From: Eutreptiella sp. 'Long Island Sound 2002'
Taxonomy: Eukaryota > Euglenozoa > Euglenophyceae > Eutreptiales > Eutreptiaceae
Length of the DNA stretch: 64,000 nt
NCBI GenBank assembly: GCA_964036045.1
Contig: OZ038379.1
Coordinates: 110,988,611 to 111,052,610 of the forward strand
Direction of reading: 5' to 3'
Shown here: positions 1 to 64,000 of the stretch, piece after piece
Layout: the number at the start of each line of letters is the position of its first letter
Position numbering within the stretch: position 1 is the first letter of the stretch
Made by a program: the position numbers and the translations under genes
Notes under the pieces: generated by a model
What the model was told of the DNA's origin: nothing
What the model saw: only the letters and a program-made list of their open reading frames with translations
Databases searched by the model: none

Positions 1-2
1 CC

Positions 3-2183
3 GTGGACCCGCTGGGCCGGCCTGTGGTGTCGGGGGCCCCGCCCCAGTGGCCGCACACGTGGAACATGGCGGTCCGGACGATGCGCATGGCACCCAGGGG
101 CCAGTGGGCGGGATAGCCGGGTGCAGAGCATCTGCTGGCGGAGGCCCGGGCGGCACAAGTGCAGCAGCCGGCCGGCAACACCAAGGACTGTGGCGTGTGC
201 GCCCTCATGTCCGCCGTCGGTACCCTCCTCAGGGTGCCGAGGCCGGGCAACCTCCTGTCCGCGCTGGACAGGCGGTGGGTGGCGGCGGTGGTCCTCAACA
301 GGGACATGGGGCCCATCGCGCGTCTGCCGTCCCTGGGGGAGCTGCCTGCAGCGGTGTTGGATGCCCTGCCGGCGCCCCGCACGCCCTTGGACCTGGCGGA
401 CGTCCCGCACAACGTGGGGCTGCCCGGGGCGCGCATGCAACATGCCCTGCTGTGTATGGCGGCGGCGGCGGACGGGAGAATGTCCATGCTGGCGACGGTG
501 TCCCTGCAGCACGTGCAGGACGCGATGCAGCAGCAGCGGATGCATGCCCCCCAGCCGTGGGAAGAAAGCGCCAAGCGGTGGCTGAGGGTGGAGAGCGCGC
601 CTTCGAACCATACGGTGGGCATGGCGGATATGGGGCGGCTGGTGGTGTTGGAGGGGGCGGAGTATTGGGCCTGTGTTCGGGTGGAAACAGGGGGACTGGA
701 GTGGGTCGTAGTCACCGCGTGCCGGCTCAGGAGGCAGCAGTCCAGGGGCCCGGCCTGCTACCGGGTGTTCCGGGAGTGCCTCAGTGAGCTGGGGCCGGTG
801 CGTAGGGCGCACAGGTGCACGGCCGAGGACATCCCGCCGGCGCCGGCGGTCTTCGTGGAGGTCACGCGGCCGCCGGTGATCCGGGGGCAGGACGTGTGGC
901 CCATAGCCCCGAGCAACATGTGGCAGGCTGAGCATGCAGCTGGCATGTGCAGGGCGCCGCGGGGTCACGCGGCGGCCCTCCCCAGGGCCCCGGCGGCGCA
1001 GTCCTCCAGCAACAGGCCGGCGGCCTCGCTGGCACTGCTGCATAGCGTGTCGCGGGCGTGGTGCCGGGTTGTGGCGGCGTTGGAGCCCCACTCCTCGGCG
1101 CTGCGCCTGTACGATCGCGGAGAGGGCACGGTGCTCACGGTCCGCCCCGCCGACCTGGAGGCCCTGCACCTTAGTGCACTGAGTGGCGACGGGGGCGAAG
1201 CGCTGTACCTCCAAGGGACCGTGGCAGGTGCGGCCGCGACACGCTTTCGCCGGCAGAGCGGAGGAGATGCCCTCCGCCTGGTCATGGCGGAGAACATGGG
1301 GCCGTGGCTCCGGGCATTCTCCGCATCCAGGTGGAAGGTCGAGGGCGACCGGGAGAAGTTCGCCGACGCGTGGCGCCGCTGGGTGGAAGAGCAGTTTCCC
1401 GTGGGGGGAATGCTGCACCTGCCGCAGCCACCAAGCGTGCCACCAGTACGGCCTGCGGCACCCCCGGCCGCGGCGGCGAGGCAGGCCCCGAAAGCGGCGC
1501 CCAAGCCGCCGCCCAAGAGGGGCTAGCCGCCTCAGTATGGCGGCTATGCCAACATTCGGTACGTGCTGCAGCACTTCGGTGGTGAGTTGGCCACGGAGCA
1601 GCGTGGGACAAAGACGATCAACGTCTGCCCCTGGTCTCGGCTGGATGGGGCTGGTCGCTGCACATGGAAAGCTGGCACGCACTGCCGGCCTACCCACCTC
1701 CACCCCAAGGACCCGATGGACCACATCCAGCGGGACCATGCGACTGATCCGGCGCAACGGGACCAGGCGCTAGCCATGCTGGCTGGTGTTATGCCGGGGG
1801 GCCAGGCGGGGCCTTTCGCGTCGACCTAGGCGGGGTCCAGAGCGCTCACGCTGCCCACGGGTGCCCGCCCGGCGGCGGAGCGCGGGGCGTCGCCGTCGGC
1901 AGCACGATCTGGAGCGATTGGGTCTGCAGCACGGCGTGGGGCAGTGACTTCTACGGGGAGTACGGCGGCAAGTGCATCCGGCGGACGGGCAGAGGGGGAG
2001 GCCGCCGCATCTGCCGGGTCTCAGCAGGCGACGACCGCCTCGGGCAGAGGCTCACGGGGACAGGGGCCACCTCGCCGGCCGCCTGCGCCGGGTGCGGGTG
2101 GACCCCCTGAACCTGCTGGTGGCCCCCCTCCGTCCAATGATCCGGATCCGGCGGGGGGCCCCGATCCACACGTGCAGCCATGA
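3..2183 (+). pseudogene. Copy A ORF1, C-terminal half: Ulp1-like protease and zinc finger (degenerate)
   Basis: The same protein is intact in copies B and C. The codons for the Asp of VDPLGRP (near 6) and the nucleophile in KDCGVCAL (Cys at 189) remain, with Gln residues eight and nine places before the Cys. The partner His lies before the window. The reading frame is broken by three TAG codons: 114-116 (Trp in B), 1524-1526 (Gln in C) and 1827-1829 (Gln in B). A Cys/His cluster resembling a C2H2 finger runs from about 1626 to 1740, ending HIQRDH. The tail is Ala/Pro/Gly-rich and ends at the TGA at 2181-2183, after which the same frame continues into ORF2. Confidence 0.85.
2181..2183 (+). other. 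In-frame TGA between ORF1 and ORF2 (copy A)
   Basis: ORF1 ends QP-TGA and the same frame continues without another stop into the endonuclease (motif SWNVQG at 2217). No ATG lies between the TGA and that motif; the first in-frame ATG, at 2238, is downstream of it. An ATG at 2180 overlaps the stop but is in another frame and ends after 34 codons, at 2282-2284. The TGA is present at the matching place in all four copies that span it. Confidence 0.85.
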
Positions 2184-5100
2184 AGGGGCCCCGCCTCCGA
2201 CACCCGAGCGGCGGTGTCCTGGAACGTCCAGGGCTCGATGCGGGGGGACGGCGTACCAGTGGCCCCAGGTATGCTCGACGGTGAAGCGGTGGCGGCGGGC
2301 ATCATGAAGGCCGAGGGTGCCATCCTTGGCCTATTCCAGGAGACCGGCCTGCAGGACCCTCAGGGTGTGGTGCACTCGGAGAACCAGTGGCGTCACCACA
2401 GGTATCATGCGTACCCAGGGGTGGATGCCCAGGCGGCGTCGGCGGCAGCGGTGCGCGGCGGGCTCTTGATTGCCCTTCGGGCGGATGTGTTCGCCGCGGA
2501 GGAATTTCGAGATATCGTGGACATCGTGCCGGGCAAGGCCATGGCCCTCGATGTGGTGACCGCAAATGGCACCCTCACAGTCATCAACGTCCACGGCCCG
2601 GGTAGCGGCGGCGACTCCTGGGCGTCTAAGGCGTCCTTCTGGGCTGACGTGGCCATGTACGCGGCGGCCAAGAGCGCGGGTGGCACCAGGGCCGTGCTCC
2701 TCGGAGGGGACTTCAACGTGTGGCTGGAATCCCCGTGGCACCCCACCACGAGGAGGTTCCAAGCCCTGTGGGAACAGTGTGGTTTCCACAGAGCAGGCCC
2801 GGAACGGGAGGAGGACAGGAGGCCCACGAGGGCAGGGCACCGACTGGACTCCTTCCTTCTAAACTCGCCTCTGGTCCCATGGGCGGCGCGTGAGCGCCCG
2901 CACTTGGCGCCGGGGCGGTCTCCTGCGTCACTGGGGTCGGATCATGGCCCTGTGGTCCTGGACATCCCGCTAGCGGTGGCCGGCAAAGAGAGGGTCACCA
3001 GGATGGCCTACTCGCACGCCCAAGGCAGGCTGCATGCCATACGCCCGGACTCCCCGGGGGTTCGGGAGGCGGCAGCCGCAGTACTGCAGAAGGCCTGCGG
3101 GGATCGGCGGCTACAGGCGTGGCTCTCGTCGGACCAGGACACTGCACCCATGGGCACGTCGGAGGTGCAAGCGGTCTTTGACGTGCTCTACGCCTTCCGT
3201 GATGACGTGTCCAGGGTCACGGGAGTGCGCATGCCTTCAGGCGTGGACCCGCAGTACCCGTACGGGCAGGCGGAGACGGAGGCGTCGTTGGACCAGGTCC
3301 TCTCGGATCAGTAGGCCCTGGCCTGGCGTGCCCATCAGCTGTGGCAACGGGACGCGGCGGCGGCCGGACTCCACTCCCAGGAAGCGACTGCCCTGCTACA
3401 GCACCTCCGGCGAGTGGACCCCGACCTGTCCCCCGCCTCGGTAGAGGACCTACGTGCCGCATTGGACCAACAGCTCCACCAGCTGGAGACACGCGTGGAG
3501 GAGCTGCGGGATGTCCTCAGGAGCAACAGGCGCCGGTCCATCAAGGACTACTGGCGGGGCAGGGTACCGGATCAGCAGCTCCGATGGACGGCGATACGGG
3601 GGGCCATCAACGTGGTGAACTATGCCCCGTCAGGCCTATGGTCTGTACGCGTCCGCGAGTCAGAGAAGGTGCTCTTGGAGGCCTCGGACGTCATTGGCGA
3701 GGTCCAGAGGTATTGGGAGGCGCTGTACGCCAAGCGGCCAGTGAACCTGCCGGCCTTCGAGCGGCTGGTCCGGGCCCACATTCCCAAAGGGGTGCCGGAG
3801 GAATGGAGGTCGGTACAGGACTACACCATGCAGGACCTTAAAGACGCCGTGAGGCAGGCCGTGGCGGACGACAAAGCTCCGGGGTCCAACCGGGTCACGG
3901 CCGCCCTCATAGCAGAGCTGCCTGAACCGGTGCAGGGGCTCCTGGTGCATGCGTACGAAGCAATCCTACGGGGTGCGGACGTCCCGGAGTCCTGGCACGA
4001 GGCCATTATCTGGCTGATGCCCAAGGGCACAGCCACGGGCAACCTGGACGAGTACAGGCCGATAGCGCTGGAGCAGCAAGACATGCGAATGCTCATGACT
4101 CCCCTCATGCGGAGGTTCACAGCTGTTCTGGCACGCAAGGGACTGGCCGCGGACTGGCAGTTCGGAGCCATGCCGGGCTCCACGGCTGCTGCCCCGGTGT
4201 TCCTTGCCCAGCGCAGGCTGCAGCGTGGGCTGGAGGAAAACCACGTCCTGGCCTTCGATGTGTCAAAAGCTTTTGACACAGCGCCGCACGGAGCGCTGGC
4301 GCTCCTCCTGCGCCACATGGGTGTCCCGGAGGAGCTCATCAGGCTCTTCCACACCCTCAGCTGCGGGTCTCTGGTGCGCATCGTCACCGCGCACGGCCCG
4401 ACGCCGAGCATACGGCTCCACAGGGGCCTGCGGCAGGGCAGTGCGGAGAGCGCTGTGCTCTACCTCCTCCTTTTGGAGCCTCTCCTGCGGAGCCTCGCCT
4501 GCAAGGCGCGGGGAGATGCTCGCCATGCGGTGCCACCCCTGGTACAGGCGTACTGTGATGACCTCCTGTTGATAGCGCACGCCCTGCCGCAATTCCTGGA
4601 GTATGCGGCGGCGATAGCGCGGTATCTCACTGACATGGGCATGTCCCTCAACGTCGGCAAATGCGCCTATGCCAATACTGCTCGCATCCATTCGATTATG
4701 GTATACCTGAACCAAGGGAACACAGCAGCCCCATGGGTATGCTTACGTGCCAAGGGCACGGTACCATACTTGGGCCTGCGCCTCGATCCCAGGGGGATGG
4801 CGACCATGAAGGAGAAACATGTACTCCGGTGTGAAGCTTTGCTGGGCTGGTGCAAGAACACGTTAGGGCCGGCGTCGGTGCCTCATGAGGTGATGGCAGC
4901 TGTGGTTGGAGGCATCGTGCGGTACGCGGCGCTACCTGTCCGACACGGCGGAGGCGGTGATCAAACTGAATACTGCCATCAAGGCTGCGCCTCTGCAATT
5001 CGAGAAGGTGCCCAAGGACCTGTCCAACGTGGCAGTGCGGTCGGGTCATGGGTTACGGTTGGCGGATGTCCAGGTTATATGCCGCGACTCCGTCGTGGCG

Positions 5101-8100
5101 ACCATGGCTCAGCTCACCCACCACAGGTCGACGACAGTCCGGGATGAGCTGCGGGCCATGCTCCGAGACATGCACGTGCAGTACGGAGTGTGCGGGCAGT
5201 TCATGGTGCCCTCTGCGTCATTCGCCACACACGCTGGCAATACGTGGGTGGACAGGGTACTCCGGGCGATGGGGACGTTGCGCGTAGGACTTCTCATGCC
5301 ATCGTCGGTGTACTCGTGTGTACACGCCCATCTGCCGCAAGTGCAGTGGGCGGGGCGGAAGTGGGTGTCCCAATCCTATACCTTCAAGGGTAGGGACATC
5401 TGCGTTCTCTCGGGGCCCCGCACAGATGCGAATGTACAATCCCTGACTGATCCCGCAAATGACCTCTCGCATGCGCGGCTCCCCTGCCCTGCGCCTGGGC
5501 ACTGGGCTGTCCAGCTTCAGGAGTGCCATGAGGACCACCTGCACCTTCCGCACGCGGGAGTAGGGCCCCACCAGCTGGACCACGTGTGGCTCACGGGGCT
5601 CCGCGACGTCTTCCGGCCGCAGCTGCCCGGTCCGTTGACTCACCGGCTAATACACCCGGTGCGCCGAAAGAAGGCCAGCAAACGCAATAGACAGTCCGCT
5701 GCGGGGGACGTGTATGTGGTGGGCGGATACGGGGAGGAAGGATGGGACCCAGCCAACCCGGGGCTGTCCATGCCGTTCGTCCCGCTAGCCGCCCTCCTGT
5801 TTCTATTGGGGGACGTCTTTGAGGGCTATCAACAGCAAGACGATCCGGCGTCCGTCCCCCTGCTCACTCCACACGCCGGGGGCGGCATAAACCCGCCACC
5901 ACTGTGGGTTGTGCACGGGCGGCTAGCGTTTTCCACGGCGTGCGCGGCGGTGCACAGGTGTTGCGAGTGGGCAATTGTCCTTCTGCTGCCAGCAGGCCCA
6001 ATCCCGGATCCGGATGAGTACTCGGTCCCAGAAGTGGTCCGGATGTCCAACGTGCCACACGATCCGCACGTCGCCGTCACGTCGTTGCGTGATGGCGGCG
6101 CAGTGGAACAAGGGTCTGTGGTGGTATACCAGCCTTCTTGCTCCGCAACAGTTTGGGGAGCGGAGTATACCACCGCCATGGACGCCATAAAGTCAGTCTG
6201 CGGATGTGACCTGGCTTGGAGACCACATGCGGTATATCGACCGAGGGTGGTCCTGTCCCCGGAGCTCACGGCCTCCAGTGCGGCGTCCCTTGGAAAGGTG
6301 GTGCAGAGCCCCCACTCCGACGTGGCGTGGCTGGAGCCCCACCGGTACTGCTGGGTGCCGGTGGCGACTAAAGTCACATGGTATGACGCGTCGCCCCAGG
6401 GAGACGACGCCACAAACGTGGCGGTGGCCAGCCACGGAATCCCCACGTGGACGGGTGCCATCTACGGCACGGTCCCGGAGGCAGAGATCATTGGCGCGGC
6501 GGCGTACTTGTTGCACACGCCCCCGTCAGCGTGCACGGTACACGTGGTGGATGCGTCCGTCATAGGAGCGCATCTCCGCAGGGCGCAGGAGGCCCTGTAC
6601 CGTGGCATCAAGGGGCCGACATCACATCTGGTCAATCACCACGCACTGAGCCGGATAGTGGAGGGGCTGCGGCGGCTGCCGCGCCGAGTTGGGGGGCCGC
6701 ACCACTGGGTGGTGAGGCAGAGCTCACACTTGGCGGCGGTCCCGCTCGAGGCACCGGACTCTGCCGCGGCCCGTGCAATGGCCCCGCCTGTCCATCTGGT
6801 CCTGCCAAAGGAGCACGCCATCCTCTTAGTGCCGGGGGATAATGGTGAGCTCGAGCCGCGTGTGCCATCCATGCAAGCCCTTCAGCAAGTCCGGGAGATG
6901 GAGTGGCGTTCGCTAGCGGCACGCACCAGGGCGCACACGCCACTGGCTGGCGCCTGCGAGGCGATGCCCCTGGGAGCTGTGCACCACGGCCCAATGCACA
7001 GGAATATGCTGCGGGCGCGTGACGGTCGCTTGTCCACCATGCAGGTCGTGCGACGGTGGAGACAAAAGCTCACGCGTATGGCAACACCGGCCCACCCCTG
7101 TATCTTCTGTGGGGGGCCGGAGGAGGACATTGGCCACATGCGCCTACTGTGTGCGCGGGATGAGGAGGTTGCTGGGCTCCTGTGCAGGCGTGTGGAGGAG
7201 TTAACGGCGGAGCTACCCCTGACAGACAGGGCGGTGGAGTTCGTGGCGTGGAGGGAGCACGGCTGCAGGTGGACTGAATCCCTGATGGCGGGTGTCGTCC
7301 CCGGGGACCAAGCGGCTGTTCGCTGCGGTGCGAGCGGCGTCGTCCCGGGGCCCTGCCAAGGCTAGGCTCTTTGTGGAGGAGGGTCCAGATTGGGGAAAAT
7401 GTGTATGCCCGCAGGAACCATCGGCTCACCCAGATCATGCAGCTGCCGATGCAAGATCGAAGGAGAGCGGTATACGCGTTCCTGCGCGGTGACACACCCT
7501 TCTGCCCGCCGGCAGGGAGGGTCCTGCAGCGTCCGCCGTGGAACCCGTTTGCCGGCCTCCCCGGCCACCTGCGGGCAACCTTTCAGAGGGCACCGCTGCA
7601 CGCACTGCTGGTGTCGCGGTCGTGCATCGAGCATGAAGAGGCCATGTCCTTGTTCCCTCACTGGATGGCGGCGGTGGCGCAGGCCTTCAACCTGTGGGTC
7701 GGTTCCTGGGTGGCGCCGGACATCACAACATTCAGGGAGTGGTCCCGCGTGGTGTCGGCGCAATCGTGGGCCCAGGTGCGTGGTACCAAGGTCAGAAGCC
7801 CTGACGGTCAGAGTGATCCCTGGCTTCAGGTGTACGCCAACCATCCAGCTGTGGGGAACGTCATGGGCTGGCCTCGCGAGGTGCTGACGGTCCTTCAGCA
7901 ACCTCTGTGCAGTCTCCCAATCCTGGCGGTGGCTGTCGTACTTGACGTGGGTACGTTGTGGCTGTACGACCGGCAGCTGCGACGAGCCATACCAGCGGTC
8001 ACGGAGCAGCGGTCCATGGCAGTGTTAGTGGGCTCCAAGCAGCTGGCACGGGTACAGGGCAACGACGCGCAGGGCCACGTCACGGAGGCCATGTTCTCTC

Positions 8101-8885
8101 TGCCAGAGGGGGACGACCACGTGGCTGCCGGTGCCCGTCACACCCTTGACACCCTGGGCCTCGAGGCGGTCATTGAGGCTCGGGCGGGAGGACAACGCTT
8201 GGTTCTGGCTTCCGCCAGGGGCCCGGAGCAGGACAGGGTTGATGTCATCGGGGAGGTCTTACGGGACTACGGTTGGGAGCTCCTGGCGCATGGCACACGC
8301 AGCCCCAAAGTAGCGCGGTGGCCCCGGCTGCTTGAGAGCCTGCCGGTGATGCCCGACGGGCGACCGATATTCCGCCCGGTGTCCATGTGGGAGGAAGCGA
8401 GGCGCAGCCTCCTCGGTTGTGCCACAGCACGCACGCTGGCGGGTGCTTTGCTCGGACTCCAGGACGCGTGCTGCGATGTATGGCAGGACCTGTGGTCGCA
8501 GTGTTGTGATGGTAGCTGCGTTCCGTCGCGGTCTGTGCTTCCGCAGCGATGCCACGGGTGCAGGGAAACGGTGTCAGTTTGGGTTCATCAGTGTGCCTCC
8601 GTCCCGCTGTGCGGGACATGTAAGGAGCGTGCCCATAGGGGGTGGCCTAAGGCGAGGTGGGCACTGCGGCACTCTGGACAGATGTCCTCAACTGCCTGGA
8701 GGACTATCCAGGATGGCCTAAAGAGCGTCCGAGTGGAAGGGGTACGGTGCCCTGGAGCGCCGTCTACGGCCCTGCCCCTGATGCTGTGGTGGGCGGCTCT
8801 AGAGGGCGACCCGTGGATACTCTGGTTGTGGCATCACGGAGGAAATGGTGACGGCGTGGTGGGGGCCGGGGGTGGTGCAGATTGA
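2184..8885 (+). pseudogene. Copy A ORF2: APE endonuclease, reverse transcriptase, RNase H (degenerate)
   Basis: Counting residues from the TGA, the EEP/APE endonuclease spans about 11-265 with SWNVQG, LFQETG, NVHGP, GGDFNVW, HRLDSF and GSDHGP. The reverse transcriptase follows at about 590-870: MPKG and EYRPIAL, motif A FDVSKAFD (4254), motif B LRQGSAESA, motif C YCDD (4551), then YLGLRLDP. RNase H has Asp at 6385, Glu at 6484, Asp at 6550 and Asp at 6757. A CCHC finger (Cys 7099, Cys 7108, His 7135, Cys 7150) precedes a long C-terminal region with a Cys cluster (8550-8621). Damage: TAG at 3312-3314 where copy B has CAG, and 2-nt deletions near 4927, 7312 and 7381. The endonuclease would nick target DNA and the RT would copy the RNA from the nick. 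Confidence 0.93.
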
Positions 8886-9474
8886 TGGGGTTAGGAATTG
8901 TGGGTGCACCTGCTACCGTCCCCACGCTGGACGCAGCGGAGGGGGTAGCGCCTGAGAAGCAGTGCCCTCATGGCCTGATTGTGCGGTACTGGCAGGCGGC
9001 ATATGACGGCCAACGCGATGTGACAGGTCGTGCCGGCCTGATGGTGAGCCGTACTGCCCCCGTGCATGAGGGTCAGACAGGGATGCTTCACCCGCCTGCC
9101 CCGGGTCGCCGCATACAACCGTGAGGTGTCATGGGTCGTCCCGACCAGGGTAATAAGGCCCAAACCCCTGTAGGGTATTCCCATGGCACCGGGGTCTCTA
9201 CTGGCGGCCCGGCTACGGCAGTATTGGGAGTGGTTGCTCGGGATACACCGGGGGTGCACGGAGTTGTATGGGGGTTACGGCGTTGCAGCGCCCCCTAGGA
9301 GTGTTACACGGGGTTGCGGGGACAGCCTGTAGGCCCCGGGAGCGGCGACGAGGCGACGAAGTGTGCGTAGAAGGATATGACAGTGGGGTCATCAGGGGGA
9401 CAGTATGGAGGGCGTCCTGGAGACGGCGTGGCAGCCTGGGAGGAGCACTCACGGGGGGAACGTGGAGTTCCAGG

Positions 9475-9605
9475 TGACGGTGTACTGGCGTCTTGGGGGT
9501 ATACGCGGCGGTACTGGGGTCCGTACGGTGGGGGTACACGGCGGTACTGGGGAACCGTACAGTGGGGGAGCAGCGGGGAAGCATGGCGGTACTGGGGTGT
9601 CCCCC
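9475..9605 (+). repeat. VNTR in 3' UTR, unit about 33 bp
   Basis: Imperfect tandem units built around GGCGGTACTGGGG and GTACGGTGGGGGTAC. About four units are seen here and about seven in copy C (28705-28945), so the array length varies between copies. Confidence 0.7.
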
Positions 9606-9917
9606 TGACCCCTGTAACAACTCAGGGGGAGCGCGGGGGCATCCCCTGGCCCCGTTAACAAACTAGAGGGACCGTGCCTGCGGGCATGTACATAGTCTAA
9701 CCTCTGACCATGGCCTTGTGGTTGCGGTGGTGCGTGTCGTGGCGGCTCGAAGGTGGCGTCGGCGTGTCAACAGCGGTACTGCGTGGCGTCGTAGCGAAGA
9801 GTATGCGGTCGCCTCACCACTGTAACGGCTTACCCCTGGGGGGCGCCAGTCCGGTCGGCTAGAGGCAAGGAGGGAGGAGGAGCGGCAAGCTGAGTGGTCC
9901 GGGGGGTGACGCGCGGG

Positions 9918-9930
9918 CCAATGATATAAG
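9918..9930 (+). promoter_or_regulatory. CCAAT/TATAAG-like island in 3' UTR
   Basis: CCAAT followed after two bases by TATAAG in very GC-rich surroundings. Copies C (28378-28391, reverse strand) and D (46161-46175, reverse strand) keep CCAATGCTATAAG at the same place. The spacing is unlike a standard CCAAT-TATA promoter, so a promoter role is only a possibility. Confidence 0.3.
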
Positions 9931-10311
9931 TAGGCTCGCCACGTCGTCGGTGGGGGCCGAACCTGCGGCCCGGCCGCTGCTGTGGCGGAAGGGGCGCAAC
10001 CACGGGAGCTGGCCAATCAGTGCAGGTAAGGGTCAAGGGTAGGTTCCAGGGCAATGTATGTGGGCCAGATGAGGTGCACCTGGTTACCACAGCCCGGAGC
10101 GAGCCTCTGGTGGGTACCCCTACAGGGGGTCGATAACCAAGCTACGGCACCCACCAGCCCGAATCCCGGCCAGCGATATTCACTGCTTGCGCCACTCCCG
10201 TCGCGTAGCGGCCGGCGTCCCCCCCTGTAGACCCTCAAGTTATATTAAACGTGGGCAAGTGGATGCCTCGAAGCTGATTGGGTGCTGGCCCCTGACATGG
10301 AGTGCCGGCAT

Positions 10312-10320
10312 GGTATATAT
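10312..10320 (+). promoter_or_regulatory. TATA-box-like GGTATATAT in 3' UTR
   Basis: GGTATATATCTGGGG stands in a GC-rich stretch, with a second AT island (TATATTAAAC) at 10241. The element is kept in copy C (27987-27996) and copy D (about 45769-45778). In the A-to-B tandem such a promoter would point at the next copy. No transcription evidence can be read from sequence. Confidence 0.3.
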
Positions 10321-10874
10321 CTGGGGTGTGGGAGCAGCTCAGGGCCGCGGGGACGTGGAATTGATACCGTGCATCTGTACTATACTAGGGGGATGGTGCG
10401 GTGGGTCGGCGGCGTACATTGTGGAGACATGGGGGCGATGAAAGCTGAGGGCCGGGTTAGGCTGGAGCCTCCCAGAAATCCTGGCTATGCACATAGGGGC
10501 TATTGCGTGCCGGCAGAGGGATACGTGGGGTCAGGGGTGAAGGGCGATTTCCAGAACGCAGACGGCAATGGATTCCGAGGGGTCATGGGCGATGGATGTC
10601 TCCACGGTGGCGGGGGTACGCGAACGACGGAGGGTCAGCTCTTGCTTCGCCGCATGCGTGCTGCTTTGTTCCTTGGTTGCCGCTTTGCGCCGGACAGAGA
10701 AGCCCTTGCTTTCGGCTTATTGCGATGCTGCTGCGCTGCTTTGCCTTGCCCCTTACCCCCGGCGAACAAACGGGCCAGCGTCCGTCGCCGTTGCTAATGC
10801 TAACGCTTTGCAGTTGCCACTGCCCCCAAAGCCTGGTTGACCGGTATCCCCGGTCCTCTGGGTCCTCCGTCATG

Positions 10875-10909
10875 CTGTGGGCCACCTCAGGCAGCCCTGG
10901 GACCCACAG
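10875..10909 (+). other. 3'-terminal hairpin of the LINE RNA
   Basis: CTGTGGG at 10875-10881 pairs with CCCACAG at 10903-10909, about 75 nt before the TATGAC tail. Copies C and E retain the stem core (CTGTGGG against CCCACGG). LINE RTs often recognise a 3' stem-loop, so this is a candidate recognition element. Confidence 0.45.
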
Positions 10910-10981
10910 GATCGAGCGAGGCAGGAACCACCTGTCGGCGCGAGATGCCCGGTAACTCCAGTAGACGGCATGATAAGTGGT

Positions 10982-11159
<178 letters not shown>

Positions 11160-12203
11160 CATGCTTACGACGTGCTTGCGCAATAGGGCTGACAGCGAGG
11201 ACGCCCCCCCCCCTCCCCCTACTCCTCCACCCACCCACGAAAAGGGCGAGGACGGCGAGGAGATAGCGAGGGGACATGGGGGGGGGCAGGGGACAGGAAA
11301 AAAAAAAAACAAACAACAAAGGACACCAACACGCCAGAGCAGGGGCATACAGCAGGGGCAAACGGGACATGGCGGGGGCCAGGGGGCACGGCAAGATGGC
11401 AAGGGGCGCGGGACAAGGGGAAGCCCCTGGGGACGAAAGCAAGAAGGCAGGGACCAACACCGCAACGAACGGGGGGGAGCCGGGGTGACAAGAGCCCGCG
11501 AAAGACGCTGGTGAGGTACCCGACCTCTGGGGTTTGGGGGCCCCCCCGGTGTCCGTATCGGCCCCACCTGAGCGCAGGCAATAAGGTGGGTTACGCCCGG
11601 GACCGTTGGCCAGCGGCCCGAGGTGGCACCGGCCTGGGGGGGTGGCCAATGGGCCTGACCAAGAGCACTCCCCACGGCACGTACTGCGGTTCGTGTCCTG
11701 TGAGGGGCTGCGGGTAGGGCACACCGTCCATCGGGGTAGGCAAGAGACGTGCCTATCCCGCAAGGACTCCCCAGAGACCCACAGTGTACCCGACCCCGGT
11801 GTGGGGAAGGGCCGACGTACCTGGTTACGACGCAGGTCCATTTGTACTGAGCGGGTACAAATGGACGGCCCGTACAACAGAGTTACACCCTGACGGGGAG
11901 TGCATGCATCGGCCCCCCCGTGGGGAGACTCCCGGAGAGAGGGACCGGAGCCAGCGTCGGGCGCCCCCCCCCCCCCAACCCTGCCTGGCAACAAGCCCGC
12001 CAGCAACCGGGCTGGGCCAAGGGGCACACCTAACGGGCACAACCGGGGGCAAAGGAACACGGAAGGGAAGAGGGGCGCGCAAGAGGGGTGCGCAACTGTG
12101 TCGTGCGAAGTGTCGTGCAACAATAAGCCAGCAGCAAGCGGGACGGGCCACAGAGTCCACCCGTTCTCCCGTGTCCTTAGCTCACACAGCCTTCGTTAGC
12201 TAA
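11160..12203 (+). other. Copy B 5' UTR
   Basis: About 1 kb upstream of the ORF1 ATG, with C-, G- and A-homopolymer runs and no credible coding frame. It aligns with the region upstream of ORF1 in copy C. The only strong local structure seen is the hairpin at 11836-11866. Confidence 0.8.
11836..11866 (+). other. 12-bp hairpin in 5' UTR
   Basis: GTCCATTTGTAC and GTACAAATGGAC form a perfect 12-bp stem around a 7-nt loop, about 340 nt upstream of the ORF1 start. In copy C (43687-43717) the same hairpin has one mismatch. Copy D is truncated before it. Confidence 0.6.
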
Positions 12204-15200
12204 ATGTCGCTATCTGTCCCCGCCAATCCCGCGGAGTTGCCAGCCTTCCGGCGACGTGCCCGGCGCCTGGTAGACACAGTGTCTGATCTCGTCAGACACG
12301 GGCCGCACACGTATGCGGCGTTCCAGGCGCACGTGGACGCGGACCGTCCGGCCAGGGACAACGGGTGGGACCACTTCGTCGACGTCTGCTTGCGGCAGAT
12401 GTTGGCCCGCGATCCCCACCCGTACAACGCGCCCGACGTTCAGGCGCGGTTCGCAGCGGGCACGGTGCCGTTCGGGCTGCACCTGCTCAACCGACTACTC
12501 TGATGTCTACAAGATCTCGGGCAGCTCGAGGACGCGCAGCGCGGGCGGCCCCCAGTGGGGTCGGCGGGGCAGCCGGGGTATGCGGCGCCGGGTGCGTTTC
12601 CGATGCCGCCGCCCCCAGGCCTCGGGCCCATGCCCATCCCGCCCTTTGGGGCTCACCACCACCACCAACTCCATCTCCATCACCTACTTCATCACCCCGT
12701 CGGGTTCCCCATGATGCAGCATCACTTCCCACACCAACACGTACACCCGACAGCTGTGCCACCGCCCCCCGTCCATCTTCACCATCACCACCAGCTGGCG
12801 GCTGTGCCACAGCACCCCGTCCACCTACACCATCAGCATCACCATCACCGTCCGCACCAGCATGTGGAGTGCCCGCATCCCCTGCCCCAGCAGCACCCAC
12901 GACCGCCTCAGCACACAGTGCCGGTGCCGGAACCGGTACCGGTGCCTGAGCCGGGGCGGAGCGCCCTGCAGCGGGGGGTGTCGCAAGGGGCTGTGCCACA
13001 GCACCCCGTCCACTTTCACCATCACCGTCACCGTCACCTTCCGCACCAGCAAGTGGAGTACCCGCATCCCCTGCCCCAGCAGCACTCACGGCCGCCTCAG
13101 CACACAATGCCGGTGCCGGAACCGGTATCGGTGCCTGAGCCGGGGCGGAGCGCCCGGCAGCAGGGGATGTCGCAAGGGGCTGTACCACAGCACCCAGTCC
13201 ACCTTCGCCATCACCATCCCCATCATCGTCCGCACCAGCATGTGGAGTACCCACATCCCCAGCCCCAACAGCACCCACGACCGCCTTAGCACACAATGCC
13301 GGTGCCGGAACCGGTACCGGTGCCTGGGCCGGGGCGGAGCGCCCAACAGCAGGGGGTGTCGCAAGGGGCTGTGCCACAGCACCCCGTCCACACTCACCAT
13401 CACCATCACCATCACCGTCCGCACCTGCATGTGGAGTACCCTCATCCCCTGCCCCAGCAGCACTCACGGCCGGTGCATCAGCACACAATGCCGGTGCCGG
13501 TACCGGTACCGGCACCTGGGCCGGGGCACGGCGCCCATCAGCAAGGGGTGTCGCAAGGGGAGGCACGTGGCGTGCCCCCGGGCGAGGCGAGGAGAATGGG
13601 GGCACCTGCGGCTGAGCCACCCCTGGCGGTGCCCCAGCCGGAGTTTCCCGCGGCGGGGTCACCACCGCGGACGGTCCAGATGCCGGACCCAGCCGTGCCG
13701 CGCGAAGCCCCGCCCGTGGTGCCGACGGACCCTGAGCCAGTGGTGCCGGGTGGGGGTCTGCCCCCGACACATGGGATGCAGGGCGCGGCCCCCATGGGGA
13801 GGACTACGGCGGGGGAACGAGCGGGGGATGCAGCGCAGGAGGCGGCAGTGGCTGGCCCGCGAGACATCAGCGAGCTGCTCGCGCAGGCCCTGGAGGAGTA
13901 CCGGCGGACAGCCGTGGGGAGTGGGGGAGCCGCGCCGGAAGGGGCTGACGCCGGCGAGCTGATTGCGCAGGCGCTCGCGGCTTTCGCCCCGAGGACGGAA
14001 GGGGCCAAGGAGACGCCGACGGAGGCGGTTTCTTCGAGGGGACAGGACGCGGGGCGGGGTGTGCCCAAGGCGCACACGCCGGCGGAGGGCGGCGGGGTTG
14101 TGGAGCCCAGTGGGGGACGTGCCAAGGGGGAAGGAGTGGAGGACTGGATGTGGGAGTGGCGGGAGTGGCGCCAGGTGGCACCCGGTGAGCCGTGTCCGGC
14201 GGGGCTGGCGTACCGCATGGATCTCCATGCGGGCACCAGCTGGGCCCGGCTGCCCGCCAACCTGCGGGCACGGCTGGACGCGGCGGAGGCGGCAAGGGGC
14301 GGAGGCGCTGACGAGCGACCTCTGGCGCCCTTCCCGCCGCGGCCGGACACGCCGCCGGCGGTGGTCGCGGATGGAGAAGGGGTGGAGGGGGAGCAGGAGG
14401 AGGAGTGCGAGGGGGACGAGGAGGCATACGGGCCAGGCGAGTCGGCGCTGGCCCTCATGTTTGAGGACGAAGCCGGGCCCGACGTCTACGCCGGCATGGA
14501 CGAGGACCCGGCCAACGAGCCGCTGCGGCCCATGCCCACTGCGGTGCGGCCCCCTCCCCTGGGGAGCTGTGAGCGGCGGCACTGCAGGTACCATGCGGCC
14601 GAGGGCGCCCACAGGCACCGCCTCACGGGCGCGGGGCAGCGGGAGGCAGGGATGCTGGCGGACGCCCTGGAGCGCTATGAGCTCCAGCGCCCAGGGCAGG
14701 TTGCCCGGGAGATGGCCCTGGCGGCAGCGTCCCCGGACAACGGCCAGGTCCGCTGTGTCCAACTGGGGGATGCGGCGGTCCTGGGTCACCACCCCGGTGA
14801 TGTCCGGGCGGCCGAGCCCCAGGAAGGCCTCCCACTGTCGGTGCGCCTGTCCGTGGGGCGCCTGCTGGGCGAGGCAAGGCTGGAGGACGTGCGGCGGGAC
14901 GAAGGCCTGTACGTGGCCTTGTGGCGAGGTGGGGCTGACGCTTGGCGTCGCGAGCAGGCCGGGCGGCCCCTCACGCCCCAGGCGCTGGGGTCCCATGCGC
15001 TCCTGGTGGCGTTGCACCGTGAGGGTGCAGAGGTCGTGTTCGACGCGGACCGCCTGCTGCTGACCGGGGATGGGGCGGTCCTCGTCCCCACCACCAGCAG
15101 CTACCGCCTTGAGAGCCGCGGCGGTGACCTCAAGCTGCTGGTGGTGGTGGGCACGCGCCTCGACGGGAGCGCCGCCCCCCCGGGGTCCAAACACGCGATC

Positions 15201-16775
15201 CCGGTGGGTGGTGACGAGGAAGCAGGCCGTGGCGGTGACGGGGTGGCGCAAGAGCAACCCACGGGGGAGGAGCAGCAGAAGGATCAGCCGGAGATGGCCG
15301 GGGAGGAGGTGGACGTGCAGGCCATTGTGGCGGCGGCCCTGGCGAAGTACACAGATGCTGCGGGCCCGCCGCCGACGGCGGAGGCACTGGAGGAGGAGGA
15401 CCAACGCAGGAGGGGTGAGGAGGCACAAATCGCCATGGAGCAGGACGAGGAGCCGGAGTTCAAGGGTGAAGAGGCACAGGGCGCCGGGGAGCAGGACGAG
15501 GAGCTGGTGATCGTGGGGGCGAAGGAGGCGCGTGAGGTGGGTCCACAAGAGCTGGGGCTGGCGGATAAGGCTGGGCCGAAGACGGGGGAGGTGGAAACCT
15601 GCAGGCACTGGGCCAAGGGGTGGTGCATGCGGGCAGATGCCTGCCGGTTCGCCCACCCCCAGCCGCCGGTGCCGCGGGGAGTACCCCAGGAATTACTCCT
15701 GATCCTCCAGGCCATGGCCCGTGTGGGGGCCCTCAGCCTGGACCGCAGCCAGGACCACGGCCGGGGCCACGGTACGTTGCTGCAGGAAGCGGTGGCAAAG
15801 GCGCAAGGGGGAGGGCTCCCGGCGGTGGGGTATGCGATGGAGAGTGGGGGCCTGACCGAGTGGGTGGTGGCGTTGCCATGTGGCATGGCGGCCCTGCTCA
15901 CTCCGTTCCCGGTGGTCCCGTGGAGGGACGTGGTCGCCGTCCAGGAAGCCAATCTGGGATGGGTGTGCACGTGGCACACACACCCCGCCGGCATGGACCC
16001 TCGCGAGTGGTAGGCTAAGGCGGTCGTGACGTACCTGTCCTGGTCGTTGCCGGCAGCGCCCGGTGCGTGGGCGCAGTGGTGGGACAGGGCGCTCAGCTGG
16101 GCGAGGGATGGCAGTGCTGTGGCGGCCTGCCCTGACCTCCCACGCGAGCCCGTCTCAGTCCAGCGGTGGACTGTCTCCCTGCATCTCCCCACGGTGGCGG
16201 CTCGTCTTGCGGCCACAGACCCGGAGGTCTCGCTGCTGGGAGACCGAGAGGGGCCAGGGCTTCGCCTGGGTCAGGGGCTGGAAGTTCGCACCGCCCGCCT
16301 CCCCAGCCCTGTGGACGGGGACATCCTGGGGGGACTCCAGTTCACGCGGGCTGGCGGGGCTGATGTGTGGACCGCTGTCCATCGCCAGCTCCCAGACGCG
16401 TGGCCCCAGGTGTACCGGCCCCCTGGTCACGAGCATCTGGTGGGAGTGGAATGGCGCGTGTGGGCCGCCAACGGCCCGTGCCCACCGGTGGTGGCCCTGC
16501 CCAGGAGAACCAACCACCCCAGCTGGGAGACCGTGGCGGTCTTGTGGGGATGGGTGGCGGTCCGTGGGGCCGATGGCCACGTCTTCACTGCCCCAAGGGG
16601 CACGGTGATCGAGACCGACGGGGGGACAGCGTTGCAGCTCACGGCAGAGCCCCTGACCACGCATGCTGTGGTGGCCGTCCTCCAGTGGGGTGCAAACAAG
16701 CCACAGCCCTGGCGCGATCAGGTCGCTAGGGCTGTCTGGCGGGACCTGCCGGTCCTTAAGGCCGCCGTCTGGTAA
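12204..16775 (+). pseudogene. Copy B ORF1, N-terminal part with CCCH finger (three internal stops)
   Basis: The ATG at 12204 starts the same MSLSVPANPAELPA block as copies C and D. After about 105 conserved residues come a His/Pro-rich stretch, four 63-residue repeats (201 to about 452), and an acidic/Ala-rich middle. The middle has short amphipathic motifs such as ELLAQALEEY, ELIAQALAAF and AIVAAALAKY. A CCCH zinc finger follows (Cys 1133, Cys 1141, Cys 1147, His 1151; spacing 7-5-3). Nonsense codons are TGA at 12504-12506 (Arg in C), TAG at 13287-13289 and TAG at 16011-16013 (both Gln in C), all explained by single C-to-T changes. A TAA at 16773-16775 ends this half; copy D has a sense codon there. 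By position it is a gag-like, RNA-binding protein. Confidence 0.88.
12804..13562 (+). repeat. Four tandem 189-bp coding repeats (63 residues, His-rich)
   Basis: Each unit begins VPQHPVH, runs through a block of His, then VEYPHPLPQQH, PVPEPVPVPEPG and GVSQGA. The unit is a multiple of three, so the frame survives. Copy C has the same four units (41991-42749), while copy D has only about one. Confidence 0.9.
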
Positions 16776-19282
16776 GGAGGAGCAGGGCGGCGTCTCCCGG
16801 GCGCACTCCCCTGGCTGCGGGGCTGCGGAGATGCCTCTCCCCCGCCACCTGAGTTGCGGGGCGCCCTGGAGCACGTGTACTCCAAGCCCAGGCACCACTT
16901 CCTGGTGGCCGCGTACCATGGGGTGGAGCTCAGCAACGACGTGGTCGCGCTGGCAGCCGACGTGGTGCAGTGCCTGGCCCCCCATGCCATGATGCTCCCG
17001 AGGGAGGGGTGGGAAGGCCAGCGGCACGACCAAACCCCGGCTGCCCTCCTCATTGCGAGGTACGTCGAGCTGGGGGGCTCAGAGGCGGTGTACCTCGACC
17101 GGTTGGAGACGCCGGGCATGCGGCACTGGACGGCCCACCACCTCGTGGCCCCTGACATGCGGTTGGCCGTGGACCCGCTGGGCCGGCCTGTGGTGTTGGG
17201 GGCCCCGCCCCAATGGCCGCACACGTGGGACATGGCGGTCCAGACGATGCGCATGGCACCCAGGGGCCAGTGGGCGGGATGGCCGGGTGCGGAGCATCTG
17301 CAGGCGGAGGCCCGGGCGGCACAAGTGCAGCAGCCGGCCGGCAACACCAAGGACTGTGGCGTGTGCGCCCTCATGTCCGCCGTCGGTACCCTCCTCAGGG
17401 TGCCGAGGCCGGGCAACCTCCTGTCCGCGCTGGACAGGCGGTGGGTGGCGGCGGTGGTCCTCAACAAGGACATGGGGCCCATCGCGCGTCTGCCGTCCCT
17501 GGGGGAGCTGCCTGCAGCGGTGTTGGAAGCCCTGCCGGCGCCCCGCACGCCCTTGGACCTGGCGAACGTCCCGCACAACGTGGGGCTGCCCGGGGCGCGC
17601 ATGCAACATGCCCTGCTGTGTATGGCGGCGGCGGCGGACGGGGGGATGTCCATGCTGGCGACGGTGTCCCTGCAGCACGTGCAGGACGCGATGCAGCAAC
17701 AGCGGATGCATGTCCCCCAGCCGTGGGAAGAAAGCGCCAAGCGGTGGCTGAGGGTGGAGAGCGTGCCTTCCACCCATGCGGTGGGCATGGCGGATATGGG
17801 GCGGTTGGTGGTGTTGGAGGGGGCGGAGTATTGGGCCTGTGTTCGGGTGGAAGCAGGGGGACTGCAGTGGGTCGTAGTCACCGCGTGCCGGCTCAGGAGG
17901 CAGCAGTCCAGGGGCCCGGCCTGCTACCGGGTGTTCCGGGAGTGCCTCAGTGGGCTGGGGCCGGTGCGCAGGGCGCACAGGTGCACGGCCGAGGACATCC
18001 CGCCGGCGCCGGCGGTCTTCGTGGAGGTCACGCGGCCGCCGGTGATCCCAGGGCAGGACGTCTGGCCCGTAGCCCCGAGCAACGTGTGGCAGGCTGAGCA
18101 TGCAGCTGGCATGTGCAGGGCGCTGCAGGGTCACGCGGCGGCCCTCCCCAGGGCCCCGGCGGCGCAGTCCTCCAGCAACAGGCCGGCAGCCTCGCTGGCA
18201 CTGCTGCATAGCGCGTCGCGGGCGTGGTATTGGGTTGTGGCGGCGTTGGAGCCCCACTCCTCGGCGCTGCGCTTGTACGATCGCGGAGAGGGCACGGTGC
18301 TCACGGTCCGCCCCGCCGACCTGGAGGCCCTGCACCTTAGTGCACTGAGTGGCGACGGGGGCGACGCGCTGTACCTCCAAGGGACCGTGGCAGGCGCGGC
18401 CGCGACACGCTTCCGCCGGCAGAGCGGAGGAGATGCCCTCCGCCTGGTCATGGCGGAGAACATGGGGCCGTGGCTCCGGGCGTTCTCCACGTCCAGGTGG
18501 AAGGTCGAGGGCGACCGGGAGAAGCTCGCCGACGCGTGGCGCCGCTGGGTGGAGGAGCAGTTTCCCGTGGGGGGAATGCTGCACCTGCCGCAACCGCCAA
18601 GCGTGCCACCAGTACGGCCTGCGGCACCCCCGGCCGCGGCGGCGAGGCAGGCCCCGAAAGCGGCGCCCAAGCCGCCGCCCAAGAGGAGCCCCCCGCCTCA
18701 ATATGGCGCCTATGCCAACATTCGGTATGTGCTGCAGCACTTCGGTGGTGACTTGGCCACGGATCAGCGTGGGGCAAAGACGATCAATGTCTGCCCCTGG
18801 TCTCGGCTGGATGGGGCTGGTCACTGCACTTGGAAAGCTGGCACGCACTGCCGGCCTACCCACCTCCACCCCAAGGACCTGCTGGACCACATCCAGCGGG
18901 ACCATGCGACTGATCCGGCGCAACGGGACCAGGCGCTGGCCATGCTGGCTGGCGTTATGCCGGGGGGCCAGGCGGGGCCTTTCGCGTCGGCCCAGGCGGG
19001 GTCCAGAGCGCTCACGCTGCCCACGGGTGCCCGCCCTGCGGCGGAGCACGGGGCGTCGCCGTCGGCGGCACGATCTGGAGCGATTGGGTCTGCAGCACGG
19101 AGTGGGGCAGTGACTTCAACGGGGAGTACAGCGGCAAGTACATCCGGCGGACAGGCAGAAGGGGAGCCCGCCGCATCTGCCGGGTCTCAGCAGGCGACGA
19201 CCGCCTCGGGCGGAGGCCCACGGGGTCAGGGGCCACCTCGCCGGCCGCCCGCGCCGGGTGCGGGTGGTCCCCCTGAACCTGC

Positions 19283-19310
19283 TGGTGGCCCCTCTCCGTC
19301 CAGTGATCCG
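19283..19310 (+). repeat. 28-bp direct repeat, left copy (target-site duplication)
   Basis: Begins TGGTGGCCCCTCTCC and ends AGTGATCCG. It is identical to 20678-20705, bracketing the inserted sequence. Confidence 0.85.
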
Positions 19311-20677
19311 CACGAACCTAGGCAACCAGAAACCAAAGAACGCAGTCACACACTCGCAACCACTCACACACAAAGACACCTTCACTCACGCATCGATCCA
19401 TGCAACCCCCCCCCCCCCACACACACACACAAGCAGACATACAAACACACTAAATGAGAGAAACCAAGAACGAACAAACCATCTATAGCTGCGCACATGC
19501 GCATGGGCACAACTACACACGCACGCAAGCACGCACACACGCACCCACACACATAATAGCACAACATACCTGCAAAGGTCATCGTCCTTGCCGCCACCAT
19601 CATGCATGTGATGCCATGGCCAAAAAATAGGAAAGGTAGGACAAAGGGGACGGGACAGGCAAGAGAACAGAAGGGCTACGCACGAGGGAAGCGGGGGAAC
19701 GCAGCATAACGAAAGGGGAGGGGAGTGGACAAGGAGGGAGGGGTATCAATGTGTCATGGTGTAGGTCACGATGGTTGTATGATCAACCTCACAAAAGCGA
19801 GCAATGTCCTTTGTGCCCTATTTGTGTTTCATGGTGTGTGTGTGTGTGTCTGGGGGGGGGGGGGGTGCCATTGTCATGAGGCAACAAGGAACACCCTCGC
19901 AAATGGTTAGGTTCATATCCCCGAACCCCAACCCCGTAACCATCTCTCCCTAGCCCTTCACTTCACATGGTTCAATGTGGCCATGTGTTTATGTACACGC
20001 AAGATAATTGCACACAAGAATGAATGTGGTTGTCAATTTGTGCATGTGCATGTGTGTGTGGACGTGTGTATGGTGTATGTGTGTGTATATGTTTGGCTAT
20101 TTGTGTCCCTGACGAAGTGTGTGTGTTTGGATGTTTGTGTGTTTGTCGCCACGGGTACATGTATGCAAGTATGTATGTGTGCATGCACGCTCAAGTTCTT
20201 GGAGAAAAGACGTGGTGAGAACTGCGGACCAATGTTACTGTGAAAAGGGTGAAGTGTGGGCCAGCAAGGGTGGGAAGAGAGGGCGGAAAGGGGGAGAAAC
20301 TCCTGAGTGAGCCCTGAGTGAGCCCCCAATTAGCTCTCAGTGAGCGCTCACTGAGCGCTCACTGAGCCATTTGGCGCGCTCATTGAGCGCTCAGTGAGCG
20401 CTCAGTGAGCGCTCAGTGAGCCGGCTCAGTGACGGCTCAGTGACGGCTCAGTCGGGTGCTCAGTCAACTGAGCCGTCGAAAAAAAGAAACCCCCCCGGTC
20501 AAATCCTCTTGGCCTAGGGATTGGTGTCCCTTTGGGGACATTCCAAAACCCCTACCCAACCCCGAAAGCCACAACTTTTCATATGAAACCCCTTGAAAAA
20601 CACCACTTAGCCCCAAATGAGCCGTTTTAGCCCCAACTGAGCCCCAACTTCACGTTTCCAAGTGGGCCGCAGGTACA
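19311..20677. mobile_element. 1.37-kb unidentified insertion in copy B ORF1
   Basis: This sequence is absent from the matching place in copies A, C and D and is flanked by a perfect 28-bp duplication of element sequence. Its base composition differs from the LINE: less GC, with CA-, GT- and GTGT-rich stretches (19390-19560, 19830-20180). A palindromic CTCAGTGAG array lies at 20331-20470, followed by a tail with several TGAGCC and AGCCCCAA motifs. No long credible ORF, no inverted terminal repeats and no poly-A are seen. A long duplication would fit target-primed insertion (SINE- or LINE-like); the family is unknown. Confidence 0.7.
20331..20470. repeat. Palindromic CTCAGTGAGCG repeat array
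   Basis: Repeated 11-bp units AGCGCTCACTG change to the opposite sense AGCGCTCAGTG across a short centre (CATTTGGCGC). The two halves can therefore fold into a hairpin with arms of about 26 bp. Further CGGCTCAGTGA units follow. Confidence 0.8.
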
Positions 20678-20705
20678 TGGTGGCCCCTCTCCGTCCAGTG
20701 ATCCG
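20678..20705 (+). repeat. 28-bp direct repeat, right copy (target-site duplication)
   Basis: Identical to 19283-19310. Copy B ORF1 sequence resumes here. Confidence 0.85.
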
Positions 20706-20741
20706 GATCCGGCGGGGGGCCCCGATCCACACGTGCAGCCA

Positions 20742-20744
20742 TGA
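20742..20744 (+). other. In-frame TGA between ORF1 and ORF2 (copy B)
   Basis: Same position and same overlapping ATGA context as in copy A. ORF2 continues in frame with no ATG before the endonuclease motif at 20778. Confidence 0.85.
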
Positions 20745-23700
20745 AGGGGCCCAGCCTCCGACACCCGAGCGGCGGTGTCCTGGAACGTCCAGGGCTCGAT
20801 GCGGGGGGACGGCGTACCAGTGGCCCCAGGTATGCTCGACGGTGAAGCGGTGGCGGCGGGCATCATGAAGGGCGAGGGTGCCATCCTGGGCCTATTCCAG
20901 GAGACCGGCCTGCAGGACCCACAAGGTGTGGTGCACTCCGAGAACCAGTGGCGTCACCACGGGTATCATGCGTACCCAGGGGTGGATGCCCAGGCGGCGT
21001 CGGCGGCGGCGGTGCGCGGCGGGCTCTTGATTGCCCTTCGGGCGGACGTGTTCGCCGCGGAGGAAGTTCGAGATATCGTGGACATCGTGCCAGGCAAGGC
21101 CATGGCCCTCGATGTGGTGACCGCAGGTGGCACCCTCACGGTCATCAACGTCCACGGCCCGGGTAGCGGCGGCGACTCCTGGGCGTCTAAGGCGTCCTTC
21201 TGGGCTGACGTGGCCATAGAAGCGGCGGCCAAGAGCGCGGGTGGCACCAGGGCCGTGCTCCTCGGAGGGGACTTCAGCGTGTGGCTGGAGTCCCCGTGGC
21301 ACCCTACCACGAGGAGGTCCCAAGCCCTGTGGGAACAGTGTGGTTTCCACAGGGCAGGCCCGGAACGGGAGGAGGACAGGAGGCCCACGAGAGCAGGGCA
21401 CCGACTGGACTCCTTCCTTCTAAACTCGCCTCTGGTCCCATGGGCGGCGCGTGAGCGCCCTCACTTGGCGCCGGGGCGGTCTCCTGCGTCACTGGGGTCC
21501 GATCATGGCCCTGTGGTCCTGGACATCCCGCTAGCGGTGGCCGGCAAGGAGAGGGTCACCAGGATGGCCTACTCACACGCCCAGGGCAGGCTGCATGCCA
21601 TACGCCCGGACTCCCCGGGGGTTCGTGAGGCGGCAGCGGCAGTACTGCAGAAGGCCTGCGGGGATCGGCGGCTACAGGCGTGGCTCTCGTCAGACCAGGA
21701 CACTGCCACCATGGGCACGTCGGAGGTGCAAGCGGTCTTTGACCTGCTCTACGCTTTCCGTGATGACGTGTCCAGGGTCACGGGAATGCGCATGCCTTCA
21801 GGCGTGGACCCGCAGTACCCGTACGGGCATGCAGAAACGGAGGCGTCGTTGGACCAGGTCCTCTCGGATCAGCAGGCCCTGGCCTGGCGCGCCCATCAGC
21901 TGTGGCAACGGGACGCGGCGGCGGCCGGACTCCACTCCCAGGAAGCGACTGCCCTGCTACAGCACCTCCGGCGAGTGGACCCCGACGTGTCCCCCGCCTC
22001 GGTAGAGGACCTGCGTGCCGCATTGGACCAACAGCTCCACCAGCTGGAGACACGCGTGGAGGAGTTGCGGGATGTCCTCAGGAGCAACAGGCGCCGGTCC
22101 ATCAAGGACTACTGGCGGGGCAGGGTACCGGATCTGCAGCTCCGATGGACGGCGATACGGGGGGCCATCAACGTGGTGAACTATGCCCCGTCAGGCCTAT
22201 GGTCCGTACGCGTCCGTGAGTCGGAGAAGGTGCTCTTGGAGGCCTCGGACGTCATCGGTGAGGTCCAGAGGTATTGGGAGGCGTTGTACGCCAAGCGGCC
22301 AGTGAACCTGCCGGCCTTCGAGCGGCTGGTCCGAGCCCACATTCCCAAAGGGGTGCCGGAGGAATGGAGGTCGGTACAGGACTACACCATGCAGGACCTT
22401 AAAGACGCCGTGAGGCAGGCCGTGGCGGACGACAAAGCTCCGGGGTCCAACCGGGTCACGGCCGCCCTCATAGCAGAGCTGCGTGAACCGGTGCAGGGGC
22501 TCCTGGTGCATGCGTACAGGGCAATCCTGCGGGGTGCGGACGTCCCGGAGTCCTGGCACGAGGCCATTATCTGGCTGATGCCCAAGGGCACAGCCACGGG
22601 CAACCTGGACGAGTACAGGCCGATAGCGCTGGGGCAGCAAAACATGCGAATGCTCATGACTCCCCTCATGCGAAGGTTCACAGCTGTTCTGGCACGCAAG
22701 GGACTGGCCGCGGACTGGCAGTTCGGAGCCATGCCGGGCTCCACGGCGGCTGCCCCGGTGTTCCTGGCACAGCGCAGGCTGCAGCGTGGGCTGGAGGAAA
22801 ACCACGTCCTGGCCTTCGATGTGTCAAAAGCTTTTGACACAGCGCCGCACGGAGCGCTAGCGCTCCTCCTGCGCCACATGGGTGTCCCGGAAGAGCTCAT
22901 CAGGCTCTTCCACACCCTCAGCTGCGGGTCTCTGGTGCGCATCATCACCGCGCACGGCCCGACGCCGAGCATACGACTCCACAGGGGCCTGCGGCAGGGC
23001 AGTGCGGAGAGCGCTGTGCTCTACCTCCTCCTTTTGGGGCCTCTCCTGCGGAGCCTCGCCTGCAAGGCGCGGGGAGATGCTCGCCATGCGGTGCCACCCC
23101 TGGTGCAGGCGTACTGTGATGACCTCCTGTTGATAGCGCACTCCCTGCCGCAATTCCTGGAGTATGCGGCGGCGATAGCGCGGTATCTCACTGACATGGG
23201 CATGTCCCTCAACGTGGGCAAATGCGCCTATGCCAATACTGCTCGCATCCATTCGATTATGGTATACCTGAACCCAGGGGACACGGCGGCCCCATGGGTA
23301 TGCTTACGTGCCAAGGGCACGGTACCATACTTGGGCCTACGCCTCGATCCCAGGGGGATGGCGACCATGAAGGACAAACATGTACTCCGGTGTGAAGCCC
23401 TGCTGGGCTGGTGCAAGAACACGTTAGGGCCGGCGTCGGTGCCTCATGAGGTGATGGCGGCTGTGGTTGGAGGCATCGTGCGGTACGCGGCGCCCTACCT
23501 GTCCGACACGGCGGAGGCGGTGATCAAGCTGAATACTGCCTTCAAGGCTGCGGCCCTGCAGTTCGAGAAGCTGCCCAAGGACCTGTCCAACGTGGCGGTG
23601 CGGTCAGGTCATGGGCTACGGTTGGCGGATGTCCAGGTTATATGCCGCGACTCCGTCGTGGCGACCATGGCTCAGCTCACCCACCACAGGTCGACGACAG

Positions 23701-26700
23701 TCCGGGATGAGCTGCGGGCCATGCTCCGAGACATGCACGTGCAGTACGGAGTGTGCGGGCAGTTCATGGTGCCCTCTGCGTCATTCGCCACACACGCTGG
23801 CAATACGTGGGTGGACAGGGTACTCAGGGCGATGGGGACGTTGCGCGTAGGGCTTCTCATGCCATCGTCGGTGTACTCGTGTGTACACGCCCATCTGCCG
23901 CAAGTGCAATGGGCGGGGCGGAAGTGGGTGTCCCAATCCTATACCTTCAAGGGTAGGGACATATGCATTCTCTCGGGGCCCCGCACAGATGCGACAGTAC
24001 AGTCCCTGACTGATCCCGCAAATGACCTCCTGCATGCGCGGCTCCCCTGCCCTGCGCCTGGGCACTGGGCGGTCCAGCTTCAGGAGTGCCATGAGGACCA
24101 CCTGCACCTTCCGCACGCGGGAGTAGGGCCCCACCAGCTGGACCACGTGTGGCTCACGGGGCTTCGCGACGTCTTCCGGCCGCAGCTGCCCGGTCCGTTG
24201 ACTCACCGGCTAATACACCCGGTGCGCCGAAAGAAGGCCAGCAAACGCAATAGACAGTCCGCAGCGGGGGACGTGTATGTGGTGGGCGGATACAGGGAGG
24301 AAGGATGGGACCCGGCCAACCCGGGGCTGTCCATGCCGTTCGTCCCGCTAGCCGCCCTCCTGTTTCTGTTGGGGGACGTCTTTGAGGGCTACCAACAGCA
24401 AGAAGATCCGGCGTCCGTCCCCCTGCTCACTCCTCACGCCGGGGGCGGCATAAGCCCGCCACCACTGTGGGTTGTGCACGGGCGGCCAGCGTTTTCCAGG
24501 GCGTGCGCGGCGGTGCACAAGTGCAGCGAATGGGCAATTGTTCTTCTGCTGCCGGCAGGCCCAATCCCGGATCCGGATGAGTACTCGGTCCCGGAAGTGG
24601 TCCGGATGTCCAACGTGCCGCACGATCCGCACGTCGCCGTCACGTCGTTGCGTGATGGCGGCGCAGTGGAGCAGGGGTCTGTGGTGGTATACCAGCCTTC
24701 CTGCTCCGCAACAGTTTGGGGAGCGGAGTATACCACCGCCCTGGACGCCATAAAGTCAGTCTGCGGATGTGACCTGGCCTGGAGACCACACGCGGTGTAT
24801 CGACCGAGGGTGGTCCTGTCCCCGGAGCTCACGGCCTCCAGTGCGGCGTCCCTGGGAAAGGTGGTGCAGAGCCCCCACTCCGACGTGGCGTGGCTGGAGC
24901 CCCACCGGTACTGCTGGGTGCCGGTGGCCCCTAAAGTCACATCGTCTGACGCGTCGCCCCAGGGAGACGACGCCACAAACGTGGCGGTGGCCAGCCACGG
25001 AATCCCCACGTGGACGGGTGCCATCTACGGCACGGTCCCGGAGGCAGAGATCATTGGCGCGGCGGCGTACTTGTTGCACACGCCCCCGTCAGCGTGCACG
25101 GTACACGTGGTGGATGCGTCCGTCATAGGAGCGCATCTCCGCAGGGCGCAGGAGGCCCTGTACCGTGGCATCAAGGGGCCGGCATCACATCTGGTCAATC
25201 AGCACGCACTGAGCTGGATAGTGGAGGGGCTGCGGCGGCTACCGCGCCGAGTTGGGGGGCCGCACCACTGGGTGGTGAGGCAGAGCTCGCACTTGGCGGC
25301 GGTCCCGCTCGAGGCACCGGACTCTGCCGCGGCCCGTGCAATGGCCCCGCCTGTCCATCTTGTCCTGCCAAAGGAGCACGCCATCCTCTTGGTGCCGGGG
25401 GATAATGGTGAGCTCGAGCCGCGTGTGCCATCCATGCAAGCCCTTCAGCAAGTCCGGGAGATGGAGTGGCGTTCGCTGGCGGCTCGCACCAGGGCGCACA
25501 CGCCACTGGCTGGCGCCTGCGAGGCGATGCCCCTGGGAGCTGTACACCACGGCCCAACGCACAGGAATATGCTGCGGGCACGTGACGGTCGCTTGTCCAC
25601 CATGCAGGTCATGCGACGGTGGAGACAGAAGCTCACGCGTATGGCAACCAGCCCACCTCTGTATCTTCTGTGGAGGGCCGGAGGAGGACATTGGCCACAT
25701 GCGCCTACTGTGTGCGCGAGACGAGGAGGTGGCTGGGCTCCTGTGCAGGCGTGTGGAGGAGTTCACGGAGGAGCTGCCCCTGACGGACAGGGCGGTGGAG
25801 TTCGTGGCGTGGAGGGAGCACGGCTGCAGGTGGACTGAATCCCTGATGGCGGGTGTCGTCCCCGGGGACCTGAAGCGGCTGTTCGCTGCGGTGCGAGCGG
25901 CGTCGTCCCGGGGCCCTGCCAAGGCCAGGCTCTTTGTGGAGGACATGGTCCAGGTTGGGGAAGATGTGTATGCCCGCAGGAACCATCGGCTCACCCAGAT
26001 CATGCAGCTGCCGATGCAAGATCGAAGCAGAGCGGTATACGCGTTCCTGCGCGGTGACACACCCTTCTGCCCGCCGGCAGGGAGGGTCCTGCAGCGTCCG
26101 CCGTGGAACCCGTTTGCCGGCCTCCCTGGCGACCTGCGGGCAACCTTTCGGAGGGCACTGCTGCACGCACCGCTGGTGTCGCGGTCGTGCATCGAGCATG
26201 ACGAGACACTGTCCTTGTTCCCTCACTGGATGGCGGCGGTGGCGCAGGCCTTCGACCAGTGGATCGGTTCCTGGGTGGCGCGGGACATCACAACATTCAG
26301 GGAGTGGTCCCGCGTGGTGTCGGCGCACTCGTGGGCCCAGGTGCGTGGTACCAAGGTGAGAAGCCCTGAAGGCCAGAGTGATCCCTGGCTTCAGGTGTAC
26401 GCCGCCATCCAGCTGTGGGGAACGTCATGGGCTGGCCTCGCGAGGTGCTGCCGGTCCTTCAGCAACCTCTGTGCAGTCTCCCAATCCTGGCGGTGGCTGT
26501 CGTACTTGACGTGGGTACATTGTGGCTGTATGACCGGCAGCTGCGACGAGCCGTACCAGCGGTCACGGAGCAGCGGTCCATGGCAGTGTTAGTGGGCTCC
26601 AAGCAGCTGGCACGGGTACAGGGCAACGACGCGCAGGACCACGTCACGGAGGCCATGTTCTCTCTGCCAGAAGGGGACGACCACGTGGCTGCCGATGCCC

Positions 26701-27264
26701 GTCACGCCCTTGACACCCTGGGCCTCGAGGCGGTCATTGAGGCTCGGGCGGGAGGACAACGCTTGGTTCTGGCTTCCGCCAGGGGCCCGGAGCAGGACGG
26801 GGTTGATGTCATCGGGGAGGTCTTACGGGACTACGGTTGGGAGCTCCTGGCGCATGGCACGCGCAGCCCCAAAGTGGCGCGGTGCCCCCGGCTGCTTGAG
26901 AGCCTGCCGGTGATGCCCAATGGGCGACCGATACTCCGCCCGGTGTCCACGTGGGAGGAAGCGAGGCGCAGCATCCTCAGTTGTGCCACGGCGCGCACGC
27001 TGGCGAGGGCTTTGCTCGGGCTCCAGGACGCGTGCTGCGATGTATGGCACGACCTGTGGTCGCAGTGTTGTGAGGGTAGCTGCGTTCCATCGAGGTCTGT
27101 GCTTCCGCAGCGATGCCACGGGTGCAGGGAAACGGTGTCAGTTTGGGTTCATCAGTGTGCCTCCGCCCCGCTGTGCGGGACATGTAAGGAGCGTGCCGAT
27201 AGGGGGTGGCCTAAGGCGAGGTGGGCACTGCGGCACTCTGGACAGATGTCCTCAAGTGCCTGGA

Positions 27265-27270
<6 letters not shown>
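20745..27270 (+). pseudogene. Copy B ORF2: APE endonuclease, RT, RNase H (frameshifted, 3' truncated)
   Basis: Open in one frame from the TGA to about 25838, the longest uninterrupted ORF2 stretch in the window. It covers the EEP endonuclease, the RT (FDVSKAFD, LRQGSAESA, YCDD) and RNase H (SSDASPQG, PEAEII, VVDASVIG, APDSAAARAM). The endonuclease motif GDFN reads GDFS, which would replace a catalytic Asn. A 2-nt deletion near 25655, shared with copy C, throws the CCHC finger (CIFC, then GHMRLLC) into another frame. A 1-nt deletion near 26404 shifts it again. The coding sequence ends abruptly at an internal GACTAT joined to the TA tract at 27269, so the end of the C-terminal extension is missing. 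Confidence 0.92.

Positions 27271-27308
<38 letters not shown>
27269..27308. repeat. (TA)n tract joining copies B and C tail to tail
   Basis: About 40 bp of pure TA repeat. It is entered from copy B by GACTA and left toward copy C by TAGTC, making a symmetric junction. Confidence 0.95.
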
Positions 27309-27311
<3 letters not shown>

Positions 27312-29535
27312 ATAGTCATAGTCATAACCACTTATCATGCCGTCTACTGGAGTTACCGGGCATCTCGCGCCGACAGGTGGTTCCTGCCTCGCTCGATGCC
27401 GTGGGTCCCAGGGCTGCCTGAGGTGGCCCACAGCATGACGGAGGACCCAGAGGACCGGGGATACCGGTCAACCAGGCTTTGGGGGCAGTGGCAACTGCAA
27501 AGCGTTAGCATTAGCAACGGCGACGGACGCTGGCCCGTTTGTTCGCCGGGGGTAAGGGGGCAAGGCAAAGCAGCGCAGCAGCATCGCAATAAGCCGAAAG
27601 CAAGGGCTTCTCTGTCCGGCGCAAAGCGGCAACCAAAGAACAAAGCAGCACGCATGCGGCGAAACGAGAGCTGACCCTCTGTCGTTCGCGTACCCCCGCC
27701 ACCGTGGAGACATCCATCACTCATGACCCCATGGAATCCATTGCCGTCTGCGTCCTCGAAACTGCCCACCACCCCTGACTCCACGTATCCCTCTGCCAGC
27801 ACGCAATAGCCCGTATGTGCATAGCCAGGATTTCTGGGAGGCTCCAGCCTAGCCTGGCCCTCAGCTTTCATCGCCCCCATGTCTCCACAATGTACGCCAC
27901 CGTCCCACCGCACCAGTCCCCTAGTATAGTACAGAAACACGGTACCAATTCCACGTCCCCGTGGCCCTGAGCTGCTCCCACACCCCAGATATATACCATG
28001 CCGGCACCCCATGTCAGGGGCCAGCGCCCAATCTGCTTCGAGGCATCCACTTGCCCACATATAATATATCTTGAGGGTCTACAGGGGGGGACGCCGGCCG
28101 CTACGCGACGGGAGTGGCGCAACCCGTGAATATCGCTGGCTGGGATTCGGGCTGGTGGGTGCCGTAGCTTGGTTATCGACCCCCTGTAGGGGTACCCACC
28201 AGAGGCTCGCCCCGGGCCGTGGTAACCAGGTGCACCTCATCTGGCCCACATACATTGCCCTGGCGCCTACCCTTGACCCTTACCTGCACTGATTGGCCAG
28301 CTTCCGTGGTTGCGCCTCTTCCGCCACAGCAGCGGCCACGCCGCAGGTTCGGCCCCCACCGACGACGTGGCGAGCCTACTTATAGCATTGGCCCGCGCGT
28401 CACCCCCCGGACCACTCAGCATGCCGCTCCTCTGCCCTCCTCGCCTCTAGCGGACCGGACTGGCGCCCCCCAGGGGTAAGCCGTTACAGTGGTGAGGCGA
28501 CTGCATACTCTTCGCTACGACGCCACGCAGTACCGCTGTTGCCACGCCGACGCCACCTGCGAGCCGCCACGACACGCACCACCGCAACCACAAGGCCATG
28601 GTCAGAGGTTAGACTATGTACATGCCGAGGCACGGTCCCTCTAGTTTGTTAACGGGGCCAGGGGATGCCCCCGCGCTCCCCCTGAGTTGTTAGAGGGGTC
28701 AGGGGGACACCCCAGTACCGCCATGCAACCCCGTAGCGCCCCCACTGTACGGCCCTCCAGTACCGCCGCGTACCCTCACCATACGGTCCCCAGTACCGCC
28801 GCGTATACCCCCACGACGCCAGTACACCGTCATCTAGAACTTCCCCGCTGCTCCCCCACTGTACGGTTCCCCAGTACCGCCGCGTACCCCCACCGTACGG
28901 ATCCCAGTACCGCCGCGTTTACCCCCAAGACTCCAGTACGCCGTCACCTGGAACTCCACGTGCCCCCCGTGAGTGCTCCTCCCAGGCTGCCACGCCGTCT
29001 CCACGACGCCCGCCATACTGTCCCCCTGACGACCCCACTGTCATATCCTTCCACGCACACTTCGTCGCCTCGTCGCCGCTCCCGGGGCCTGCAGGCTGAC
29101 CCCGCAACCCCGTGTAACACTCCCAGGGTGCGCCGCAACGCTGTAACCCCCAGACAACTCCGTGCACCCCCGGTGTATCCCGAGCAACCACTCCCAAAAC
29201 TGCCGTAGCCGGGCCGCCAGTAGAGACCCCAGTGCCATGGGAATACCCTATAGGGGTTTGGGCCTTATTACCCTGGTCGGGACGACCCATGACACCTCAC
29301 TGTTGTATGCGGCGACCCGGGGCAGGCGGGTGAAGCATCCCTGTCCGACCCTCATGCACGGGGGCAGTACGGCTCACCATCAGGCCGGCACGACCTGTCA
29401 CATCGCGTTGGCCGTCATACGCCGCCTGCCAGTACCGCACAATCAGGCCGCGAAGGCTCTGCTTCTCCGGCGCTACCCTCTCCGCTGCGTCCAGCGTAGG
29501 GACGGTAGCTGGTGCACCCACAATTCCCAACCCCA
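27309..29535 (-). other. Copy C 3' UTR with (TATGAC)3 end
   Basis: Matches the copy A 3' UTR throughout, including the terminal hairpin, the TATA-like islands (about 27987-27996, 28060-28070, 28378-28391) and the VNTR. Three TATGAC units (read on the minus strand, 27309-27326) form the extreme 3' end. Confidence 0.85.
28705..28945 (-). repeat. VNTR in copy C 3' UTR
   Basis: About seven imperfect units containing CCAGTACCGCCGCGTACCCC on the plus strand, longer than the matching arrays of copies A and D. Confidence 0.75.
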
Positions 29536-32500
29536 TCAATCTGCACCCCCGGCCCCCACCACGCCGTCACCATTTCCTCCGCGATGCCACAACCAGAGTA
29601 TCCGTGAGTCGCCCTCTAGAGCCGCCCACCACAGCATCAGGGGCAGGGCCGCAGACGGCGCTCCAGGGCACCGTACCCCTTCCACTCGGACTCTCTTCAG
29701 GCCATCCTGGATAGTCTTCCAGGCACTTGAGGACATCCGTCCAGAGTGCCGCAGTGCCCACCTCGCCTTAGGCCACCCCCTATCGGCACGCTCCTTACAT
29801 GTCCCGCACAGCGGGGCGGAGGCACACTGATGAATCCAAACTGACACCGTTTCCCCGCACCCGTGGCATCGCTGCGGAAGCACAGACCGCGACGGAACGC
29901 AGCTACCATCACAACACTGCGACCACAGGTCATGCCATACATCGCAGCACGCGTCCTGGAGCCCGAGCAAAGCCCTCGCCAGCGTGCGTGCTGTGGCACA
30001 ACTGAGGAGGCTGCGCCTCGCTTCCTCCCACGTGGACACCGGGCGGAGTATCGGTCGCCCGTCGGGCATCACCGGCAGGCTCTCAAGCAGCCGGGGCCAC
30101 CGCGCCACTTTGGGGCTGCGCGTGCCATGCGCCAGGAGCTCCCAACCGTAGTCCCGCAAGACCTCCCTGATGACATCAACCCCGTCCTGCTCCGGGCCCC
30201 TGGCGGAAGCCAGAACCAAGCGTTGTCCTCCCGCCCGAGCCTCAATGACCGCCTCGAGGCCCAGGGTGTCAAGGGTGTGACGGGCATCGGCAGCCACGTG
30301 GTCGTCCCCTTCTGGCAGAGAGAACATGGCCTCCGTGACGTGGTCCTGCGCGTCGTTGCCCTGTACCCGTGCCAGCTGCTTGGAGCCCACTAACACTGCC
30401 ATGGACCGCTGCTCCGTGACCGCTGGTACGGCTCGTCGCAGCTGTCGGTCATACAGCCACAACGTACCCACGTCAAGTACGACAGCCACCGCCAGGATTG
30501 GGAGACTGCACAGAGGTTGCTGAAGGACCGGCAGCACCTCGCGAGGCCAGCCCATGACGTTCCCCACAGCTGGATGGTTGGCGTATACCTGAAGCCAGGG
30601 ATCACTCTGGCCGTCAGGGCTTCTCACCTTGGTACCACGCACCTGGGCCCACGATTGCGCCGACACCACGCGGGACCACTCCCTGAATGTTGTGATGTCC
30701 CGCGCCACCCAGGAACCGATCCACTGGTCGAAGGCCTGCGCCACCGCCGCCATCCAGTGAGGGAACAAGGACAGGGCCTCGTCATGCTCGATGCACGACC
30801 GCGACACCAGCAGTGCGTGCAGCAGTGCCCTCCGAAAGGTTGCCCGCAGGTCGCCGGGGAGGCCGGCAAACGGGTTCCACGGCGGACGCTGCAGGACCCT
30901 CCCTGCCGGCGGGCAGAAGGGTGTGTCACCGCGCAGGAACGCGTATACCGCTCTGCTTCGATCTTGCATCGGCAGCTGCATGATCTGGGTGAGCCGATGG
31001 TTCCTGCGGGCATACACATCTTCCCCAATCTGGACCATGTCCTCCACAAAGAGCCTGGCCTTGGCAGGGCCCCGGGACGACGCCGCTCGCACCGCAGCGA
31101 ACAGCCGCTTCAGGTCCCCGGGGACGACACCCGCCATCAGGGATTCAGTCCACCTGCAGCCGTGCTCCCTCCACGCCACGAACTCCACCGCCCTGTCCGT
31201 CAGGGGCAGCTCCTCCGTGAACTCCTCCACACGCCTGCACAGGAGCCCAGCCACCTCCTCGTCTCGCGCACACAGTAGGCGCATCTGGCCAATGTCCTCC
31301 TCCGGCCCCCCACAGAAGATACAGGGGTGGGCTGGTTGCCATACACGTGAGCTTCTGTCTCCACCGTCGCATGACCTGCATGGTGGACAAGCGTCCGTCA
31401 CGTGCCCGCAGCATATTCCTGTGCGTTGGGCCGTGGTGTACAGCTCCCAGGGGCATCGCCTCGCAGGCGCCAGCCAGTGGCGTGTGCGCCCTGGTGCGAG
31501 CCGCCAGCGAACGCCACTCCATCTCCCGGACTTGCTGAAGGGCTTGCATGGATGGCACACGCGGCTCGAGCTCACCATTATCCCCCGGCACCAAGAGGAT
31601 GGCGTGCTCCTTTGGCAGGACAAGATGGACAGGCGGGGCCATTGCACGGGCCGCGGCAGAGTCCGGTGCCTCGAGCGGGACCGCCGCCAAGTGCGAGCTC
31701 TGCCTCACCACCCAGTGGTGCGGCCCCCCAACTCGGCGCGGCAGCCGCCGCAGCCCCTCCACTATCCACCTCAGTGCGTGCTGATTGACCAGATGTGATG
31801 TCGGCCCCTTGATGCCACGGTACAGGGCCTCCTGCGCCCTGCGGAGATGCGCTCCTATGACGGACGCATCCACCACGTGTACCGTGCACGCTGACGGGGG
31901 CGTGTGCAACAAGTACGCCGCCGCGCCAATGATCTCTGCCTCCGGGACCGTGCCGTAGATGGCACCCGTCCACGTGGGGATTCCGTGGCTGGCCACCGCC
32001 ACGTTTGTGGCGTCGTCTCCCTGGGGCGACGCGTCAGACGATGTGACTTTAGGGGCCACCGGCACCCAGCAGTACCGGTGGGGCTCCAGCCACGCCACGT
32101 CGGAGTGGGGGCTCTGCACCACCTTTCCCAGGGACGCCGCACTGGAGGCCGTGAGCTCCGGGGACAGGACCACCCTCGGTCGATACACCGCATGTGGTCT
32201 CCAGGCCAGGTCACATCCGCAGACTGACTTTATGGCGTCCAGGGCGGTGGTATACTCCGCTCCCCAAACTGTTGCGGAGCAGGAAGGCTGGTATACCACC
32301 ACAGACCCCTGCTCCACTGCGCCGCCATCACGCAACGACGTGACGGCGACGTGCGGATCGTGCGGCACGTTGGACATCCGGACCACTTCCGGGACCGAGT
32401 ACTCATCCGGATCCGGGATTGGGCCTGCTGGCAGCAGAAGAACAATTGCCCATTCGCTGCACTTGTGCACCGCCGCGCACGCCCTGGAAAACGCTGGCCG

Positions 32501-35500
32501 CCCGTGCACAACCCACAGTGGTGGCGGGCTTATGCCGCCCCCGGCGTGAGGAGTGAGCAGGGGGACGGACGCCGGATCGTCTTGCTGTTGGTAGCCCTCA
32601 AAGACGTCCCCCAACAGAAACAGGAGGGCGGCTAGCGGGACGAACGGCATGGACAGCCCCGGGTTGGCCGGGTCCCATCCTTCCTCCCTGTATCCGCCCA
32701 CCACATACACGTCCCCCGCTGCGGACTGTCTATTGCGTTTGCTGGCCTTCTTTCGGCGCACCGGGTGTATTAGCCGGTGAGTCAACGGACCGGGCAGCTG
32801 CGGCCGGAAGACGTCTCGAAGCCCCGTGAGCCACAGGTGGTCCAGCTGGTGGGGCCCTACTCCCGCGTGCGGAAGGTGCAGGTGGTCCTCATGGCACTCC
32901 TGAAGCTGGACCGCCCAGTGCCCAGGCGCAGGGCAGGGGAGCCGCGCATGCAGGAGGTCATTTGCGGGATCAGTCAGGGACTGTACTGTCGCATCTGTGC
33001 GGGGCCCCGAGAGAATGCAGATGTCCCTACCCTTGAAGGTATAGGATTGGGACACCCACTTCCGCCCCGCCCACTGCACTTGCGGCAGATGGGCGTGTAC
33101 ACACGAGTATACCGACGATGGCATGAGAAGCCCTACGCGCAACGTCCCCATCGCTCTGAGTACCCTGTCCACCCACGTATTGCCAGCGTGTGTGGCGGAT
33201 GACGCAGAGGGCACCATGAACTGCCCGCACACTCCGTACTGCACGTGCATGTCTCGGAGCATGGCCCGCAGCTCATCCCGGACTGTCGTCGACCTGTGGT
33301 GGGTGAGCTGAGCCATGGTCGCCACGACGGAGTCGCGGCATATAACCTGGACATCCGCCAACCGTAGCCCATGACCTGACCGCACCGCCACGTTGGACAG
33401 GTCCTTGGGCAGCTTCTCGAACTGCAGGGCCGCAGCCTTGATGGCAGTATTCAGCTTGATCACCGCCTCCGCCGTGTCGGACAGGTAGGGCGCCGCGTAC
33501 CGCACGATGCCTCCAACCACAGCCGCCATCACCTCATGAGGCACCGACGCCAGCCCTAAATTGTTCTTGCACCAGCCCAGCAGAGCTTCACACCGGAGTA
33601 CATGTCTCTCCTTCATGGTCGCCATCCCCCTGGGATCGAGGCGTAGGCCCAAGTATGGTACCGTGCCCTTGGCACGTAAGCATACCCATGGGGCCGCCGT
33701 GTCCCCTGGGTTCAGGTATACCATAATCGAATGGATGCGAGCAGTATTGGCATAGGCGCATTTGCCCACGTTGAGGGACATGCCCATGTCAGTGAGATAC
33801 CGCGCTATCGCCGCCGCATACTCCAGGAATTGCGGCAGGGAGTGCGCTATCAACAGGAGGTCATCACAGTACGCCTGCACCAGGGGTGGCACCGCATGGC
33901 GAGCATCTCCCCGCGCCTTGCAGGCGAGGCTCCACAGGAGAGGCTCCAAAAGGAGGAGGTAGAGCACAGCGCTCTCCGCGCTGCCCTGCCGCAGGCCCTT
34001 GTGGAGTCGTATGCTCGGCGTCGGGCCGTGCGCGGTGATGATGCGCACCAGAGACCCGCAGCTAGGGTGTGGAAGAGCCTGATGAGCTCTTCCGGGACAC
34101 CCGTGTGGCGCAGGAGGAGCGCCAGCGCTCCGTGCGGCGCTGTGTCAAAAGCTTTTGACACATCGAAGGCCACGACGTGGTTTTCCTCCAGCCCACGCTG
34201 CAGCCTGCGCTGGGCCAGGAACACCGTGGCAGCCGCCGTGGAGCCCGGCATGGCTCCGAACTGCCAGTCCGCGGCCAGTCCCTTGCGTGCCAGAACAGCT
34301 GTGAACCTCCGCATGAGGGGAGTCATGAGCATTCGCATGTCTTGCTGCCCCAGCGCTATCGGCCTGTACTCGTCCAGGTTGCCCGTGGCTGTGCCCTTGG
34401 GCATCAGCCAGATAATGGCCTCGTGCCAGGACTCCGGGACGTCCGCACCCCGTAGGATAGCCCGGTACGCGTGCACCAGGAGCCCCTGCACCGGTTCAGG
34501 CAGCTCTGCTATGAGGGCAGCCGTGACCCGGTTGGCCCCGGAGCTTTGTCGTCCGCCACGGCCTGCCTCACGGCGTCTTTAAGGTCCTGCATGGTGTAGT
34601 CCTGCACCGACCTCCATTCCTCTGGCACCCCTTTGGGAATGTGGACCCGGACCAGCCGCTCGAAGGCCGGCAGGTTCACTGGCCGCTTGGCGTACAGCGC
34701 CTCCCAATACCTCTGGACCTCACCGATGACGTCCGAGGCCTCCAAGAGCACCTTCTCCGACTCGCGGACGCGTACGGACCATAGGCCTGACGGGGCATAG
34801 TTCACCACGTTGATGGCCCCCCGTATCGCCGTCCATCGGAGCTGCAGATCCGGTACCCTGCCCCGCCAGTAGTCCTTGATGGACCGGCGCCTGTTGCTCC
34901 TGAGGACATCCCGCAGCTCCTCCACGCGTGTCTCCAGCTGGTGGAGCTGTTGGTCCAATGCGGCACGCAGGTCCTCTACCGAGGCGGGGGACAGGTCGGG
35001 GTCCACTCGCCGGAGGTGGTGTAGCAGGGCAGTCGCTTCCTGGGAGTGGAGTCCGGCCGCCGCCGCGTCCCGTTGCCACAGCTGATGGGCGCGCCAGGCC
35101 AGGGCCTGCTGATCCGAGAGGACCTGGTCCAACGACGCCTCCGTTTCTGAAGGCATGCGCACTCCCGTGACCCCGGACACGTCATCACGGAAAGCGTAGA
35201 GCAGGTCAAAGACCGCTTGCACCTCCGACGTGCCCATGGTGGCAGTGTCCTGGTCCGACGAGAGCCACGCCTGTAGCCGCCGATCCCCGCAGGCCTTCTG
35301 CAGTACTGCCGCTGCCGCCTCACGAACCCCCGGGGAGTCCGGGCGTATGGCATGCAGCCTGCCCTGGGCGTGCGAGTAGGCCATCCTGGTGACCCTCTCC
35401 TTGCCGGCCACCGCCAGTGCGATGTCCAGGACCACAGGGCCATGATCCGACCCCAGTGACGCAGGAGACCGCCCCGGCGCCAAGTGAGGGCGCTCACGCG

Positions 35501-36203
35501 CCGCCCATGGGACCAGAGGCGAGTTTAGAAGGAAGGAGTCCAGTCGGTGCCCTGCCCTCGTGGGCCTCCTGTCCTCCTCCCGTTCCGGGCCTGCCCTGTG
35601 GAAACCACACTGTTCCCACAGGGCTTGGAACCTCCTCGTGGTAGGGTGCCACGGGGACTCCAGCCACACGTTGAAGTCCCCTCCGAGGAGCACGGCCCTG
35701 GTGCCTCCCGCGCTCTTGGCCGCCGCGTACATGGCCACGTCAGCCCAGAAGGACGCCTTAGACGCCCAGGAGTCGCCGCCGCTACCCGGGCCGTGGACGT
35801 TGATGACCGTGAGGGTGCCACCTGCGGTCACCACATCGAGGGCCATGGCCTTGCCTGGCACGATGTCCACGATATCTCGAACTTCCTCCGCGGCGAACAC
35901 GTCCGCCCGAAGGGCAATCAAGAGCCCGCCGCGCACCGTCGCCGCCGACGCCGCCTGGGCATCCACCCCTGGGTACGCATGATACCCGTGGTGACGCCAC
36001 TGGTTCTCGGAGTGCACCACACCTTGTGGGTCCTGCAGGCCGGTCTCTTGGAATAGGCCTAGGATGGCACCCTCAGCCTTCATGATGCCCGCCGCCACCG
36101 CTTCACCGTCGAGCATACCTGGGGCCACTGGTACGCCGTCCCCCCGCATCGAGCCCTGGACGTTCCAGGACACCGCCGCTCGGGTGTCGGAGGCTGGGCC
36201 CCT
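29536..36203 (-). pseudogene. Copy C ORF2: APE endonuclease, RT, RNase H (three frameshifts)
   Basis: The first part (36203 to about 34535) holds a complete set of EEP motifs (SWNVQG, LFQETG, NVHGP, GGDFNVW, HRLDSF, GSDHGP). Single-base deletions near 34535 and 34065 split the RT; all motif residues remain, including YCDD. The frame then runs to about 31335 through RNase H. There the 2-nt deletion shared with copy B moves the rest into another frame, which is open to the TGA at 29536. The CCHC finger has lost its His (GQMRLLC instead of GHMRLLC). Eleven residues between endonuclease and RT (after VRMPS) are missing in frame near 35146. The C-terminal extension with the Cys cluster is complete. 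Confidence 0.92.
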
Positions 36204-36206
36204 TCA
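36204..36206 (-). other. In-frame TGA between ORF1 and ORF2 (copy C)
   Basis: Here both flanking frames are otherwise open for hundreds of codons: ORF1 ends HVQP-TGA and the frame continues to SWNVQG without an ATG. The overlapping ATG is out of frame. Confidence 0.88.
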
Positions 36207-38777
36207 TGGCTGCACGTGAGGATCGGGGCCCCCCGCCGGATCCGGATCACTGGACGGAGAGGGGCCACCAGCAGGTTCAGGGGAACCACCCGCACCCGGC
36301 GCGGGCGGTCGGCGAGGTGGCCCCAGACCCCGTGGGCCTCCGCCCGAGGCGGTCGTCGCCTGCTGAGACCCGGCTGATGCGGCGGGCTCCCCCTCTGCCT
36401 GTCCGCCAGACGCACTTGCCGCCGTACTCCCCGTTGAAGTCACTGCCCCACTCCGTGCTGCAGACCCTATCGCCCCAGATCGTGCCGCCGACGACGATGC
36501 CCCGCGCTCCGCCGCAGGGCGGGCACCGGTGGGCAGCGTGAGCGCTCTGGACCCCGCCTGGGCCGACACGAAAGGCCCCGCCTGGCCCCCCGGCATAACG
36601 CCAGCCAGCATGGCCAGCGCCTGGTCCCGTTGCGCCGGATCAGTCGCATGGTCCCGCTGGATGTGGTCCAGCAGGTCCTTGGGGTGGAGGTGGGTAGGCC
36701 GGCAGTGCGTGCCAGCTTTCCATGTGCAGTGACTAGCCCCATCCAGCCGAGACCAGGGGCAGACATTGATCGTCTTTGTCCCACGCTGATCCGTGGCCAA
36801 GTCACCACCGAAGTGCTGCAGCACGTACCGAATGTTGGCATAGCCGCCATACTGAGGCGGCTGGCCCCTCTTGGGCGGCGGCTTGGGCGCCGCTTTCGGG
36901 GCCTGCCTCGCCGCCGCGGCCGGGGGTGCCGCAGGCCGTACCGGTGGCACGCTTGGTGGTTGCGGCAGGTGCAGCATTCCCCCCACGGGAAACTGCTCCT
37001 CCACCCAGCGGCGCCACGCGTCGGCGAACTTCTCCCGGTCGCCCTCGACCTTCCACCTGGACGTGGAGAACGCCCGGAGCCACGGCCCCATGTTCTCCGC
37101 CATGACCAGGCGGAGGGCATCTCCTCCGCTCTGCCGGCGGAAGCGTGTCGCGGCCGCGCCTGTCACGGTCCCTTGGAGGTACAGCGCATCGCCCCCGTCG
37201 CCACTCAGTGCACTAAGGTGCAGGGCCTCCAGGTCGGCGGGGCGGACCGTGAGCACTGTGCCCTCTCCGCGATCGTACAGGCGCAGCGCCGAGGAGTGGG
37301 GCTCCAACGCCACCACAACCCAATACCACGCCCGCGACGCGCTATGCAGCAGTGCCAGCGAGGCTGCCGGCCTGTTGCTGGAGGACTGCGCCGCCGGGGC
37401 CCTGGGAAGGGCCGCCGCGTGACCCTGCAGCGCCCTGCACATGCCAGCTGCATGCTCAGCCTGCCACACATTGCTCGGGGCTACGGGCCAGACATCCTGC
37501 CCTTGGATCACCGGCGGCCGCGTGACCTCCACGAAGACCGCCGGCGCCGGCGGGATGTCCTCGGCCGTGCACTTGTGCGCCCTGCGCACCGGCCCCAGCC
37601 CACTGAGGCACTCCCGGGACACCCGGTAGCAGGCCGGGCCCCTGGACTGCTGCCTCCTGAGCCGGCACGCGGTGACTACGACCCACTCCAGTCCCCCTAT
37701 TTCCACCCGAACACAGGCCCAATACTCCTCCCCCTCCAACACCACCAGCCGCCCCATATCCGCCATGCCCACCGCATGGGTGGAGGGTACGCTCTCCACC
37801 CTCAGCCACCGCTTGGCGCTTTCTTCCCACGGTTGGGGGGCATGCATCTGCTGCTGCTGCATCGCGTCCTGCACGTGCTGCAGGGACACCGTCGCCAGCA
37901 TGGACATCCCCCCGTCCGCCGCCGCCGCCATACACAGCAGGGCATGTTGCATGCGCGCCCCGGGCAGCCCCACGTTGTGCGGGACGTTCGCCAGGTCCAA
38001 GGGCGTGCGGGGCGCCGGCAGGGCCTCCAACACCGCTGCAGGCAGCTCCCCCAGGGACGGCAGACGCGCGATGGGCCCCATGTCCCTGTTGAAGACCACC
38101 GCCGCCACCCACCGCCTGTCCAGCGCGGACAGGAGGTTGCCCGGCCTCGGCACCCGGAGGAGGGTACCGACGGCGGACATGAGGGCGCACACGCCACAGT
38201 CCTTGGTGTTGCCGGCCGGCTGCTGCACCTGTGCCGCCCGGGCCTCCGCCAGCAGATGCTCTGCACCCGGCCATCCCGCCCTCTGGCCCCTGGGTGCCAT
38301 GCGCATCGTCCGGACCGCCATGTCCCACGTGTGCGGCCATTGGGGCGGGCCCCCCGACACCACAGGCCGGCTCAGCGGGTCCACGGCCAACCGCATGTCA
38401 GGGGCCACGAGGTGGTGGGCCGTCCAGTGCCGCATGCCCGGCGCCTCCAACCAATCGAGGTACACCGCCTCTGAGCCCCCCAGCTCGACGTACCTCGCAA
38501 TGAGGAGGGCAGCCGGGGTTTGGTCGTGCCGCTGGCCCTCCCACCCCTCCCTCGGGAGCATCATGGCGTGGGGGGCCAGGCACTGCACCACGTCGGCTGC
38601 CAGCGCGACCACGTCGTCGCTGAGCTCCACCCCATGGTACGCGGCCACCAGGAAGTGGTGCCTCGGCTTGGAGTACACGTGCTCCGGGGCGCCCCGCAAC
38701 TCATCTGGCGGGTGAGAGGCATCTCCGCAGCCCCGCAGCCAGGGGAGTGCGCCCGGGAGACGCCGCCCTGCTCCTCC
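36204..38777 (-). CDS. Copy C ORF1, Ulp1-like (C48) cysteine protease part, intact
   Basis: Open for about 857 codons in the same frame as the upstream ORF1 part, from which it is separated only by TAG-TAA at 38778-38783. No convincing ATG lies near its beginning. The family signature is complete: His in MRHWTAHH, Asp 16 residues later in VDPLSRP, Gln in VQQPAG, and Cys in KDCGVCAL. Ulp1-type proteases cleave SUMO-like modifiers or polyproteins. Ulp1-like domains are known in some RLE-type LINEs (NeSL, Utopia), but here the partner is an APE-type ORF2. A Cys/His cluster (INVCPWS to HIQRDH) near the C-terminus looks like a nucleic-acid-binding finger. The sequence is also preserved in the divergent copy D, which supports a real function. 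Whether it acts on itself or on host proteins is unknown. Confidence 0.85.
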   Translation of the reverse strand, partial: GGAGRRLPGALPWLRGCGDASHPPDELRGAPEHVYSKPRHHFLVAAYHGVELSDDVVALAADVVQCLAPHAMMLPREGWEGQRHDQTPAALLIARYVELGGSEAVYLDWLEAPGMRHWTAHHLVAPDMRLAVDPLSRPVVSGGPPQWPHTWDMAVRTMRMAPRGQRAGWPGAEHLLAEARAAQVQQPAGNTKDCGVCALMSAVGTLLRVPRPGNLLSALDRRWVAAVVFNRDMGPIARLPSLGELPAAVLEALPAPRTPLDLANVPHNVGLPGARMQHALLCMAAAADGGMSMLATVSLQHVQDAMQQQQMHAPQPWEESAKRWLRVESVPSTHAVGMADMGRLVVLEGEEYWACVRVEIGGLEWVVVTACRLRRQQSRGPACYRVSRECLSGLGPVRRAHKCTAEDIPPAPAVFVEVTRPPVIQGQDVWPVAPSNVWQAEHAAGMCRALQGHAAALPRAPAAQSSSNRPAASLALLHSASRAWYWVVVALEPHSSALRLYDRGEGTVLTVRPADLEALHLSALSGDGGDALYLQGTVTGAAATRFRRQSGGDALRLVMAENMGPWLRAFSTSRWKVEGDREKFADAWRRWVEEQFPVGGMLHLPQPPSVPPVRPAAPPAAAARQAPKAAPKPPPKRGQPPQYGGYANIRYVLQHFGGDLATDQRGTKTINVCPWSRLDGASHCTWKAGTHCRPTHLHPKDLLDHIQRDHATDPAQRDQALAMLAGVMPGGQAGPFVSAQAGSRALTLPTGARPAAERGASSSAARSGAIGSAARSGAVTSTGSTAASASGGQAEGEPAASAGSQQATTASGGGPRGLGPPRRPPAPGAGGSPEPAGGPSPSSDPDPAGGPDPHVQP

Positions 38778-38780
38778 TTA

Positions 38781-41700
38781 CTAGACGGCGGCCTTGAGGA
38801 CCGGCAGGTCCCGCCAGACAGCCCTAGCGACCGGATCGCGCCAGGGCTGTGGCTTGTTTGCACCCCATTGGAGGACGGCCACCACATCATGCGTGGTCAG
38901 GGGCTCTGCCGTGAGCTGCAACGCTGTCCCCCCGTCGGTCTCGATCACCGTGCCCCTTGGGGCAGTGAAGACGTGGCCATCGGCCCCACGGACCGCCACC
39001 CATCCCCACAAGACCGCCACGGTCTCCCAGCTGGGGTGGTTGGTTCTCCTGGGCAGGACCACCACCGGTGGGGACGGGCCGTTGGCGGCCCACACGCGCC
39101 ATTCCACTCCCACCAGACGCTCGTGACCAGGGGACCGGTACACTTGGGGCCACGCGTCTGGGAGCTGGCGATGGACAGCGGTCCACACATCAGCCCCGCC
39201 AGCCCGCGTGAACTGGGTTCCCCCCAGGATGTCCCCGTCCACAGGGCTGGGGAGGCGGGCGGTGCGAACTTCCAGCCCCTGACCCAGGCGAAGCCCTGGC
39301 CCCTCACGGTCTCCCAGCAGCGAGACCTCCGGGTCTGTGGCCGCAAGACGAGCCGCCACTGCGGGGAGATGCAGGGAGACAGTCCACGGCTGGACTGAGA
39401 CGGGCCCGCGCGGGAGGTCAGGGCAGGCCGCCACAGCACTGCCATCCCTCGCCCAGCTGAGCGCCCTGTCCCACCACTGCGCCCACGCACCTGGCGCTGC
39501 CGGCAACGACCAGGACAGGTACGTCACGACCGCCTTAGCCTGCCACTCGCGAGGGTCCATGCCGGCGGGGTGTGTGTGCCACGTGCACACCCATCCCAGA
39601 TTGGCTTCCTGGACGGCGACCACGTCCCTCCACGGGACCACCGGGAACGGAGTGAGCAGGGCCGCCATGCCACATGGCAACGCCACCGCCCACTCGGTCA
39701 GGCCCCCACTCTCCACCGCATACCCCACCGCCGGGAGCCCTCCCCCTTGCGCCTTTACCACCGCTTCCTGCAGCAACGTTCCGTGGCCCCGGCCGTGGTC
39801 CTGGCTGCGGTCCAGGCTGAGGGCCCCCACACGGGCCATGGCCTGGAGGATCGGGAGTAATTCCTGGGGTACTCCCCGCGGCACCGGCGGCTGGGGGTGT
39901 GCGTACCGGCAGGCATCTGCCCGCATGCACCACCCCTTGGCCCAGTGCTTGCAGGTTTCCACCTCCCCCGTCTTCGGCCCAGCCTTATCCGCCACCCCCA
40001 GCTCCCGTGGACCCACCTCACGCGCCTCCTTCGCCCCCACGATCACCAGCTCCTCGTCCTGCTCCCCGGCGCCCTGTGCCTCTTCACCCTTGAACACCGG
40101 CTCCTCGTCCTGCTCCATGGCGACTTGTGCCTCCTCACCCCTCCTGCGTTGGTCCTCCTCCTCCAGTGCCTCCGTCGTCGGCGGCGGGCCCGCAGCATCC
40201 GTGAACTTCGCCAGGGCCGCCGCCACAATGGCCTGCACGTCCACCTCCTCCCCGGCCACCTCCGGCTGATCCTGCTGCTGCTCCTCCCCCGTGGGTTGCT
40301 CTTGCCCCACCCCGTCACCGCCACGGCCTGCTTCCTCGTCACCCCCCACCGGGATCGCGTGTTCGGACCCCGGGGGGGCGGCGCTCCCGTCGAGGCGCGT
40401 GCCCACCACCACCAGCAGCTTGAGGTCACCGCCGCGGCTCTCAAGGCGGTAGCTGCTGGTGGTGGGGACGAGGACCGCCCCATCCCCGGTCAGCAGCAGG
40501 CGGTCCGCGTCGAACACGACCTCTGCACCCTCACAGTGCAACGCCACCAGGAGCGCATGGGACCCCAGCGCCTGGGGTGTGAGGGGCCGCTCGGCCTGCT
40601 CGCGACGCCAAGCGTCAGCCCCACCTCGCCACAAGGCCACGTACAGGCCTTCGTCCCGCCGCACGTCCTCCAGCCCTGCCTCGCCCAGCAGGCGCCCCAC
40701 GGACAGGCGCACCGACAGGGGGAGGCCTTCCTGGGGCTCGGCCGCCCGGACATCACCGGGGTGGTGACCCAGGACCGCCGCATCCCCCAGTTGGACACAG
40801 CGGACCTGGCCGTTGTCCGGGGACGCTGCCGCCAGGGCCATCTCCCGGGCAACCTGCCCTGGGCGCTGGAGCTCATAGCGCTCCAGGGCGCCCGCCCGCA
40901 ACCCTGCCTCCCGCTGCCCCGCGCCCGTGAGGCGGTGCCTGTGGGCGCCCTCGGCCGCATGGTACCCGCAGTGCCGCCGCTCACAGCTCCCCAGGGGAGG
41001 GCACGGCACCGCAGTGGGCATGGGCCGCAGCGGCTCGTTGGCCGGGTCCTCGTCCATGCCGGCGTAGACGTCGGGCCCGGCGTCGTCCTCAAACATGAGG
41101 GCCAGCGCCGACTCGCCGGGCCCGTATGCCTCCTCGTCCCCCTCGCTCTCCTCCTCCTGCTCCCCCTCCACCCCTTCTCCATCCGCGACCACCGCCGGCG
41201 GCGTGTCCGGCCGCGGCGGGAAGGGCGCCAGAGGCCGCTCGTCAGCGCCTCCGCCCCTTGCCGCCTCCGCCGCGTCCAGCCGTGCCCGCAGGTTGGCGGG
41301 CAGCCGGGCCCAGCTGGTGCCCGCATGGAGATCCATGCGGTACGCCAGCCCCGCCGGACGCGGCTCACCGGGTGCCACCTGGCGCCACTCCCGCCACTCC
41401 CACATCCAGTCCTCCACTCCTTCCCCCTTGGCACGTCCCCCACTGGGCTCCACGACCCCGCCGCCCTTCGCCGGCGTGTGCGCCTTCGGCACACCCCGCC
41501 CCGCGTCCTGTCCCCCCGAAGAAACCGCCTCCGTCGGCGTCTCCTTGGCCGCTTCCGCCCTCGGGGCGACAGCCGCGAGCGCCTGCGCTATCAGCTCGCC
41601 GGCGTCAGCCCCTTCCGGCGCGGCTCCCCCACTCCCCACGGCTGTCCGCCGGTAGTCCTCCAGGGCCTGCGCGAGCAGCTCGCTGATGTCTCGCGGGCCA

Positions 41701-43349
41701 GCCACTGCCGCCTCCTGCGCTGCATCCCCCTGTCGTTCCCCCGCCGTAGTCCTCCCCATGGGGGCCGCGCCCTGCATCCCATGCGTCGGGGGCAGACCCC
41801 CACCCTGCACCACGGGCTCAGGGTGCGTCGGCACCACGGGCGGGGCTTCGCGCGGCACGGCAGGGTCCGGCATCTGGACCGTCCGCGGTGGTGACCCCGC
41901 CGCGGGAAACTCCGGCTGGGGCACCGCCAGGGGTGGCGCAGCCGCAGGTGCCCCCATTCTCCTCGCCTCGCCCGGGGGCACGCCACGTGCCTCCCCTTGC
42001 GACACCCCCTGCTGTTGGGCGCCCCGCCCCGGCCCAGGTGCCGGTACCGGTACCGGCACCGGCATTGTGTGCTGAGGCACCGGCCGTGAGTGCTGCTGGG
42101 GCAGGGGGTGAGGGTACTCCACATGCAGGTGCGGACGGTGATGGTGATGGTGATGGTGAGGGTGGACGGGGTGCTGCGGCACAGCCCCTTGCGACACCCC
42201 CTGCTGTTGGGCGCTCCGCCCCGGCCCAGGCACCGGTACCGGTTCCGGCACCGGCATTGTGTGCTGAGGCGGTCGTGGGTGCTGCTGGGGCAGGGGATGT
42301 GGGTACTCCACATGCTGGTGCGGACGATGATGGTGATGGTGATGGTGAAGGTGGACTGGGTGCTGTGGCACAGCCCCTTGCGACATCCCCTGCTGCTGGG
42401 CGCTCCGCCCCGGCTCAGGCACCGGTACCGGTTCCGGCACCGGCATTGTGTGCTGAGGCGGCCGTGAGTGCTGCTGGGGCAGGGGATGCGGGTACTCCAC
42501 TTGCTGGTGCGGAAGGTGATGGTGACGGTGATGGTGAAAGTGGACGGGGTGCTGTGGCACAGCCCCTTGCGACACCCCCCGCTGCTGGGCGCTCCGCCCC
42601 GGCTCAGGCACCGGTACCGGCTCCGGCACCGGCACCGTGTGCTGAGGCGGCCGTGGGTGCTGCTGGGGCAGGGGATGCGGGTACTCCACAAGCTGGTGCG
42701 GACGGTGATGGTGATGGTGTTGGTGTAGGTGGATGGGGTGCTGTGGCACAGCCGCCAGTTCGTGGTGATGGTGAAGATGGACGGGGGGCGGTGGCACGGC
42801 TGTCGGGTGTACGTGTTGGTGTGGGAAGTGATGCTGCATCATGGGGAACCCGACGGGGTGATGAAGTAGGTGATGGAGATGGAGTTGGTGGTGGTGGTGA
42901 GCCCCAAAGGGCGGGATGGGCATGGGCCCGAGGCCTGGGGGCGGCGGCATCGGAAACGCACCCGGCGCCGCATACCCCGGCTGCCCCGCCGACCCCACTG
43001 GGGGCCGCCCGCGCTGCGCGTCCTCAAACTGCCCGAGATCTTGTAGACATCGGAGTAGTCGGTTGAGCAGGTGCAGCCCGAACGGCACCGTGCCCGCTGC
43101 GAACCGCGCCTGAACGTCGGGCGCGTTGTACGGGTGGGGATCGCGGGCCAACATCTGCCGCAAGCAGACGTCGACGAAGTGGTCCCATCCGTTGTCCCTG
43201 GCCGGACGGTCCGCGTCCATGCGCGCCTGGAACGCCGCATACGTGTGCGGCGCGTGTCTGACGAGATCAGACACTGTGTCTACCAGGCGCCGGGCACGTC
43301 GCCGGAAGGCTGGCAACTCCGCGGGATTGGCGGGGACAGATAGCGACAT
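38781..43349 (-). CDS. Copy C ORF1, N-terminal gag-like protein, 1522 aa, CCCH finger
   Basis: Starts at an ATG giving MSLSVPANPAELPA, the same start seen in copies B and D, and is open for 1522 codons to TAG at 38781-38783, followed at once by TAA. Residues 1-105 form a conserved block. Residues 115-200 are Pro/Gly/His-rich. Residues 201 to about 452 are four His-rich 63-residue repeats. The middle is Ala/Glu/Pro-rich with three short motifs of ELLAQALEDY type. The CCCH zinc finger is Cys 1133, Cys 1141, Cys 1147 and His 1151. A conserved HTHP lies near residue 1258. CCCH fingers and low-complexity regions suit an RNA-binding protein that coats the transcript. No closer family is recognised. 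Confidence 0.85.
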   Translation of the reverse strand: MSLSVPANPAELPAFRRRARRLVDTVSDLVRHAPHTYAAFQARMDADRPARDNGWDHFVDVCLRQMLARDPHPYNAPDVQARFAAGTVPFGLHLLNRLLRCLQDLGQFEDAQRGRPPVGSAGQPGYAAPGAFPMPPPPGLGPMPIPPFGAHHHHQLHLHHLLHHPVGFPMMQHHFPHQHVHPTAVPPPPVHLHHHHELAAVPQHPIHLHQHHHHHRPHQLVEYPHPLPQQHPRPPQHTVPVPEPVPVPEPGRSAQQRGVSQGAVPQHPVHFHHHRHHHLPHQQVEYPHPLPQQHSRPPQHTMPVPEPVPVPEPGRSAQQQGMSQGAVPQHPVHLHHHHHHHRPHQHVEYPHPLPQQHPRPPQHTMPVPEPVPVPGPGRSAQQQGVSQGAVPQHPVHPHHHHHHHRPHLHVEYPHPLPQQHSRPVPQHTMPVPVPVPAPGPGRGAQQQGVSQGEARGVPPGEARRMGAPAAAPPLAVPQPEFPAAGSPPRTVQMPDPAVPREAPPVVPTHPEPVVQGGGLPPTHGMQGAAPMGRTTAGERQGDAAQEAAVAGPRDISELLAQALEDYRRTAVGSGGAAPEGADAGELIAQALAAVAPRAEAAKETPTEAVSSGGQDAGRGVPKAHTPAKGGGVVEPSGGRAKGEGVEDWMWEWREWRQVAPGEPRPAGLAYRMDLHAGTSWARLPANLRARLDAAEAARGGGADERPLAPFPPRPDTPPAVVADGEGVEGEQEEESEGDEEAYGPGESALALMFEDDAGPDVYAGMDEDPANEPLRPMPTAVPCPPLGSCERRHCGYHAAEGAHRHRLTGAGQREAGLRAGALERYELQRPGQVAREMALAAASPDNGQVRCVQLGDAAVLGHHPGDVRAAEPQEGLPLSVRLSVGRLLGEAGLEDVRRDEGLYVALWRGGADAWRREQAERPLTPQALGSHALLVALHCEGAEVVFDADRLLLTGDGAVLVPTTSSYRLESRGGDLKLLVVVGTRLDGSAAPPGSEHAIPVGGDEEAGRGGDGVGQEQPTGEEQQQDQPEVAGEEVDVQAIVAAALAKFTDAAGPPPTTEALEEEDQRRRGEEAQVAMEQDEEPVFKGEEAQGAGEQDEELVIVGAKEAREVGPRELGVADKAGPKTGEVETCKHWAKGWCMRADACRYAHPQPPVPRGVPQELLPILQAMARVGALSLDRSQDHGRGHGTLLQEAVVKAQGGGLPAVGYAVESGGLTEWAVALPCGMAALLTPFPVVPWRDVVAVQEANLGWVCTWHTHPAGMDPREWQAKAVVTYLSWSLPAAPGAWAQWWDRALSWARDGSAVAACPDLPRGPVSVQPWTVSLHLPAVAARLAATDPEVSLLGDREGPGLRLGQGLEVRTARLPSPVDGDILGGTQFTRAGGADVWTAVHRQLPDAWPQVYRSPGHERLVGVEWRVWAANGPSPPVVVLPRRTNHPSWETVAVLWGWVAVRGADGHVFTAPRGTVIETDGGTALQLTAEPLTTHDVVAVLQWGANKPQPWRDPVARAVWRDLPVLKAAV
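41991..42749 (-). repeat. Four tandem 189-bp coding repeats in copy C ORF1
   Basis: Same His-rich 63-residue unit as in copy B, four copies, frame kept. Confidence 0.9.
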
Positions 43350-44484
43350 TTAGCTAACGAAGGCTGTGTGAGCTAAGGACACGGGAGAACGGGTGGACTC
43401 TGTGGCCCGTCCCGCTTGCTGCTGGCTTATTGTTGCACGACACTTCGCACGACACAGTTGCGCACCCCTCCCGCGCGCCCCTCTTCCCTTTCGTCTTCCT
43501 TTGCCCCCGGTTGTGCCCGTTAGGTGTGCCCCTTGGCCCAGCCCGGTTGTTGGCGGGCTTGTTGCCAGGCAGGGTTGGGGGGGGGAGGGCGCCCGACGCT
43601 GGCTCTGGTCCCTCTCTCCGGGAGTTTCCCCACGGGGGGGCCGATGCATGCACTCCCCGTCACGGTGTAACTCTGTTGTACGGGCCGTCCATTGGTACCC
43701 GCTCAGTACAAATGGACCTGCGTCGTAACCAGGTACGTCGGCCCTTCCCCACACCGGGGTCGGGTACACTGTGGGTCTCTGGGGACTCCTTGCGGGATAG
43801 GCACGTCTCTTGCCTACCCCGATGGACGGTGTGCCCTACCCGCAGCCCCTCACAGGACGAGAACCGCAGTACGTGCCGTGGGGAGTGCTCTTGGTCAGGC
43901 CCATTGGCCACCCCCCCAGGCCGGTGCCACCTCGGGCCGCTGGCCAACGGTCCCGGGCGTAACCCACCTTGTTGCCTGCGCTCAGGTGGGGCCGATACGG
44001 ACACCGGGGGGGGGGCCCAAACCCCAGAGGTCGGGTACCTCACCAGCGTCTTTCGCGGGCTCTTGTCACCCCGGCTCCCCCCCGTTCGTTGCGGTGTTTG
44101 TCCCTGCCTTCTTGCTTTCGTCCCCAGGGGCGTCCCCCTGTCCCACGCCCCTTGCCGTGCCCTCTGGCCCCCGCCATGCCCCGTCCGCCCCTGCTGTCTG
44201 CCCCTGCTCTGGCGTGTTGGTGTCCTTTGTTGTTGTTTTTTTTTTCCCCTCCCCTGCCCCCCCCCATGTCCCCTCGCTGTCTCCTCGCTGTCATCGCCCT
44301 TTTCGTGGGTGGGTGGAGGAGTAGGGGGAGGGGGGGGGGGGGGGGCGTCCTCGCTGTCCGCCCTATTGCGCAAGCACGTCGTAAGCACGGCGCAGGCACG
44401 AGGCGCGGCACTTGTCCCTCCGCTGGGGGGGGGGGGGCTTGCCGTGTGGCTCCCGCCGTCACCCTACCCTTCCTGCGGTTGCGG

Positions 44485-44485
<1 letters not shown>
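43350..44485 (-). other. Copy C 5' UTR
   Basis: About 1.1 kb from the TA tract to the ORF1 ATG. It is roughly 110 bp longer than in copy B at the outer end and rich in C/G homopolymers. The hairpin of copy B recurs at 43687-43717 with one mismatch. No coding frame is credible. This is the most complete 5' end in the window. Confidence 0.8.

Positions 44486-44561
<76 letters not shown>
44486..44561. repeat. (TA)n tract at 5' end of copy C
   Basis: About 76 bp of TA repeats with a single GTA interruption, directly abutting the 5' end of copy C. Confidence 0.95.
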
Positions 44562-44562
<1 letters not shown>

Positions 44563-44634
44563 CTACACCCCTCTCCCCTTAAATCTAGCTAACAAGCAAC
44601 AACAAGCAAGCAATATATATATACATACATATAT
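44562..44634. other. Short linker and TA-rich stretch before the MITE-like element
   Basis: About 50 bp of unrecognised sequence with AACAAGCAAC-type repeats, then about 20 bp of TA/CA-rich sequence. Nothing else is seen. Confidence 0.5.
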
Positions 44635-45171
44635 GGTCCATGAGAGCTTTACGCCCCCCCCCTGTTTACGCCCCCCCCCCCCTGGTGCCCCCCAAACTGC
44701 CCCAAACTTGCAAACTTGCAAAGTAGGACCGGCGGTGCACACACAAGGCGGTACATATACAAGGCGGTACACACAAAAGGCGGTCTGTAGCAGTGCAGGA
44801 GTCTTGTTATTCAAGGGGGGTGCGGGGGCTGGCCCCCGCGTCAAGCGCAGCGAGCCGAATGCATAGTAGGACCGGCGGTGCACACACAAGGCGGTACATA
44901 CACAAGGCGGTACACACAAAAGGCGGTCTGTAGCAGTGCAAGAGTCTTGTTATTTAAGGGGGGTGCGGGGGCTGGCCCCCGCGTCGAGCGCAGCGAGCCG
45001 AATGCATAGTAGGACCGGCGGTGCACACACAAGGCGGTACATACACAAGGCGGTACACACAAAAGGCGTCTTCTTCGTGTCTCGAGGGCCAGAGGAGGTA
45101 AGTCGAGGCACCCCACAACCCCCAGGGGGGGGGGCGTAAACAGGGGGGGGGGCGTAAAGCTCTCATGGGCC
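44635..45171. mobile_element. 537-bp MITE-like element with about 50-bp terminal inverted repeats
   Basis: The left end reads GGTCCATGAGAGCTTTACG, then C runs around TGTTTACG. The reverse complement of the right end reads GGCCCATGAGAGCTTTACG with the same C-run pattern, giving matching arms of about 50 bp (left 44635 to about 44688; right about 45120 to 45171). TA dinucleotides flank both ends, as expected of TA-duplicating families such as Tc1/mariner, although the surrounding TA repeats make the duplication ambiguous. No transposase is encoded, so it would be non-autonomous. The interior is mostly a 143-bp tandem repeat. Confidence 0.65.
44724..45068. repeat. 143-bp tandem repeat, about 2.4 units
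   Basis: Units start at 44724, 44867 and 45010 with TAGGACCGGCGGTGCACAC, and carry an inner ACAAGGCGGTAC sub-repeat. The third unit is partial. Confidence 0.9.
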
Positions 45172-45242
45172 ATATATATATATATATATATATATAGATT
45201 AGAGGATATATATATATATATATATATGTATGCATGTATGTA
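45172..45242. repeat. (TA)n tract between MITE-like element and copy D
   Basis: Two TA runs split by GATTAGAGGA, ending in GTATGCATGTATG next to the 3' end of copy D. Confidence 0.9.
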
Positions 45243-47244
45243 TACCGGCCAACCAAGCTTTGGGGGCAGTGGCAACCGCAAAGCGTTAGCATTAACAACG
45301 GCAACGAGCGCTGGCCCTTTTGTTCGCCGGGGGTAAAGGGGCAACGCACAGCAACGCACCAGCATAGCAACAAGCAGAAAGCAAGGGCGTCTCCTATGGG
45401 CGCAAAGCAGCAACCAAGGTACAAAGCAGCACGCATGCGGCGAAGCAAGAGCGGGCCCCTCGTTGCTCGCATACCCCCGCCACCGTGGAGACGTCCATCA
45501 CCCGTGACCCCACGTAATCCATTGCCCGCTGCGCACTCGCATATGCCCACCACCCCTGACTCCACGTAACCCACTGCCAGCATGCAATAACCCATAGATG
45601 CATAGCCACGATTTCGGGGAGGCTCCAGCCTAGCCTGGCCCTCAGCCTTCATCGCCTCCATGTTCCCATACTGTACGCCGCCAACCCATCACACTAGTCC
45701 CCTAGTATAGTACAGAAACATGGTAGCAACCCTACTTTCTGTGTGGCCCCGAATTGCACCCACACCCCATATATATACCGTGCCGGCACTCCGTGTCAGG
45801 GGCCAGTACCCAATCAGCTTCGGGGTACCCACACGCTCCCATGTATAATATATCAAGAGGGTCTACAGGGGGGACGTTGGCCGCCCCGCGACGGGAGTGG
45901 CGCAACCCGTGAATTTCGCTGGCTGGGATTCGGGCTGGTGGCTGCCGTAGCTTGATTATCGACCCCCTGTAGGGGTACCCACCAGAGGCTCGCCCTGGGC
46001 TGTGGTAACCAGGTCCACCTCATCTAGCCCAAATACGTTGCCCTGACGCCTACCCTTGACTTTTACGTGCACTGATTGGCGAGCTCCCGTGGTTGTGCCG
46101 CTTGCGCCACAGCAGCGGCCAGGTCGCAGGTTCGGCCCCCACCGACGACGTGGCAAGCCTACTTATAGCATTGGCCCGCGCGTCACCCCCCGGAACACTC
46201 TGCATGTCGCCTCGAGCCGATCAGGCATGCACCCCCCAGGAGCAAGTTGCCGCAGTGAAGACTAGGTAGGTTACACGTATATAGAGGCGACTGCATACTC
46301 GGCACTACGCCGCCGTGTAGTACCGCCGTCGCAACGCCGTTGCCACCTGCGAGCCGCCACCGCACGCACCACCGCAACCGCAAGGCCGTGGTAAGACGGT
46401 TAGACTATGTACATGCCCTTAGGCACGGTCCCTCTAGTTTGTTCACGGGGCCAAGGGATGCCCCTGCGCTCCCCCTGAGTTGTTAGAGGGGTCAGGGGGA
46501 CACCCTAGTACCGCCATGCGACTCCGCAGCGCCCCCATTGTACGGCTCCCCAGTACCGCCGCGCTTCCCCGGTACTCCCACCATACGAACCCCAGTACTG
46601 CCACGCATACCCCCGTGACCCCAGTACATCGCGCCTGCAACTCCGCGTACCCCTCAAGACTGCACCTCCCAGATTGCCACGCCATCCTAAGTACGCCCAC
46701 CCTACGGTCCACCTGACCATCACGCCGTCGCAATCCTCTATGCGCACTTCGCCGTTTCCTGGGCCATCAAGCTGCTCCCCCAACCCCGTGCAACTTGCCC
46801 ATGACCAGGGGGCGTCGTAACTCATGCACCGCAGCGCCGGCAGCGCTGTCGCCCGCCCCCACACTGACCCGTGAACCCTCGGAGTATCCCGAGCAACTAC
46901 CCTCGTAAGTGCCGTAACCGGGCCGCCGGTAGAGACCCCGGTGTCATGGGAATACCCTACAGGGGTTTGGGCCTTATTACCCTAGTCGGGACGACCCATG
47001 ATACCTCACTGTTGTACGTGGCGACCCGGGGCACGCGGGTGAAGCATCCCTCCCCAACCCTCATGCACGGGGGTAGTACGGCTCACTATCAGGCCGGCAC
47101 GACCTGTCACATCGCGTTGGCCGTCATATGCCGTCTGCCATCACCGCACACTCAGGCCATGAGGACACTCCTTCTCGGTGCCACCCCCGCCGCTGCGTCC
47201 AGCATAGGGACGGTGGCGTGCGCACCCACATTTCCCACACCCCG
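45243..47244 (-). other. Copy D 3' UTR
   Basis: Aligns with the 3' UTRs of copies A and C, including the AT islands (about 45769-45778, 46161-46175) and a short VNTR (about 46505-46630). The terminal hairpin and tail are missing. Confidence 0.8.
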
Positions 47245-50200
47245 TCAAGCTGCATTACCCCCGGCCCCCACCGCGCCTGCACCATGTCCTCCGTGATGCC
47301 ACAACCAAAGAACCCGCGAGTCGCCTTCCAGAGCTGCCCACCACAGCAATAGGGGCAGGGCTGCTGTCGGCGCACCGGGGCATCTCACTCCTTCCACCCG
47401 GACGCTCCTCAGGTCACCCTGGATTGCCTTCCAGGCGCTTGAGGACATCTGTCCAGAGTGCCGTAGTGCCCATCTCACCTTAGGCCACCCCCTACCGGCA
47501 CGCTCCCGACACGTCCCGCAGAGTGGGGCGGAGGCACATTGATTAACCCAAACCGGCGTCGTTTCTCTGCACCGGTGGCATTGCTGTGGGAGCACAGACC
47601 GCGACGGGACGCAGCTGTCATCACAGCACTGCGACCACAGGTCCTGCCACACATCACAACACCCTTCCTGGAGACAGAGCAAAGCACCCGCCAGCGCGCG
47701 CGCTGTGGCACAGCTGAGCAGGCTGCGCCTCGCTTCATCCCACGTGGACACCGGGCGGAGTATCGGCTGTCCGTTGGACATCACCGGTAGGCTCTCAAGG
47801 AACCCGGGCCACCGCGCCACCTTGGGGCTGCGTGTGCCATGCGTCAGGAGCTCCCAACCATAGTCTCGCACGATCTCCCCGATGACAACAACCCCGTCCA
47901 GCCCCGGGCCCCTGGCGGACGCAAGAACCAAGCGTTGTCCTCCCGACCGAGCCTCGACGACCGCCGCCAGGCCCAGGGTATCGAGGGTGTGACGGGCATC
48001 GGCTGCCACGTTGTCATCCCCCTCAGGCAGAGAGAACATGTCCTCCGTGACGTGGCCCTGCGCGTCGTGTCCGTGGACCCGTGCCAGCTGCTTGGAGCCC
48101 ACCAACACGGCCATGGACCGCCGCTCCGTCACTGCCGGAATGACCCGTCGCAGCTGCCGGTCATACAGCCACAACGCCCCCACGTCGAGCACGACAGCTA
48201 CCGCCAAGACTGGCAGGTTGCACAGAGGCCGCCCAAATACCGGCAGCACCTCGCGAGGCCAGCCCATGATGTTCCCCACAGCCGGATGGTCTGCGTACAC
48301 CTAGAGCCAGGGATCACTCTGGCCGTCAGGGTCCCTCACCATGGTACCACGCACCATGGCCCATGATTGCGCCGATACCACGCGGGACCAGTCCCGGAAC
48401 GCAGGGTAGTCCCGAGCCATCCAGGAACCGATCCACCGGTTGAAGGCCTGCGCCACCGCCGCCATCCAGTGGGGGGACGAGGACATGGCCTCCTCGTGCG
48501 CGATGTACGACCTAGGCACCAACAGCGCATGCAGCGGTGCCCCCTGAAAGGTCGCATGCAGGTTGTTGGGGAGGCCGTCAAACGGGTTCCATGGCGGATG
48601 CCGTCGGACCCTCCCTGCCGGCGGGCAGAAGGGTGTGTCACCTCGCAGGAACGCGTACAGTGCCCTCCTTCGATCTTAAATCGGCAGCTGCATGATCTGG
48701 GTGAGCCGATGGTTCCTGCGGGCATACACATCTTCCCCAACTTGAACCATGTCCTCCACAAAGAGCTTGGCGTTCGCAGGGCCCCGGGACGGCGCCGCCC
48801 GCACTGCCGCGAACAGCCGCTTTGGGTCCCCGGGGACCACACCCGCCATCAGGGATTCCATCCACCTGCAGCCGTGCTCCCTCCACGCCATGAACTCCAC
48901 CGCCCTGTCCGTTATGGGAAGTTCCGCCGTGAACTCCTCCACACGCCTGCACAGGAGTCGTGCCACCTCCTCGTCCCGCGTACACAGCAAGCGCATGTGG
49001 CCAATGTCCTCCTCCGGCCCCCCACAGAAGATACAGGGGTGGGCCGGTATCGCCACACGCGTAAGCTTCTGCCTCCACCGTCGCATGACCTGCATGGTTG
49101 ACAAGCGACCGTCACGTGCCTGCAACATATTCCTGTGCGTGGGGCCGTGGTGCACAGCTCCCAGGGGCACCGCCTCACAGGCGCCTGCTAGTGGCGTATG
49201 GGCCCTGGCGCGCGCCGCCAGCGAGCGCCGCTCCATCTCCCTGACGAGCTGCACTCCATCTCCCTGACGAGCTGAAGGGCTTGCATGGAGGGTACACGCG
49301 GCTCTACCTTTCCATCACCTCCGGGCACCAAGAGGAGGGCGTGCTCCTTGGGCATGACAAGATGAACAGGCGGGGCCATTGCACGGGCTGCGGCAGAGTC
49401 CGGCGCTTCAAGCGGGACTGCCGCCAAGTGCGAGCTCTGCCGCACCACCCAATGATGTGGCCCCCCTACTCTGCGTGGTAGCTGCCGCAGCCCCTCCACT
49501 ATCCAGCTCAGTGTGTGCTGGTTGACCACATGCGAGGTCAGCCCCTTGATGCCACGGTACAGGGCCTCCTGCGCCCTGCGCAGGTGCGCTCCAATGATGG
49601 AGGCATCCACCACGTGCACCGTGCATGCCAACGGGGGCGTGTGCAACAGGTATGCCCTCGCGCCGATGATCTCCGCTTCCGGGACCGTGCCGTGGATGGC
49701 ACCCGTCCACGTGGGGCTTCCATGGCTGGCCACTGCCACATTGGTGGCTCCGTCCCCCTGGGGCGAAGCGTCAGACGACGTGACTTTGGTCGCCGCCGGC
49801 ACCCAACAATACCGGTGGGGTTCCAGCCATGCCACGTCGGAGTGGGGTCTCTGCGTGACTTTTCTCGGGGACGCCGCGTTGGACGCCGTGAGTTCTGGGC
49901 ACAGGACCACTTCCGGCTGATACACCGCATGCGGCCTCAAGGGAGGGTCGCATCCGCAGACAGATTTGATGGCGTCAAGGGCCGTGGTATACTGCGCTCC
50001 CCACACCGTTGTGGAGCAGGAGGGCTGGTACACCACCACAGAGCCCTTTTCCACCGCCCGCCGTCACGCAACGACGTGACGGCGACATGCGGGTCGTGCG
50101 GCACGTTGGACATCCGAACCACCTCCGGGACCGAGCACTCATCGGCGTCCGGGACGGGGCCAGCTGGCAGCAGAGGGACGATTGCCCACTCGCTACACCC

Positions 50201-53200
50201 ATGCACCGCTGCGCACGCCCTGGAAAATGCGGGCTGCCCATGCACAACCCATAGGGGCGATGGGTTTATGCTTCCTCCGGCATGTGGCGTGAGCAGGGGG
50301 ACTGACGCCGGATCGTCTTGCTGCCGGTAACCCTCATGTACATCCCCCAGCAGGAACAGGAGGGCGGCCAGCGGGACAAACGGCATGGATTGCCCGGGGT
50401 TCACCGGGTCCCATCCTTCCTCCCTGTACCCGCCCACCACATACACGTCTCCCGTAGTGGACTGCCTAGTGCGTTTGCTGGCTTTCTTTCGGCGCACCGG
50501 GTGTATTAGACGGTGAGTCTGTGGACCAGGCAACTGCGGCCGGAAGACGTCGCGGAGCCCCATGAACCACACGTGGTCCAGCTGATTGGGTCCCACTCCC
50601 GCGTGAGGAAGGTGCAGGTGTTCCTCATGACACTCCTGGAGCTGGACGGCCCACTGCCCAGGCGCAGGACAACGGGAGCCGTGCATGCAGGAGGTCATTT
50701 GCGGGATCAGTCAGGGACTGTACCGCCGCGTTCGTACGGGGCCCCGAGAGAACGCAGATGTCCCTACCCTTGAAGGTGTAGGACTGGGATGCCCACTTCC
50801 GTCCCGCCCACTGCACCTGCGGCAAATGGGCGTGTACGCACGAGTACACCGACGATGGCATGAGGAGCCCTACACGCAACGTCCCCATCGCCCGGAGTAC
50901 TCTGTCCACCCACGATCTGCCAGCGTGCGTGGCGAACGACGCGGATGGCACCAGGAACTGACCGCACACACCGTATTGCAAGCGCATGTCTCGAAGCATG
51001 GCCCGTAGCTCCGTCCGGACTGTCGCCGACCGCTGGTGCGTAACTTGAGCCAGGGTCGCTACGACGGAGTGGCGGCAGATAACCTGGACATCCGCCAGTC
51101 GTAATCCATGACCAGACCGCACCGCCACGTTGGACGGGTCCTTGGGAAGCTTCTCCAATTGCAGGGCCGCAGCATTAATGGCAGCATTCAGCTTGACCAC
51201 CGCCTCCGCCGTGTCGGACAGGTACGGCGCCGCGTACCGCACGATGCCTCCAACTACAGCCGCCATCACCTCATGGGGCATCGACGCCGGCCCCAGCGTG
51301 TTCGGGCACCAGCCCAGCAGAGATTCGCAACGGAGTACATGTTTCTCCATGGACGCTATCCCCCTTGGATCAAGGCGTAGGCCCAAGTAGGGTACCGTGC
51401 CCTTGGCGCGCAAGCACACCCATGGGGCTGCCGCATTTCCCGGGTTTAGGCACACCATGATCGAAGGGATGCGAGCAGTGTTGGCATAGGCGCACTTGTT
51501 GACGTTGAGGGACATGCCCATGTCCGTCGGGTACTGTTCAATCGCTGCCGCGTACTCCAAGAATTGTGGTAAGGAGTACGCTATCAACAGGAGGTCATCA
51601 CGGCACGCTTGCACCAGGGGCGGCACAGCATGGCGAGCATCTCCCCGCGCCTTGCAGGCAAGGCTCCTCAAGAGAGGTTCCAAGAGGAGGAGGTAGAGCA
51701 CGGCACTCTCCGCACTGCCCGGCCGCAAGCCCCTGTGGAGCCGAATGCTCGGCGTTGGGATGTGCGCAGTGACGCTGCGCACTAGAGACCCGCAGCTGAG
51801 GGTGTGGAAGAGCCTGATGAGCTCCTCCGGGACCCCCATGTGGCGCAGGAGTAGCGCCAGTGCCCCGTGCGGCGCTGTGTCAAATGCCTTGGATACGTCG
51901 AAGGCCAAGACGTGATTCTCCTCCTGCTCACGCTGCAGCCTGCGCCGGGCCAGGAACACCGGGGCAGCCGCCGTGGAGCCTGGCATGGCCCCGAGCCGCA
52001 AGTCCGCAGCCAACCCCTTGCGTGCCACGACGGCCGTGAACCTCCGCATGAGGGTGGTCATAAGCATCCGCATGTCTTGCTGCCCTAGCGCTATGGGCCT
52101 GTACTGGTCCAGGTTGCCTGTGGCCGTACCCTTGGGCATTAGCTAGATAATGGCCTCGTGCCAGGATTCCGGGACGTCCGCACCTCGCAGGATGGCTCTG
52201 TACGCTCGCACCAGGAGCCCTTGCACCGGCTTAGGCAGCTCCGCTATGAGGGCAGCCGTGACTCGGTTGGACCCTGGAGCCTTGTCGTCTGCCACGGCCT
52301 GTCTCACGGTATCTTTGAGGTCCTGCAGGGTGTAGTCCTTCACCGACCTCCATTCCTCCGGCACCCCCCGAGGGATATGGGCCTTGACCAGCCGTTCGAA
52401 GGCCGGCAGGTTCACTGCCCTCTTGGCGTACAGCGCCTCCCAGTACCTCCCGACCTCGCCGATAACGTCCGAAGCCTCCATGAGCACCTTCTCCGACTCC
52501 CGGACGCGTACGGACCAGAGGCCTGACGGGGCATAGTTCACCACGTTGATGGCCCCCCGTATCGCCCTCCATCGGATCTGCAGGTCCGGCACCCTGCCCC
52601 GCCAATAGTCCTTTATGGATCTGCGCCTGCTGCTCCTCAGGACATCCCGCAGCTCCTCCACGCGAGTCTCTAGCTGGTGGAGCTGCCGGTCCAATGCAGC
52701 GCGCAGGCCCTCCACCGTGACGGGGGACAAATCGGGCTCCACCTGTCGGAGGTGCCGCAGCAAGGCAGCCGCTTCCTCGGAGTGGAGCCCGGCCGTTGTC
52801 GCGTCCCGTTGCCACAGCTCATGGGCGCGCCAGGCCAGGGCTTGCTGATCCGAGAGGACCTGGGCCAGAGACGCCTCCGTCTCCGCCTGCCCGTACGGGT
52901 ACTGCGGGTCCATGCCTGATGGCATGCGCACCCCCGTGACCCTGGACACGTCATCGCGGAAGGCGTAGAGGAGGTCGAAGACCGCTTGCACCTCCGACCT
53001 GCCCATGGTGGCAGTGTCATGGTCCGACGAGAGCCACGCCCGCAGCGTCCGATCCTCACAGGCCTTCTGCAGTACTGCCGCCGCCGCCTCAAGATCCCCC
53101 GGGGAGTCCGGGCGTATGGCATGCAGCCTGCCTTGGGCGTGCGAGTAGGCCATCATGGTGACCCTCTCTTTGCCGGCCACCGCCAGCGGGATGTCGAGGA

Positions 53201-53972
53201 CCACGGGGCCATGGTCAGACCCCAGCAACGCAGGGGACCGTCCCGGCGCCGGGTGCGGGCGCTCACGCACCGCCCACAGGACCAGCGGCGAGTTGAGCAG
53301 GAAGGAGTCCAGTCGATGCCCTGCCCTCGTGGGCCTCCTGTCCTCCTCCGCCGCCGCGCCCGCCCTGTGGAACCCGCACTGCTCCCACAGGGCCTGGAAC
53401 CTCCTCGTGGTGGGGTGTCCCGGGGACTTCAGCCACACGTTGAAGTCCCCTCCGAGGAGCACGGCCCTCGTGCCTCCCGCGCTCTTGGCCGTCGCATACA
53501 TGGCCCCGTCAGCCCAGAAGAACGCCTTAGACGCCGAGGAGTCGCCGCCACTGCCTGGGCCGTGGACATTGATGACCGCGAGGGTGCCACCCACGGTCAC
53601 CACATCAAGGGCCATGGCCTTGCCTGGCACGATGTCCACGACGTCTCGAACTTCCTCCGCGGCGAACATGTCCGCCCGAAGGGCAATGAAGAGCCCGCCG
53701 CCCACCGCTGCCGCCGACGCTGCCTGGGCATCCACCCCCGGGAACGCATGATACCCATGCTGACGCCCGTGATTCTCCGAGTGCACCACGCCTTGGGGGT
53801 CCTGCAAGCCCGTCTCCTGGAAGAGGCCCATGATGGCACCCTCAGCCTGCATAATGCCCGCCGCCACCGCCTCACCGTCCAGCATACCCGGGGCCACTGG
53901 TACGCCGTCCCCCCGCATCGAGCCCTGGACGTTCCAGGACACCGCCGCCCGGGCGTCGGAGGCGGGGCCCCT
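47245..53972 (-). pseudogene. Copy D ORF2: APE endonuclease, RT, RNase H (heavily mutated)
   Basis: The endonuclease part is open with all motifs (SWNVQG, LFQETG, GGDFNVW, HRLDSF, GSDHGP) to a TAG at 52143-52145 that replaces Trp. The RT part then runs to about 50690, but motif C reads CRDD rather than YCDD. Frameshifts occur near 50690 and 50065. A tandem 23-bp duplication (49231-49253, 49254-49276) shifts the frame after RNase H. Further stops lie at 48676 (Gln lost) and 48301. RNase H residues and the CCHC finger (CIFC, GHMRLLC) are retained. At the place of the 2-nt deletion shared by B and C, this copy has the full sequence. The stop is TGA at 47245-47247. Confidence 0.9.
49231..49276 (-). 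repeat. 23-bp tandem duplication in copy D ORF2
   Basis: CTCCATCTCCCTGACGAGCTG occurs twice in a row with a 23-bp period. It is present once in the other copies and breaks the frame. Confidence 0.9.
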
Positions 53973-53975
53973 TCA
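53973..53975 (-). other. In-frame TGA between ORF1 and ORF2 (copy D)
   Basis: ORF1 ends AAQP-TGA and ORF2 follows in frame. The preceding bases are CCG rather than CCA, so the overlapping ATG of copies A-C is absent here while the TGA stays. Confidence 0.85.
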
Positions 53976-56900
53976 CGGCTGCGCCGCTGGATCAGGGCCC
54001 TCCGCTGGATCCGGATCACTGGACGGAGGGGGACCACCCGCGCCTGGCGCGGGCGGCTGGCGAGACGGCCCTTGTCCCCGTGGGTCACCGCTTGATGTGG
54101 CCGCCGTCGGCCTGGATCCGACAAATGTAGCGGTCGTTCCCGCGGCGCCGCCGCTCGACGCACTTGTACCCGTGCTCCCCGTAGAAGATGACGCCGCAGA
54201 CCCACCCGTCCCACGCTGTGCCGCCGACTGCGACGCTCCTTTCCCCCCCGGACGGGCATTCGTGGGCAGCGCCAGCGTTCTGCACCTTGCCTGGGCCGAT
54301 GCGAAAGGCCCCGCTTGGCCCCGTGGCATAATGCCGGCCAGCATGGCCATCGCCTGGTCCCGTTGAGCCGGATCAGCCCCATGGTCCCGCTGAAGGTGGT
54401 CCAGCAGGTCCCTGGGGTGAAGGTGGGCGGGCCGGCAGTGCTGGCCGGCTCTCCACGAGCAGTGACCAGCTCCATCCAGCCGAGACCAGGGGCAGACGTT
54501 GATCACCTTCGATGTACGCTGCTCCGTGGCCAGTTCGCTACCGAAGTGCCGCAGTACGTACCGAACGTTGGCATAGCTGCCGTACTGAGGTGGGGGGCTC
54601 TTCTTGGGCGGCGGTTTGGGTGCTGTCTTCGGAACAGGCTTCGCCGCGGCGGCCGGGGGTGCCGCAGGCCGAACCGGTGGCACGCCTAGTGGTTGCGGCA
54701 GGTGCAGCATCCCCCCCACGGGAAACTGCTCCTCCACCCAGCGGCGCTAGGCGTCGGCGAACTTCTCCCGGTCGCCCTTGACCTTCCACCTGGACGTGGA
54801 GAACGCCCGGAGCCACGGCCCCATGTTCTCCGCCCTGACCAGGCGGAGGGCATCTCCTCCGCTCTGCCGGCGGAAGCGCACCGCGGCCGAGCCCACCACA
54901 GTCCCTTGGAGGTACAGCACCGTGCCTCTGTCGCCACTCAGAACACCAAGGTGCAAGGGCTCCAGGTCAGCGGGGGGGACCGTGTGCACCGTGCCCTCCC
55001 CGCGATCGTACAGGCGCAGTGCCGAGGAGTGGGGTTCCAGTGCCACTACGACCCATCACCACGCCCGCCACCCACTGTGCAGCAGTGCCAGCGAGGCTGC
55101 TCGCCTGTTGATGGAGGACTGCGCCGCCGGTGTCCTGGGGAGGGCCGCCGCCTGACCTTGCAGCGCCCTGCACATGATAGCGGCATGCTCAGCTTGCCAC
55201 GTGCTGCTCGGGGCCACAGGCGAGACGTCCTGTCCCTGGACCTTCCGGGGTCGCGTTACCTCCACGAAGACTGCCGGCGCTTGCGGGATGTCCCCGGCCG
55301 TGCACCTGTTCGCCCTGCGTACCGGCCCTAGCTCCCTGTGGCACTCCCCGAACACCCTGTAGCAGGCCGGGGCCCTGGACTGCTGCCTCCTGAGGCGGCA
55401 CGCGGTGACGACGATGCGTTCGAGTCCCCTTGTTTCCACCCGAACATAGGCCCAATACTCCGCCCGTTCCAACACCACCAGCCTTCCCATATCCGCCATG
55501 CCCACCGTATGGGTGGGAGGCACGCTCTCCACCTGCAGCCACCGCTTGGCGCTCTCCTCCCACGGCTGGGGGGCATGCATCTGCTGCTGCTGCATTGCGT
55601 CCTGCACATGCTGCAGGGACACTGTCATCAGCATGGACATCCCCCCATCCGCCGCGGCCATACTTAGCAGGGCATGCTGCATGCGCGCCCCGGGCAACCC
55701 CACGTGGTGTGGGACGTCCGCTACGTCCAAAGGCGTGCGGGGCGCCGGCAGGGCATCTAGCACCGCAGCAGGCAGCTCTCCTAGGGATGGCAGACACGCG
55801 ATGGGCCCCATGTCCCTGTTGAGGACCACCGCTGCCACCCACCGCTTGTCCAGCGTGGACAGGAGTTTGCCCGGCCTTGGCACCCTGAGAAGGGTACCGA
55901 GGGCGGACATGAGGGCGTACACGCCACAGTCCTTGTTGTTGCCGGCCGGCTGTTTTACCTGCGCCGCCTGGGCCATCGCTAGCAGGTGCTATGCACCCGG
56001 CCACTCCGCCCTCTGGCTCCTGGGTGCCATGCGCATCGTCCGGACCGCCATGTCCCATGTGTGCGGCCATTGGGGCGGGGCCCCTGACACCACAGGCCGG
56101 TCCAGCGGGTCCACGGTCAACCGCATGTCAGGGGCCAGGAGGTGGTGGGCCGTCCAGTGCCGCATGCTCGGTGTTTCCGACCGGTCGAGGTACACCACCT
56201 CCGAGCCGCCCAGCTCGACGTACCTCGCAATGAGGAGGGCAACCGGGGTCTGGTCGTGCCGCTGGCCCTCCCTCCCCTCCCTCGGGAGCATCACGGCGTG
56301 GGGGGCCAGGCAGTGCGCAACGTCAGCGGCCTGTGCGACCACGTCGTTGCTGAGCTCCACCGTAGGGTCCGCGGCCACAAGGAAGTGTTGCCTGGGCCCA
56401 GGCTTGCTCTCGGCGGCGTACAAGCCTTCCAGGGCGCCACACATCTCAGCTGGCGGGGGAGAGGCGTCTCCGCAGTCCTGCAGCCAGGGGAGTGCACCCG
56501 GGAGATGCCGCCCTGCTCCCCCTGACCAGACGGCGGCCCTAAGGACCGGCAGGTCGCGCCAGACGGCCCGGGCGATCGGATCGCGCCAGGGCTGAGGCTT
56601 GTCGGCTGCCCATTGGAGGACAGCCACCACCACATGCGTGGTCAAGGGCTCCGCCGTGAGCTGCAACGCCATCCCTCCGTCCGTCTCGATCACCGTGCCC
56701 CGCGGGGCAGTGAAGACGTGGCCTCCGGTCCCACGGACTGCTACCCATCCCCACAAGACCGCCACGGTCTCCCAGCTGCGGTGGCTTGTCCTCCTGGGCA
56801 GGACCACTACCGGCGGGCATGGGCTGTTGGCGCCCCATACGCGCCATTCCACTCCTACCAGACGCTCGTGGCTAGGGGGCCGGAACGCCTGGGGCTATGC

Positions 56901-59900
56901 GTCTGGGAGTTGACGATGGACAGCGGCGCACACATCAGCTCCGTTAGCCCGCATGAACTGGAGCCCCTCCACGATGTCCCTTTCCACAGGACTGGGGAGG
57001 CGGGCAGTGCGAACCTCCAGTCCCCGCCCCAGGCGCAGCCCCGGCCCCTCTCGATCCCCTAGCAGCAGGACCTCCCGGTCCGCGGCTGCAAGCCGGGCCG
57101 CTACCGTGGGAAGGTGCAGGGAGACAGTCCACGGCTGGACGGAGATGGGCTCGCGCGGGAGGTCAGGGCAGGCCGCCACAGCACTGCCATCCCTCGCCCA
57201 GTGGAGCGCCCTGTCCCACCATTGCGCCCATGTACCAGGCGCCGTCGGCAACGACCAGGACAAGTACGTCACGACTGCCTTGGCCTGCCTCTCGCGCGGG
57301 TCCATGCGGGCAGGATGTGTGTGCCACGTGCACACCCATCCCAGGTTGGCCTCCTGGATGGCGACCATGTCCCTCCACGGGACCACCGGGAACGGGGTGG
57401 GCAGGGCCGCCATGCCACATGGCAACGCCACCGCCCACTCGGTCCGGCCCTCGCACGCTACCGCGTACCCCACCGCCGGGAGCCCCTTCCCTTGTGCCTT
57501 TTCCACCACTTCACGCATCAGCGTTCCGTGGCTCCGGCTGAGGCTCTGGCTCCGGCTCAGGGTGAGGGCCCCCACACGGGCCATGGCCTGGAGGATCAGG
57601 AGCAGATCCTGGGGTACTCCTTGCGGCACCGGCGGTTGGGGGTGGGCGTATCGGCAGGCATCTGCCCGCATGCACCACTCCTTGGCCCAGTGCTTGCAGG
57701 TTTCCACCTCCCCCGTCTTCGGCCCAGCCTTGTCCGCCACCCCCACCTCTTGTGGGCCCACCTCATGCGCCTCCTTCACCCCATGATCTCCAGCTCCTCG
57801 TCCTGCTCCATGGCGTCCTGTGCCCCGTCACTCACCCTGCGTTGGTCCTCCTCTTCTAGCGCCTCCACCGCCGGCGGCGGGCCTGCCGCAGCCATGATCC
57901 TCGTCAGGGCTGCCGCCACATGGGCCTGCACGTCCACCTCCTCAGCCGCCTCCGGCTGGTCCTGTTCCTGCTCCTCCTCCTCGGGCTACTCCTCCACTGC
58001 CTCGTCACCTTCGCGGCCCGCCGCCTCATCTCCCCCCACCGGGACCGCGTGCGGCTCAGGCCCTTGGGGGCCTGCGCCCGAGTCGAGGCGCGTGCCCACC
58101 ACCACCAGCAGCCTGGAGTCGCTGCCGCGACTCTCAAGGCGGTAGCTGCTGGAGGTGGGGACGAGGACCACGCCATCAACGGCGAGCAGCAGGCGGTCCG
58201 TGCGGAACACGACCTCCGCGCCCTCGGGGTGCATCGCCACCAAGAGCGCATGGGACCCCAGCGCCTAGGGCGTGAGGGGCCTCACGGCCTGCTCGCGACG
58301 CCAAGCGTCCGCCCCACCCCGCCACAGGGCCACATACAGCCCTCTGTCCCAACGCACATCCTCCAGCCCCGCCTCGTCCAGCAGGCGCCCCACCGACAGG
58401 CGCACCGGCAGGGGGAGACCTTCCTGCGGCTCAGCCGCCCGGACATCACCGGGGTGGTGATCCAGGACCGCTGCATCCCCAAATTGGATGCAGCGGACCT
58501 GGCCGTCGTCCGGGGACTTGGCCACCAGGGCCTTCTCCTGGACAACCTGCCCCGGGCGTTGGAACTCGTAGCGCTCAAGAGCGCCTGCCAGCATCCCCGC
58601 CTCCCGCCTCCCCGTACCCGTGAGGCGGTGCCTGTGGGCACCTGCGGCCGCATGGAACCTGCAGTGCCGCTGCTCACAGCTCCCTAGGGGAGGGGGCGGC
58701 ACCGCAGTGGGCATGGGCAGCAGCGGCGCATTCGCCGGGTGCACGTCCATGCCGGCGTAGACGTCGGGCCCGGCGTCGTCCTCGTACATGACGGCCAAGG
58801 CCGACTCGCCGGGCCCGTACGCCTCTTCGTCCCCCGTGTTCTCCGCCTCTTGCTCTTCCTCCTTTTCGTCCCCAGCCGCAATCACCGCCGGTGGCGTATC
58901 CGGTCGCGGGGTAAAGGGCGCCAGAGGCCGCTCGTCAGCGCCCCCGCCCCTCGCTGCCTCCACCGCGTTCAGCCGTGCCCGCAGGTTGTCGGGCAGTCGG
59001 GCACACCTAGTGCCCGCTTGGAGCACCATGCTGTACATCAGCCCCGCCGGACACGGCTCACCGGGTGCCACCTGGCGCCATTCCCGCCACTCCCACATCC
59101 AGTCCTCCACTCCTACAACCTTGGCACGCTCCCCGCTTGGCTCCACAGCCCCACTGTCCGTCGCCCTTGCTTGCGTCTCCTGTACTCCCCGCTTTGTACC
59201 CTGTCCCCCCGAGCCAGTCCCCTCCGACGGCTCCTCGTTGGCCCCCTCCGTCCTCGGGGTGACAGCTGCGAGTGCTTGCGCGATCAACTCGTTAACGTTA
59301 GCCTCACTCCCCGGTGCCGCCTGCGCGGCCCCCTCGCCTCCCGCGGCTTCCCGTCGGTACGCGTCCAAAGCCTGCGCGAGTAGCTCGCTGATGTCTCGCG
59401 CTTCCTGCGTCGCATGCGTCGTTTGCACCTCCGCCGTAGGTCCCCACATGGGGGGCGCGTCCTGCACCCCGCGTAGGGGGCGGAGCACCCGGTACTGGCA
59501 TGGGCCCCCCCGGCACCACAGGCGGAGCCTCTTGCGGCATGGCCGGCTCCGGTGCCTAGGTCGCCTGCGGTGGAGGTCCTATTGCAGTAGGTCCCGCCAG
59601 GGGCACCGCCAGGGGTGGCTCAGTCGCCAGCGCCCCCGGCGCCCCAACGGGAGTCGCCCCCCCCCGCCGCGCTCTGGGGTACGCGGTGCGCCTCTCCGTA
59701 CGACCCCCCCGGCTGCTGGACTCCAAGTCCCGGCGCAAGAACTGACGGGGGCGCGGATGTCGCTTGCGCACCGAGAGCAGCCGCCGTCGGTTCCCCACTT
59801 GCGCCGTGGGGGGAGCCGGCACCGCTTGTTGCGGCGGCTGAGCGAACGCATGCTGCGGTTGTTGCAAGGGATGTGGGTATGCCACACGCTGGTGTGGATG

Positions 59901-60506
59901 GTGATGGTGATGGTGATGGTGATGGTGGATGGGGAGATGTGGCAGAGCCGTCGGGTGTACGTGTTGGTGTGGGAAGTGATGCTGCATCATGGGGAACCCG
60001 AGGGGGTGGTGGAAGAGGTGATGGTGATGGAGTTGGTGGTGGTGGTGGGCCCCAAAGGGCGGGAATGGCAGGGGCACGAGGCCTGGGGCTGGAGGCATCT
60101 GAAAAGCGCCCGGCGCCGCATACCCCGGCCAACCTGCCACCGGCCCCATCGGGGGCCGCCCGCGCTGCGCGTCCTCGAGCTGTTGGAGATCATCTTGTAG
60201 ACGTCGGAGTAGTCGGTGAGCAAGTGTACCCCGAATGGCACCATGCCTGCTGCAAACTGCGCCTGAATGTCACGCGCATTGTACGGGGGGGGGGGGATTG
60301 CGAGCCAACACCTGCGGCAAGCAGATGTTGACGAAATGGTCCCATCCGTTGTCCCTGGCCGGACGGTCGGCGTCCACGCGCGCCTGGAATGCCGCATATG
60401 TGTGCGGCCCGTGTCTGACGAGATCAGACACCGTGTCTACCAGGCGCCGGGCACGTCGCCGTACGGCCGGCAACTCCACGGGATTGGTGGGGACAGGAAG
60501 CGACAT
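53973..60506 (-). pseudogene. Copy D ORF1: gag-like, CCCH finger, Ulp1-like protease (heavily mutated, fused)
   Basis: The ATG at 60506 gives MSLPVPTNPVELPA. The frame is soon lost at a G-homopolymer near 60285, and stops follow at 59556, 58265, 57986, 56889, 55989, 55056 and 54747. The key elements are still readable: the CCCH finger (KHWAKEWCMRADACRYAH), HTHP, the protease His in MRHWTAHH, Asp in VDPLDRP and Cys in KDCGVYAL, and the Cys/His cluster ending HLQRDH. Between the N-terminal and protease parts the frame is open: TGG is followed by TCA (56523-56525) where B and C have TAA. The fused form is therefore likely ancestral. Confidence 0.87.
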
Positions 60507-60615
60507 TTAGCAATCAAAAACTGTGTGGGCTATGGACACAGGTGAACGGGCTGACGCGGGGTGGCCCGTCCCGCGTCCCGCTGGCTGCACGTTGCACGAC
60601 ACGTTGCACGACACT
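60507..60615 (-). other. Copy D 5' UTR remnant
   Basis: About 109 bp matching the end of the copy B and C 5' UTRs next to the ATG, then cut off at a TA tract. Confidence 0.8.
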
Positions 60616-60628
60616 GTATATATACATC

Positions 60629-60668
<40 letters not shown>
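60616..60668. repeat. (TA)n tract at 5' end of copy D
   Basis: TA repeats with CA and TC interruptions. Confidence 0.95.
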
Positions 60669-61225
60669 CCCCTATTCTGGGGGTGGGGAATCCATTTTTG
60701 AAGGTGTTGGGGTGTGGTCAGATGGTATGTTGCGGCTATTGCCGCCTGTTTTCTCTTTGTTGCCTGTTCTTGGTGCCTGGAGATTGACAAATCCAAACGC
60801 CACACAACCCATGACCATCCCGGCCCGATTTCTCAAACATATGGCCCCCTACCCCACCCCAACCCATACATCTTTGAAAAGCCCTTTCCAAGACTGTTCC
60901 GAAAAGGTACAATACACCCCCCCTCCGGAACACCATGCACCGTAAAATCAACGGACGTTGTGCGGCAAGCCAAAACAGGGCAGCATAACCATGCGTAGAC
61001 CTGCTGAAAAACCGCGAACCTCAGACAGTCCCGGCCGAATTTCTCAAAAATATGGTCCCCTACCTGCCCTCAACCCATACATCTCCGAAAAGCCCTTTTC
61101 AGTGGCTTCCCGAAAAGGTATAACATACCCCTAACAACAGAACACCATATTCCGAGAAATCAGCCGACAACACAAAAACCCCAGTTAGTGGATGGATCAA
61201 CCCCCCCCCCCCCGTGAAAACGCCC
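60669..61225. other. Unidentified spacer with an internal duplication
   Basis: Not LINE sequence and less GC-rich. It contains an imperfect repeat of about 110 bp at 60812-60921 and 61023-61131 (period about 211 bp), sharing GATTTCTCAAA/GAATTTCTCAAA, CAACCCATACATCT and CCGAAAAGGTA. No coding frame or terminal inverted repeat is recognised. A C-homopolymer lies near its right end. It may be another non-autonomous element between TA tracts. Confidence 0.5.
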
Positions 61226-61237
61226 ATACATATATAC

Positions 61238-61294
<57 letters not shown>

Positions 61295-61302
61295 CATATA
61301 TA
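61226..61302. repeat. TA/CA microsatellite
   Basis: A TA run, then about 35 bp of CA, then TA, ending at the 3' end of copy E. Confidence 0.95.
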
Positions 61303-61766
61303 GTCATAGTCATAGTCATAACCACTTATCATGCCGTCTACTGGAGTTACCGGGCATCTCGCGCCGACAGGTAGTTCCTGCCTCGCTCGATCCCGTGGGT
61401 CCCAGGGCTCCCTGAGGTGGCCCACAGCATGACGGAGGACCCAGAGGACCGCGGATACCGGGCAACCAGGCTTTCGGGGCAGTGGCAACTGCATAGCGTT
61501 AGCATTAGCAACGGCGACGGACGCTGGCCCGTTTGTTCACCGGGGGTAAGGGGGCAAGGCACAGCAACGCAGCAGCATCGCAACAAGCAGAAAGCAAGGG
61601 CTTCTCTGTTCGGCGCAAAGCGGCAACCAAGGAACAAAGCAGCACGCATGCGGCGAAGCAAGAGCGGACCCTCCGTCGTTCGTGTACCCCCGCCACCGTG
61701 GAGACGTCCATCACCCATGACCCCACGTAATCCATTGCCAGCTGCGTACTCGTATTTGCCCACCAC

Positions 61767-61768
<2 letters not shown>
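61303..61768 (-). mobile_element. LINE copy E, 3'-end fragment (466 bp)
   Basis: On the minus strand this is the last 466 bp of the family: part of the 3' UTR, the terminal hairpin region and three TATGAC units (61303-61320). Its upstream end is cut at a TA tract. It carries no coding domain. Severe 5' truncation is typical of LINE insertions. Confidence 0.9.
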
Positions 61769-61841
<73 letters not shown>

Positions 61842-61889
61842 CATACATATATATACATATATATATATATATATCCTATATATCCTATA

Positions 61890-61950
<61 letters not shown>
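61769..61950. repeat. (TA)n tract beside copy E
   Basis: About 180 bp of TA repeats with CA and TCC interruptions, the longest such tract in the window. Confidence 0.95.
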
Positions 61951-62184
61951 GTCTATTTTTTTTCGATGTCTTGCAGATATTTGTGATGGATCCCCCCCGG
62001 CGACCAGGCGCCGCGGGGGGTACAGCGAAACCCTGGCCGGGGGGCAGCCGGGGCCAACCAGGGCCGCGCCCCCCGCGGCATATGAAGTGGCTGCCCGCGG
62101 CAGCGGCTCCTGCGGGGGCTGCGGCAGCGGCGGGCGGTCACAGCGTGGAGCCGGCCGGCCCGACGACGCCACCGATAGGGGCCA
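61951..62184. other. GC-rich sequence, nothing recognised
   Basis: Starts with a T-run, then GC-rich sequence with GGCGGC and GCAGCGGC patches leading into the macrosatellite. No supported gene or repeat unit. Confidence 0.4.
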
Positions 62185-64000
62185 GGTGCGTGCCTGCGAC
62201 ATGCGTGCGACATGCCTCCACAGTGTTCTGCGAAGTATACTGCGTAGTGAAGACAGGGGAAAGGGCAGGGCAGGGAGGGAGTGGCCGAGTGCGTGCCTGC
62301 GACATGCGTGCGACTTGCCTACAAAGTGTCCTGCGTAGTGTCCTGCGGAGAGAAGAGAGGGAAAAGGGCAGGGGAGGGAGGGGGAGGTAGGGCGGGAGTA
62401 GAGGGCCGCAGGCTGCGGGCCGGTGCGGACGAAACCAGGGCGCCTGGGAGTGACAAGGTGAAGGGGGAGTGGGAGGGGTGCCTCGCGTATTGCTCCGCAA
62501 AGTGTATGCCGGGAGGGTAAAGGGAGGACGGGGACAGAGACACCGAGGGCCAGGGACCAAGGGACCTGGGAAGGGCGACACGAGAGGACAAGGGAGGGCG
62601 AGCAGACATAAAACAGGACAGGGCCAAAGGGCGAGGGCAGAGAGAGGGAGCAAAGAGGGAGCGCTGCCACGCGAATTGCTCCGCATTGTGCTCGCGCTGG
62701 CCGGAGGGCAGAGGGACAGAGAAGGCAGGGCAGGGAAGAGGGCGTGCCATGGCGGCATGAAGGAGCGAGCGTGGGGCGGAAGCACACAGGTGCCCCACAA
62801 CCGAGCGAGCCGCCCGCAGTGCGCGGGGGCACTGGACAAGGCGGAACACCACGGCGCGCTGCCGCAAGGCGGTCCACCCCCATGGGGGCAGTGTTCTGCG
62901 TAGAGTTATACAACAAAGGTCAGGTGCGTGCCTGCGACGTGCGTGCGACATGCCTACACGGTGTCCTGCGAAGTGTTCTGCGTGATGAAGAGAGGGGAAA
63001 GGGCAGGGCAGGGAGAGAGATGCGTGCGACCTGCCTACAAAGTGTCCTGCGTAGTGAAAACATGTAACTGTAGAGAGGGAAAGGAGCAGGGGAGGGGGAG
63101 ATAGGGCGGGAGAAGAGGGCCGCAGGCTGCGGACCGGAGCGGACGGAACCAGGGCGCCAGGGAGCGGCAAGGTGGAGGGGGAGTTGGAGGGGTGCCTCGC
63201 GAATTGCTCTGCGAAGTGTAAGCAGGGAGGGTGAAGAGAGGACGGGGACAGGGACACCGAGGGCCAGTGACCAAGGGACCTAGGAGGCACGAGAGGACGA
63301 GGGAGGGCGAGCAGACGGCAGGACGGGGCCAAGGAGCCAGGGCAGAGAGCGAGGGCGCAGAGGGAGCGCTGCCACACGAATTGCTCCGCATTGTGCTCGT
63401 GCTGGCCGGAGGGCAGAGGGGCAGAGAAAGCAGGGCAGGGCAGGTGCCACGACGGCGCAAAAGAGCGAGCGTGGGGCGGAAGCTCACAGGTGCCCCACCA
63501 CCGAGCGAGCCGCCCGCAGTGAGCAGTGGCAATGGACAAGGGGGGGAGCCGCGGCGCGATGCCGCGAAGAGGTCCGCCCCACGTAGAGTCACACGAAGAG
63601 GGCCAGGTGCGTGCCTGCGACGTGCATGCAACTGCGTGGAGAAGAGGGGGGAAAGGGCGGGGCAGGAAGGGAGATGCAGGAAGCGAACCTGCGACATGCG
63701 TGCGACATGCCGACAAAGTGCCCAGCGAGGGGACAACAGGTAAGAATAGAGAGGGGCAAGGGCAGGGGAGGGAGGGGGAGGTAGGGCGGGAGAAGAGGGC
63801 CGCGGGCTGCGGAGCAGACAGAAACAGAGAACCAGGGGGCGGCAAGGTGAAGGGGGAGTGAGGGGTGCCTCGCGTGTTGCTCCGCGACATGCATGCCGGG
63901 GGGGTAAAGGGCAGACGAGGACAGGGACACAGAGGGCCAGGGACCAAGGGGCCAGGGAAGGGGGGCAAGTGGGGACGAGGGAGTGTGAGCAGACAGGGGG
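62185..64000. repeat. Macrosatellite, units of about 740 and 680 bp
   Basis: Units begin AGGTGCGTGCCTGCGAC at 62185, 62922 and 63605; the third runs out of the window. Each unit is purine-rich on the plus strand and includes GTGCGACATGCCTAC, a GGCAGGGCAGGGAG tract, GAATTGCTCCGC, GAGCGAGCGTGGGGCGG and CCGAGCGAGCCGCCCGCAG. Within a unit the GTGCGAC-GCCTAC-GTGTCCTGCG block itself occurs about twice. Long open frames on either strand follow the composition bias and are not credible genes. Confidence 0.8.

Follow-up and report, generated by a model that had tools for sequence, protein, structure and literature searches.

A giant LINE family in a Euglena-type genome, with insertions at TA tracts and spliced leader remnants at its 5' ends

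A 17-kb segment (copy C) of the 64,000-nt stretch of DNA analysed here (the window, to which all positions refer) had been described in a first-pass annotation as a structurally complete LINE with two long open reading frames, raising the question of whether so long a segment is indeed one element, where that element begins and ends, and how it would be expressed and copied. We found that a single, very large LINE (non-LTR retrotransposon) family is present in the window as several damaged copies (Table 1; element coordinates 1-17177 follow copy C). Alignment of the window copies bore out the coordinates and order of parts first given for C, as well as the collinearity of A, B and D with it, their identity to C over aligned positions being 96.4%, 97.9% and 85.9%, respectively. 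None of the copies in the window is intact, and C itself is not coding-competent, both of its reading frames being broken and 33 nt that are present in A, B and D being absent. Searches of the window with Rfam and ARAGORN gave no matches.

Table 1. Features of the LINE copies in the window
Feature	Positions	Strand	Description
Copy A	1..11005	+	element 6100-17177; cut by window edge; (TATGAC)4 end
Copy B	11162..27271	+	element 97/99-14775; both ends truncated; insertion of 1,367 bp at 19311-20677
Copy C	27309..44485	-	17,177 bp; 5'-truncated by ~3.7-4.0 kb relative to fuller genomic copies
Copy D	45242..60617	-	element 1028-17025; more diverged
Copy E	61303..61767	-	465-bp 3' end, 5'-truncated
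Copy F	61951..64000	+	true 5' end: 16 nt of spliced leader ending at 61965, followed by a leader with 103-bp repeats; leaves window
Leader part kept in C	43350..44485	-	1,136 nt; ~4.8-5.1 kb in four longer genomic copies
ORF1	36207..43349	-	2,381 codons; stops at codons 1523-1524 in C
Four 189-bp (63-codon) repeats, ORF1	41993..42753	-	His/Pro/Gln-rich; in B at 12800-13560; largely missing from D
CCCH zinc finger	39891..39959	-	ORF1 residues 1131-1153; Pfam
Putative Ulp1-like cysteine protease signature	38193..38429	-	ORF1 residues 1641-1719; HW..D..QPAGN.KDCG
TGA between ORF1 and ORF2	36204..36206	-	in frame with both
ORF2	29539..36203	-	2,235 codons across copies; broken in C at codons 568, 725 and 1635
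APE-type endonuclease domain	35442..36173	-	Pfam Exo_endo_phos, E 4.9e-10
Reverse transcriptase domain	22605..23342	+	copy B, frame unbroken; Pfam RVT_1, E 2.8e-17
CCHC zinc knuckle of ORF2	31270..31323	-	His to Gln in C; His in A, B and D
3' untranslated region	27309..29535	-	ends in (TATGAC)3 at 27309-27326
TA tract, 3' ends of B and C	27269..27308	.	adjoins both copies
TA tract, truncated 5' end of C	44486..44560	.	adjoins C

The family is a LINE: it carries a LINE-type reverse transcriptase (RT) and an APE endonuclease, its copies share a common 3' end and are variably truncated at the 5' end (the end points of B, C, D and E all differ), and no terminal repeat pair, and hence no LTR, occurs among the repeat families shown for the window. 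Within ORF2, the APE motifs SWNVQG, QETG and GSDHGP were read in all four copies and GGDFNVW in three of them, and the RT motifs FDVSKAFD and YCDDLL in four and three of four, respectively. In phmmer comparisons the RT matched 8gh6, which we take to be R2 (1.5e-16), a LINE-1 ORF2 chain (1.1e-12) and an R2-named chain (7.4e-9), and NCBIfam added a weak group II RT match (1.3e-5) and exonuclease III matches. The C-terminal part of ORF2 matched nothing in NCBIfam, and its AlphaFold2 model was unusable (pLDDT 32.7).

Both reading frames, whose lengths agree with the ~2,380 and ~2,230 codons first counted, are kept by purifying selection. With codons holding gaps or stops skipped, dN/dS between B and D was 0.36 for ORF1 and 0.14 for ORF2, and for the C-terminal part of ORF2 (C against D) it was 0.27 in frame but 0.99 and 1.63 when the two other frames were read; codon-position bias was present in ORF1 and ORF2 alike. 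Codon 1524 of ORF1, a stop in C, is a sense codon in D and in all five database homologues. Two Pfam models matched the ORF1 finger, zf_CCCH_4 at E 3.8e-5 and zf-CCCH at E 8.5e-4, in each case below the curated cut-off. The putative Ulp1-like stretch had no protease match in Pfam, NCBIfam or PDB and an unusable AlphaFold2 model (pLDDT 30.6); its pattern, which was written after seeing the sequence, appeared in 11 of 20,000 shuffles and is incomplete in two of the five database ORF1 proteins.

That ORF1 and ORF2 belong to one element was borne out across the 2.28 Gb of genome searched, which contains 917 ORF1-ORF2 junctions (control 0). ORF1 sequence lay directly upstream of ORF2 at all 30 junction loci fetched, and a 3' end followed 8.75-8.96 kb downstream in 24 of the 49 junctions checked, these being the ones within range of the 100 3' ends listed (upstream control 1). 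Each ORF by itself would match an ordinary LINE in size, and A, B and C lie next to each other, as might be expected had two elements met by chance or the copies been spread by segmental duplication; however, junctions and 3' ends recurring genome-wide, on both strands and with different truncations, make this exceedingly improbable. The single-element claim of the first-pass annotation thus withstood the test proposed for it, as neither separate parts nor a chance join appeared.

As for the 3' end, the TATGAC repeat and flanking TA tracts originally reported for C were confirmed. Copies A, C and E (three of five) end in TATGAC, B stops at an internal GACTAT and D at GGTAT. Three TATGAC units in tandem were found at 1,161 + 1,217 genomic places (reversed-pattern control 7 + 3), and a 16-mer of the 3' end at 1,031 + 1,112 places, that is, in at least 2,143 copies (control 0). 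A (TA)6 run lay within 30 bases of 846 of the 1,031 forward-strand 3' ends, counting one per copy, and was absent at 185; TA tracts also border the 5' ends of B, C, D and E. Since the insertions abut TA repeats, any target-site duplication would be hidden. We consider it very probable that the family is one LINE unit with the ends described and a TA target. The APE domain would nick within (TA)n, with target-primed reverse transcription by the RT beginning at the (TATGAC)n tail. TA tracts expand easily, and insertion itself or slippage might have produced them, with no choice of target involved; we hold this to be quite improbable, as TA is also found beyond the reach of the 3' tail, at the 5' ends of the four window copies and at 10 of 12 full 5' ends. 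Insertion into microsatellites is known for Waldo, an APE-type LINE. HERO and the (TG)n-specific Togen are described as microsatellite-targeting LINEs as well in an excerpt of PMC4640811, and as far as that description goes, the present family likewise has copies within a simple repeat, but differs from all three in its (TA)n target, far larger size and other RT lineage.

Contrary to the first description, copy C is not structurally complete. Four copies on another contig continue upstream of its position 4 by 3,654-4,010 bases (~3.65-4.01 kb) to a common 5' end behind a TA tract, spanning 20.8-21.3 kb, and C is therefore 5'-truncated. These four were followed upstream out of six matching pieces among 10 fetched at the expected 5' place; one of the six was rearranged, and the other four pieces had no match to C. 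The first 19 bases of C occur at two genomic places only (C itself and one short contig), and a 23-mer of the 5' end occurs at 85 + 57 places. The complete element is thus ~21 kb, of which ~5 kb is a leader without codon pattern. LINEs usually measure 4-8 kb, and the size called exceptional at the outset remains so by that standard, though the 17 kb on which the claim was based is not the full length.

The 5' end itself carries remnants of a spliced leader. The spliced leader sequence of Euglena gracilis is printed in PMC6242988, and a 23-mer of it occurs 1,652 + 1,745 times in the genome (control 0), which places the host in or close to that species. Among 13 5' ends examined (12 loci and copy F), seven retain 10-17 nt from the 3' part of the leader, six of them at least 14 nt, whereas the other six keep fewer than 10 exact nt; by eye, a shortened or altered version is seen in five of these and not in the sixth. 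One locus, by reading, carries the whole 26-nt leader with one change. A TA run lies upstream at 10 of the 12 full 5'-end loci and is missing at two. These remnants indicate that the element's RNA is trans-spliced, now or ancestrally, and it is likely that a trans-spliced mRNA served as template, either anew in every cycle or a single time in an ancestor; full copies would then meet the TA tract at a point at or within the spliced leader. A remnant acquired once and since copied as DNA, with present-day RNA not trans-spliced at that site, would agree with the variable remnant length (0-17 exact nt) and with the same A following the leader in most copies, as in inheritance. Yet a newly added leader would also lose length if truncated where it meets the TA tract, and most copies could not hand down as long a leader as the whole one found at one locus; we give this explanation somewhat less than an even chance. 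Retroposed genes of dinoflagellates carry relict spliced leaders that have likewise survived at the 5' end of the copy; here, in contrast, the leader belongs to a LINE of autonomous type that is present in many copies. The SLACS/CRE LINEs of kinetoplastids, also euglenozoan and linked to spliced leaders, insert into spliced-leader genes and use a restriction-like endonuclease (RLE), whereas in the present family the element has the leader built into its own 5' end.

How ORF2 would be translated is a further question, as it has no AUG of its own and continues the frame of ORF1 after a single TGA. This TGA is present in all four window copies, at all 30 fetched loci and in 98 of the 100 junctions listed of the 917, the other two reading TAA and TGG. 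No in-frame AUG precedes WNVQG at any of the 22 loci where the motif reads, eight of the 30 not being judgeable. We put at about even the chance that ORF2 is made by UGA readthrough, giving a minority fusion of ~4,617 residues that the Ulp1-like domain might cut. The sequences after the UGA fold no better than shuffles (z -0.32, 0.30 and -0.20, with 67, 118 and 86 of 200 shuffles equal or better), and a hairpin and pseudoknot seen there by eye were accordingly dropped; nor was synonymous constraint after the UGA significant (4 of 28 fourfold sites changed, compared to 23% overall, P 0.19). In LINEs, translation of ORF2 is often coupled to that of ORF1 by termination and re-initiation, for which the GUG located 11 codons past the UGA, or another near-cognate codon, could serve here. 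Placement of the UGA within AUGA in A, B, C and 26 of the 30 fetched loci would suit such coupling, as would P0018, a protein of a related family that, unlike the window family, has a Met nine residues before the SWN motif. However, the start codon within AUGA lies out of frame, and D and four of the 30 loci have GUG in its place; with the in-frame AUG missing as well, we give re-initiation somewhat less than an even chance.

We also compared the family with known LINE lineages, using 60 protein records (59 from databases and the read-through P0034), of which 24 closer relatives and five ORF1 proteins stood outside an RT tree of 31 rows (ORF2, P0017 and 29 distant proteins). No named family was matched, and RandI was compared by description, not by sequence. 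Besides APE and RT, Dualen/RandI elements have a restriction-like second endonuclease, and Dualen carries a cysteine protease; the present family shares APE, RT and CCHC and has its putative protease signature. In a table of PMC3747384, green algal RandI tails are non-A simple repeats, (ATT)n and (CTATTT)n, as is (TATGAC)n. An excerpt of PMC4640811 lists RNase H for Dualen/RandI, and residues resembling its motif, partly shared with P0017, were seen by eye at ORF2 1402-1526. Nonetheless, the RLE was not detected by hhalign profile (probability 0.7%, compared to 96% for one control pair), although a very divergent one might be present, and RNase H scored at most 0.2% where all seven controls reached 94-98.5%, using a profile from seven of 11 candidates (of the other four, two had no regular-expression motif, it was truncated in P0043, and P0044 was excluded although it had the motif). 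In addition, the host looks euglenid and not green algal, and the RT groups with APE- and RNase H-matching rows (98/92), away from R2-like rows, in a tree without RandI sequences. Taken together, we regard a divergent member of Dualen/RandI as unlikely. The RT tree (R2-like group support 87/96) and the RLE profile test both spoke against an R2-like RLE LINE. NeSL and Utopia-1_TSP have an Ulp1-like protease but are RLE elements according to the same excerpt of PMC4640811, and the present signature, unproven, lies in a separate ORF1. Viral contigs held no relative of P0001, in a search that may leave out records near the window.

The family is not alone. The RTs of P0016-P0023 are 41-45% identical to that of the window family, and the P0017 ORF2 (2,181 residues) has APE, RT, CCHC and a homologous C-terminal part. 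For P0022 of that family and P0009 of the window family the longest contig is given as 1,603,648 bp in both cases, which makes a shared genome probable. One might picture a clade of giant LINEs, of at least two families and probably in one euglenid genome, that would copy trans-spliced mRNA, leader included, into 21-kb cDNA, insert at (TA)n and make a UGA-readthrough polyprotein of ~4,600 residues cut by its own protease, although as a whole this picture is doubtful.

To summarize, the family is a large contributor to a Euglena-type genome, and its fuller copies indicate that target-primed reverse transcription can handle an RNA of ~21 kb, several-fold longer than a usual LINE. A conserved stop between two LINE proteins in one frame is open to a simple reporter test. 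As the family joins retrotransposition to spliced-leader trans-splicing, each 5' end would record how the RNA was made.

The reading frames of ORF1 and ORF2 are real. Differences between copies C and D concentrated at one codon position throughout the ORFs, with the favored position shifting near sites of base loss in C (500-nt resolution), and comparison of copies B and D gave dN/dS values of 0.36 for ORF1 (1,752 codons) and 0.14 for ORF2 (1,613 codons). In the C-terminal part of ORF2, C versus D yielded 0.27 in frame (578 codons), as opposed to 0.99 and 1.63 in the two other frames. Stops or frame breaks were found in all four long copies of the window; at ORF1 codon 1524, which lies outside the span of copy A, B and C harbor a stop, and D and five of five database homologues a sense codon.

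Across the genome (2,280,300,865 bases, 2,205 contigs; the window is at 110988611-111052610 of its contig), a junction pattern with its ORF2 side fixed and its ORF1 side nearly free matched 481 + 436 places (control, 0), and among 100 matches listed the junction codon was TGA in 98, TAA in one and TGG in one. All 30 fetched junction loci matched ORF1 upstream (shortest, ~330 nt) and ORF2 downstream (shortest, ~110 nt). Six of these loci showed an uninterrupted frame on either side of the TGA across the whole fetched length (501 and 506 codons), so decay alone does not account for the TGA. The APE motif SWNVQG starts 12 codons past it, with the first in-frame AUG further downstream. Two tests for a recoding signal at the junction, RNA folding against shuffles and synonymous-site constraint, were negative, and we only slightly prefer UGA readthrough over non-AUG re-initiation.

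The 3' 16-mer of the element, GATAAGTGGTTATGAC, occurred at 1,031 + 1,112 genomic places (reversed control, 0), and 846 of the 1,031 forward-strand places had a (TA)6 within 30 bases, a count limited to this strand because reverse starts were repeated in the (TA)6 listing, forward starts being single. Identity to copy C at aligned positions was 96.4% for A, 97.9% for B and 85.9% for D. Copies B and C lie tail to tail across the TA tract, B ending at an internal GACTAT that resembles the family's terminal motif. The insertion interrupting B, a putative mobile element, contains palindromic AGTGAGCGCTC units; by eye, neither a terminal inverted repeat nor poly-A was found in it. Copy D mostly lacks the 63-codon repeats of ORF1, their number varying inside the family. 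Outside the 5' TA tract of C lies a sequence (TACTACACCCCTCTCCCC...) that was again present after the TA tract of L001, a remote tail locus; given this shared flank, the TA target may lie within another repeat family.

Family copies and associated features in the window
Feature	Position	Strand	Description
Copy C	27309-44485	minus	query for locating other copies
Copy A	1 to about 11005	plus	element 6100-17177, matched by C
Copy B	11162-27271	plus	element 97/99-14775, matched by C
Copy D	60617-45242	minus	element 1028-17025, matched by C
Copy E	61767-61303	minus	element 16713-17177, matched by C, 93.8% identity
Insertion in B	19311-20677		1,367 bp, 28-bp target duplication, at ORF1 end
B/C tail-to-tail join	27240-27330		40 bp TA between
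His/Pro/Gln repeats, C	41993-42753		four of 63 codons, ORF1
His/Pro/Gln repeats, B	12800-13560		four of 63 codons, ORF1
Flank beyond C's 5' TA tract	44561-45171		TACTACACCCCTCTCCCC..., then 143-bp tandem repeats
HTHPAGMD	39555-39578		conserved, ORF1

Pfam comparison detected the APE (E 4.9e-10) and RT (E 2.8e-17) domains, as well as a CCCH finger in ORF1 under the curated cut-off (E 3.8e-5); a CCHC knuckle lies 578 residues from the end of ORF2. Profile comparison revealed no RNase H (seven of seven controls worked) and no restriction-like endonuclease (one of one). Dualen elements carry a protease. In ORF1, an Ulp1-like pattern, composed after viewing the sequence, was present in 11 of 20,000 shuffles and kept in three of five database ORF1 proteins; the stretch had no Pfam match to a protease at E up to 10, and copy D has a stop inside it. 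The conserved HTHPAGMD is reminiscent of JAMM metalloproteases, with unfit spacing.

An RT search returned 33 proteins, the best cluster having 1,283 members; P0016-P0023 constitute a second family, and a profile search (38 proteins) added P0040 and P0041 to it. In the RT tree (31 rows), ORF2 paired with P0017 (support 100/100), and the pair grouped with P0026, P0028, P0030, P0032 and P0044 (98/92), apart from the R2-like rows. APE and RNase H are both listed for P0030 and P0044 and are matched weakly by P0026 and P0028, and RT is the sole domain listed for P0032. LINEs are usually smaller than this element, and a literature search, with most subscription papers outside its scope, returned no report that we recognized as describing it or a LINE of its size.

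The first-pass annotation had taken copy C, at about 17 kb, as structurally complete. Of 10 pieces fetched at the expected 5' place, six matched C's 5' part and four did not; one fetched region (L043) holds this part inverted and repeated. In four copies tracked upstream, shared homology extended 3,654-4,010 bases past C's position 4 and started directly after a TA tract, giving spans to the 3' 16-mer of 21,251, 20,896, 20,784 and 21,220 bases, with the distance from position 4 to the junction equal to C's within ~105 bases. Differences between two fuller copies (cp40 and cp41) in this leader showed no codon pattern (131, 157 and 142 per codon position). A further window copy, F, starts at the same 5' end, and the 103-bp tandem repeat in the window is present because it is part of that end.

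The E. gracilis spliced leader is given as ACTTTCTGAGTGTCTATTTTTTTTCG in PMC6242988. A leader 23-mer occurred 3,397 times in the genome. One locus (L067) carries successive leader copies in tandem, as if transcripts trans-spliced more than once had been retroposed; at eight others scattered along one contig (L057-L063, L065), what comes after the leader is mostly GT and conserved sequence, and these are likely spliced-leader RNA genes. Open frames as long as 6,122 codons also contain tandem arrays of PF00504 light-harvesting domains, an arrangement typical of Euglena. We conclude that the host is E. gracilis or a closely related species.

The element's 5' end reads TCTATTTTTTTTCG-ATGTCTTGCAG, and its first part, TCTATTTTTTTTCG, is the terminal part of this spliced leader. 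The exact leader suffix measured 16 nt in copy F, where its 14-nt form has its single occurrence in the 64-kb window, and 8, 10, 15, 16, 6, 17, 14, 14, 9, 4, 9 and 0 nt at 12 other loci, so that seven of the 13 ends keep at least 10 nt and six at least 14 nt. By eye, five of the six ends with fewer than 10 exact nt show a shortened T run or altered bases, and one neither; at the 17-nt locus, ACACTTTCTGGGTGTCTATTTTTTTTCG is the entire leader with one change. In 10 of the 12 loci, a run of TA no shorter than 12 precedes the 5' end. We consider two readings of these ends about equally probable: a leader may be newly added in every cycle and then shortened where it meets the TA tract, or an ancestral one may be passed on with the element.
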